Below the pieces are notes generated by a model. That model made no database searches, was not told where the DNA came from, and saw only the letters and a list, made by a program, of their open reading frames with translations. DNA of 64,000 nt from Loxodes magnus (taxonomy: Eukaryota > Ciliophora > Karyorelictea > Loxodida > Loxodidae), in assembly GCA_946699065.1 (NCBI GenBank), contig CAMPDV010000123.1, positions 248,001-312,000 on the forward strand. The letters are read 5' to 3'. Below, in pieces: positions 1 through 64,000 of this stretch. The stretch's first letter is position 1, and every line of letters begins with the position of its first letter. Made by a program: the position numbers and the translations under genes.

Positions 1-1581
1 TTGTTGATTGCTATTTAGTTACTTTTTATATTCTATTAATGAAGCAAACTTAAATAACAGATGCTTCAGCTTTTTAAATTGACTTAAGTATTAAAATTTT
101 CTAAAGATTGATTATATAATTTATTGATTTTCTTAACTTAAAAGCTTAGTTTTAAATGACTTTTAATTATAAAATTAATATTCTTATTACTTAGAAAATA
201 GTTGGTTATTAAGTTTATAGCTTTAGTCACTTTCAATTGTTGACTCATTTTAAATTTAAAATTCTTAGCTTAAATAAGAAGAAATTTATGAAAAAGCTTT
301 ATTTTAGATTTTTAGGAAATTATATCCAACTAGTTTTATAGACTTAGAGTGCTTTAGTTATGAGTTTTTAAGTTAATAATACCTTAAGATTTATAAGTAA
401 ATACCTCTAATAAAAATGCTTATGGAATTGTAGTCAATTTTTTAGTTTTATTCTCTTATTTTAAGCAAGTAGAATTATTAATTTCTTCACTGAGATTTTA
501 GTATCATGTTTTCATGTTTATTCTACAACTAATAAAACTCCAATTCTTTTCATTTAATTTATCTACATTTTAAAGATTTTTTATCTCATATACTTAACTT
601 AATTGATCTAGCAAACTCAAAGACTTACTTCGAATAAAGTTAATTTTCCTTCAAATACTCTAAATGTAATCTATTTATTACACTATTAAAACTATTTCTA
701 TTTACCTCTGAAAAGAAGGTACATAGTATTAACTTATTGCTACTAATAACCAACTTACCTTTTTTATAGTTCCTTTAGTTTATAGTTATCTATTCTTTAA
801 CTAGATTATTATATTGCTTAGATTTAAAAAAATCTAATAGAATTTTTAAAAGGAAAAATTACTTTAGATTACTACAGCTAAAATATGAAATAAGCAATGC
901 TAGAATATAATTAATTTAACAAGAAAACTAGGTATTGAGCATAAGAAAGCATTAAGACTGAGTAGCTATTAATATCCGAAAAGGAAATATAAATTTACCC
1001 ATAAATTCCTTTGTTCTTTATAAAGCTTTAGCTTTTCCAATTATTGAATAATAATAGTTATATTAATAGTTTTTCCTGACTAAGGGATATATAAATATAT
1101 TATGCATCACTGTCTAAATTATTTATTATAAACTTGAAGAGTACATTTAACTTCCTCTTATGGAGATATTTAGTTAAGTTTCAATGTATTTATTGGTTTT
1201 ATTATATCTAAAGAGATGTATCTTATTTCTATTACTAAGAATACAAATCCAATATCTTTATAGTTATTGAGCAGTCTTTTTACGATTCTTTCGCAAAAAG
1301 AAAATAACGATAAATACACTTCATTAAGCATACTTATCTTACCTTTTAGTTACAAATAGCTCACTAAAATTGCTCTTAATTTTTATCCATAAATAATTAA
1401 TTTTCGTATTATAAAGTTTACTAATAGTTTATAAGTTTCACCTTTCATAAAAGAGTAAATGGTTTAATAAGGAAAACTAAGGAGTAAATTAATTGATGCA
1501 CAGTATTTCTTTAAATAATTTAAGTGATATTATTTTATTTTTAGTATAAAATATTTTTAGAGTTATCTTTCCATGCTTTTC
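1..1581. other. Non-annotated left part of segment copy 1
   Basis: No gene can be supported here. A frame from an ATG near 289 to about 1030 on the plus strand reads as plausible protein. It differs from inverted copy 2 by an in-frame 12-base indel near 887, but most of the few substitutions between the copies would change the amino acid. This argues against strong protein constraint. The site near 1040 corresponds to the place where copy 2 carries an 875-bp insertion, so copy 1 shows the empty site. Confidence 0.5.
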
Positions 1582-2280
1582 TCAAAGTTCCTTTACGTCA
1601 ATAACTAAATAATACCAGTTCACTATGTCTCCTTCATTTTCTTCAAAAGTTAGTACTTTATCACTCTTATCAACCTTTTTTTTACCTTTAACAATCTTGT
1701 TTCCGTCCTCATTTTAGATTTCTCCTTCTGCTTTATATTTGCACATTCAGAAATACATATTTTAGACATCTTCAGCAACCTCTCCACATTATGGACAGAT
1801 TGAATTTCTTATCTCTTTGTTAATAAAAAACTTTCCAAATCCTTTTGGAGCAATAACAAATTCTTCATAAGCTTAACACTCTTGATTATTACATTTTCCC
1901 TCTAAATTTAAACCTTAGCAAATCATTCTCCATTTGGGAGCTCAGTCACTGAAACCTTCCCAAACTTCGTTTTCCATGTTCACAAAATTAAAAACATTTG
2001 AAAAACCTTTAGATCTGCCACCTTATAGTTTGTAATTAAGGTAAAGATTATCATTATTTTCTATATCATAATCTCATAATGACTTTGAGTTTTCTAATTC
2101 TCTTTAGTTAAAGATAATTTTCAGGTATTCGCTCTATTTATTTTCCACCTTTTCAATATACTTTTTTATCTTCAGAATAGAATCCTAATACTAGCATTAT
2201 ATAGGGATAATTTTTTCTTCCAAGGTAACTATATTCACTTGAATGTATTCGTCCGCTTTCCTTTTTATCGCACTAACCAT
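1582..2280 (-). CDS. Small Cys-rich zinc-ribbon-like protein, intact copy
   Basis: The frame runs from the ATG (complement of 2278-2280) to a TGA at 1584-1582, giving 232 residues with TAA/TAG as Gln and internal TGA as Trp. The N-terminal half is charged and probably helical. The C-terminal half has GKCNNQEC, then GFGKFF, then CPQC, then FWMCKYKAEG, and ends DIVNWYYLVIDVKEL. The two CxxC-like pairs plus a further Cys suggest a zinc-binding fold. I recall this pattern from unnamed Cys-rich proteins of ciliates and other protists, but I cannot assign a function. The terminal TGA is kept in copy 2 and falls where the fold appears to end, so it is taken as the stop. Copy 2 (30389-31083) is broken by indels and copy 3 lacks the gene. 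Confidence 0.72.
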
Positions 2281-2973
2281 ATTATAATTTAATGAGATAA
2301 GAGGGTTTAAATATTAGATTTCTGATAAAATACTACGTCTAAATAAATAAAAATAAGTAATTTATATAGTTGAAGTGTCTTCTAAACCATTTCTGATATA
2401 TTCTTTATTGCTATATAAATCTATGCTTATATTTAAACTAATTTTAGTACCATATTTAGAAAACGTTAATTAGTATGAGATAAATCAAATGTATGAAAAA
2501 GGGAAAAAATAGTCTAATGGTAGATATATTAAGTTTTAGTTATAATTACCTAAGATATAAACATTTATCTTCCCCTTGGATAATCTAAGATACTCTTAGA
2601 TTCTTAGTAATGATATTCAATTCTAGTCTTAAATTATTAAAATTTGACTTAAGCTTTAAATTTTCTGTCTTATCCTACTAATAAGTAGCCAAGGAAATTA
2701 ATTAACCTATAAATATCTATTATTTTTATATAATTTTTTAACTAAATTAAAGAAAGTTTAATCAAAGATTGATAAAACAGTCTTTAAGCGAATGTTTTAA
2801 ATTAATTTCTGGTATTTTATTATATAATAATTTCTAAGATGGTCCCTTTATTAATTATAACCATTTTAGGAATTAAAATTACTAAATGATTACATTTAAA
2901 TTATTAATTGTTTATTTATAGATAAATATATGAGTCTGCTATGTAATATGATTTGGTGTATTAAATGCTTCAA
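2281..2973. other. AT-rich spacer between two minus-strand genes
   Basis: No gene recognised. It holds the junction (about 2543) from which copy 3 is homologous. It also holds the site (about 2770) where copy 2 carries the 535-bp SINE-like insertion. Copies 1 and 3 run straight through that point, so they show the empty site. Confidence 0.5.
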
Positions 2974-4052
2974 CTCTTAAAAAATATCATAATATAAATG
3001 TATGAAATCCTAGTTTATCTCATATAGCATCAATGCTTTAATTAATATTCTGATCTTATATTCACATCTACTTAATTAATCTAGTGTAAATATTTGATTT
3101 ACCAATTACTTTTATTCTTAATCTAATTTGAAAGTTATGCTTGTATTGCTAGATCTTATTTATTCTATTCAATCTTTCAAAGCGAAATATTTTATCTCAG
3201 ATAATAGATTAACTAAGCTTTTAATTAATTCTATGAAAATATAGGACTAAATCAAGTTTAATGCCGTTATCCCTTCATCTATGATATCTACTTATAATTT
3301 TAGCTTCTTAAACAATATCTTAGAGAAATGATTCTGTATTTATAATTAAAACTTATCTGATTCCATCTGATTAACTGAAATTAAACTTCTTTGCTCCTTC
3401 ATTTAGTAAATCTAAGTTATGATTAATTATTGAATCTAGTATAAGAGTCTAGGAACATTTAAAATTAGATTTAGGAAATAAACCAAAACTCTTTATAAAG
3501 AGCAGTTTGTTTTTAAGTGAAGAAGTCTTTAGCAATTATATTATATTACATCATTCTGCTTCTATCTCAATTAAATACCTTAAAACTATTTTTTATTTAT
3601 CTCTATTCATTATTTCTTGCTAGATTTAAAAAATAAATGACTTTACCTTAATGTGAGCTAATTGTTAAAGCTTTTATTAATTACATTTCAAAGCATTCAA
3701 AAACCAATATTCAATAAGCTTTTTTAGGTCCTTAAAGCTTTTTATTTTACCAGTTTGCTTTAAATTTACAAAAGCTGTATATATTTTCAATTTGAGCTAT
3801 GCAAATTAAGAAGGATATGATACAGCTATTAAGCCCCTTTCTTCAGGCATATTTAAGTCTTAAGTTCTTTATTTATTTTAAGCTTAATATTTCCTTACCT
3901 TTAAGTTCAAATTTAATTTCAAGTTATTTTGTTATATTTCTCTTAAATTTGATTATCGATATAAAAAATAGCATAAAAAAGCTAAACTTTTATTTTATAT
4001 TAGTACATTTAAACAAAATAGGCTGTTCTGAGTTATATTTCATGAGACTCAT
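2974..4052 (-). pseudogene. Unrecognised helical protein gene, copy 1 (frameshifted)
   Basis: This is the counterpart of the plus-strand frame at 28005-29099. It starts at the ATG complementary to 4050-4052 and begins MSLMKYNSEQPIL. Relative to copy 2 it has an in-frame 15-base deletion near 3630 and a 7-base net deletion near 3350 that breaks the frame. No family is recognised. The translation is rich in Lys, Gln, Leu and Ile with scattered Trp and looks helical and soluble. The end cannot be fixed because all stop codons can be sense. The gene faces away from the receptor gene about 850 bp away. Confidence 0.35.
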
Positions 4053-4899
4053 AAATTAAAAAGTATAAAAATTAAATTCTAAATAATAGCCAAAAAGGAA
4101 CTATCTAGCCTTCTCTTTTCGAAGATCTGTCTATAAAGATCCCTTTAATTATCTTAGTAGCTTAGTTAATTATATACCTAAAGCATCTATTAAAAATCTA
4201 TTCACTTAGACTTAAAATTCCTAATGTATAAAATTAAATGAATAAGAGATATAAAAGCTTTAGACTCAAGTAGAAGTGTTTAAATTTAATTTATTTTCTT
4301 TTAATTTCTAAGGTAAATTATTAGCCTCAATGTATCTCTTTATTCTATCTAAGATTAAACAAGCAGCTTCAACTTGTAAATCATAAGACAGTCATTGCTT
4401 TTAAAATAAACTGCTTATACACATTAATTTATCAGATAACTAAGATTTATGGAATGGCAATTGAAAGCAGGGATATTATTGACTTATTGAATATATTTAG
4501 GTTTTACTATATCAGCTTTTTTAATAATTAAGCATTAATATAGAATTGATAACATTAAGTATTATGAGAGACAGGAGTTCCTAGACTTATTTTTCTTATA
4601 TGGAAACAAATTTGAAACCTTTATTAATTTGATCTTTCTAAGCTTTAGAATTTACATAGCTATATCTAAGATTAAAAGTTACCTCTTAGTTAGTTTAATT
4701 ACATTCTTAGAAGGTAAAGTAAATTATAATAAAGTAGCATTACTTTTAACTGAGAGATTAGAAGTAAGGAGTTAAATAATCTATTTAGAGACATGCATTT
4801 AATTATGTTTAGATGACTCTTAACTTTAAGTTAAATTTTCATTATTTTCTTTGATTTATGCTATTTAAACCAAATTAACAGTAAGATAGTAATTAATAA
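4053..4899. other. Divergent intergenic region upstream of receptor gene
   Basis: About 850 bp lie between the start of the minus-strand gene and the receptor ATG. The stretch is AT-rich and conserved in all three segment copies with small indels. It is the likely shared promoter region of the two divergent genes. No recognisable core promoter motif can be assigned by eye. Confidence 0.4.
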
Positions 4900-7800
4900 A
4901 TGTTAGTCATGCGAAGCTTGATTTTAGTCCTTGCCTTCAATCTGAGCTTCTGTCTTTACATTGGAATATTAAGTTCCTAGCATACGCCTCCCTTTTTAAA
5001 AGATTTCTTATATGTTTAGATAGCCCACCAGAAAGTAAAAAACATAGAATTTATTCCTATCTCGTATGAGGTTAAGAATCCTCAGGATTTGTAAATAATT
5101 CTCTATAAATGAAGTAAGTAGAAAGTGTAAATGATAATAGACATTACTTATAATTAGATATACACAGGAACTATCTCTAGGATAAACCCCAGTTTCATTA
5201 CCTTAACTGCTTATAGAAACAATTATAAGAAACTCAACAAATTAACTTTCAATATTCTACCAAGCTATGAGTAAGAAGGCTAAGCTCTGGTCACTCTCGT
5301 TGAATATTTTGGCTTCAACAAACTAGCTTTGATTTCTTAGAACGAGAAAAGGTTTTATAGACCTTTAGAAGAATTCAGCTTTACTAGTAGAGTTAAAATA
5401 AAGGCTGATATAAATATTCCTATTGATTCTTTCTGAGGATTAAACTTATAGAGCTGCAATAACTCTTACATACAAGAACGGCTAAATAAAGAATTTCCTA
5501 CTACCATAAGGCTTACAGGAAGTCCAATAATATTATTAGCTGGAGATGTTTGCTGACAAACCTACATTCTATTCGTATCTAGTTTAAACAGATTCACATC
5601 AAAACATTATGCATGGCTTTTATCATTGGAATCCTCTAATCTAATACATCCTGTAATAAATAATTACGTGAAAACCATGCTGTTGCAAAATAAAACTCTA
5701 GACATCCTGAATGAAGGTTTGATTGCCTTAACTCCTTTAGGCTTTCCATTCCAAAGGTATTTAGACTTCACATGGTATTACGTTGCGAAAGCTTTAATGT
5801 CTATAGATACATTAATAGAATACTAAACAAAAGGATCTTTCTTCGATAAATTCTTTAAGCTTAGTAAATATATTTTCAAAGACAATCAAATAGTCCCAGA
5901 CTTTTCAGTTTACAATATGCAAGATAATTAGTTGGTGGAAGTTATTAGAATAATAGGCATGAAGTAGGTTTTTCAGCTTGATAGTATAGTTTGATGTGAA
6001 GGGTCTTTAAGTCCACCTTCTAATTAGCTGTAGATAGAATATAGCTATTCAACCAACAAAAATGAGCCTTATAATATACCAGACTATACTCCAGCTGTAA
6101 TTCAAGCAGAGTTTATTCAGTGTGCTACCTAAAATATCAATAGAACTGGCGAAATAATACCAAGCTATAACTTCAAGGCTAACCCTATATCATATGGCTG
6201 CTTAAAATTTGATGTAGGTCATGTTGTAGATGTGCTGCTTTAAAACAGGTAGAATTTAGGCATAGCACACTTTGGATCGTTAGCATCACTAACTTGATAC
6301 TTTGTCTACAAAGTTCTAGAAAAAGCAGAAGTTCATAATCCTTATTTAATAACGTCAAAAGAGTATTTATATAATGAAACAGATATATACGATAATTTTC
6401 TCAATAACTACGTCTATAATGGCCGCTTTAAATAAGCCATTACCAAGTTTATAGAAAGAAAGGGTTGGAAGAAAATAGGATTATTAGTCTAGAAATCAGA
6501 AATTTGATAAGTTAGAATGCATAGTAGCTTACTAAGATGAGCTTAAGAAAATGATGTTACTATTTAAAACTCAGTAACATACTACTCATTAAATTACACT
6601 GATCAGGAGCGTGAATAGCTAGTCTATAATATTACAAGGGAAATTCTGAAAAAGGAAATAAAAATAATTATACTGATAGTTAATGACATACTCAACCTTA
6701 TGGCCAATTTTATATATGACCTAGGCTACAAGCAAGGAGATATTAATTTCATTACGCTATATCCGAGTTCTCTACTCTTTAATTAGAATATGACCGACGG
6801 TCACATCTTTAGAGTAAAGAAGTTAATATATGGAGCAGTTCTAATAGTCTTAGAAGAGTGAACAGGAGAAGAAGGATAAAGATTGTATTAGATATAGAAA
6901 TAGTGCAATCCTAATAATGAAGTTATTTGTCAAGTACTAGAAATTCCCTATATAATAGCTCATGGAATTTAAAATGCTATCAATTCAGGCCTTGACTATG
7001 GTAGTTCAGAGGACTTAATAAAAAGTATCAGAAAAACAAGATTTTAAGGATGTTCAGGTACAGTTAAATTTGAGCTGGAAAATAACTATAGAGACATATC
7101 AAACTTTCACTTCAAGAATGAGTTATGGAATGAATAAGGTTTTCCTATATAAGTTAATAAGGAGATTTATTGCTTAACCTGTTCAATTGTATGGAATTTT
7201 TAAGGTGATATCGTGTGAAATGATAATTCAACAAAAGTTCCAAATGATAAGTTTGAAAAATACAGCAGTTTATGCGATTTTTCTGAAAGATGGGTTTATG
7301 AGTATGACTGGGGATATCACATAGTAATCATAACAAGCTTTGTTCTACTTCTTATTACTTTGATTTCCTATTTCATTGGATAGAAAATTTGGAAAGGGTT
7401 TAGATTCAAGAATATAACTAAGAAAGACTGGCTAACTGATGAAGATTAGCTATTTACTATGATTCTGGCAATATAAGTAGTTTAGTACTTAGCTCTAGGA
7501 TAAAATTTACAATTTATTCATCCTTATGCAAACGAATCGATAGAAACCACGATTCTTTATATTTATAAACTGATAATATTTCACGAAAGAGCAGCATTCT
7601 GGATTACAAATGAAATACTAATATGCATCGCTGTAATTAGCATCTTCCTCCTGTTCTTCTTCATTTTTAAGTTCGAAATTATTTTCAAAAATAGCTTACT
7701 GAAATATCTTGGATCCCTCTCATTTAATTTCTCTCTATTCATAAATGAAATATTTTTCATTCCAATCATTTATAACTTGTGTCTTACATTTTAATGCCTA

Positions 7801-9183
7801 TATGGAAGAGATAATAACTTAGATGGGGAAATCCAGTTAGAAGAAAGTTTCCACACTTTCGATTGCGGCATGTAATGCTTCTCATTCAAGCATAAAATCA
7901 TTTTTTCTTTTTCTTTCATTATTCTATGCCTCTACATTCCCCTTACTATCCTATCTAGACCCCACTGATAATGCCTTACTGAAAGCTAGCATATAAGAGA
8001 GTAGCCTTACCATATTATTAACAAATCTCTTATACAAATCCTGCTAATTATGACGAACATAACCTTAAAAAAGAAATACCCAAAACCATTTGGCTTCATC
8101 CACGTCTTTTTTATCTTAGTGCTTTTAATATGCGTCAATAGGAAAAAGCCCATAACATACTCCAGATTGAACTTCATTCATTAGACGTTACTATTATTCG
8201 TCTTTATTATCTCTCTATTCAGCTCTATATACATAGCCATAGAAGAGCGTTAAAAAAACCTGCTTATTATCTTATTAAGTAGTGGGCTCTTTCTGACACT
8301 AATCTATGCTATTTTAAGAATCAGGAAATTAAAAGTGCTGCTAAAGTAAATTAAGCCTGATACAGTGAGGCTATTCCGATTTGCATTTAAAATTAACGCT
8401 GATGTGAAATTGCTTGAGTAGCATATAAAAAAACAACAAAAGAGAGTTGAGATTGGAATTAGAAGAATAGAGACAAATATGAAAAGAAACACAGTCTTTA
8501 TTAAAGATAGTGAAAGCTTCGTCTCCTAGCTGTCTAAATTTAAAATGACTAAACTAACTAGTATTTCAAAAGGTTTAGATGCAAGCTAGCTTTCCTTAGA
8601 TTAATCTCAAAATGAACTGGACCTTACTTAAGCAAAGGCTTAAAATTTTTAAATCAAGACCATGGAATAAGTTGAAGGAAATTAAACTAAATTGAAGACT
8701 ATCAAAATAAAATCGATTTCATAGTTAGAAAATATACCCATTGTAGAAGGGTAATTAGAGAGGAATGAAAGCTAATCTTCAAATCTTAGCAAATTATTCA
8801 TGAGTTAGAACGATTCAAGACAATAAATCTTTTAAAATTAAGAGGAAGTTAAAAATGAGTAGGTTAATAAGGAGCTAGTTTGAGAAATTTAGAATATTTA
8901 ATGTCAAAGTCTAAATGAAATAAGGTAAAATTAAAGTTTATAATAAAAAATCAGTTAAAATTAGAAATCTTACCAATATAAAAAGATTTAAAGTAAAGTT
9001 GAAGAAGAAGATAACTTTAAATCAAATGACAGAGAGTTAGATGCAAGCAAAATTGAGGAACAAGAGGAAGATGAAGAAGAGAAAAAGTAAGAGTAAGGAG
9101 AGAATAAAGAATCCAGTGAAGATTAATAAAAAATTCAGAAGATCTTTTAATAAAACCTAGGAAAAAAACTGCCTTTTGATTTA
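4900..9183 (+). CDS. Large receptor-like membrane protein, copy 1
   Basis: The frame opens at ATG 4900 and stays in one frame for 1,428 codons. Residues 1-22 look like a signal peptide. Residues about 430-760 match the type-I periplasmic-binding / ANF-receptor ligand-binding fold, with GWKKIGLLV near 522, CQVLEIPYIIAHGI, and GCSGTVKFELE near 717, the family's usual closing motif. Eight or nine hydrophobic segments follow between about 807 and 1143. Then comes a cytoplasmic tail of about 280 residues, rich in Ser/Gln and ending in a Glu-rich tract. The architecture suggests a plasma-membrane receptor or receptor-channel; the ligand is unknown. Internal Trp are often TGA and Gln often TAA/TAG. 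Copies 2 and 3 end at TGA, but here that codon is TTA (9181-9183) and the next in-frame TGA is 9385-9387, so the protein may be 68 residues longer. It is not a standard seven-helix receptor. Confidence 0.85.
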
Positions 9184-9387
9184 TTTATTACAAAAGAACA
9201 TTTTATCCTATTGTTCGATTTCTTTTTTCTATTCTACAACAAATGTTTTCTTAAAATAAAGTTCCTTTAATCTAATTAATTTTGGTTTTAATAAATAAAT
9301 TAAAAAAGAATGATAAATAGGCTAATTTTAAGACTATTTTTAGTGATAAATTTTAAAATAATCATATGCTAAATAGTGTCTATATGA

Positions 9388-9738
9388 GCTATAGTTTAAT
9401 TATATATTTGATAGATCATTTCACAATCCACTGACAGGAGAATAAAGATAGTAATAATAAATGGAAAATTCTCTTCTGGTGCAAGGAAAACGGGATTCTT
9501 AGTGCTAAGAAATTAAAGATCTTCATTTCTAAATGCCTTTAAAAGCTAGACTTTCATAAAAAGCCTTTGATGATAGCAATTTATTCACTCAGCAGCAATT
9601 TTAGCTTGAATAATAAAATTAACATCTAAAAATAAAAATAAAATCCTCTATCTATAGCTAGATGAATAACAAATATAGTAATCTATTTACTTTATTAAAG
9701 AGCTATATTAATAAACTATTATTGCAGCTAACTTGCAT
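9388..9738. other. Spacer between receptor gene and next gene
   Basis: About 350 bp without a supported gene. It is conserved in all three segment copies, including the string CACAATCCACTGA near 9423. Copy 1 lacks about 35 bases present in copies 2 and 3 near 9470. It probably holds the receptor 3' UTR and the promoter of the following gene. Confidence 0.4.
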
Positions 9739-11652
9739 ATGAGTATTATAAGAGAGATATTATTAAAGGAAATTAAGATTATTAAAGGAAAAAACTTATT
9801 TAGTAAATTAAGTTTGGACTTATATACAAATCAGCAATTTGAAGAATATTAAAAAGATAATTAACTACTGAGCTTGATAGGTAAGCTAAAAAAATAGTCT
9901 TAAGTGAGTAGCAATGAGGCTATTCTAGATTATAAAGAGAAAAAGAAATGGGCTAGAATATCGTTTCTATAATAAAAAATATAGATGATTATACATAATG
10001 AGCTCATACAAATGAACTTATTTAATATAAACTAAATCCTCTGAACTTCTGTCACTTAATTCTAGAGAATGAGATAAAAATAATTTGATATAAAGGAATA
10101 AAAAAGCTTAAAAGATAACCAAAATATACGCTAATAGCAGTGTTAAATGGAAGATATAAGAATTAATATAAGTTAGTAGTCAAATAGATTAAATAGATTA
10201 AAGATAATTGAACTAAGACTTTAAATTAACCTTAAAACACTAAAATGAACTTAATCTAATTTAGTGATATAACTTAAGAAAGAGGAAAATAAAATAGATA
10301 AATAATATAAGTTTTATGTTTTTATAAATTGCCAAAGCATTATATTAGTAAAAATTCCCACTTTAAATAATCAAAAGAATAATTAAAAAGATATGAATGA
10401 AACTAGTTTCAGATTGTATTACCGAAATAATATTTGCATTGATATAAAAAATTGAAAATAATTTACGTAAAAAAGAAGATAGATCAGATAAGCCAAAAAT
10501 GCATTTTAAACATATCGAAGTTTAGAAAAGAGTGTAAAATGAGTGAGTTTTAAAAAAAAATAGGTTATTAAACTCATAAAAAAATACTAATAGAAATAAT
10601 TATTTTAAAATCTAACTCAGCACAATAACTCCATTAAAACTCTATTTATATTCTATTTAAAGGTCTAAAAAATAATTTTACGTTCAAATTAATTTAATTA
10701 GATTGAAGGAATTTTTAATTTTTCGGATATACTTTAGTTAAAGGAAAGTTAGGTTGTGAAGCTTATAATAATTAAATAGTAAGCATTTCAAAGGTACGTT
10801 TTTAATCTATTCCTAAAAGCTTTTATTCCTCTTTAAAGCTAATTTTTACTGCTGACTCTTAAACCTTAAATTTCTTCTCATTAGAAAAGCATTTTTAAGT
10901 TTAGCATCCTTAAATATCTAAGAAAGAGTTTTAAATATTTTAAACTTAATCTATCTGAGGAACTTTGACAATTAAAGTAGACTTACATATAAGAAGTGGA
11001 AAGGATTATCTAATGTAATAACTATTTTTATCTTCTACTGAAATTAAAAATTAAGACATAGTAATCTCTTATACATTTTATTACTTTAGCTGCTTTTAGA
11101 TTTCACAGAAATTCTTGTCAATGGATAAATGAATTTAGCTAATTTGGATAAATTTGTTAGGCTATTCTTTAGAGATTTAAATTAGTTTTAAATAAGCTCA
11201 AATCTTATAATTGCATACACTCAATTTTCTTATTAAGAAAGGCTAAATTAAAAAGATTAGTTGAAATGTATAGTTCGAACTTTTAAGTTCTAAAAAGCTT
11301 AAGTATTTCTTAAAGCTATCTTTGAATATAAGATCTACAAATCCATAGTACCTAGATAATTTTTCTCAATTAAGTATTAACCTGCAAATAAGGCTAATTT
11401 TACCTCATTAAATTCTTCATTCAAATTAAGCTTCTTCTAAAGCTAGTCAATTATCTACTGTAACTGCTTTATTTTTTAATATATAAGAAAATTCTAAAAA
11501 ATAATTATATATTTTATAGAAAAGAAATTCTGAAAAGACCAAAAAACACATGCAAGGACAAAGAGAATAAATAACTTAAGTATCATCATAATTAAAAAGA
11601 AAAACTGAATTATATTTAATTTTTATCAAAGGTAAGTATCAAAACCTTTTGA
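9739..11652 (+). CDS. Unrecognised Lys/Gln-rich protein gene, copy 1
   Basis: The ATG at 9739 is conserved in copies 2 (22218, minus) and 3 (63784), and all begin MSIIR. The frame reads as plausible protein for about 580 residues, with TGA as Trp at several places. The N-terminal third is charged and possibly coiled coil. Later parts have hydrophobic helical stretches, for example LLLKLVNYLLQLLYFLIY near residue 575. The end is put at an in-frame TGA (11650-11652), but earlier TGA codons are read through as Trp, so the end is a guess. The shared motif NQQFEEYQKD aligns with NQQFEVYQKD in copy 2. No domain is recognised. Confidence 0.45.
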
Positions 11653-12400
11653 GGTAGAAAGCTGGCATAGACAAATGAGTTGAGGAAGAATAAGAAATCA
11701 TAAAAAGGACCCAAATTAGGCTTGATGTTGCTTTCAAAGGATATTTTGTAGTCTAATATAAATATAATTCAAGTTCAAATACACTCAGAAATTTATAAAA
11801 ATAAAAATTTATAAGATCTGAATCCATTAAAACTAATAATTTCTTAAAGGCGAAAAAATAAATTAGCTAATATATTAAATTAAAGATGAATGAAATAAAC
11901 GTTGCCTAAAGGATAAATAAAATAATAAGCTACTACAATTACATTTATTTTTCAAATAAACAATAATGAATAAAATGTCTGCAGCCCTTCTAATAAGATT
12001 TAAATTTTTTCTAAATTTGTGTGAGTTCGTAAGTGCGAACACATTCGTTGAACGTCATAAAATGTTTTTTTTAAAAACTTTTCAAAGAATATATTCTCTT
12101 TAATATTTAATAACTAAATATATAAAATCAGATTGATGTTAATACATTTTTATAAAAAAATGAAACAGATCATTAAAGAAAGCAGCTGCTTTTGCCTAAG
12201 AAAAAAATACATTTTAAATCTGCAAAAAATTATAATCAAAATCAATCTTTATAAATAAGTTACAAAATACTTTTTTATACTGAATGAAATAAATGTACCC
12301 TTTCGTTTTTCGATTCTTTGTTTTTCACATTTAACTTTATAACCTTTATGTTATTTTCTTCTTTCATTATATTTTAAAAAGTTTGCTTTAAAACTTTGAA
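11653..12400. other. AT-rich stretch next to LINE array
   Basis: No gene supported. It is present only on the copy-1 side and has no counterpart at the inner end of copy 2. It ends abruptly at 12401 where the 1,411-bp units begin. Confidence 0.5.
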
Positions 12401-13811
12401 CTTTTTTCCTATATAACTTTTTTCTAGTTTATCTTTCATATAATCTTTTATTATCAAATCAACTTTAGCTTAAAAATCTTCATAGATTCTTATGAATTTC
12501 TCGAATTTTTGTACCTCATGTTATATCAAATAGTTCTCTCTACTCCTATTGTTCTTAGATTTCAAATGCATTTTTATCTCCTTTGTATTCTGAACATTAT
12601 GATATGGTTTTCACTTTCTCTTGCATCATTACAGAAAGAGCTTTGTAGGTATCTTTCTTTTAAGTAATCCTAGCTCCCACTTATTCTAAATATGTAGTAT
12701 ATTTTTTCTATTTTTATTGTATCTTAGTTAGGTGGTCCTACTACATATTCATCATGTTTTTCTATATTGTAATGTTGTTATCATTTACTTCATTCTATCT
12801 TCTACGTATAATCTATATTCTCAATTTGCACAGTTTAATTATTTTTTTTATTATCATCTTTTTGTCCTCAATTCACATTTTATTGCAATTTTATTCAAGT
12901 ATAAAGTTCTCTTCTTTACTTAGGTCCAACATTAATCCGTCTACTGCTTTTTTAGCCTATTAATCTCAACGTTTTCAATCATAGATAATCTTTAAATTTC
13001 GTAAACTACAGTTCATGTTCTAACATCTCATTTTGTACTTAAAAAGGGGCATCTATGATTGTTCGTAAAGATCTTCTCTTTATTATTTCTATCCATCACT
13101 TATTTTCCTACAAATTATTCCTAACATGGGATCACTTCTGTCCCATAACTGAAAACTGACGAAAGTTTTTATCATTATTCCTGCATTATATGTATCCCTT
13201 ATTCATTTTATTTTTCCCAGTATTCGTCTTTACATCTTTTATGCTGCTTCTAGTCTATTCACCATATATTTTTCAAAACTGATGTTCTCTTCTATTATAT
13301 GACCTAGGTACTCTTTCGATCTTTAAATTTCCCACATAGTATTTCCATCTCAGTTACTATTTTATCCTTTATTTTGTTTTATCTCCAATTTCTACTTTTC
13401 TCCCCATGAGGTTAAATTTTCGATTACTTCCTATAATTATTACCTTCACTTTTAAGTCATCTGCTCATGCAAAACTTCCTGCACATATTTCTTATCCCTC
13501 TTTTATAGTCTATCGTAACTTTCTAATCTTCCAAACTATGTCTTGCTACTATCAAGTTAAGGCGATGTTGTTTTATTTGTCGCGAATGATTTTGCTAGTT
13601 AATCATTCATTTTCAGTTTATCTTCTTCTTCACAGTAGAAGTTCGCTAGAAGTTTAATTATCTATTCCGGTACTTTTAGTTTGATTAAGATTTATCCTAT
13701 ATCTTTGCACCGAGTCATAAGCTTTTTTAATATCAACAAATATTACAAAAACATCTTTTTTATTCCGCATTACTCATTCCTTTACTTAGATTTATAGTAA
13801 GCATGATTTTC
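12401..13811 (-). pseudogene. LINE-type reverse transcriptase fragment (first array unit)
   Basis: On the minus strand the unit shows reverse-transcriptase signatures in several frames. FVDIKKAYDSV at about 13741-13708 is RT motif A. FAWADDLK at about 13480-13456 is the catalytic ADD box, with TGA read as Trp. YLGHIIEE at about 13312-13290, GIMIKTFVSFQLW and the terminal CNDARESENHII near 12634-12602 match the thumb and C-terminal Cys/His tail of LINE polymerases. The motifs need frame changes, and the span between motifs A and C is short. This is therefore a decayed, 5'-truncated copy, not an active polymerase. The same fragment recurs in every following unit, and a diverged plus-strand copy lies at 55185-56165. 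Confidence 0.8.
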
Positions 13812-16800
13812 CTTTTTTCCTATATAACTTTTTTCTAGTTTATCTTTCATATAATCTTTTATTATCAAATCAACTTTAGCTTAAAAATCTTCATAGATTC
13901 TTATGAATTTCTCGAATTTTTGTACCTCATGTTATATCAAATAGTTCTCTCTACTCCTATTGTTCTTAGATTTCAAATGCATTTTTATCTCCTTTGTATT
14001 CTGAACATTATGATATGGTTTTCACTTTCTCTTGCATCATTACAGAAAGAGCTTTGTAGGTATCTTTCTTTTAAGTAATCCTAGCTCCCACTTATTCTAA
14101 ATATGTAGTATATTTTTTCTATTTTTATTGTATCTTAGTTAGGTGGTCCTACTACATATTCATCATGTTTTTCTATATTGTAATGTTGTTATCATTTACT
14201 TCATTCTATCTTCTACGTATAATCTATATTCTCAATTTGCACAGTTTAATTATTTTTTTTATTATCATCTTTTTGTCCTCAATTCACATTTTATTGCAAT
14301 TTTATTCAAGTATAAAGTTCTCTTCTTTACTTAGGTCCAACATTAATCCGTCTACTGCTTTTTTAGCCTATTAATCTCAACGTTTTCAATCATAGATAAT
14401 CTTTAAATTTCGTAAACTACAGTTCATGTTCTAACATCTCATTTTGTACTTAAAAAGGGGCATCTATGATTGTTCGTAAAGATCTTCTCTTTATTATTTC
14501 TATCCATCACTTATTTTCCTACAAATTATTCCTAACATGGGATCACTTCTGTCCCATAACTGAAAACTGACGAAAGTTTTTATCATTATTCCTGCATTAT
14601 ATGTATCCCTTATTCATTTTATTTTTCCCAGTATTCGTCTTTACATCTTTTATGCTGCTTCTAGTCTATTCACCATATATTTTTCAAAACTGATGTTCTC
14701 TTCTATTATATGACCTAGGTACTCTTTCGATCTTTAAATTTCCCACATAGTATTTCCATCTCAGTTACTATTTTATCCTTTATTTTGTTTTATCTCCAAT
14801 TTCTACTTTTCTCCCCATGAGGTTAAATTTTCGATTACTTCCTATAATTATTACCTTCACTTTTAAGTCATCTGCTCATGCAAAACTTCCTGCACATATT
14901 TCTTATCCCTCTTTTATAGTCTATCGTAACTTTCTAATCTTCCAAACTATGTCTTGCTACTATCAAGTTAAGGCGATGTTGTTTTATTTGTCGCGAATGA
15001 TTTTGCTAGTTAATCATTCATTTTCAGTTTATCTTCTTCTTCACAGTAGAAGTTCGCTAGAAGTTTAATTATCTATTCCGGTACTTTTAGTTTGATTAAG
15101 ATTTATCCTATATCTTTGCACCGAGTCATAAGCTTTTTTAATATCAACAAATATTACAAAAACATCTTTTTTATTCCGCATTACTCATTCCTTTACTTAG
15201 ATTTATAGTAAGCATGATTTTCCTTTTTTCCTATATAACTTTTTTCTAGTTTATCTTTCATATAATCTTTTATTATCAAATCAACTTTAGCTTAAAAATC
15301 TTCATAGATTCTTATGAATTTCTCGAATTTTTGTACCTCATGTTATATCAAATAGTTCTCTCTACTCCTATTGTTCTTAGATTTCAAATGCATTTTTATC
15401 TCCTTTGTATTCTGAACATTATGATATGGTTTTCACTTTCTCTTGCATCATTACAGAAAGAGCTTTGTAGGTATCTTTCTTTTAAGTAATCCTAGCTCCC
15501 ACTTATTCTAAATATGTAGTATATTTTTTCTATTTTTATTGTATCTTAGTTAGGTGGTCCTACTACATATTCATCATGTTTTTCTATATTGTAATGTTGT
15601 TATCATTTACTTCATTCTATCTTCTACGTATAATCTATATTCTCAATTTGCACAGTTTAATTATTTTTTTTATTATCATCTTTTTGTCCTCAATTCACAT
15701 TTTATTGCAATTTTATTCAAGTATAAAGTTCTCTTCTTTACTTAGGTCCAACATTAATCCGTCTACTGCTTTTTTAGCCTATTAATCTCAACGTTTTCAA
15801 TCATAGATAATCTTTAAATTTCGTAAACTACAGTTCATGTTCTAACATCTCATTTTGTACTTAAAAAGGGGCATCTATGATTGTTCGTAAAGATCTTCTC
15901 TTTATTATTTCTATCCATCACTTATTTTCCTACAAATTATTCCTAACATGGGATCACTTCTGTCCCATAACTGAAAACTGACGAAAGTTTTTATCATTAT
16001 TCCTGCATTATATGTATCCCTTATTCATTTTATTTTTCCCAGTATTCGTCTTTACATCTTTTATGCTGCTTCTAGTCTATTCACCATATATTTTTCAAAA
16101 CTGATGTTCTCTTCTATTATATGACCTAGGTACTCTTTCGATCTTTAAATTTCCCACATAGTATTTCCATCTCAGTTACTATTTTATCCTTTATTTTGTT
16201 TTATCTCCAATTTCTACTTTTCTCCCCATGAGGTTAAATTTTCGATTACTTCCTATAATTATTACCTTCACTTTTAAGTCATCTGCTCATGCAAAACTTC
16301 CTGCACATATTTCTTATCCCTCTTTTATAGTCTATCGTAACTTTCTAATCTTCCAAACTATGTCTTGCTACTATCAAGTTAAGGCGATGTTGTTTTATTT
16401 GTCGCGAATGATTTTGCTAGTTAATCATTCATTTTCAGTTTATCTTCTTCTTCACAGTAGAAGTTCGCTAGAAGTTTAATTATCTATTCCGGTACTTTTA
16501 GTTTGATTAAGATTTATCCTATATCTTTGCACCGAGTCATAAGCTTTTTTAATATCAACAAATATTACAAAAACATCTTTTTTATTCCGCATTACTCATT
16601 CCTTTACTTAGATTTATAGTAAGCATGATTTTCCTTTTTTCCTATATAACTTTTTTCTAGTTTATCTTTCATATAATCTTTTATTATCAAATCAACTTTA
16701 GCTTAAAAATCTTCATAGATTCTTATGAATTTCTCGAATTTTTGTACCTCATGTTATATCAAATAGTTCTCTCTACTCCTATTGTTCTTAGATTTCAAAT

Positions 16801-19800
16801 GCATTTTTATCTCCTTTGTATTCTGAACATTATGATATGGTTTTCACTTTCTCTTGCATCATTACAGAAAGAGCTTTGTAGGTATCTTTCTTTTAAGTAA
16901 TCCTAGCTCCCACTTATTCTAAATATGTAGTATATTTTTTCTATTTTTATTGTATCTTAGTTAGGTGGTCCTACTACATATTCATCATGTTTTTCTATAT
17001 TGTAATGTTGTTATCATTTACTTCATTCTATCTTCTACGTATAATCTATATTCTCAATTTGCACAGTTTAATTATTTTTTTTATTATCATCTTTTTGTCC
17101 TCAATTCACATTTTATTGCAATTTTATTCAAGTATAAAGTTCTCTTCTTTACTTAGGTCCAACATTAATCCGTCTACTGCTTTTTTAGCCTATTAATCTC
17201 AACGTTTTCAATCATAGATAATCTTTAAATTTCGTAAACTACAGTTCATGTTCTAACATCTCATTTTGTACTTAAAAAGGGGCATCTATGATTGTTCGTA
17301 AAGATCTTCTCTTTATTATTTCTATCCATCACTTATTTTCCTACAAATTATTCCTAACATGGGATCACTTCTGTCCCATAACTGAAAACTGACGAAAGTT
17401 TTTATCATTATTCCTGCATTATATGTATCCCTTATTCATTTTATTTTTCCCAGTATTCGTCTTTACATCTTTTATGCTGCTTCTAGTCTATTCACCATAT
17501 ATTTTTCAAAACTGATGTTCTCTTCTATTATATGACCTAGGTACTCTTTCGATCTTTAAATTTCCCACATAGTATTTCCATCTCAGTTACTATTTTATCC
17601 TTTATTTTGTTTTATCTCCAATTTCTACTTTTCTCCCCATGAGGTTAAATTTTCGATTACTTCCTATAATTATTACCTTCACTTTTAAGTCATCTGCTCA
17701 TGCAAAACTTCCTGCACATATTTCTTATCCCTCTTTTATAGTCTATCGTAACTTTCTAATCTTCCAAACTATGTCTTGCTACTATCAAGTTAAGGCGATG
17801 TTGTTTTATTTGTCGCGAATGATTTTGCTAGTTAATCATTCATTTTCAGTTTATCTTCTTCTTCACAGTAGAAGTTCGCTAGAAGTTTAATTATCTATTC
17901 CGGTACTTTTAGTTTGATTAAGATTTATCCTATATCTTTGCACCGAGTCATAAGCTTTTTTAATATCAACAAATATTACAAAAACATCTTTTTTATTCCG
18001 CATTACTCATTCCTTTACTTAGATTTATAGTAAGCATGATTTTCCTTTTTTCCTATATAACTTTTTTCTAGTTTATCTTTCATATAATCTTTTATTATCA
18101 AATCAACTTTAGCTTAAAAATCTTCATAGATTCTTATGAATTTCTCGAATTTTTGTACCTCATGTTATATCAAATAGTTCTCTCTACTCCTATTGTTCTT
18201 AGATTTCAAATGCATTTTTATCTCCTTTGTATTCTGAACATTATGATATGGTTTTCACTTTCTCTTGCATCATTACAGAAAGAGCTTTGTAGGTATCTTT
18301 CTTTTAAGTAATCCTAGCTCCCACTTATTCTAAATATGTAGTATATTTTTTCTATTTTTATTGTATCTTAGTTAGGTGGTCCTACTACATATTCATCATG
18401 TTTTTCTATATTGTAATGTTGTTATCATTTACTTCATTCTATCTTCTACGTATAATCTATATTCTCAATTTGCACAGTTTAATTATTTTTTTTATTATCA
18501 TCTTTTTGTCCTCAATTCACATTTTATTGCAATTTTATTCAAGTATAAAGTTCTCTTCTTTACTTAGGTCCAACATTAATCCGTCTACTGCTTTTTTAGC
18601 CTATTAATCTCAACGTTTTCAATCATAGATAATCTTTAAATTTCGTAAACTACAGTTCATGTTCTAACATCTCATTTTGTACTTAAAAAGGGGCATCTAT
18701 GATTGTTCGTAAAGATCTTCTCTTTATTATTTCTATCCATCACTTATTTTCCTACAAATTATTCCTAACATGGGATCACTTCTGTCCCATAACTGAAAAC
18801 TGACGAAAGTTTTTATCATTATTCCTGCATTATATGTATCCCTTATTCATTTTATTTTTCCCAGTATTCGTCTTTACATCTTTTATGCTGCTTCTAGTCT
18901 ATTCACCATATATTTTTCAAAACTGATGTTCTCTTCTATTATATGACCTAGGTACTCTTTCGATCTTTAAATTTCCCACATAGTATTTCCATCTCAGTTA
19001 CTATTTTATCCTTTATTTTGTTTTATCTCCAATTTCTACTTTTCTCCCCATGAGGTTAAATTTTCGATTACTTCCTATAATTATTACCTTCACTTTTAAG
19101 TCATCTGCTCATGCAAAACTTCCTGCACATATTTCTTATCCCTCTTTTATAGTCTATCGTAACTTTCTAATCTTCCAAACTATGTCTTGCTACTATCAAG
19201 TTAAGGCGATGTTGTTTTATTTGTCGCGAATGATTTTGCTAGTTAATCATTCATTTTCAGTTTATCTTCTTCTTCACAGTAGAAGTTCGCTAGAAGTTTA
19301 ATTATCTATTCCGGTACTTTTAGTTTGATTAAGATTTATCCTATATCTTTGCACCGAGTCATAAGCTTTTTTAATATCAACAAATATTACAAAAACATCT
19401 TTTTTATTCCGCATTACTCATTCCTTTACTTAGATTTATAGTAAGCATGATTTTCCTTTTTTCCTATATAACTTTTTTCTAGTTTATCTTTCATATAATC
19501 TTTTATTATCAAATCAACTTTAGCTTAAAAATCTTCATAGATTCTTATGAATTTCTCGAATTTTTGTACCTCATGTTATATCAAATAGTTCTCTCTACTC
19601 CTATTGTTCTTAGATTTCAAATGCATTTTTATCTCCTTTGTATTCTGAACATTATGATATGGTTTTCACTTTCTCTTGCATCATTACAGAAAGAGCTTTG
19701 TAGGTATCTTTCTTTTAAGTAATCCTAGCTCCCACTTATTCTAAATATGTAGTATATTTTTTCTATTTTTATTGTATCTTAGTTAGGTGGTCCTACTACA

Positions 19801-21234
19801 TATTCATCATGTTTTTCTATATTGTAATGTTGTTATCATTTACTTCATTCTATCTTCTACGTATAATCTATATTCTCAATTTGCACAGTTTAATTATTTT
19901 TTTTATTATCATCTTTTTGTCCTCAATTCACATTTTATTGCAATTTTATTCAAGTATAAAGTTCTCTTCTTTACTTAGGTCCAACATTAATCCGTCTACT
20001 GCTTTTTTAGCCTATTAATCTCAACGTTTTCAATCATAGATAATCTTTAAATTTCGTAAACTACAGTTCATGTTCTAACATCTCATTTTGTACTTAAAAA
20101 GGGGCATCTATGATTGTTCGTAAAGATCTTCTCTTTATTATTTCTATCCATCACTTATTTTCCTACAAATTATTCCTAACATGGGATCACTTCTGTCCCA
20201 TAACTGAAAACTGACGAAAGTTTTTATCATTATTCCTGCATTATATGTATCCCTTATTCATTTTATTTTTCCCAGTATTCGTCTTTACATCTTTTATGCT
20301 GCTTCTAGTCTATTCACCATATATTTTTCAAAACTGATGTTCTCTTCTATTATATGACCTAGGTACTCTTTCGATCTTTAAATTTCCCACATAGTATTTC
20401 CATCTCAGTTACTATTTTATCCTTTATTTTGTTTTATCTCCAATTTCTACTTTTCTCCCCATGAGGTTAAATTTTCGATTACTTCCTATAATTATTACCT
20501 TCACTTTTAAGTCATCTGCTCATGCAAAACTTCCTGCACATATTTCTTATCCCTCTTTTATAGTCTATCGTAACTTTCTAATCTTCCAAACTATGTCTTG
20601 CTACTATCAAGTTAAGGCGATGTTGTTTTATTTGTCGCGAATGATTTTGCTAGTTAATCATTCATTTTCAGTTTATCTTCTTCTTCACAGTAGAAGTTCG
20701 CTAGAAGTTTAATTATCTATTCCGGTACTTTTAGTTTGATTAAGATTTATCCTATATCTTTGCACCGAGTCATAAGCTTTTTTAATATCAACAAATATTA
20801 CAAAAACATCTTTTTTATTCCGCATTACTCATTCCTTTACTTAGATTTATAGTAAGCATGATTTTCCTTTTTTCCTATATAACTTTTTTCTAGTTTATCT
20901 TTCATATAATCTTTTATTATCAAATCAACTTTAGCTTAAAAATCTTCATAGATTCTTATGAATTTCTCGAATTTTTGTACCTCATGTTATATCAAATAGT
21001 TCTCTCTACTCCTATTGTTCTTAGATTTCAAATGCATTTTTATCTCCTTTGTATTCTGAACATTATGATATGGTTTTCACTTTCTCTTGCATCATTACAG
21101 AAAGAGCTTTGTAGGTATCTTTCTTTTAAGTAATCCTAGCTCCCACTTATTCTAAATATGTAGTATATTTTTTCTATTTTTATTGTATCTTAGTTAGGTG
21201 GTCCTACTACATATTCATCATGTTTTTCTATATT
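12401..21234 (-). repeat. Tandem array of 1,411-bp LINE-fragment units (6.26 copies)
   Basis: Six full units start at 12401, 13812, 15223, 16634, 18045 and 19456, and a partial unit spans 20867-21234. The total of 8,834 bp equals 6 x 1,411 + 368. Units look identical on reading. Read on the minus strand each unit is a reverse-transcriptase fragment of a non-LTR retrotransposon. The array sits between the inner ends of the two inverted gene segments. The last partial unit breaks off inside the RT C-terminal region. Confidence 0.95.
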
Positions 21235-22218
21235 TATGTTTTTTTTGGAATAGCTTAAGTATTAGGATTTAAATTTGCTTCTCTTGCTCTTTACTGTTTT
21301 TTATATTAAATGTGTTTTTTAATTACTTTACGCTTCATTTTTTTTATTTATTATTCTCATTAATTTTTTTGATTTTTTTTGTTTACTATTTTATTTCTAA
21401 TTTCAATTATTTTTAAATTTTTACAAATTTCTTAATTAGTTTCAATATTAAATCTTTTTTTCTTCTAAACATTTCATAGTTATTATTTTTGTTATCTTTT
21501 TTTTATTTATTCTTCTTTTTATCATCTTTTTTTTATTTGTTTCTCATTTTTTATTGATTAAATATTAAATATTTTGTTTAAATAATTCAGTTTCTAAGTA
21601 TGAGCTCTGAATTTATAGATATCAATTTTTTTTAATCGAAATGATAATCCTGAACATTTCTTTTTCTCTTTTTATTCTGTCGTGCTATGCTGTTAATCAC
21701 TTATAATTAATTTTTAAATAACCTATCAAACCCAGCAGTTTGATATCTTTTTAATATACTTCAAATTGTTGATTTTTATAGATGATTAATTAAAAATAAT
21801 TATCTTTTTACCGAAATTCATATCTGTAAAAAAATGTTTTGCAATTTCCATTTCAACAATCTTGATTCAATTTTCTATATTCTTTTCTTTTTTAGCTTGC
21901 TCACTAAGCAAATTTTTTCAATATCTTTATTACTTGGTCATAATTTTGATCTAAATTTTAGTTTCTTCGAAGCAACTTTGAATGAAAAAATTTAATTCTT
22001 TTTCAATTTGATAAAGTAATCTTCGAGTAGGGAAGTTAAGATTTATGTAATATTGTTGTAAGCTATAAGTTTAAGTAAATCGTAATTCTTGGATTCTTTA
22101 AATTCTTCTATTAAATCTTACTTGCTGGATTGTATATAAGTCCAATTTTAATTTGCTTAATAAGTTTTTCCTTATAATTATCTTCATTTCCTTTAATAAT
22201 ATCTCTTATAATACTCAT
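21235..22218 (-). CDS. Unrecognised Lys/Gln-rich protein gene, copy 2 (cut by LINE array)
   Basis: It starts at the ATG complementary to 22216-22218 (MSIIRDII) and reads leftward toward the LINE array junction at 21235. It has about 350 bp (21782-22132) that copies 1 and 3 lack, encoding a plausible helical stretch including QASQKRKEYRKLNQDCW. It then rejoins the shared motif NQQFEVYQKD. The far part is Lys/Asn/Gln-rich and low in complexity. Homology with copy 1 fades after the region matching IKRERN. It is probably truncated or degraded; no family recognised. Confidence 0.35.
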
Positions 22219-22810
22219 ATGCAAATTAGATTCAGAAATAGTTAATTAATATAGCTCTTAAATAAATTAGAGAGATTACTGAATTAATTATTCATTTTGT
22301 TATAGTTATAGATAGAGGAAATTATTTTTATTTTTAGACTTTAATTTTATTATTTTTATTAAAGCTAAAAAATCGCTGCTAAGTGACGAAATTGCTATCA
22401 TCAAAGAGTTTTTATGAAAGTCTAGATTTCAAAGGCATTTAGAAATTAATATCTTTAATTCCTAAGCACTAAGAATCCATTTTTCTTTGCTCCAGAAGGA
22501 AATGTTTATCATAATGAGTTGAAGAATATTCCATTTAGAATTACTATCTTTATTCTCCTATCAGTTGATTGTGAAATAATCCACCAAATACATAGTTAAA
22601 CTAAAGCTCATATAGACACTATTTAGCATATGATTATTTTAAAATCACTTACTAAAAATAGTCTTGAAATTAACTTATTTATCATTATATTTTAATTTAT
22701 TTATTAAAGCCAAAATTAATTAGATTAAGGAACTTTATTTTAAACAACATTTGCTGCAAAATAGAAAAAAGAAATTGAATAGTTGGATAGACTGTTTTGT
22801 TAGTAATTAA
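22219..22810. other. Spacer between receptor gene copy 2 and next gene
   Basis: This is the counterpart of 9388-9738 and 63232-63783, conserved between copies. No gene supported. It contains the receptor 3' end region, including a T/A-rich stretch shared with copies 1 and 3. Confidence 0.4.
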
Positions 22811-25800
22811 TCAATCCGAAGGCAGCATTTTTCCAGATTTTATTTCGAATTCTTCTGAATTTTTTTCCTAATCTTCACTGGATTCTTTGTTCTCCCCTTA
22901 TTCTTACTTTTCCTCTTCTTCTTCTTCATCTTCATCTTCATCTTCGACTTCTTCTTATTCTTCATCTTCATCTTCATCTTCCTTTTTATCTTCCTCTTGT
23001 TCCTCAATTTTGCTTGCATCTAACTCTCTGTCATTTGATTTAAAGTTATCTTCTTCCTCAACTTTACTTTAGATCTCTTTGGATTCCAAAGATTTCTAAC
23101 TTTGACTGATTTCTTATTATAAGCTTTCATTTTACTCTATTTCATTTGGATTTTAACTTTAAATATGCTAAATTTCATAAATTAGCTCCTCATTAGCCTA
23201 ATCGCTTTTAGCTTCCTCTTAGTTTTAAAAGATTTATTGGCTTGAATCGTTCTAACTTAAATATGATTTGCTAAGATTTGAAGATTAGCTTTCTTTCCTC
23301 TCTAATTACTCTTCTACAATGGGTATATTTTCTAACTATGAAATCGATATTTTTTTTAAAGACTTCAATCTAGTTTAATTTCCTTCAACTTTATCCATGG
23401 TCTTATTTTAAAAACGTCAAGTCTTTGTTTATGTAAAATCCAGTTCATTTTGAGATAAATCAAAGGAAGCCTAGCTTGTTTCTACACCTTTTGAAATGCT
23501 AGTAAGTTTAGTTATTTTAAATTTAGACAACTAGGAGACGAAGCTTTCACTATCATTAATGAAGATTGGATTCTTTTTCATATTTTTCTTTATTCTTCTA
23601 ATCCCAATCTCAACTCTCTTTTGTTGGTTTTTTATATGCTACTCAAGCAATTTCACATCAGCGTTAATTTTAAATGCAAATCTGAATAGCCTAACTGTAT
23701 CAGTTTCGATTTCCTACAGCAGCTCTCTTAATTTTCTGATTCTTAGAATAGCATAGATTAGAGTCAGAAAGATTCCACTACTTAATAAGGCTATAAGCAA
23801 GTATTTTTAACGCTCTTCTATGGCTATGTATATAGAGCTGAATAGAGAGATAATAAAGACGAATGATAGTAACGTCTAATGAATGAAGTTCAATCTGGAG
23901 TATGTTATGGGCTTTTTCCTTTGGACGCATATTAAAAGCACTAAGATAAAAAAGACGTGGATAAAGCCAAAGGTTTTTGGGTATTTCTTTTTTAAGGTTA
24001 TGTTTGTCATAATTAGCAGGATTTGTATAAGAGATTTGTTAATAATATGGTAAGGCTACTCTCTTATATGCTAGCTTTCAGTAAGGCATTATCAGTGGGG
24101 TCTAGATAGAATAGTAAGAGGAATGTAGAGGCATAGAACAATGAAAGAAAAAGAAAAAATTACTTTATGATTGAATGAGAAACATTACATGTTGCAATCG
24201 AAAGTATGAAAACTCTCTTCCAACTGGATTTCTCCATCTAAATTATTATCTCTTCCATATAGGCATTAAAATGTAAGGCACAAGTTATAAATGATTGGAA
24301 TGAAGAATATTTCATTTATGAGTAGAGAGAAATTAAATGAGAGGGATCCAAGATACTTCAGTAAGCTATTTTTGAAATTAATTTCGAACTTAAAAATGAA
24401 GGAAAACAAGAGGAAGATGCTAATTACAGCGATGCATATTAGTATTTCATTTACCATCCAGAATGCTGCTCTTTTTCGAAATGTTATCAATTTATAAATA
24501 TCAAGAATTGCGACTTCTATCGAGACGTTTGCATAAGGATGAATAAACTGTAAATTTTATCCTAGAGCTAAATATTAAACTACTTATATAGCCAGAATCA
24601 TAGTAAATACCTAATCTTCATCAGTTAGCCAGTCTTTCTTAGTTATATTCTTGAATCTAAACCCTTTCCAAATTTTCTATCCAAAGAAATAGGAAATCAA
24701 AGCAATAAGAAGTATAGCACAGCTTGTTATGATTACTATATTATATCCCATTTCATAGTCTTCAATCCATCTTTCAGAAAAATCGCATAAACTGTTGTAT
24801 TTTTCAAACTTATCTTTTGGCACTTTTGTTGAATTATCATTTCACACGATATCACCTTAAAAATTCCATACAATTGAACAGGTTAAGCAATAAATCTCCT
24901 TATTAACTTATATAGGAAAACCTTATTCATTCCATAACTCATTCTTGAAGTGAAAGCTTGATATATCTCTATAGTTAGTTTCCAGCTCAAATTTAACTGT
25001 ACCTGAACATCCTTAAAACCTTGTTTTTCTGATACTTTTTATTAAGTCCTCTGAACTACCATAGTCAAGGCCTGAATTGATAGCATTTTAAATTCCATGA
25101 GCTATTATATAGGGAATTTCTAGTACTTGACAAATAACTTCATTATTAGGATTGCACTATTTCTATATCTAATACAATCTTTATCCTTCTTCTCCTGTTC
25201 ACTCTTCTAGGATTATTAGAACTGCTCCATATATTAACTTCTTTACTCTAAAGATATGATCGTCAGTCATATTCTAATTAAAGAGTAGAGAACTCGGATA
25301 TAGCGTAATGAAATTAATATCTCCTTGCTTGTAGCCTAGGTCATATATAAAATTAGCCATAAGGTTGAGTATGTCATTAACTATCAGTATAATTATTTTT
25401 ATTTCCTTTTTCAGAATTTCCCTTGTAATGTTAAAGACTAGCTATTCACGCTCTTGATCAGTGTAGTTTAATTAGTAGTATGTTACTGAGTTTTAAATAG
25501 TAACATCATTTTCTTAAGCTCATCTTAGTAAGTCACTATGCATTTTAATTTATGAAAGTTCTGATTTCTAGACTAATAATCCTATTTTCTTCCAACCCTT
25601 TCTTTCTATAAACTTGGTAATGGCTTATGTAAAGCGGCCATTATAGACGTAGTTATTGAGAACATTATCGTATATATCTGTTTCATTATATAAATACTCT
25701 TTCGATGTTATTAAATAAGGATTATGAACTTCTGCTTATTCTAGAACTTTGTAGACAAAGTATCAAGTTAATATTGCTAACGATCCAAAGTGTGCTATGC

Positions 25801-27160
25801 CTAAATTCTACTTGTTTTAAAGCAGCACATCTACAACATGACCTAAATCAAATTTTAAGCAGCCATATGATATAGGGTTAGCCTTGAAGTTATAGCTTGG
25901 TATTATTTCGCCAGTTTTATTGATATTTTAGGTAGCACATTAAATAAACTCTGCTTGAATTACAGCTGGAGTATAGTCTGGTAGATTATAAGGCTCATTT
26001 TTGTTGGTTGAATAGCTATATTCTATCTACAGCTAATTAGAAGGTGGACTTAAAGACCCTTCACATCAAACTATACTATCCAGCTGAAAAACCTACTTCA
26101 TGCCTATTATTCTAATAACTTCCACCAACTAATTATCTTGCATATTGTAAACTGAAAAGTCTGGGACTATTTGATTGTCTTTGAAAATATATTTACTAAG
26201 CTTAAAGAATTTATCGAAGAAAGATCCTTTTGTTTAGTATTCTATTAATGTATCTATAGACATTAAAGCTTTCGCAACGTAATACCATGTGAAGTCTAAA
26301 TACCTTTGGAATGGAAAGCCTAAAGGAGTTAAGGCAATCAAGCCTTCATTCAGGATGTCTAGAGTTTTATTTTGCAACAGCATGGTTTTCACATAATTAT
26401 TTATTACAGGATGTATTAGATTAGAGGATTCCAATGATAAAAGCCATGCATAATGTTTTGAAGTGAATCTGTTTAAAGTAGATACGAATAGAATGTAAGT
26501 TTGCCAGCAAACATCTCCAGCTAATAATATTATTGGACTTCCTGTAAGCCTTATGCTAGTAGGAAATTCTTTATTTAGCCGTTCTTGTATGTAAGAGTTA
26601 TTGCAGCTCTATAAGTTTAATCCTCAGAAAGAATCAATAGGAATATTTATATCAGCCTTTATTTTAACTCTACTAGTAAAGCTGAATTCTTCTAAAGGTC
26701 TATAAAACCTTTTCTCGTTCTAAGAAATCAAAGCTAGTTTGTTGAAGCCAAAATATTCAACGAGAGTGACCAGAGCTTAGCCTTCTTACTCATAGCTTGG
26801 TAGAATATTGAAAGTTACTTTGTTGAGTTTCTTATAATTGTTTCTATAAGCAGTTAAGGTAATGAAACTGGGGTTTATCTTAGAGATAGCTCCTGTGTAT
26901 ATCTAATTATAAGTAATGTCTATTATCATTTACACTTTCTACTTACTTCATTTATAGAGAATTATTTATAAATCCTGAGGATTCTTAATCTCATATGGGA
27001 TAGGAATAAATTCTATGTTTTTTAGTTTCTGGTGGGCTATCTAAACATATAAGAAATCTTTTAAAAATGGAGGCGTATGCTAGGAACTTAATATTCCAAT
27101 GTAAACGCAGAAGCTCAGATTGAAGGCAAGGACTAAAATCAAAATTCGCATGACCGACAT
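22811..27160 (-). CDS. Large receptor-like membrane protein, copy 2
   Basis: The frame starts at the ATG complementary to 27158-27160 (MSVMRIL) and ends at a TGA at 22813-22811, giving 1,449 residues. The layout matches copy 1: signal peptide, extracellular region with an ANF-receptor / periplasmic-binding-type ligand domain, eight or nine membrane segments, and a long Ser/Gln-rich tail. The extra length compared with copies 1 and 3 lies mainly in an expanded Asp/Glu tract near the C-terminus. One codon that is TGA in copy 1 (5554) is TGG here. The unbroken frame over 4,350 bases argues for a working gene. TGA is taken as the stop because copy 3 shares it and sequence similarity weakens after it. 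Confidence 0.85.
22905..23010 (-). repeat. Expanded acidic-codon microsatellite in receptor tail
   Basis: On the plus strand this is a run of CTTCTT/CATCTT-type triplets. On the coding strand it encodes alternating Asp and Glu. Copies 1 (about 9001-9090) and 3 (about 63055-63140) have shorter versions, so the tract has expanded by in-frame triplet or hexamer slippage. The plus-strand Ser-rich frame over it is a shadow. Confidence 0.75.
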
Positions 27161-28004
27161 TTTTTTATTACTATCTTACTGTTAATTTCGTTTAAATAGC
27201 TTTAAATCAAAGAAAATAACGAAGCTTTAACTTAAAAGGAAGAGTCATCTAAACACAATTAACAGCATGTCTCTAAATAGATTATTGTTCCTTACTTTCA
27301 ATCTCTCAGTTAAGAGTGACATTACCTTATAATAATTTATTTACCTACTAAGAATGTAAACAAACTAACTAAGAGATAACTTATTAAATCTTAGATATAG
27401 CTATGTAAATTCTAAAGCTTAGAAAGATAAAACTAATAAAGGTTGCAAATTTGTTTCCATATAAGAAAAATAAATCTAGGAATTCCTGTCTCTCATTATA
27501 CTTAACGTTATCAATTCTGCATTAATGCTTAATTATTAAGGCTGATATAGTAAAACCTAAATATATTCAATAAGTCAATAATATCCCTGCTTTCAAATGC
27601 ATTTACATGAATCTTAGTTATCTAATAAATTAATGTGTATAAGCAGTTTATTTTAAAAGCAATGACTGTCTTATAATTTACAAGTTGAAGCTGCTTGTTT
27701 AATCTTAGATAGAATAAAGAGATACATTGAGGCTAATAATTTACCTTAGAAATTAAAAGAAAAGAAATTTAATTTAAACACTTCTACTTGAGTCTAAAGC
27801 TTTTATATCTCTTATTCATTTAATTTTATACATTAGGAATTTTAAGTCTAAGTGAATAGATTTTTAATAGATGCTTTAGGTATATAATTAACTAAGCTAC
27901 TAAGATAATTAAAGGGATCTTCATAGACAAATCTTCAAAAAGAGAAGGCTAGATAGTTCCTTTTTGGCTATTATTTAGAATTTAATTTTTTAACTTTTTA
28001 ATTT
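27161..28004. other. Divergent intergenic region, copy 2
   Basis: This is the inverted counterpart of 4053-4899. It lies between the receptor ATG and the start of the divergent unrecognised gene, probably as a shared promoter region. No gene supported. Confidence 0.4.
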
Positions 28005-29099
28005 ATGAGTCTCATGAAATATAACTCAGAACAGCCTATTTTGCTTGAATGTACTAATAGAAAATAAAAGTTTAGCTCTTTTATGCCATTTTTTATACAA
28101 TAATCAAATTTAAGAGAAATATAGCGAAATAGCGAGAAACTAAATTTGAACTTAAAGGTAAGGAAATATTAAGCTTAAAATAAATAAAGAACTTAAGACT
28201 TAAATATGCCTGAAGAAAGGGGCTTAATAGCTGTATCATATCCTTCTTAATTTGCATAGCTCAAATTGAAAATATATACAGCTTTTGTAAATTTAAAGCA
28301 AACTGGTAAAATAAAAAGCTTTAAGGACCTAAAAAAGCTTATTGAATATTGGTTTTTTAATGCTTTGAAATGTAATTAAGATAAGCTTTAACTATTAGCT
28401 CACATTAAGCAAAAGTCATTTATTTTTTAAATAAAGCAAATTAAATCTAGCTAGAAATAAATGAATAGAGATAAATAAAAAATAGTTTTAAGGTATTTGC
28501 TTGAGATAGAAGCAGAATGATGTAATATAATAGAAAGGCTAAAGACTTCTTCACTTAAAAACAAACTGCTCTTTATAAAGAGTTTTAGTTTATTTCCTAA
28601 ATCTAATTTTAAATGTTCCTAGACTCTTATACTAGATTCAATAATTAATCATAACTTAGACTTACTAAATGAAGGAGCAAAAAAATTTAATTTCAGTTAA
28701 TCAGATGGAATCAGATAAATTTTAATTAAAATGCAATTTAGGAGAATCATTTCTCTAAGATGCTGTTTAAGAAGCTAAAATTATAAGTAAAATCATAGAT
28801 GAAGTGATATTGGTATTAAACTTGATTTAGTTCTATATTTTCTTAGAATTAATTAAAAGCTTAATTAATCTAATGCCTGAGATAAAATATATTCCTTTGA
28901 AAGATTGAAAGAATAAATTTTAGCAATACAAGCATAACTTTCAAATTAGATTAAGAATAAAAGTAATTGGTAAATCAAATAATGACACTAGGTTAATTAA
29001 GTAGATGTGAATATATGATCCGAATATAAAATTAAAGCATTGACGCTAAATGAGAAAACTAGGTATTTCTTACATTTATATTATGATATTTTTTAAGAT
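28005..29099 (+). CDS. Unrecognised helical protein gene, copy 2 (best-preserved frame)
   Basis: The ATG at 28005 opens a frame that reads as plausible protein for at least 365 codons (MSLMKYNSEQPILLE...). It includes MPEERGLIAVSYPSQFAQ near residue 68 and ILDSIINHNLDLLNEGAKK near residue 215. TAA/TAG would be Gln and TGA Trp. No domain, signal peptide or membrane segment is seen. The given end is arbitrary because no codon is an obligate stop. It is transcribed away from the receptor gene 845 bp away. Copies 1 and 3 carry frame-breaking indels, so this may be the only intact copy, or all three may be decaying. Confidence 0.4.
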
Positions 29100-29389
29100 T
29101 TAAACCATTTAATACACTAATCATATTACATAGCAGACTCATATATTTATTTATAAATAAACAAATTAATAATTTAAATGTAATCATTTAGTAATTTTAA
29201 TTCTTAAAATGGTTATAATTAATAAAGAAGAACTTTTATTAATTATTATTCTTAATTTTGTTCAACCTATCAATGGTGAAACCACGTAAATTAATTCATT
29301 CATGTAATAAAAGACCAGAAATTAATTTAAAACATTCGCTTAAGGACTGTTTTATTAATCTTATAAATAAATAAATAAATTTGATTATA

Positions 29390-29421
29390 GAGCGCGTAGC
29401 ACTCTCGTTGGTGCGCAGCTC
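29390..29421 (-). other. Stem-loop near 3' end of SINE-like element
   Basis: On the plus strand GAGCGCG plus CAC pairs with GTG, CGC and GCTC around an eight-base loop (TCTCGTTG). A single A is bulged on one side and TAG unpaired on the other. This gives about ten base pairs, mostly G-C, in an otherwise AT-rich region. It lies just inside the TTTA-repeat tail, where a LINE reverse transcriptase would recognise the RNA. Confidence 0.6.
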
Positions 29422-29439
29422 TTTAAAAAAAATGTTTCA

Positions 29440-29579
29440 TACTGACAAGAATGTTTGTTACTGATAAAATTATCAGATACTGGTGGACCTTGTTCAATAC
29501 AGGTATAATTATTCAGTACTGATAAAAATGTTCAATACTGATATAATTTTAGAATACTCGTAATATTTAATACTTGCTG
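29440..29579. repeat. Degenerate 19-bp minisatellite
   Basis: About seven units of 16-20 bp each begin TACTG or TAC, with an approximate consensus TACTGATAAAATTGTTCAA. They run without gap and differ at several positions from unit to unit. The array is confined to the SINE-like insertion. Confidence 0.65.
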
Positions 29580-29621
29580 GAGGTCCAAGGACATGGCAGG
29601 ATTGTGTCTCATTACATCACC

Positions 29622-29839
29622 AAAGCAGAGGACGACATGTGTCAATTATGGATATTTAAATTCCCCACCTCTGATGAAGCTCGCAATATTATTTCTTTTT
29701 CGTTCCAGTATTAAAAATAAACTAAGCCAAGTCAATCCAGTGTCGAAGGTCTAAGAATCTTATGTCTCGAGGCCAAACCAAAGCAGAGGAAGACATAAAG
29801 TCGATTATGGGTACTTAACTTCCCCAACCTCTGATGAAG
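29622..29839. other. Duplicated, possibly structured RNA motif
   Basis: Two copies (29622-29679 and 29780-29839) share AAAGCAGAGGA, then a small GAC...GTC hairpin, then ATTATGG, TTCCCC and CCTCTGATGAAG. CAGAGG can pair with CCTCTG in both copies. The small hairpin is kept while its loop differs (GACATGTGTC versus GACATAAAGTC). An outer pairing of TCGAAGGT with ACCTTCGA encloses the second copy. It may be part of a transcribed small RNA or of the SINE body. It matches no RNA family I know, and the strand is unclear. Confidence 0.4.
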
Positions 29840-29897
29840 ACGACCTTGTTGTTCACCTTCGAACAACTATGGCGGTTTTAAAATATAATAATTTACT

Positions 29898-30388
29898 TAT
29901 ATAATAAACTTGCTTTAATTTAATGAGCTAACTATATAAAAATATTAGATATTTATAGATAAATTAATTTCCTTGGCTATTTATTAATAAGATAAGATAG
30001 AAAAATTAAAGTTTAAGTCTAATTTTAATAATTTAAGACTAGAATTGAATATCATTACAAAGAATCTAATCTTAGATTATCCAAGGAGCAAATAAATGTT
30101 TATATCTTAGGTAACTATTACTAAAACTTAATTTATCTACTTTAGGCTATTTTTCTATAATTTTTCCCTTTTTCATACATTATATTTATCTCATACTAAT
30201 TATCGTTTTATAAAATTTACTCAAATTATCTTTAATAGAAGCAAAGATTTATATAAGAAAAAAGAATATATCAGAAATAGTATAGAAGACACTTAAATTA
30301 TATAACTTACTTATTTTTATTTTTAAGACGTAGAACTTAATCAGAAATCGTATATTTAAACCCTCTTATCTCATTAAATTATAATAGG
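29898..30388. other. AT-rich spacer in segment copy 2
   Basis: This is the counterpart of about 2281-2770 in copy 1, with small indels. No gene seen. Confidence 0.45.
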
Positions 30389-31083
30389 ATGGTAGGATAA
30401 AAAAGAAAGCGGAAAAATACATTCAAGTGAATATAGTTACCTTGGAAGAAAAAATTATACATTTATAATGTTAGTTCTAGAAAAAGAATCTGAAGAAAAA
30501 AATTATGATGAAAAGCTGGAAAACAAATAGAGCGAATACCTGAAAATTATCTTTAACTAAAGAGAATTAAAAGACTCAAAGTCACTATGAGATTATGATA
30601 TAGAAAATAATGATAATCTTTACCTTAACTACAAACTATAAAGTGGTAGATCTTTAAATGGATTTTCAATTTTTTTTAATTTTGTGAGCATGGAAAACGA
30701 AGTTTGGCAAGGTTTCAGTGACTGAGCTCCCAAATGGAGAGCAGTTTGCTAAGGTTTAAATTTAGGGGGAAAATGTAATAATCAAAAGTGTTAAGCTTAT
30801 AAAGATCTTGTTATTGTTCCAAAAGGATTTGGAAAGTTTTTTATTAACTAAGAGATAATTAATTTAATTTGTCCTTAATGTGGAGAAGTTGCTAAAGATG
30901 TCTAAAATATGTATTTCTGAATGTGCAAATATAAAGCAGAAGGAGAATCCTAAAGTGAGGATGGAAGCAAGATTTTTAAAGGTAAAAAAAATTGATAAGA
31001 GTGATAAAGTACTAACTTTTGAAGAAAACGAAGGGGATATAGTGAGCTGGTATTATTTAGTTATTGACGTAAACGAACTTTGA
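30389..31083 (+). pseudogene. Cys-rich zinc-ribbon-like gene, copy 2 (frameshifted)
   Basis: It aligns along its length with the intact minus-strand gene at 2280-1582, from ATG 30389 to TGA 31081-31083. A 4-base deletion just after the start, a 1-base loss near 30510 and a 2-base loss near 30988 break the frame. The Cys motifs are still visible between about 30760 and 30930, as is the ending (GDIVSWYYLVIDVNEL). This appears to be a decayed duplicate. Confidence 0.7.
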
Positions 31084-31629
31084 GAAAAGCATGAAAATAT
31101 AACTCTCAAAATAATTTATACTAAAAATAAAATAAGAAATTAAATATAATAATATCACTTAAATTATTTAAAGAAATACTGTGCATCAATTAATTTATTC
31201 CTTAGTTTTCCTTATTAAACCATTTACTCTTTTATGAAAGGTGAAACTTATAAACTATTAGTAAACTTTATAATACAAAAATTAATTATTTATGGATAAA
31301 AATTAAGAGCAATTTTAGTGAGTTATTTGTAACTAAAAGGTAAGATGAGTATGCTTAATGAAGTGTATTTATCGTTATGTTCTTTTTGCGAATGAATCAT
31401 AAAAAGACTGCTCAATAAATATAAAAATACTGGATTTGTATTCTTAGTGATAGAAATAAGATACATCTCTTTAGATATAATAAAACCAATAAATACATTG
31501 AAACTTAACTATTATCTCCATAAGAGGAAGTTAAATGTACTTTTCAAGCTTATAATAAATAATTTAGACAGTTATGCATAATATATTTATATATCCCTTA
31601 ATCAGGAAAAACTATTAATATAACTATTA
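31084..31629. other. AT-rich stretch in segment copy 2
   Basis: Counterpart of about 1040-1581 in copy 1. No gene supported. Confidence 0.45.
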
Positions 31630-31636
31630 TTATTCA

Positions 31637-32511
31637 TAAAAAGATATAAAATGGCTTCTAAGAAATAACAGAACTTTGAACAAAACATTTAAACAGGAAA
31701 ATTCTCTAAAAAATAAAAAAGCGAAATAATTACAATGAGTGAAAGTGAGAAATATGATTGATATGACGAACATTAACCACTTGGAAATCCAGAATTAAAA
31801 AAACTTCCGACACAAACTCAAATAGAAATATTATCTAAGTCATTAAAAGAGTTTATGTTTAAAAATAGATACCTCACTGATAAAGTAGAAAAATTAGAAA
31901 AACTAATAACGTCTTTACTTGAGAAATAATATTAATCATCATAAGAAATAGAAGACAAACTGGAACAAAGAATTCTTTAAATTTAATAATAAATTCAGGT
32001 TACGCCATTTTCGTTTTAACAGAATTAATCAGATCCTATGGAAATAGAAAATGAAGCCTCAAATTAAAATAAACAGTAAATGTTTATTTAAAATAAGTAG
32101 TAAATTTAAATTAAATAAGTGTTACAGGAATAATAGTTTAAAAGAAGAATAAAATGCTACGTGTGCAATAAATAACACCAATGAAAATACTGCTACTAAC
32201 TAAGCGAAATTTAAAGAAAGAATAAATAAGATATTTTTAGAAAACTATTTAGGATATATCCAACATAAAGCGGAAAAATTTATAGAAAAAAATTCTTTAA
32301 TTCAAATCTTAATCCTTGGATAAATAATTAGAGAACGCTAAGTGCAAGACCAAAACTATTCCGAATATTATAGGATGGTGCACTAATGAAGGGCTACACC
32401 GCCTAACTAAGCCTAGTAGGAATTCAAGACAAACTAATAGAGACAAGCTGATAGAATAGGTCAGATGGCTGACTACCAAGGCTTTAACAAAGCATTTTAA
32501 CTTTTAACTTT
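31637..32511 (+). mobile_element. 875-bp insertion with gag-like gene and 7-bp target duplication
   Basis: Copy 1 runs straight through this site (near 1040), whereas copy 2 has 875 extra bases flanked by TTATTCA at 31630-31636 and 32512-32518. The 3' end is TTTTAACTTTTAACTTTTT, a short-repeat tail. The 5' end is close to the ATG of a single gene. No clean inverted repeats or LTRs are seen, though the two ends are loosely complementary. A target duplication plus a repeat tail suggests insertion by target-primed reverse transcription. The element lacks its own polymerase and would need one from elsewhere. Confidence 0.7.
31651..32472 (+). CDS. Gag-like zinc-knuckle protein of the insertion
   Basis: The ATG at 31651 opens a frame of 273 codons to a TGA at 32470-32472, with other TGA codons before it read as Trp. 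Residues about 72-125 look like a coiled coil (YLTDKVEKLEKLITSLLEK). CYVCNKQHQWKYC near residue 173 is a C-x2-C-x3-H-x4-C zinc knuckle, a spacing known from some retroelement Gag proteins. Its Trp is encoded by TGA. Basic residues follow the knuckle. The product is probably a nucleic-acid-binding Gag/ORF1 protein. The true stop is uncertain, since a TGA at 32449 also lies in frame. Confidence 0.6.
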
Positions 32512-32518
32512 TTATTCA

Positions 32519-33867
32519 ATAATTGGAAAAGCTAAAGCTTTATAAAGAACAAAGGAATTTATGGGTAAATTTATATTTCCTTTTCGGATATTAATAGCTA
32601 CTCAGTCTTAATGCTTTCTTATGCTCAATACCTAGTTTTCTTGTTAAATTAGTTATATTCTAGCATATTTTAGCTGTAGTAATCTAAAGTAATTTTTCCT
32701 TTTAAAAATTCTATTAGATTTTTTTAAATCTAAACAATATAATAATCTAGTTAAAGAATAGATAACTATAAACTAAAGGAACTATAAAAAAGGTAAGTTG
32801 GTTATTAGTAGCAATAAGTTAATACTATGTACCTTCTTTTCAGAGGTAAATAGAAATAGTTTTAATAGTGTGATAAATGGATTACATTTAGAGTATTTGA
32901 AGGAAAATTAACTTTATTCGAAGTAAGTCTTTGAGTTTGCTAGATCAATTAAGTTAAGTATATGAGATAAAAAATCTTTAAAATGCAGATAAATTAAATG
33001 AAAAGAATTGGAGTTTTATTAGTTGTAGAATAAATATGAAAACATGATACTAAAATCTCAGTGAAAAAATTAATAATTCTACTTGCTTAAAATAAGAGAA
33101 TAAAACTAAAAAATTGACTACAATTCCATAAGCATTTTTATTAGAGGTATTTACTTATAAAGCTTAAGGTATTATTAACTTAAAAACTCATAACTAAAGC
33201 ACTCTAAGTCTATAAAACTAGTTGGAGATAATTTCCTAAAAATCTAAAATAAAGCTTTTTCATATATTTCTTCTTATTTAAGCTAAGAATTTTAAATTTT
33301 AAATGAGTCAACGATTGAAAGTGACTAACGCTATAAACTTAATAACCAACTATTTTCTAAGTAATAAGAATATTAATTTTATAATTAAAAGTCATTTAAA
33401 ACTAAGCTTTTAAGTTAAGAAAATCAATAAATTATATAATCAATCTTTAGAAAATTTTAATATTTAAGTCAATTTAAAAAGCTGAAGCATCTGTTATTTA
33501 AGTTTGCTTCATTAATAGAATATAAAAAGTAACTAAGTAGCAATCAACAATTCTAATTATTTTAAGCTTTTAGCTTAAAACTAAATGAAAAACAATCTTT
33601 AATGATAGAGTAACTAAATGTAAAACATAGGAGAATCTCTTATAATGGAGTAAATCTACTAGCTAAATTAATTTTGGTGCTAGGGTTTTATAAAGAAATA
33701 TAGAAGAAAGGTATGAGTAATATAGAAAGGATGTATTTAACTATCTTAATTGAAAAATATTTTTAAGAAGTTTAGAATGTATAAGGTCTTCATTCTCTGC
33801 AAAAAAACTAATAGCTGATGTCAGTAGTCCTAAATAAGCAACTATAAACTAGGCGAAGATATAAAAA
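32519..33867. other. Outer end of segment copy 2 and flank
   Basis: Positions 32519-33550 are a near-identical inverted copy of 1-1033. Beyond 33550 the window offers no counterpart, so the segment edge cannot be placed. 33551-33867 is AT-rich with no supported gene. Confidence 0.5.
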
Positions 33868-34902
33868 ATGGTTGGTTTCAATAAGGATTTTTTTACCACC
33901 TCCTCAAAACAGGAGAGAAAACCAGAAGCACATATTCTCTTCACATCTTCATCAACTTAACGCTCTTCTTAATAAAAATAACCAGAACTATCTAATAGAT
34001 TAGAAGAATTTATAAAAAATACTAACTCCTACAAATTAAAATAAAGCGGATCTCTTTCATCAAAGGACAAGTAAGAACTGAGATAAAAATTAAGAACGAA
34101 AAGTTAACACAACTCTCGGCGCCTCCATTAAAAAATGAAAAAAGAGATCACTCAACTGAATTGCTAAAAATGATAACAAAGAAATAAAAAATAAACGAAG
34201 AAGGTAAAGTACGATAATTCAATATAGATCCTATTACCTGTGATTTAGACAATATTTAAACTGAACAAATAGAATCTTAGTAGACGAAACAGCTGATTTA
34301 TCAACTTATTAAAAACATAAAAAAACTCAAGAGGAATTAAACTCCTAGAAGGAAGAAATATTTTTAATAAGTCAGGATTATATAAATTATGAAGATAATA
34401 GTAATTCAATATAGTAGACCGAAGAGCTAAAACCGGAGTTTATGAGCAAATGGCAAGTTTAGAGAATGATATTTAAATAATGCAAGAGCAAGATGAGAAA
34501 AACTGAGTAAAATTAGATTTGAGATTCCAGTTAATAGAAGAAAACCTGTAGAAGCCTTCAAAAGGAACTCCAATGGAAAAAGAGAAGCAAGAAAAAATAT
34601 TTCCCAGAGCAAGAAAAAGATGCTACATTTGCAACAGCACTTGACATTTATGACGGAAATGTCCCCAACAGAAATAAATAAGAATAAATATTTGGAGAAA
34701 TGTTACTAATAGCAACTGAAGTAAAGAGCGAAGGATTTCTTTGCATCGGGAAATGGAAAAATCTGGAGAAAAAATTTCAACTCTGATTAAATAAAAAAGA
34801 GAAATCATGAAAAAGGGCAATGCAAGGAAAGAACATGCAGGAGCTGAGATTTTAACATTTAAAATTTCAATTAAGTCTGAAGGCGAACAGTTATTTTAAT
34901 GA
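33868..34902 (+). CDS. Gag/ORF1-like retroelement protein with CCHC knuckle
   Basis: The ATG at 33868 is in frame with CYICNSTWHLWRKCP (from 34621, residue about 252). This is a canonical C-x2-C-x4-H-x4-C zinc knuckle whose two Trp are both TGA. A probable coiled coil precedes it (QMASLENDIQIMQEQDEK), and a Lys/Arg-rich stretch follows. The N-terminus has TTSSKQERKPEA, shared with the next element at 35889. The stretch from about 34150 to 34400 reads better in another frame, so a pair of frameshifts is possible. The end at TGA 34900-34902 is a choice. It is most likely ORF1 of a LINE or the gag of another retroelement. Confidence 0.55.
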
Positions 34903-35888
34903 ATTTAATGAACTAGGCGAATACCAAAAGCAGTCATTGTAGTATTTGATTTCTTTATCAGAATTATCAATATAAGCTTTTTCTGATAAGTAATTTACGA
35001 AGAGAAAAATAAAACCTAATATATATAAGATTGAAACACAAATTTATAAATACTTCTAAAAATATTTAGCGTCAGGTGCAGTACTGAGTCCTAAACAGCT
35101 ATGCAGTCCATTAGAAATAGTTATCATTGTAGTGAAAAGCGAACAAAAATTGTTACTGATATAAAGGCTACATTCAGTTTGTAGACAAGATTGTTTATAA
35201 CTGAGATACGAATCCTATTCAACTTAAAATGTAAGCTAGCAATATATAGAAGAATAGCTAATTTAGGACAGTATTCATGGAATTTATTGAGACTGTATAT
35301 AAAATATAAAGAGGTTTAGAAGTAAAATAATAATGAAGAATTAAAGGCTTAAAATAATGTAAGCATCTAATTTAGAATGGCTAATATTAAAGTTATAAAC
35401 AGAATAATTAAAATAGATTCTCATATCAAGATAAAATACAATAGTAAAAATTAAAGCCCAAAAAATAAAAAACTCAGAATTTAGAAATTACATCAGAAGT
35501 CTTAAAAGCTAACTAGCTAGAAGAAAATGACAAGCATTGTCTTAGTTAGACAATATCATTCATAAAGTAGTTGAATTAAAATTCAGTGATTTAATTACCG
35601 AGTCTAATCCAAAAATACAAGCTTTATTATAAAATCCAGAGTAGGTGGCTTTACAATACGTTCTTGATGATAAATGAAGATTAAAATAAAATTATATACT
35701 TATAAAGCTTAGTTTAATATATAAATAACGCTGCTTGTAATTTATTTAAAAATGCTTTTATTTAAGACTTTAGATTATATTTAGCAAACTAAAGCTCATC
35801 AATAAAATAAATTAGAAAGATGAACGCATGATTTAAGGCAATTTATTATATATATATTAAAAAATAGTTAACTTCATAACAATTTTTA
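34903..35888. other. Region between two retroelement ORF1-like genes
   Basis: More than one frame gives protein-like text here, for example HKVVELKFSDLITESNPK at about 35560-35615. Because all frames are open I cannot choose between them, and no polymerase or endonuclease motif is visible. It may be decayed retroelement sequence. Confidence 0.4.
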
Positions 35889-37066
35889 TAACACCTCCCC
35901 AGAGTAGGAGAGAAAACCTGAAGCACTTTTTTCTACCACATCTTCGCTGTAATTAGTCTAATCTTCTTTATTACGAATGGAGACCCAGATTCATAACAAA
36001 AACACTCAAACTACACAGAACCAAATTCACTGCTCGAAGAAATATGATATAATAATACATTCAACGGAAAAAGGATATCAATATATCTATGATTGGACAG
36101 ACTTCACTAAAAGGAGGAGCATAAAATAAGAAAGGAATAAAGTGGTTAAAAAAGTACACAACCTAAGTAATAATTTAACAATAGAATGAGCAACTTATTT
36201 CAGCCGACGTCCCTGAAAACTAAATGGTAAGAGTTTATTAAAATACCTATGATGATCTATCAGATATGGTGGTCGCAGTTTATTTTAACCGCTATCTGGA
36301 AATCACTGATTTAGTAGAGATAAAGACAATAGACTAAGAAATGATACAAGTTTTAGAAACTAAATATGGAGCAAGTACGGACAAGCAGTGAAAAATTCAT
36401 CGTCAAAAAAACTGAATAGTATATTTGTTCTTCAATAATAAAGAAAGATACTAGTAGTTCGCTTAATTCATTGAATGAACATTCTAAGATGTTAGATTTT
36501 CTATCTAAGCAAGAAATTAATTAGAATACTTTGACATTCCTAACTATCCAGTTTACTTCATAATAAACAAATATTAAAGCATGAAGGAAGTAATGGAAAA
36601 AATGAGGTAACATGGAAAATCTAGAGGAGAGATATAGCATACATACTCAAACACTACAATGTTAGCAGGTAGCAGTGTAGTATACTTAGATTCAAAGGAT
36701 ATAGACAAAGAAAAAGAGGATACCAGAAGTAATAGAACTGAACGGAAACAATATGAGAATGCAGCACCCAGTAAATTTTATCTGGTGCCTATGCAAATTG
36801 AAAGGGCACACAGACCAACAAAGCAGAAGGGGAGAAACAGCAAAAGGAAAAAGACACATACAAGAGAATTAGAGATGTTTGAAGGAGAAGTTAAATTAAC
36901 AATAGATAAACCAAATTTAAAAGCAAATCAAGCAAATAAAAGAATAATTGAAGAAGAAGAGTAAAAAATTATAGAGGAAACAAGGGAAAAAGAGAAGGAA
37001 ATAAAACGAGGAGAATAGAAAATAATTATAACAACTATGCAATTAAAAATAATTTTTTTTTTGTGA
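35889..37066 (+). pseudogene. Second ORF1-like retroelement gene (one frameshift)
   Basis: The 5' part carries TSPEQERKPEA followed by a Thr/Ser-rich stretch, as at 33868. After about 36180 the coding frame changes. From ATG 36224 to TGA 37064-37066 one frame reads well. It has MVRVYQNTYDDLSD, then WIVYLFFNNKERYQQFAQF near residue 67 that resembles an RRM-like RNA-binding strand-helix, then a strongly basic region (36830-36860) and a Glu-rich coiled-coil end. This arrangement is typical of LINE ORF1 proteins. The endonuclease remnant of a LINE follows on the same strand. Confidence 0.5.
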
Positions 37067-37683
37067 AACGAATAAATAAGAATTATTATTCATCAAAATG
37101 GAATTGGACATATGTAAGGCAGAGGGATAGAGAAATTTTCAAAGAACTAAATAAAATAGAAAGCAATCAATTATATAATAAGATATAATATAAAAATAAA
37201 TCAGAGAAAAGGAAAGGATAAGTGATGGATAAAACGCTAAACCCTAACAGTAAAATAAGAAACAAACAAATAGCATAATGGAGTATGTAAGGAAAAGCAT
37301 AAATTAAGAAAAATAACAAAAAGAAATTGAATAATCTAAAGAAGAAATAGAAAAATTGCAAGATAAAAATGAGAAGTAAGAAGCAAACTGAAACAAACTT
37401 TAATTAGAATTTACTATGCTAAGAAATCTAAAAAAATTAAAAACTAACAACAATTAATAAATAAAAGGCAAAAAAAGAAGAATAGAATAGATAAGAAAAA
37501 GGAAAAGATAGATAATAAGTTGAAAAGGATAAAAAAGAGGAAAGAACTAATAATAAAAAGAATATGGAAGCATGATAGATAAGTTGAAAGAAAGGTAGTG
37601 AAGAAAGATGAATAAAAAGAAGAAAGAAGTGAAGAAGAAGTAGAGGGGACGGGTTAAAAAGAAGAATAAGAATAATTCATAAA
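37067..37683 (+). other. A-rich LINE interior between ORF1 and endonuclease
   Basis: Very A-rich and Lys/Glu/Arg-rich in translation, with no recognisable domain. It is probably the end of ORF1 or an inter-ORF spacer of the LINE remnant. Confidence 0.35.
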
Positions 37684-38340
37684 ATAGGGACAGCAAATAT
37701 TAGATGAATTAGAGGTGAAAAAAGGAACTAGCAAAACTAATGACTCAAAAAAGTATCCACATAATGAAAATAAGAGAGATTTAGATTGAAGGCTAAAAAT
37801 ATATGTGTAATAAAGCGGGATATAAAAATTTAATAAACGTGAGATCATAAAAAGGGAAATAAGTAGCATTTTAAATTAGAAACGACATATGTAAGAATAC
37901 TAGAGCAATATAGAATGAAGTGAACCAGATGAGGTTTTTTGAAGGGACGAGAGTGATAGCCTTTAAAATAACGAGAAAATTGGAAGTCATAAATAAATAT
38001 GCACCTAATACAATTGAAAAAGAATGAAATGAGTCATTATTCAATATAGTAAATGAATTTAAACTATAAGCAATGGAAAAAAAGAACTAATGTAATGATC
38101 ATACGAGATTTAAATGCGCAAATAGAGAAATAATCACAAGGTGAAAAGAGAATACTACAGATCCTAGAAAAGAATATCTTAAAATGCCTAGACCTAGTTA
38201 AAATATGTACTTTATTCACTAAGCAATGAATATAAAATAGATTAACTTTTAATTGCAGAGATAAAGAGAGAAAACGTGATAGAAAGTGATTTTTATCCAT
38301 AATTCTTAAAAGGAGAAAATAGACCTTGTATTATAGGTAA
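37684..38340 (+). pseudogene. LINE apurinic-type endonuclease remnant
   Basis: Motifs of the exonuclease-endonuclease-phosphatase fold occur in order, in more than one frame. IGTANIRWIRGEK at 37684 is the N-terminal strand with the catalytic Asn. RFFEGTRVIAFKI near 37932 follows, then LEVINKYAPNT near 37981 (the usual VYAPT strand). VMIIRDLNAQIEK near 38091 is the GDFNA box, with Gly changed to Arg. The frame changes and the altered Gly indicate a decayed copy. It is probably ORF2 of the same LINE as the ORF1-like gene before it. The polymerase part is missing here because the 92-bp satellite begins 750 bp later. Confidence 0.6.
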
Positions 38341-39093
38341 AAATCGGAAAAGAAGTGTGAAAACAAGTAAGCTATAAAAATAAATTACATATTATAAAAG
38401 AAAAAAGAGATATAAGAAAAATTTAAAAGGTTTTAAAAAGTAAATAAAATTGCCGAACTAAAAGGTAGATTGTCTTATAAGAGATGAAAATAAAATTTAA
38501 GATTAAGTTCAGATGGCATGCGGAAATGTTAGCATTAAAACGTTAAGATATAAAAAATCTCAGATATAAAAAAAGAATAATAAATCTATCAGTTTATGTA
38601 GCTAACATAAAAAAAAAGAAGAATAAATTTAGCTAAAAATTACAAAATAATAGGAAAATAAAGAAGTAAAATATATAATAAATTAAAAAAAAGAAAATGA
38701 AGAAAAAAAAACAAAAACTTTTTTAATATGTTAAAGTGAAAAAAAAGAACAATAAAAGCGAAAAACGTTCTAATAGAAAATATATAGAATACAAATAGAA
38801 AAAACGAAATCAAGCATCATATGAAAATAAATAAAAAATATGATAAAAAAAAACAAAAAATTAAAAATATTTAGAACAAAAAAAAAAAGATAAAATTAAA
38901 AAAAAGTAGGAAAAAAGAACGACGAAAAGAAAATTCAATTAAAAAATTAAAAAAAACCTAAATGTAAACATCAAAAAAGATTCTTCGGAAATTAAAAAAA
39001 AAAATATTCTTGAAGTAGAGAGTAAAGTATCAATGAATAAAAAAAAGTAAACTAAACATCTTATTTAAAGAAAAATCTAAATTTATAACTTAA
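38341..39093 (+). other. Extremely A-rich left flank of the satellite
   Basis: The plus strand is dominated by A with scattered G (poly-A and AAAAAG runs), a purine bias that flips to pyrimidine bias at the satellite boundary. No gene supported. It could be decayed LINE sequence downstream of the endonuclease. Confidence 0.5.
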
Positions 39094-42000
39094 TCACTCA
39101 CTCTGATATTAAAATTTCGAATTCTCACTTCAAAAACTATGCTTTTTTCCTTTCAAATATTCACCTACTTTTTTTCATACTTTGTTCACTCACTCTGATA
39201 TTAAAATTTCGTATTCTCACTTCAAAAACTATGCTTTTTTCCTTTCAAATATTCACCTACTTTTTTTCATACTTTGTTCACTCACTCTGATATTAAAATT
39301 TCGTATTCTCACTTCAAAAACTATGCTTTTTTCCTTTCAAATATTCACCTACTTTTTTTCATACTTTGTTCACTCACTCTGATATTAAAATTTCGTATTC
39401 TCACTTCAAAAACTATGCTTTTTTCCTTTCAAATATTCACCTACTTTTTTTCATACTTTGTTCACTCACTCTGATATTAAAATTTCGTATTCTCACTTCA
39501 AAAACTATGCTTTTTTCCTTTCAAATATTCACCTACTTTTTTTCATACTTTGTTCACTCACTCTGATATTAAAATTTCGTATTCTCACTTCAAAAACTAT
39601 GCTTTTTTCCTTTCAAATATTCACCTACTTTTTTTCATACTTTGTTCACTCACTCTGATATTAAAATTTCGTATTCTCACTTCAAAAACTATGCTTTTTT
39701 CCTTTCAAATATTCACCTACTTTTTTTCATACTTTGTTCACTCACTCTGATATTAAAATTTCGTATTCTCACTTCAAAAACTATGCTTTTTTCCTTTCAA
39801 ATATTCACCTACTTTTTTTCATACTTTGTTCACTCACTCTGATATTAAAATTTCGTATTCTCACTTCAAAAACTATGCTTTTTTCCTTTCAAATATTCAC
39901 CTACTTTTTTTCATACTTTGTTCACTCACTCTGATATTAAAATTTCGTATTCTCACTTCAAAAACTATGCTTTTTTCCTTTCAAATATTCACCTACTTTT
40001 TTTCATACTTTGTTCACTCACTCTGATATTAAAATTTCGTATTCTCACTTCAAAAACTATGCTTTTTTCCTTTCAAATATTCACCTACTTTTTTTCATAC
40101 TTTGTTCACTCACTCTGATATTAAAATTTCGTATTCTCACTTCAAAAACTATGCTTTTTTCCTTTCAAATATTCACCTACTTTTTTTCATACTTTGTTCA
40201 CTCACTCTGATATTAAAATTTCGTATTCTCACTTCAAAAACTATGCTTTTTTCCTTTCAAATATTCACCTACTTTTTTTCATACTTTGTTCACTCACTCT
40301 GATATTAAAATTTCGTATTCTCACTTCAAAAACTATGCTTTTTTCCTTTCAAATATTCACCTACTTTTTTTCATACTTTGTTCACTCACTCTGATATTAA
40401 AATTTCGTATTCTCACTTCAAAAACTATGCTTTTTTCCTTTCAAATATTCACCTACTTTTTTTCATACTTTGTTCACTCACTCTGATATTAAAATTTCGT
40501 ATTCTCACTTCAAAAACTATGCTTTTTTCCTTTCAAATATTCACCTACTTTTTTTCATACTTTGTTCACTCACTCTGATATTAAAATTTCGTATTCTCAC
40601 TTCAAAAACTATGCTTTTTTCCTTTCAAATATTCACCTACTTTTTTTCATACTTTGTTCACTCACTCTGATATTAAAATTTCGTATTCTCACTTCAAAAA
40701 CTATGCTTTTTTCCTTTCAAATATTCACCTACTTTTTTTCATACTTTGTTCACTCACTCTGATATTAAAATTTCGTATTCTCACTTCAAAAACTATGCTT
40801 TTTTCCTTTCAAATATTCACCTACTTTTTTTCATACTTTGTTCACTCACTCTGATATTAAAATTTCGTATTCTCACTTCAAAAACTATGCTTTTTTCCTT
40901 TCAAATATTCACCTACTTTTTTTCATACTTTGTTCACTCACTCTGATATTAAAATTTCGTATTCTCACTTCAAAAACTATGCTTTTTTCCTTTCAAATAT
41001 TCACCTACTTTTTTTCATACTTTGTTCACTCACTCTGATATTAAAATTTCGTATTCTCACTTCAAAAACTATGCTTTTTTCCTTTCAAATATTCACCTAC
41101 TTTTTTTCATACTTTGTTCACTCACTCTGATATTAAAATTTCGTATTCTCACTTCAAAAACTATGCTTTTTTCCTTTCAAATATTCACCTACTTTTTTTC
41201 ATACTTTGTTCACTCACTCTGATATTAAAATTTCGTATTCTCACTTCAAAAACTATGCTTTTTTCCTTTCAAATATTCACCTACTTTTTTTCATACTTTG
41301 TTCACTCACTCTGATATTAAAATTTCGTATTCTCACTTCAAAAACTATGCTTTTTTCCTTTCAAATATTCACCTACTTTTTTTCATACTTTGTTCACTCA
41401 CTCTGATATTAAAATTTCGTATTCTCACTTCAAAAACTATGCTTTTTTCCTTTCAAATATTCACCTACTTTTTTTCATACTTTGTTCACTCACTCTGATA
41501 TTAAAATTTCGTATTCTCACTTCAAAAACTATGCTTTTTTCCTTTCAAATATTCACCTACTTTTTTTCATACTTTGTTCACTCACTCTGATATTAAAATT
41601 TCGTATTCTCACTTCAAAAACTATGCTTTTTTCCTTTCAAATATTCACCTACTTTTTTTCATACTTTGTTCACTCACTCTGATATTAAAATTTCGTATTC
41701 TCACTTCAAAAACTATGCTTTTTTCCTTTCAAATATTCACCTACTTTTTTTCATACTTTGTTCACTCACTCTGATATTAAAATTTCGTATTCTCACTTCA
41801 AAAACTATGCTTTTTTCCTTTCAAATATTCACCTACTTTTTTTCATACTTTGTTCACTCACTCTGATATTAAAATTTCGTATTCTCACTTCAAAAACTAT
41901 GCTTTTTTCCTTTCAAATATTCACCTACTTTTTTTCATACTTTGTTCACTCACTCTGATATTAAAATTTCGTATTCTCACTTCAAAAACTATGCTTTTTT

Positions 42001-45000
42001 CCTTTCAAATATTCACCTACTTTTTTTCATACTTTGTTCACTCACTCTGATATTAAAATTTCGTATTCTCACTTCAAAAACTATGCTTTTTTCCTTTCAA
42101 ATATTCACCTACTTTTTTTCATACTTTGTTCACTCACTCTGATATTAAAATTTCGTATTCTCACTTCAAAAACTATGCTTTTTTCCTTTCAAATATTCAC
42201 CTACTTTTTTTCATACTTTGTTCACTCACTCTGATATTAAAATTTCGTATTCTCACTTCAAAAACTATGCTTTTTTCCTTTCAAATATTCACCTACTTTT
42301 TTTCATACTTTGTTCACTCACTCTGATATTAAAATTTCGTATTCTCACTTCAAAAACTATGCTTTTTTCCTTTCAAATATTCACCTACTTTTTTTCATAC
42401 TTTGTTCACTCACTCTGATATTAAAATTTCGTATTCTCACTTCAAAAACTATGCTTTTTTCCTTTCAAATATTCACCTACTTTTTTTCATACTTTGTTCA
42501 CTCACTCTGATATTAAAATTTCGTATTCTCACTTCAAAAACTATGCTTTTTTCCTTTCAAATATTCACCTACTTTTTTTCATACTTTGTTCACTCACTCT
42601 GATATTAAAATTTCGTATTCTCACTTCAAAAACTATGCTTTTTTCCTTTCAAATATTCACCTACTTTTTTTCATACTTTGTTCACTCACTCTGATATTAA
42701 AATTTCGTATTCTCACTTCAAAAACTATGCTTTTTTCCTTTCAAATATTCACCTACTTTTTTTCATACTTTGTTCACTCACTCTGATATTAAAATTTCGT
42801 ATTCTCACTTCAAAAACTATGCTTTTTTCCTTTCAAATATTCACCTACTTTTTTTCATACTTTGTTCACTCACTCTGATATTAAAATTTCGTATTCTCAC
42901 TTCAAAAACTATGCTTTTTTCCTTTCAAATATTCACCTACTTTTTTTCATACTTTGTTCACTCACTCTGATATTAAAATTTCGTATTCTCACTTCAAAAA
43001 CTATGCTTTTTTCCTTTCAAATATTCACCTACTTTTTTTCATACTTTGTTCACTCACTCTGATATTAAAATTTCGTATTCTCACTTCAAAAACTATGCTT
43101 TTTTCCTTTCAAATATTCACCTACTTTTTTTCATACTTTGTTCACTCACTCTGATATTAAAATTTCGTATTCTCACTTCAAAAACTATGCTTTTTTCCTT
43201 TCAAATATTCACCTACTTTTTTTCATACTTTGTTCACTCACTCTGATATTAAAATTTCGTATTCTCACTTCAAAAACTATGCTTTTTTCCTTTCAAATAT
43301 TCACCTACTTTTTTTCATACTTTGTTCACTCACTCTGATATTAAAATTTCGTATTCTCACTTCAAAAACTATGCTTTTTTCCTTTCAAATATTCACCTAC
43401 TTTTTTTCATACTTTGTTCACTCACTCTGATATTAAAATTTCGTATTCTCACTTCAAAAACTATGCTTTTTTCCTTTCAAATATTCACCTACTTTTTTTC
43501 ATACTTTGTTCACTCACTCTGATATTAAAATTTCGTATTCTCACTTCAAAAACTATGCTTTTTTCCTTTCAAATATTCACCTACTTTTTTTCATACTTTG
43601 TTCACTCACTCTGATATTAAAATTTCGTATTCTCACTTCAAAAACTATGCTTTTTTCCTTTCAAATATTCACCTACTTTTTTTCATACTTTGTTCACTCA
43701 CTCTGATATTAAAATTTCGTATTCTCACTTCAAAAACTATGCTTTTTTCCTTTCAAATATTCACCTACTTTTTTTCATACTTTGTTCACTCACTCTGATA
43801 TTAAAATTTCGTATTCTCACTTCAAAAACTATGCTTTTTTCCTTTCAAATATTCACCTACTTTTTTTCATACTTTGTTCACTCACTCTGATATTAAAATT
43901 TCGTATTCTCACTTCAAAAACTATGCTTTTTTCCTTTCAAATATTCACCTACTTTTTTTCATACTTTGTTCACTCACTCTGATATTAAAATTTCGTATTC
44001 TCACTTCAAAAACTATGCTTTTTTCCTTTCAAATATTCACCTACTTTTTTTCATACTTTGTTCACTCACTCTGATATTAAAATTTCGTATTCTCACTTCA
44101 AAAACTATGCTTTTTTCCTTTCAAATATTCACCTACTTTTTTTCATACTTTGTTCACTCACTCTGATATTAAAATTTCGTATTCTCACTTCAAAAACTAT
44201 GCTTTTTTCCTTTCAAATATTCACCTACTTTTTTTCATACTTTGTTCACTCACTCTGATATTAAAATTTCGTATTCTCACTTCAAAAACTATGCTTTTTT
44301 CCTTTCAAATATTCACCTACTTTTTTTCATACTTTGTTCACTCACTCTGATATTAAAATTTCGTATTCTCACTTCAAAAACTATGCTTTTTTCCTTTCAA
44401 ATATTCACCTACTTTTTTTCATACTTTGTTCACTCACTCTGATATTAAAATTTCGTATTCTCACTTCAAAAACTATGCTTTTTTCCTTTCAAATATTCAC
44501 CTACTTTTTTTCATACTTTGTTCACTCACTCTGATATTAAAATTTCGTATTCTCACTTCAAAAACTATGCTTTTTTCCTTTCAAATATTCACCTACTTTT
44601 TTTCATACTTTGTTCACTCACTCTGATATTAAAATTTCGTATTCTCACTTCAAAAACTATGCTTTTTTCCTTTCAAATATTCACCTACTTTTTTTCATAC
44701 TTTGTTCACTCACTCTGATATTAAAATTTCGTATTCTCACTTCAAAAACTATGCTTTTTTCCTTTCAAATATTCACCTACTTTTTTTCATACTTTGTTCA
44801 CTCACTCTGATATTAAAATTTCGTATTCTCACTTCAAAAACTATGCTTTTTTCCTTTCAAATATTCACCTACTTTTTTTCATACTTTGTTCACTCACTCT
44901 GATATTAAAATTTCGTATTCTCACTTCAAAAACTATGCTTTTTTCCTTTCAAATATTCACCTACTTTTTTTCATACTTTGTTCACTCACTCTGATATTAA

Positions 45001-48000
45001 AATTTCGTATTCTCACTTCAAAAACTATGCTTTTTTCCTTTCAAATATTCACCTACTTTTTTTCATACTTTGTTCACTCACTCTGATATTAAAATTTCGT
45101 ATTCTCACTTCAAAAACTATGCTTTTTTCCTTTCAAATATTCACCTACTTTTTTTCATACTTTGTTCACTCACTCTGATATTAAAATTTCGTATTCTCAC
45201 TTCAAAAACTATGCTTTTTTCCTTTCAAATATTCACCTACTTTTTTTCATACTTTGTTCACTCACTCTGATATTAAAATTTCGTATTCTCACTTCAAAAA
45301 CTATGCTTTTTTCCTTTCAAATATTCACCTACTTTTTTTCATACTTTGTTCACTCACTCTGATATTAAAATTTCGTATTCTCACTTCAAAAACTATGCTT
45401 TTTTCCTTTCAAATATTCACCTACTTTTTTTCATACTTTGTTCACTCACTCTGATATTAAAATTTCGTATTCTCACTTCAAAAACTATGCTTTTTTCCTT
45501 TCAAATATTCACCTACTTTTTTTCATACTTTGTTCACTCACTCTGATATTAAAATTTCGTATTCTCACTTCAAAAACTATGCTTTTTTCCTTTCAAATAT
45601 TCACCTACTTTTTTTCATACTTTGTTCACTCACTCTGATATTAAAATTTCGTATTCTCACTTCAAAAACTATGCTTTTTTCCTTTCAAATATTCACCTAC
45701 TTTTTTTCATACTTTGTTCACTCACTCTGATATTAAAATTTCGTATTCTCACTTCAAAAACTATGCTTTTTTCCTTTCAAATATTCACCTACTTTTTTTC
45801 ATACTTTGTTCACTCACTCTGATATTAAAATTTCGTATTCTCACTTCAAAAACTATGCTTTTTTCCTTTCAAATATTCACCTACTTTTTTTCATACTTTG
45901 TTCACTCACTCTGATATTAAAATTTCGTATTCTCACTTCAAAAACTATGCTTTTTTCCTTTCAAATATTCACCTACTTTTTTTCATACTTTGTTCACTCA
46001 CTCTGATATTAAAATTTCGTATTCTCACTTCAAAAACTATGCTTTTTTCCTTTCAAATATTCACCTACTTTTTTTCATACTTTGTTCACTCACTCTGATA
46101 TTAAAATTTCGTATTCTCACTTCAAAAACTATGCTTTTTTCCTTTCAAATATTCACCTACTTTTTTTCATACTTTGTTCACTCACTCTGATATTAAAATT
46201 TCGTATTCTCACTTCAAAAACTATGCTTTTTTCCTTTCAAATATTCACCTACTTTTTTTCATACTTTGTTCACTCACTCTGATATTAAAATTTCGTATTC
46301 TCACTTCAAAAACTATGCTTTTTTCCTTTCAAATATTCACCTACTTTTTTTCATACTTTGTTCACTCACTCTGATATTAAAATTTCGTATTCTCACTCCA
46401 AAACACTTCAAAAACTATGCTTTTTTCCTTTCAAATATTCACCTACTTTTTTTCATACTTTGTTCACTCACTCTGATATTAAAATTTCGTATTTCTCACT
46501 TCAAAAACTATGCTTTTTTCCTTTCAAATATTCACCTACTTTTTTTCATACTTTGTTCACTCACTCTGATATTAAAATTTCGTATTCTCACTTCAAAAAC
46601 TATGCTTTTTTCCTTTCAAATATTCACCTACTTTTTTTCATACTTTGTTCACTCACTCTGATATTAAAATTTCGTATTCTCACTTCAAAAACTATGCTTT
46701 TTTTCCTTTCAAATATTCACAAAAACTACTTTTTTTCATACTTTGTTCACTCACTCTGATATTAAAATTTCGTATTCTCACTTCAAAAACTATGCTTTTT
46801 TCCTTTCAAATATTCACCTACTTTTTTTCATACTTTGTTCACTCACTCTGATATTAAAATTTCGTATTCTCACTTCAAAAACTATGCTTTTTTCCTTTCA
46901 AATATTCACCTACTTTTTTTCATACTTTGTTCACTCACTCTGATATTAAAATTTCGTATTCTCACTTCAAAAACTATGCTTTTTTCCTTTCAAATATTCA
47001 CCTACTTTTTTTCATACTTTGTTCACTCACTCTGATATTAAAATTTCGTATTCTCACTTCAAAAACTATGCTTTTTTCCTTTCAAATATTCACCTACTTT
47101 TTTTCATACTTTGTTCACTCACTCTGATATTAAAATTTCGTATTCTCACTTCAAAAACTATGCTTTTTTCCTTTCAAATATTCACCTACTTTTTTTCATA
47201 CTTTGTTCACTCACTCTGATATTAAAATTTCGTATTCTCACTTCAAAAACTATGCTTTTTTCCTTTCAAATATTCACCTACTTTTTTTCATACTTTGTTC
47301 ACTCACTCTGATATTAAAATTTCGTATTCTCACTCCAAAACACTTCAAAAACTATGCTTTTTTCCTTTCAAATATTCACCTACTTTTTTTCATACTTTGT
47401 TCACTCACTCTGATATTAAAATTTCGTATTCTCACTTCAAAAACTTCAAAAACTATGCTTTTTTCCTTTCAAATATTCACCTACTTTTTTTCATACTTTG
47501 TTCACTCACTCTGATATTAAAATTTCGTATTCTCACTCCAAAACACTTCAAAAACTATGCTTTTTTCCTTTCAAATATTCACCTACTTTTTTTCATACTT
47601 TGTTCACTCACTCTGATATTAAAATTTCGTATTCTCACTTCAAAAACTATGCTTTTTTCCTTTCAAATATTCACCTACTTTTTTTCATACTTTGTTCACT
47701 CACTCTGATATTAAAATTTCGTATTCTCACTTCAAAAACTATGCTTTTTTCCTTTCAAATATTCACCTACTTTTTTTCATACTTTGTTCACTCACTCTGA
47801 TATTAAAATTTCGTATTCTCACTTCAAAAACTATGCTTTTTTCCTTTCAAATATTCACCTACTTTTTTTCATACTTTGTTCACTCACTCTGATATTAAAA
47901 TTTCGTATTCTCACTTCAAAAACTATGCTTTTTTCCTTTCAAATATTCACCTACTTTTTTTCATACTTTGTTCACTCACTCTGATATTAAAATTTCGTAT

Positions 48001-51000
48001 TCTCACTTCAAAAACTATGCTTTTTTCCTTTCAAATATTCACCTACTTTTTTTCATACTTTGTTCACTCACTCTGATATTAAAATTTCGTATTCTCACTC
48101 CAAAACACTTCAAAAACTATGCTTTTTTCCTTTAAAATATTCACCTAAACTTTTTTTCATACTTTGTTCACTCACTCTGATATTAAAATTTCGTATTCTC
48201 ACTCCAAAACACTTCAAAAACTATGCTTTTTTCCTTTCAAATATTCACCTACTTTTTTTCATACTTTGTTCACTCACTCTGATATTAAAATTTCGTATTC
48301 TCACTTCAAAAACTATGCTTTTTTCCTTTCAAATATTCACCTACTTTTTTTCATACTTTGTTCACTCACTCTGATATTAAAATTTCGTATTCTCACTTCA
48401 CTTCAAAAACTATGCTTTTTTCCTTTCAAATATTCACCTACTTTTTTTCATACTTTGTTCACTCACTCTGATATTAAAATTTCGTATTCTCACTTCACTT
48501 CAAAAACTATGCTTTTTTCCTTTCAAATATTCACCTACTTTTTTTCATACTTTGTTCACTCACTCTGATATTAAAATTTCGTATTCTCACTCAAAAACAC
48601 TTCAAAAACTATGCTGATTTTTTCGTATTCTCACTTCAAAAACTATGCTTTTTTCCTTTCAAATATTCACCTACTTTTTTTCATACTTTGTTCACTCACT
48701 CTGATATTAAAATTTCGTATTCTCACTTCAAAAACTATGCTTTTTTCCTTTCAAATATTCACCTACTTTTTTTCATACTTTGTTCACTCACTCTGATATT
48801 AAAATTTCGTATTCTCACTTCAAAAACTATGCTTTTTTCCTTTCAAATATTCACCTACTTTTTTTCATACTTTGTTCACTCACTCTGATATTAAAATTTC
48901 GTATTCTCACTTCAAAAACTATGCTTTTTTCCTTTCAAATATTCACCTACTTTTTTTCATACTTTGTTCACTCACTCTGATATTAAAATTTCGTATTCTC
49001 ACTTCAAAAACTATGCTTTTTTCCTTTCAAATATTCACCTACTTTTTTTCATACTTTGTTCACTCACTCTGATATTAAAATTTCGTATTCTCACTTCAAA
49101 AACTATGCTTTTTTCCTTTCAAATATTCACCTACTTTTTTTCATACTTTGTTCACTCACTCTGATATTAAAATTTCGTATTCTCACTTCAAAAACTATGC
49201 TTTTTTCCTTTCAAATATTCACCTACTTTTTTTCATACTTTGTTCACTCACTCTGATATTAAAATTTCGTATTCTCACTTCAAAAACTATGCTTTTTTCC
49301 TTTCAAATATTCACCTACTTTTTTTCATACTTTGTTCACTCACTCTGATATTAAAATTTCGTATTCTCACTTCAAAAACTATGCTTTTTTCCTTTCAAAT
49401 ATTCACCTACTTTTTTTCATACTTTGTTCACTCACTCTGATATTAAAATTTCGTATTCTCACTTCAAAAACTATGCTTTTTTCCTTTCAAATATTCACCT
49501 ACTTTTTTTCATACTTTGTTCACTCACTCTGATATTAAAATTTCGTATTCTCACTTCAAAAACTATGCTTTTTTCCTTTCAAATATTCACCTACTTTTTT
49601 TCATACTTTGTTCACTCACTCTGATATTAAAATTTCGTATTCTCACTTCAAAAACTATGCTTTTTTCCTTTCAAATATTCACCTACTTTTTTTCATACTT
49701 TGTTCACTCACTCTGATATTAAAATTTCGTATTCTCACTTCAAAAACTATGCTTTTTTCCTTTCAAATATTCACCTACTTTTTTTCATACTTTGTTCACT
49801 CACTCTGATATTAAAATTTCGTATTCTCACTTCAAAAACTATGCTTTTTTCCTTTCAAATATTCACCTACTTTTTTTCATACTTTGTTCACTCACTCTGA
49901 TATTAAAATTTCGTATTCTCACTTCAAAAACTATGCTTTTTTCCTTTCAAATATTCACCTACTTTTTTTCATACTTTGTTCACTCACTCTGATATTAAAA
50001 TTTCGTATTCTCTCACTTCAAAAACTATGCTTTTTTTCCTTTAAAATATTCACCTACTTTTTTTCATACTTTGTTCACTCACTCTGATATTAAAATTTCG
50101 TATTCTCACTTCAAAAACTATGCTTTTTTCCTTTCAAATATTCACCTACTTTTTTTCATACTTTGTTCACTCACTCTGATATTAAAATTTCGTATTCTCA
50201 CTTCAAAAACTATGCTTTTTTCCTTTCAAATATTCACCTACTTTTTTTCATACTTTGTTCACTCACTCTGATATTAAAATTTCGTATTCTCACTTCAAAA
50301 ACTATGCTTTTTTCCTTTCAAATATTCACCTACTTTTTTTCATACTTTGTTCACTCACTCTGATATTAAAATTTCGTATTCTCACTTCAAAAACTATGCT
50401 TTTTTCCTTTCAAATATTCACCTACTTTTTTTCATACTTTGTTCACTCACTCTGATATTAAAATTTCGTATTCTCACTTCAAAAACTATGCTTTTTTCCT
50501 TTCAAATATTCACCTACTTTTTTTCATACTTTGTTCACTCACTCTGATATTAAAATTTCGTATTTCACTCACTTCAAAAACTATGCTTTTTTCCTGATAT
50601 TAAAATTTCGTATTCTCACTTTTCAAATATTCACCTACTTTTTTTCATACTTTGTTCACTCACTCTGATATTAAAATTTCGTATTCTCACTTCAAAAACT
50701 ATGCTTTTTTCCTTTCAAATATTCACCTACTTTTTTTCATACTTTGTTCACTCACTCTGATATTAAAATTTCGTATTCTCACTTCAAAAACTATGCTTTT
50801 TTCCTTTCAAATATTCACCTACTTTTTTTCATACTTTGTTCACTCACTCTGATATTAAAATTTCGTATTCTCACTTCAAAAACTATGCTTTTTTCCTTTC
50901 AAATATTCACCTACTTTTTTTCATACTTTGTTCACTCACTCTGATATTAAAATTTCGTATTCTCACTTCAAAAACTATGCTTTTTTCCTTTCAAATATTC

Positions 51001-54000
51001 ACCTACTTTTTTTCATACTTTGTTCACTCACTCTGATATTAAAATTTCGTATTCTCACTTCAAAAACTATGCTTTTTTCCTTTCAAATATTCACCTACTT
51101 TTTTTCATACTTTGTTCACTCACTCTGATATTAAAATTTCGTATTCTCACTTCAAAAACTATGCTTTTTTCCTTTCAAATATTCACCTACTTTTTTTCAT
51201 ACTTTGTTCACTCACTCTGATATTAAAATTTCGTATTCTCACTTCAAAAACTATGCTTTTTTCCTTTCAAATATTCACCTACTTTTTTTCATACTTTGTT
51301 CACTCACTCTGATATTAAAATTTCGTATTCTCACTTCAAAAACTATGCTTTTTTCCTTTCAAATATTCACCTACTTTTTTTCATACTTTGTTCACTCACT
51401 CTGATATTAAAATTTCGTATTCTCACTTCAAAAACTATGCTTTTTTCCTTTCAAATATTCACCTACTTTTTTTCATACTTTGTTCACTCACTCTGATATT
51501 AAAATTTCGTATTCTCACTTCAAAAACTATGCTTTTTTCCTTTCAAATATTCACCTACTTTTTTTCATACTTTGTTCACTCACTCTGATATTAAAATTTC
51601 GTATTCTCACTTCAAAAACTATGCTTTTTTCCTTTCAAATATTCACCTACTTTTTTTCATACTTTGTTCACTCACTCTGATATTAAAATTTCGTATTCTC
51701 ACTTCAAAAACTATGCTTTTTTCCTTTCAAATATTCACCTACTTTTTTTCATACTTTGTTCACTCACTCTGATATTAAAATTTCGTATTCTCACTTCAAA
51801 AACTATGCTTTTTTCCTTTCAAATATTCACCTACTTTTTTTCATACTTTGTTCACTCACTCTGATATTAAAATTTCGTATTCTCACTTCAAAAACTATGC
51901 TTTTTTCCTTTCAAATATTCACCTACTTTTTTTCATACTTTGTTCACTCACTCTGATATTAAAATTTCGTATTCTCACTTCAAAAACTATGCTTTTTTCC
52001 TTTCAAATATTCACCTACTTTTTTTCATACTTTGTTCACTCACTCTGATATTAAAATTTCGTATTCTCACTTCAAAAACTATGCTTTTTTCCTTTCAAAT
52101 ATTCACCTACTTTTTTTCATACTTTGTTCACTCACTCTGATATTAAAATTTCGTATTCTCACTTCAAAAACTATGCTTTTTTCCTTTCAAATATTCACCT
52201 ACTTTTTTTCATACTTTGTTCACTCACTCTGATATTAAAATTTCGTATTCTCACTTCAAAAACTATGCTTTTTTCCTTTCAAATATTCACCTACTTTTTT
52301 TCATACTTTGTTCACTCACTCTGATATTAAAATTTCGTATTCTCACTTCAAAAACTATGCTTTTTTCCTTTCAAATATTCACCTACTTTTTTTCATACTT
52401 TGTTCACTCACTCTGATATTAAAATTTCGTATTCTCACTTCAAAAACTATGCTTTTTTCCTTTCAAATATTCACCTACTTTTTTTCATACTTTGTTCACT
52501 CACTCTGATATTAAAATTTCGTATTCTCACTTCAAAAACTATGCTTTTTTCCTTTCAAATATTCACCTACTTTTTTTCATACTTTGTTCACTCACTCTGA
52601 TATTAAAATTTCGTATTCTCACTTCAAAAACTATGCTTTTTTCCTTTCAAATATTCACCTACTTTTTTTCATACTTTGTTCACTCACTCTGATATTAAAA
52701 TTTCGTATTCTCACTTCAAAAACTATGCTTTTTTCCTTTCAAATATTCACCTACTTTTTTTCATACTTTGTTCACTCACTCTGATATTAAAATTTCGTAT
52801 TCTCACTTCAAAAACTATGCTTTTTTCCTTTCAAATATTCACCTACTTTTTTTCATACTTTGTTCACTCACTCTGATATTAAAATTTCGTATTCTCACTT
52901 CAAAAACTATGCTTTTTTCCTTTCAAATATTCACCTACTTTTTTTCATACTTTGTTCACTCACTCTGATATTAAAATTTCGTATTCTCACTTCAAAAACT
53001 ATGCTTTTTTCCTTTCAAATATTCACCTACTTTTTTTCATACTTTGTTCACTCACTCTGATATTAAAATTTCGTATTCTCACTTCAAAAACTATGCTTTT
53101 TTCCTTTCAAATATTCACCTACTTTTTTTCATACTTTGTTCACTCACTCTGATATTAAAATTTCGTATTCTCACTTCAAAAACTATGCTTTTTTCCTTTC
53201 AAATATTCACCTACTTTTTTTCATACTTTGTTCACTCACTCTGATATTAAAATTTCGTATTCTCACTTCAAAAACTATGCTTTTTTCCTTTCAAATATTC
53301 ACCTACTTTTTTTCATACTTTGTTCACTCACTCTGATATTAAAATTTCGTATTCTCACTTCAAAAACTATGCTTTTTTCCTTTCAAATATTCACCTACTT
53401 TTTTTCATACTTTGTTCACTCACTCTGATATTAAAATTTCGTATTCTCACTTCAAAAACTATGCTTTTTTCCTTTCAAATATTCACCTACTTTTTTTCAT
53501 ACTTTGTTCACTCACTCTGATATTAAAATTTCGTATTCTCACTTCAAAAACTATGCTTTTTTCCTTTCAAATATTCACCTACTTTTTTTCATACTTTGTT
53601 CACTCACTCTGATATTAAAATTTCGTATTCTCACTTCAAAAACTATGCTTTTTTCCTTTCAAATATTCACCTACTTTTTTTCATACTTTGTTCACTCACT
53701 CTGATATTAAAATTTCGTATTCTCACTTCAAAAACTATGCTTTTTTCCTTTCAAATATTCACCTACTTTTTTTCATACTTTGTTCACTCACTCTGATATT
53801 AAAATTTCGTATTCTCACTTCAAAAACTATGCTTTTTTCCTTTCAAATATTCACCTACTTTTTTTCATACTTTGTTCACTCACTCTGATATTAAAATTTC
53901 GTATTCTCACTTCAAAAACTATGCTTTTTTCCTTTCAAATATTCACCTACTTTTTTTCATACTTTGTTCACTCACTCTGATATTAAAATTTCGTATTCTC

Positions 54001-54912
54001 ACTTCAAAAACTATGCTTTTTTCCTTTCAAATATTCACCTACTTTTTTTCATACTTTGTTCACTCACTCTGATATTAAAATTTCGTATTCTCACTTCAAA
54101 AACTATGCTTTTTTCCTTTCAAATATTCACCTACTTTTTTTCATACTTTGTTCACTCACTCTGATATTAAAATTTCGTATTCTCACTTCAAAAACTATGC
54201 TTTTTTCCTTTCAAATATTCACCTACTTTTTTTCATACTTTGTTCACTCACTCTGATATTAAAATTTCGTATTCTCACTTCAAAAACTATGCTTTTTTCC
54301 TTTCAAATATTCACCTACTTTTTTTCATACTTTGTTCACTCACTCTGATATTAAAATTTCGTATTCTCACTTCAAAAACTATGCTTTTTTCCTTTCAAAT
54401 ATTCACCTACTTTTTTTCATACTTTGTTCACTCACTCTGATATTAAAATTTCGTATTCTCACTTCAAAAACTATGCTTTTTTCCTTTCAAATATTCACCT
54501 ACTTTTTTTCATACTTTGTTCACTCACTCTGATATTAAAATTTCGTATTCTCACTTCAAAAACTATGCTTTTTTCCTTTCAAATATTCACCTACTTTTTT
54601 TCATACTTTGTTCACTCACTCTGATATTAAAATTTCGTATTCTCACTTCAAAAACTATGCTTTTTTCCTTTCAAATATTCACCTACTTTTTTTCATACTT
54701 TGTTCACTCACTCTGATATTAAAATTTCGTATTCTCACTTCAAAAACTATGCTTTTTTCCTTTCAAATATTCACCTACTTTTTTTCATACTTTGTTCACT
54801 CACTCTGATATTAAAATTTCGTATTCTCACTTCAAAAACTATGCTTTTTTCCTTTCAAATATTCACCTACTTTTTTTCATACTTTGTTCACTCACTCTGA
54901 TATTAAAATTTC
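39094..54912. repeat. 15.8-kb satellite of 92-bp units (about 172 copies)
   Basis: A 92-bp unit begins TTCACTCACTCTGATATT on the plus strand, with TTCGTATTCTCACTTC and TCATACTTTG further on. It repeats head to tail, with blocks of apparently identical units at 39182-46390 and 50652-54900. The first unit carries one substitution at 39120. The array starts and ends within the same 25-bp part of the unit. The unit is pyrimidine-rich on the plus strand. As 92 is not a multiple of three, the recurrent 66-residue frames are artefacts of the period. It looks like a non-coding satellite. Confidence 0.97.
46398..50640. repeat. Irregular interior of the 92-bp satellite
   Basis: Unit length changes here. 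A 10-bp insertion CCAAAACACT recurs at 46398, 47335, 47538, 48100 and 48204, with related changes near 48590. Other irregularities are an extra A-run near 46715, a doubled CACTT near 48399 and 48494, a truncated unit near 48615, a 2-bp insertion near 50012, and a rearranged unit at 50566-50640. Regular units lie between them. Recurrence of the same 10-bp variant shows that variant units were themselves copied. Confidence 0.9.
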
Positions 54913-55184
54913 TGCTGTCTTTTTGCAAATAAATAGGATAACAACAATCATTCTTTAATTATTTAATTAAATTTATTAACTGCAAACCATCTTCTACAGC
55001 GAAATTGAAAAAATATTAAATTTTAACTTATCAAAAAATGCTCTTCAAGATTAATAAATTCTACAATTTTTACTTTAATGTATCATAACGTATCTTGAAT
55101 TCAGAAAGATACTATAGACCATTAAAACAAAATTGAAGACAATTATGTGCTATGTTTTGCAGAAACAATGGACTAAATAAGTTT
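54913..55184. other. Right flank of the satellite
   Basis: AT-rich, with no gene or repeat seen. It separates the satellite from the LINE reverse-transcriptase tail. Confidence 0.45.
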
Positions 55185-56165
55185 AAGTTCATATTTTTAG
55201 TATTAATTGAAAATTTAATCTCAAAAGTAGAAAAATACAAATTATAAAAGAACAAAATAAAGTTTAAAATTTTACTGAGATGTAACTACTATTTGCGAAA
55301 TTTATATCAAATGATTTACTAATCCCTAGATCATGTAATAGAAGAGATTGTCAGTTTTGAAAAACATATTGAAAATAGACTAGAAGCAGCATAAAAGATG
55401 TAAAGACGAATACTGGGAAAAGTAATAAGAAATATGTGATACATATAATGCTGGAATAATGATGAAAACTTTCGTCAGTTTTAAGTTATTGGACAGAAGT
55501 GATCCCATGTCAGCAATAATTTTTATGAAAATACGTGATGGATAAAAATAATTTTGAATCTTTATGAACAATCATTGAAGCCGCTTTTTAAGTGCAAAAC
55601 AAGACGTTAGACTATGAATTTTAGTTAATGAAATTTACCTATGATTGAAAACGTTGAGATTACAAGGCTACATATGCAGTAGACGGATTAATGTTGGACT
55701 TAAGTAAAGAAGAGAACTTTATACTTGAATAAAATTGCAATAAAATGTGAATTGAGGACAAAAAGACGATAAGTAAAAAAATAATTAAACTGTTTAAATT
55801 GAGAATATCGATTATACGTATATGATTGAATGAAAATAAATAATAACAATTACAATATACAAAAACATGATGAATTTGTAGTAGGACCACCTAACTCAGA
55901 TACAATAAAAATAGAAAAAATATACTACATATTTAGAATAAGTGGGAGCTAGGATTACTTAAAAGAAAGACACCTATAAAGTCCTTTTTGTAATGATGCA
56001 AGAGAAAGTGAAAACCATGTCAAATTGTTCTGAATACAAAGAAGATAAAAATGTATCTTAAATCTAAGAGCAATAGGATTAGAGAGATAAGCAATAGAAC
56101 TATTTGATATAACATGAGGTACAAAAATTCGAGAGATTCATAAGACTTAAGATGAAGGACTATGT
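55185..56165 (+). pseudogene. Diverged LINE reverse-transcriptase C-terminal fragment
   Basis: It aligns with the minus strand of the 1,411-bp units (from about 13430 back to about 12450) with many substitutions and indels. Visible pieces are HVIEEIVSFEKHIENRLEAA near 55334, then the thumb region, and FCNDARESENHVKLF near 55987. The frame is broken several times. It lies on the same strand as the ORF1 and endonuclease remnants on the other side of the satellite, so it may be the 3' end of that element. Confidence 0.75.
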
Positions 56166-56589
56166 GTCTCTTCTAATCTTCATTAAAATTTTATAATTTC
56201 AGCTGTTTTCTTTCTATGATTTCAATGAATATTTTCTTTATTCGAGTTCAAATACTTTGCTTGATTAGAAAAAAAAATTTCTTACAATTTAAAAGATTAC
56301 ACTTAAATGAGGGCTATCATCTTTTTTTTTCTCTAACTTTGTTTTAAATTAATGAAAAATGTTTTAAATTATTTATTTTTATTATGTGTTTTACTATATA
56401 AATATTTTTAACTTTTTTTTTGGTTTTTACGTGTCTTCTAAATCGTTTCTTTAGAGTCTTTATCGAAAGATAAATTATTCTTCTATCTAAATTTTCTAAA
56501 GTAGTGCATTTAGAAAACTTTAATTAAATCGGAAAAAAAATTTAGATAAAAATAAAAATTATAATCAAAATCGAAATTCGATATATTCA
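56166..56589. other. AT-rich stretch before segment copy 3
   Basis: T-rich then A-rich, with no gene seen. The start of segment copy 3 is placed near 56590, where similarity to about 2543 of copy 1 begins. Confidence 0.45.
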
Positions 56590-57029
56590 GTTTTTTGTAA
56601 AATTTACCTAAGATATAATCTTTATTTTCCCCTATGATTCTCAAAAATATTAATGGATTCTTTGTAATAAAATTCAATTCTTTCCTTATTTATTTAAATT
56701 AGACTTAAACTTTAATTTTTCTATCTAATCTTATTAATAAATAGCAAGATAATTATTTAAACTATAAATATCTTTTATTGAATATAGTTAGCTCATCAAA
56801 TTTAAGCAAGTTTTTATATGATTGACAAAACAGTCTTTTAAATGAATGATCTAAATTTGGTTCTTTTCTTTTATCATTTAATAATTACTAAAATGGTTTC
56901 TTTATTAATTATTACCATTTTAGGAATTAAAATTACTAAATTATTACATTTTAATTATTAATTTGTTTATTTATAAATAAATATATGAGTCTGCTATGTA
57001 ATATTATTAGTGTATTAAATGGTTTAACT

Positions 57030-58121
57030 ATTAAAAAATATCATAATATAAATGTAAGAAATACCTAGTTTTCTCATTTAGCATCAATGCTTTAATTTTA
57101 TATTCGGATCATATATTCACATCTACTTAATTAACCTAGTGTCATTATTTGATTTACCAATTACTTTTATTCTTAATCTAATTTGAAAGTTATGCTTGTA
57201 TTGCTAAAATTTATTCTTTCAATCTTTCAAAGGAATATATTTTATCTCAGGCATTAGATTAATTAAGCTTTTAATTAATTCTAAGAAAATATAGAACTAA
57301 ATCAAGTTTAATACCAATATCACTTCATCTATGATTTTACTTATAATTTTAGCTTCTTAAACAGCATCTTAGAGAAATGATTCTCCTAAATTGCATTTTA
57401 ATTAAAATTTATCCGATTCCATCTGATTAACTGAAATTAAACTTCTTAGTTGCTTCATTTAGTAAGTCTAAATTATGATTATTTATTGAATCTACTATAA
57501 GAGTCTAGGAACATTTAAAATTAGATTAAGGAAATAAACTAAAACTCTTTATAAAGAGCAGTTTGATTTTAAGTGAAGAAGTCTTTAGCCTTTCTATTAT
57601 ATTACATCATTCTGCTTCTATCTCAAGCAAATACCTTAAAACTATTTTTTATTTATCTCTATTCAATTATTTCTAGCCAGATTTAATTTGCTATATTTAT
57701 AAAATAAATGACTTTTGCTTAATGTGAGCTAATTGTTAAAGCTTATCTTAATTAAATTTCAAAGCATTAAAAAATTAATATTCAATAAGCTTTTTTTTGA
57801 TCTTAAAGCTTTTTATTTTACCAGTTTGCTTTAAATTTACAAAAACTGTATAATTTTCAATTTAAGCTATGCAAATTAAGAAGGATATAATGCAGCTATT
57901 AAGCCCCTTTCTTCAGGCATATTTAAGTTTTAAGTTCTTTATTTATTTTAAGCTTAATATTTCATTACCTTTAAATTTAACTTTAATTTCACGCTATTTC
58001 GTTATAGTTATTTTAAATTTGATTATCGATATAAAAATGGCATAAAAGAGCTAAACTTTTATTTTCTATTAGTACATTTAAACAAAATAGGCTGTTCTGA
58101 GTTATATTTCATGAGACTCAT
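57030..58121 (-). pseudogene. Unrecognised helical protein gene, copy 3 (frameshifted)
   Basis: Counterpart of 28005-29099, starting at the ATG complementary to 58119-58121. A 1-base deletion near 57850 and a 1-base gain near 57690 relative to copy 2 disturb the frame. The end is approximate. No family recognised. Confidence 0.35.
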
Positions 58122-58953
58122 AAATTAAAAAGTATAAAAAATTAAATTCTAAATAATAGCCAAAAAGGAACTATCTAGCCTTCTCTTTTTGAAGATTTGT
58201 CTATAAAGATCCCTTTAATTATCTTAGTAGCTTAGTTAACTATATACCTAAAGCATCTATTAAAAATCTATTCATTTAGACTTAAAGTTCTTAATGTATA
58301 AAATTAAATGAATAAGAGATATAAAAGCTTTAGACTCAAGTAGAAGTGTTTAAATTTAATTTCTAAGGTAAATTATTAGCCACAATGTATCTCTTTATTC
58401 TATCTAAGATTAAACAAGCAGCTTCAACTTGTAAATCATAAGACTGCATTTGCTTTTAAAATAAACTGCTTATACACATTAATTTATCAGATTACTAAGA
58501 TTCATGTAAATGCATTTGAAAGCAGGGATATTATTGACTTATTGAATATATTTAGGTTTTACTATATCAGCCTTAATAATTAAGCATTAATGCAGAATTG
58601 ATAACGTTAAGTATAATGAGAGACAGGAATTCCTAGATTTATTTTTCTTATATGGAAACAAATTTGCAACCTTTATTAGTTTTATCTTTCTAAGCTCTAG
58701 TACTTAAATAGCTATATCTTAGATTAAATAAGTTACCTCTTAGTTAGTTTGTTTACATTCTTAGAAGGTAAATAAATTATTATAAGGTAATGTCACTCTT
58801 AACTGAGAGATTAAAAGTAAGGAGCTATATAATCTATTTAGAGACATGCTGTTAATTGTGTTTAGATGGCTCTTCATTTTAAGTTAAAACTTCGTTATTT
58901 TCTTTGATTTAAAGCTATTTAAACGAAATTAACAGTAAGATAGTAATAAAAAA

Positions 58954-61900
58954 ATGTCGGTCATGCAAATTTTGATTTTAGTCCTTGCCTTCAATCTGAG
59001 CTTCTGCGTTTACATTGGAATATTAAGTTCCTAGCATACACCTCCCTTTTTAAAAGATTTCTTATATGTTTAGATAGCCCACCAGAAACTAAAAAACATA
59101 GAATTTATTCCTATCCCGTATGAGATTAAGAATCCTCAGGATTTGTAAATAATTCTCTATAAATGAAGTAAGTAGAAAGTGTAAATGATAATAGACATTA
59201 CTTATAATTAGATATACACAGGAGCTATCTCTAAGATAAACCCCAGTTTCATTACCTTAACTGGTTATAGAAACAATTATAAGAAACTCAACAAAGTAAC
59301 TTTCAATATTCTACCAAGCTATGAGTAAGAAGGCTAAGCTCTGGTCACTCTCGTTGAATATTTTGGCTTCAACAAACTAGCTTTGATTTCTTAGAACGAG
59401 AAAAGGTTTTATAGACCTTTAGAAGAATTCAGCTTTACTAGTAGAGTTAAAATAAAGGCTGATATAAATATTCCTATTGATTCTTTCTGAGGATTAAACT
59501 TATAGAGCTGCAATAACTCTTACATACAAGAACGGCTAAATAAAGAATTTCCTACTAGCATAAGGCTTACAGGAAGTCCAATAATATTATTAGCTGGAGA
59601 TGTTTGCTGGCAAACTTACATTCTATTCGTATCTAGTTTAAACAGATTCACATCAAAACATTATGCATGGCTTTTATCATTGGAATCCTCTAATCTAATA
59701 CATCCTGTAATAAATAATTATGTGAAAACCATGCTGTTGCAAAATAAAACTCTAGACATCCTGAATGAAGGCTTGATTGCCTTAACTCCTTTAGGCTTTC
59801 CATTCCAAAGGTATTTAGACTTCACATGGTATTACGTTGCGAAAGCTTTAATGTCTATAGATACATTAATAGCATACTAAACAAAAGGATCTTTCTTCGA
59901 TAAATTCTTTAAGCTTAGTAAATATATTTTCAAAGACAATCAAATAGTCCCAGACTTTTCAGTTTACAATATGCAAGATAATTAGTTGGTGGAAGTTATT
60001 AGAATAATAGGCATGAAGTAGGTTTTTCAGCTGGATAGTATAGTTTGATGTGAAGGGTCTTTAAGTCCACCTTCTAATTAGCTGTAGATAGAATATAGCT
60101 ATTCAACCAACAAAAATGAGCCTTATAATCTACCAGACTATACTCCAGCTATAATTCAAGCAGAGTTTATTTAATGTGCTACCTAAAATATCAATAAAAC
60201 TGGCGAAATAATACCAAGCTATAACTTCAAGGCTAACCCTATATCATATGGCTGCTTAAAATTTGATTTAGGTCATGTTGTAGATGTGCTGCTTTAAAAC
60301 AAGTAGAATTTAGGCATAGCACACTTTGGATCGTTAACAATATTAACTTGATACTTGGTCTACTAAGTTCTAGAATAAGCAAAAGTTCATAATCCTTATT
60401 TAATAACATCGAAAGAGTATTTCTTTAATGAAACAGATATATACGATAATGTTCTCAATAACTACGTCTATAATGGCCGCTTTACATAAACCATTACCAA
60501 GTTTATAGAAAGAAAGGGTTGGAAGAAAATAGGATTATTAGTTTAGAAATCAGAAATTTCATAAATTAGAATGCATAGTGACTTACTAAAATGAGCTTAA
60601 GAAAATGATGTTACTATTTAAAACTCAGTAACATACTACTCATTAAACTACACTGATCAAGAGCGTGAATAGATAGTCTATAACATTACAAGGGAAATTC
60701 TGTAAAAGGAAATAAAAATAATTATACTGATAGTTAATGACATACTCAACCTTATGGCCAATTTTATATATGACCTAGGCTACAAGCAAGGAGATATTAA
60801 TTTCATTACGCTATATCCGAGTTCTCTACTCTTTAATTAGAATATGACTGACGATCATATCTTTAGAGTAAAGAAGTTAATATATGGAGCAGTTCTAATA
60901 GTCTTAGAAGAGTGAACAGGAGAAGAAGGATAAAGATTGTATTAGATATAGAAATAGTGCAATCCTAATAATGAAGTTGTTTGTCAAGTACTAGAAATTC
61001 CCTATATAATAGCTCATGGGATTTAAAATGCTATCAATTCAGGCCTTGACTATGGTAGTTCAGAGGACTTAATAAAAAGTATCAGAAAAACGAGGTTTTA
61101 AGGATGTTCAGGTACAGTTAAATTTGAGCTGGAAACAAACTATAGAGATATATCAAGCTTTCACTTCAAGAATGAGTTATGGAATGAATAAGGTTTTCCT
61201 ATATAAGTTAATAAGGAGATTTATTGCTTAACCTGTTCAATTGTATGGAATTTTTAAGGCGATATCGTGTGAAATGATAATTCAACAAAAGTTCCAAAAG
61301 ATAAGTTTGAAAAATACAACAGTTTATGCGATTTTTCTGAAAGATGGGTTGAAGACTATGACTGGGGATATCACATAGTAATCATAACAAGCTTTGTTCT
61401 AATTCTTATTGCTTTGATTTCCTATTTCGTTGCATAGAAAATTTGGAAAGGGTTTAGATTCAAGAATATAACTTAGAAAGACTGGCTAACTGATGAAGAT
61501 TAGCTATTTACTATGATTCTGGCTATATAAGTAGTTTAATACTTAGCTCTAGGATAAAATTTACAGTTTATTCATCCTTATGCAAACGTCTCGATAAAAG
61601 CCACGATTCTTGATATTTATAAACTGATAACATTTCACGAAAGAGCAGCATTCTGGATTGTAAATGAAATACTAATATGTATCGCTGTAATTAGCATCTT
61701 CCTCTTGTTTTCCTTCATATTTAAGTTCGAAATTATTTTCAAAAATAGCTTACTGAAGTATCTTGGATCCCTCTCATTTACCTTCTCTCTACTCATAAAT
61801 GAAATATTCTTCATTCCAATCATTTATAACTTGTGCCTTACATTTTAATGCCTATATGGAAGAGATAATAATTTAGATGGGGAAATCCAGTTAGAAGAGA

Positions 61901-63231
61901 GTTTCCATACTTTCGATTGCAACATGTAATGTTTCTCATTCAAGCATAAAGTAATTTTTTCTTTTTCTTTCATTGTTCTATGCCTCTACATTCCTCTTAC
62001 TATTCTATCTAGACCCCACTGATAATGCCTTACTGAAAGCTAGCATATAAGAGAGTAGCCTTACCATATTATTAACAAATCTCTTATACAAATCCTGCTA
62101 ATTATGACAAACATAACCTTAAAAAAGAAATACCCAAAACCCTTTGGCTTCATCCACGTCTTTTTTATCTTAGTGCTTTTAATATGCGTCAATAGGAAAA
62201 AGCCCATAACATACTCCAGATTGAACTTCATTCATTAGACGTTACTATCATTCGTCTTTATTATCTCTCTATTCATTTCTATATACATAGCCATAGAAGA
62301 GCGTTAAAAAAACCTGCTTATAGCCTTATTTAGTAGTGGAATCTTTCTGACTCTAATCTATGCTATTCTAAGAATCAGGAAATTAAAAGCGCTGCTTAAG
62401 GAAGTCAAGCCTGATACAGTGAGGCTATTCAGATTTGCGTTTAAAATTAACGCTGATGTGAAATTGCTTGAGTAGCATATAAAAAACCAACAAAAGAGAG
62501 TTGAGATTGGGATTAGAAGAATAGAGACAAATATGAAAAGAAACTCAGTCTTTATTAACGATAGTGAAAGCTTCGTCTCCTAGCTGTCTAAATTTAAAAT
62601 GACTAAACTTACTAGCATTTCAAAAGGTTTAGAAGCAAGCTAGTTTTCCTTAGATTAATCTCAAAATGAACTGGACTTTACATAAGCAAAGACTTAACGC
62701 TTTTAAACCAAGACCATGGATAAGGTTGAAGGAAATTAAACTGGACTGAAGACTTTCAAAAAAATATCGATTTCATAGTTAGAAAATATACCCATTGTAG
62801 AAGAGTAATTAGAGAGGAAAGAAAGCTAATCTTCAAATCTTAGCAAATCATCTTTAAGTTAGAACGATTCAAACCAATAAATCTTTTAAAATTAAGAGGA
62901 AGCTAAAAGTGATTAGGCTAATGAGGAGCTAATTTAAGAAATTTAGCACGTTTAAAGTTAAAGTCCAAATGAAATAGAGTAAAATGAAAGCTTATAATAA
63001 GAAATCAGTCAAAATTAGAAATCTTAGGAATCTAAAGAGATCTAAAGTAAAGTTGAGGAAGAAGATAACTTTAAATCAAATGACATAGAGTTAGATGCAA
63101 GCAAAATTTAGGAACAAGAAGAAGAAGAGGAAAAGTTAGAGTAAGGGGAGAACAAAGAATCCAGTGAAGATTAGGAAAAAAATTCGGAAGAATTTGAAAT
63201 AAAATCTGGAAAAATGCTGCCTTCGGATTGA
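58954..63231 (+). CDS. Large receptor-like membrane protein, copy 3
   Basis: The frame from ATG 58954 to TGA 63229-63231 is exactly 1,426 codons with no break. It begins MSVMQILILVLAFNLSF, a good signal peptide. The order is as in copy 1: an extracellular region with an ANF-receptor / periplasmic-binding-type ligand domain (GWKKIGLLV near residue 522), a first membrane helix near 806, seven or eight more up to about 1143, then a long polar tail with an acidic end. TAA at 60172 replaces CAG of copy 1, and TGG at 59608 replaces TGA. It is likely a working gene of a small receptor family; ligand and pathway are unknown. Confidence 0.87.
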
Positions 63232-63783
63232 TTAATTACTAACAAAACAGTTTATCCAATTATTCGATTTCTTTTTTCTATTTTACCGCAAATGTTTTTT
63301 AAAATAAAGTTTCTTAAACTAATTAATTTTGGCTTTAATAAATAAAAATAGAATGATAAATAGGCTAATTTCAAGACTATTTTTAGTAAGTGATTTTAAA
63401 ATAATCATATGCTAAATAGTGTCTATATGAGCTTTAGTTTATCTATGTATTTGGTGGATTATTTCACAATCCACTGATAGGAAAATAAAGATAGTAATTC
63501 TAAATGGAATATTATTCAACTCATTATGATAAACATTTCCTTCTGGAGCAAAGAAAAAGGGATTCTTAGTGCTTAGGAATTAAAGATCTTCATTTCTAAA
63601 TGCCTTTGAAATCTAGACTTTAATAAAACTCTTTGATGATAGCAATTTCGTCACTCATCAGCGATTTGTTCTAAAAATAAAAATAATACCCTCTATCTAT
63701 AGCTAAATGAATAACAAATATAGTAATCTCTCTAATTTATTTAAGAGCTATGTTAATTAACTATTATTGATGCTAACTTGCAT
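63232..63783. other. Spacer after receptor gene copy 3
   Basis: Counterpart of 9388-9738. It is conserved with copies 1 and 2, and no gene is supported. It includes CACAATCCACTGA near 63465, seen in the other copies too. Confidence 0.4.
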
Positions 63784-64000
63784 ATGAGTATTATAAGAGA
63801 GATATTATTAAAGGAAATTAAGATTGTTAAAGGGAAAAACTTATTTAGCAAATTTGGTTTGGACTTATATACAAATCAGCAATTTGAAGAATATTAAAAA
63901 GATAATTAACTACTGAGTTTGATAGGCTAGTTAAATAATTAGTCTTAAGTGATAAATAATGAGGCTATATAGATTATAAAGAGAAAAAGAAACGTGCTGG
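63784..64000 (+). CDS. Unrecognised Lys/Gln-rich protein gene, copy 3 (5' part only)
   Basis: Starts at ATG 63784 (MSIIREILLKEIKIVKG) and continues to the window edge, with the shared motif NQQFEEYQKDNQLLSLIG and then IIKRKRNVL. It lacks the 350-bp extra stretch of copy 2, as copy 1 does. Truncated by the window; function unknown. Confidence 0.45.

Follow-up and report, generated by a model that had tools for sequence, protein, structure and literature searches.

The codes that come closest to the one met here are the karyorelict code, which is reportedly to be credited to Seah and colleagues (2022) as table 27, the Condylostoma code (table 28) and the Blastocrithidia code (table 31). The karyorelict code, which matters because a single codon is read in two ways within the same genome, is already in print for Loxodes and karyorelicts in passages of two papers (PMC4967479, 2016; PMC11441545, 2024), and the check reported here confirms it. 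In excerpts of the second paper, the macronuclear (MAC) assembly of Loxodes magnus is described as 706 Mbp in size and rich in tandem repeats, and NCBI table 27 is used with UGA as the sole stop. The Condylostoma magnum code, as given in excerpts of PMC4967479, assigns the same sense meanings to the three codons. Gln tRNAs that read UAA and UAG were found there and no tRNA-Trp(UCA) was detected, as in the pattern searches of the present genome. In Condylostoma, all three codons also terminate. The Blastocrithidia code is alike in that TGA encodes Trp with a tRNA-Trp(CCA) bearing a 4-bp stem, whereas TAR (TAA or TAG) encodes Glu and UAA is the stop in that organism (PMC12153298, in part).

Our main reading, to which we give a probability of about 0.96, is that the locus comprises ordinary karyorelict coding sequence of the L. 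magnus macronuclear genome under NCBI table 27, in which TAA and TAG encode Gln, and TGA is read as Trp within genes and as a stop at their ends. The sense meanings rest on an alignment of 19 receptors, on the DxW column of protein kinases and on TAA codons for Gln in the eRF1 genes. The locus resembled table 27 in TAR read as Gln, in TGA read as Trp inside genes, and in TGA at the gene ends read here. No clear departure from that code was found, and the five eRF1 and HSP70 genes that were read lacked a depletion of TAA close to their ends.

The window, i.e., the whole stretch of 64,000 nucleotides that was analysed, corresponds to CAMPDV010000123.1:248,001–312,000 in an assembly of 705,730,643 bases and 7843 contigs, and the same assembly was used for the genome searches. 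It carries three copies of a receptor gene. Copy 1 lies at 4900–9183 on the forward strand (4284 bases, 11 in-frame TGA), copy 2 is inverted and lies at 22811–27160 on the reverse strand (4350 bases), and copy 3 lies at 58954–63231 on the forward strand (4278 bases). The earlier note on this DNA had given frames of 4,278, 4,284 and 4,350 bases, which is correct for copies 3, 1 and 2, respectively. With positions 4501–9600 as BLAST query, copy 2 was matched at 27556–22371 on the minus strand with 91.6% DNA identity, and copy 3 at 58556–63666 with 93.4%. A coding-potential scan, trained on copy 1 and run without the satellite array at 39000–55000, picked up the three receptors plus a single further stretch at 35807–37036.

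The Pfam family PF01094 (ANF_receptor) was found above cut-off in all three copies, with E-values of 3e-20, 2.6e-17 and 3.3e-16 for copies 1, 2 and 3, respectively, and it covered residues 408–731 of copy 1. A second ANF_receptor match, below cut-off, was located at residues 110–161 of copy 3 in a scan of the first 399 residues, and the family was also found in two of the four paralogues scanned. Hydropathy revealed a signal-like segment at residues 6–24 and about seven peaks between residues 808 and 1148. An ANF_receptor ligand-binding region followed by about seven hydrophobic segments is also the layout of class C GPCRs; unlike these, no 7tm_3 match was obtained in the three copies, in a separate segment of copy 3 or in the four paralogues. 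The receptors would therefore resemble class C GPCRs in layout, and no membership is claimed. The three genes are recent copies within a large receptor family of the ANF_receptor type. A PDB sequence search with the copy-1 protein gave only two matches (E 0.52 and 0.55), which were not used, and a literature search on this receptor family found nothing for Loxodes among the papers listed.

A TGA, the candidate stop codon, ended copy 2 (22811–22813), copy 3 (63229–63231), both eRF1 genes and two of the three HSP70 genes. The third HSP70 gene (L064) ended with TAA followed directly by TGA, and its relative L066 has TGA at that place. In these seven genes, the first in-frame TGA past the conserved part was taken as the end, a procedure that would miss TAA or TAG ends. 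TGA thus appears to be a terminator too, which is consistent with the gene ends and is partly assumed by the way in which they were located; it would terminate translation at the gene ends examined. The earlier note had spoken of all three stops as reassigned. That was right for their sense meanings, but TGA apparently kept its role as terminator as well, as the ends of copies 2 and 3 indicate. In copy 1, the conserved end TGA is replaced by TTA at 9181–9183, the next in-frame TGA is at 9385–9387, and single-base indels occur near the end. Past the lost TGA, copy 1 has either gained a longer C-terminus or begun to decay, and this change from TGA to TTA might serve as a natural test case.

Upstream of the end TGA, the nearest TGA, TAA and TAG were 403, 29 and 19 codons away in copy 3, and 202, 29 and 19 codons away in copy 2. 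Coding UGA and UAA, though not UAG, are described as depleted in about the last 20 codons in excerpts of PMC11441545. The distances in copies 2 and 3 are in line with this, although sense TGA near an end cannot be judged wherever the first TGA sets that end. For TAA, the other five genes did not follow it: each eRF1 gene has a TAA 14 codons from its end, and the three HSP70 genes have one at a distance of 1, 18 and 20 codons. The base following a sense TGA was unbiased: A, C, G and T had frequencies of 0.38, 0.12, 0.22 and 0.28 among 239 TGA cells of the receptor alignment, compared with 0.37, 0.12, 0.21 and 0.30 after all codons. The absence of a bias at position +4 is as expected under a model, set out in excerpts of PMC4967479, in which the codon is read as sense by default and termination would be decided by the transcript end.

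Under the Condylostoma code, TAA and TAG would be stops at transcript ends as well. In favour of that code, its sense meanings are identical, one HSP70 gene has TAA directly before its TGA, and gene ends that are located via TGA are blind to TAA and TAG ends. No gene end that requires TAA or TAG as a stop was found by this method, which would miss such ends. Against that code, TGA stands at a plausible end of copies 2 and 3 and of both eRF1 genes, and UGA is the only stop in the published L. magnus analysis, in the parts of PMC11441545 that treat it. The karyorelict type is preferred because of that published analysis and because the only TAA found right at a gene end directly precedes a TGA, and we regard the Condylostoma code as very improbable for this genome. 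Of the two types that the earlier note had left side by side, the karyorelict attribution was correct, and the Condylostoma type is not separated from it by the present data.

The meaning of the codons inside genes had been deduced earlier from swaps between the three copies. At codon 219, copy 1 has TGA (5554–5556) and copy 3 has TGG (59608–59610), as does copy 2; at codon 407, copy 1 has CAG (6118–6120) and copy 3 has TAA (60172–60174). Both swaps exist exactly at these coordinates. The assignments drawn from them, TGA to Trp and TAA/TAG to Gln, were right, but the swaps among three copies are too few and too mixed to show it. In the codon-by-codon alignment that the earlier note had proposed, 226 of 1387 ungapped codons varied. 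TGA was present in 12 columns, eight of them invariant, and TAA and TAG were invariant in 36 and 30 columns, respectively. Only one of the four variable TGA columns contained TGG (TGA/TGG/TGG, TGA/TCA/TCA, TAA/TGA/TAA and TGA/TAT/TAA in the order of the copies). The 18 variable TAR columns comprised three with CAR, one with TAA/TAG, six with AAR, three with GAR and five with other codons.

Data sets matching this alignment in size were simulated. Under the true code they gave on average 0.39 TGA/TGG columns out of 2.5 and 3.75 TAR/CAR columns out of 23.5; when each stop codon formed a class of its own, the averages were 0.21 out of 2.2 and 2.2 out of 20.3. The swaps among the three copies are no more frequent than chance would give. 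In a codon model of the three copies, giving TGA other residues shifted the log-likelihood by only +0.03 to −0.62; Lys for TAR jointly was 0.87 log units above Gln, and another meaning for TAA alone or TAG alone was up to 2.0 or 2.2 log units higher. This test on the three copies did not distinguish Trp or Gln from other residues. Of 100 data sets simulated with the true code, and with seven candidates for each meaning, 17 ranked Trp first and 44 ranked Gln first; the numbers fell to 10 and 14 when each stop codon had its own class. The preference for other TAR meanings means little, because true-code simulations of this size often fail to recover Trp or Gln. As a proof of the code, the three-copy swaps were therefore discarded: column counts, likelihoods and simulations all left them uninformative. 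Codon 407 is a weak site for assigning TAA because it lies in a variable column that is mostly Pro in the paralogues. The lesson is that a codon assignment is impossible from swaps between near-identical copies.

If the copies were pseudogenes, their in-frame TGA, TAA and TAG would be disabling mutations. TAR codons that align with many different amino acids had been named beforehand as the sign of this, and the three copies look bad in that respect: their TAR and TGA columns align with several amino acids, the omega of 0.59 is high, and copy 1 has the altered end described above. We read the mixed TAR partners as relaxed constraint, in line with that omega, and not as a wrong code. An omega of 1 was worse by 7.3 log units in the codon model, and the copies have therefore been under some purifying selection. 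By region, omega was 0.37 (residues 1–400), 0.60 (401–735), 0.48 (736–1150) and 0.82 (1151–1387); by copy, it was 0.55 (copy 1), 0.62 (copy 2) and 0.65 (copy 3). Decay is further contradicted by the 33 family members listed, each of which carries 8–20 in-frame TGA, by the position of TGA at Trp columns across the paralogues, and by eRF1 itself, whose two genes contain 20–21 in-frame TAR, one of them at the glutamine of GGQ. Pseudogenes are even less probable than a Condylostoma code.

The reading as ordinary coding sequence under table 27 draws its main evidence from the wider family. When the genome was searched with the copy-3 protein, 34 matches were listed, i.e., 33 family members (one partial) and a 40-codon piece of copy 2. 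The family has at least 33 members and may be larger, 33 having been scored out of 2704 first-look candidates. The three copies were aligned with 16 members, picked for diversity from the 30 that lie elsewhere in the genome, and stop-type codons were masked as X; this alignment of 19 receptors contains 24,226 codons. Trp accounted for 50.4% of the partner weight of the 239 TGA cells, 80.7 times the background, and for 53.3% of that of the 142 TGG cells. Cys was absent from the eight commonest partners of TGA. Gln made up 16.5% for TAA (814 cells, 779 with partners; 8.2-fold enriched), 17.2% for TAG (433 cells, 420 with partners; 8.6-fold) and 21.2% for CAR (456 cells, 445 with partners; 10.6-fold), and Lys and Glu were the next partners after Gln for all three alike. 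Judged by their partners, TGA aligns as TGG does, and TAR as CAR does.

Seven columns, at copy-1 codons 219, 523, 547, 765, 773, 901 and 1023, had TGG or TGA and no other codon in every one of the 19 rows. Codon 219 was TGG in nine and TGA in seven of the 16 paralogues, with nothing else. Conserved columns, in which at least 90% of the standard codons specify one residue, numbered 154. Of the 46 TGA in them, 45 were at Trp and one was at Tyr; 17 of 34 TAR were at two Gln columns, and the others were at Lys (7), Tyr (4), Leu (3), Glu (2) and Ser (1). Four of the 12 TGA columns of the window (219, 547, 773 and 1023) had only TGG or TGA in the 16 paralogues, three (365, 466 and 654) had TGG/TGA mixed with Tyr and Phe, and five (71, 179, 536, 1248 and 1328) had no TGG in any of them. 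Column 71 comprised four TGA and 12 Leu, Met or Ile; column 179 had Tyr, Phe, Leu and Pro; column 536 had one TGA and otherwise Ser, Ala and Tyr. This demonstration of the code through paralogues within one gene family is a modest addition to the published work.

The same pattern was found in unrelated genes. At least one TGA was present in 91 of 136 scored kinase matches (from 5592 first-look candidates), of which 15 were sampled, 11 with TGA and four without. In DxW, which we take to be a conserved kinase motif and whose Trp column was scored, 11 of the 15 kinases had TGG and four had TGA. Over all columns, the partners were Trp at 60.5% for 15 TGA cells and at 73.9% for 32 TGG cells, and four of the 15 TGA cells lay in three columns without any TGG. 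Lys and Glu exceeded Gln as partners of TAR in this small set of 15 kinases, and likewise as partners of CAR. A residue other than Trp for TGA, be it Cys, as in Euplotes, or a skipped codon, has a negligible chance: the three-copy likelihood is compatible with it and five of the 12 window TGA columns lack TGG in the paralogues, but Trp is matched by TGA and TGG cells alike, Cys is no common partner, and TGA shares the DxW column with TGG.

In both eRF1 genes (L010 and L011), TAA encodes the Gln of GGQ and that of FGTLQGN, which we take to be eRF1 motifs. A TGA was reached after DEDFL at codon 437, and about 437 residues is presumably the expected length of eRF1. Each gene has four TGG and no TGA before its end. 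The two genes lie about 35 kb apart on contig 196, and both have RA-Gln(TAA)-NIKS and FLCENTF at sites where TASNIKS and YxCxxxF are presumably usual. These unusual surroundings of NIKS and FLCENTF are possibly linked to altered stop-codon recognition. The top match to eRF1_1 in the genome (L009, contig 2) resembled Pelota/Dom34 more than eRF1, a name that we assume from its motifs.

The earlier note had also pointed to tRNA genes with UUA, CUA and UCA anticodons. The first two were found; the UCA pattern had seven matches, and none was called in the six loci cut. In a pattern search of the genome, ARAGORN called a tRNA with anticodon UUA in all four loci scanned (of eight cut) and one with anticodon CUA in all three loci. 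Five paired anticodon-stem positions were present in the five UUA/CUA tRNAs read, with one T-G pair counted, in a UUA tRNA. From their resemblance, and in keeping with the literature, these tRNAs would carry Gln. The Gln anticodon-stem pattern had 261 matches vs. 19 for its reversal. The first UUA and CUA patterns had 11 and 4 matches (4 and 0 reversed), and no tRNA with such an anticodon was found in the six loci cut. ARAGORN found no tRNA in the window. An Rfam tRNA search, in which 63 of 42,786 first-look candidates were scored, led to only tRNA-Lys and tRNA-Ala when ARAGORN was run on 23 of 30 loci.

The Trp tRNA pattern had 127 genome matches, compared with none for the reversed pattern. 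Among the matches listed, one was on contig 12 without an ARAGORN call, and the others belonged to arrays of identical letters on contigs 67 and 148. ARAGORN called tRNA-Trp(CCA). Five overlapping loci in the array on contig 67 had an A.C mismatch at 27:43 and formed the other four pairs, giving a 4-bp anticodon stem; this reading covers the contig 67 array, and the contig 148 copies were read without their 5′ half. The tRNA-Lys control had all five anticodon-stem pairs. A tRNA-Trp(CCA) with a 4-bp stem has already been reported in Loxodes in excerpts of PMC13092985 and PMC12005148, with reference to Swart et al., and the former also cites readthrough assays for Blastocrithidia and Condylostoma tRNAs. 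By analogy with this literature, the short-stem tRNA-Trp(CCA) would read UGA, and eRF1 would beat the tRNA only near the transcript end. The tRNA-Trp(CCA) genes form long tandem arrays with spacings of about 187 bp and about 241 bp (L059–L063 on contig 67; contig 148).

For tRNA-Trp(UCA), a single pattern with seven matches (two reversed) was used; ARAGORN made no call in the six loci cut, and a differently built tRNA would escape this pattern. The six loci L067–L072, on contigs 444, 558, 561, 594 and 921, resemble tRNAs and are almost identical to one another; UCA occupies their anticodon position and ARAGORN does not call them, so that they are perhaps degenerate tRNA-derived repeats.

The share of TGA among Trp codons differed between gene classes. 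Of the 381 Trp codons in the 19 receptors, 239 (63%) were TGA, compared with none of the 13 in the five eRF1 and HSP70 genes, counted up to the first TGA. Fisher's test gave p = 4e-6, a value that is overstated because paralogues lack independence and the count in those five genes stopped at the first TGA. In an independent count that read through TGA, 32 of 33 HSP70 matches covering at least 590 of 599 positions had no TGA and one had two; some shorter HSP70 matches had one to six. We tentatively suggest, from codon counts, that how often the ambiguous codon is used might be adjusted to expression level or to the class of protein. If so, the share of sense TGA would be a readout of the cost of the competition between the short-stem tRNA-Trp and eRF1. 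Reassigned codons are avoided in highly expressed genes of Blastocrithidia, according to excerpts of PMC12153298. The term "codon usage" is absent from the main text of PMC11441545, the only paper checked for Loxodes codon usage.

The HSP70 genes and HSP70-like pieces are organized in tandem arrays on contigs 45, 86 and 854. The pieces on contig 854 with weaker matches contain six TGA each and are perhaps pseudogenes.

Two repeat structures were also observed in the window. A tandem array of a 92-bp repeat occupies about 15.8 kb at 39094–54912 and displays a strong strand asymmetry, with a GC skew of about −0.68. At 12401–21166, seven copies of a unit are spaced at exactly 1411 bp, and a 300-bp reference stretch was 100% identical in all seven. 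These 1411-bp units are pyrimidine-rich on the forward strand and have little three-base periodicity.
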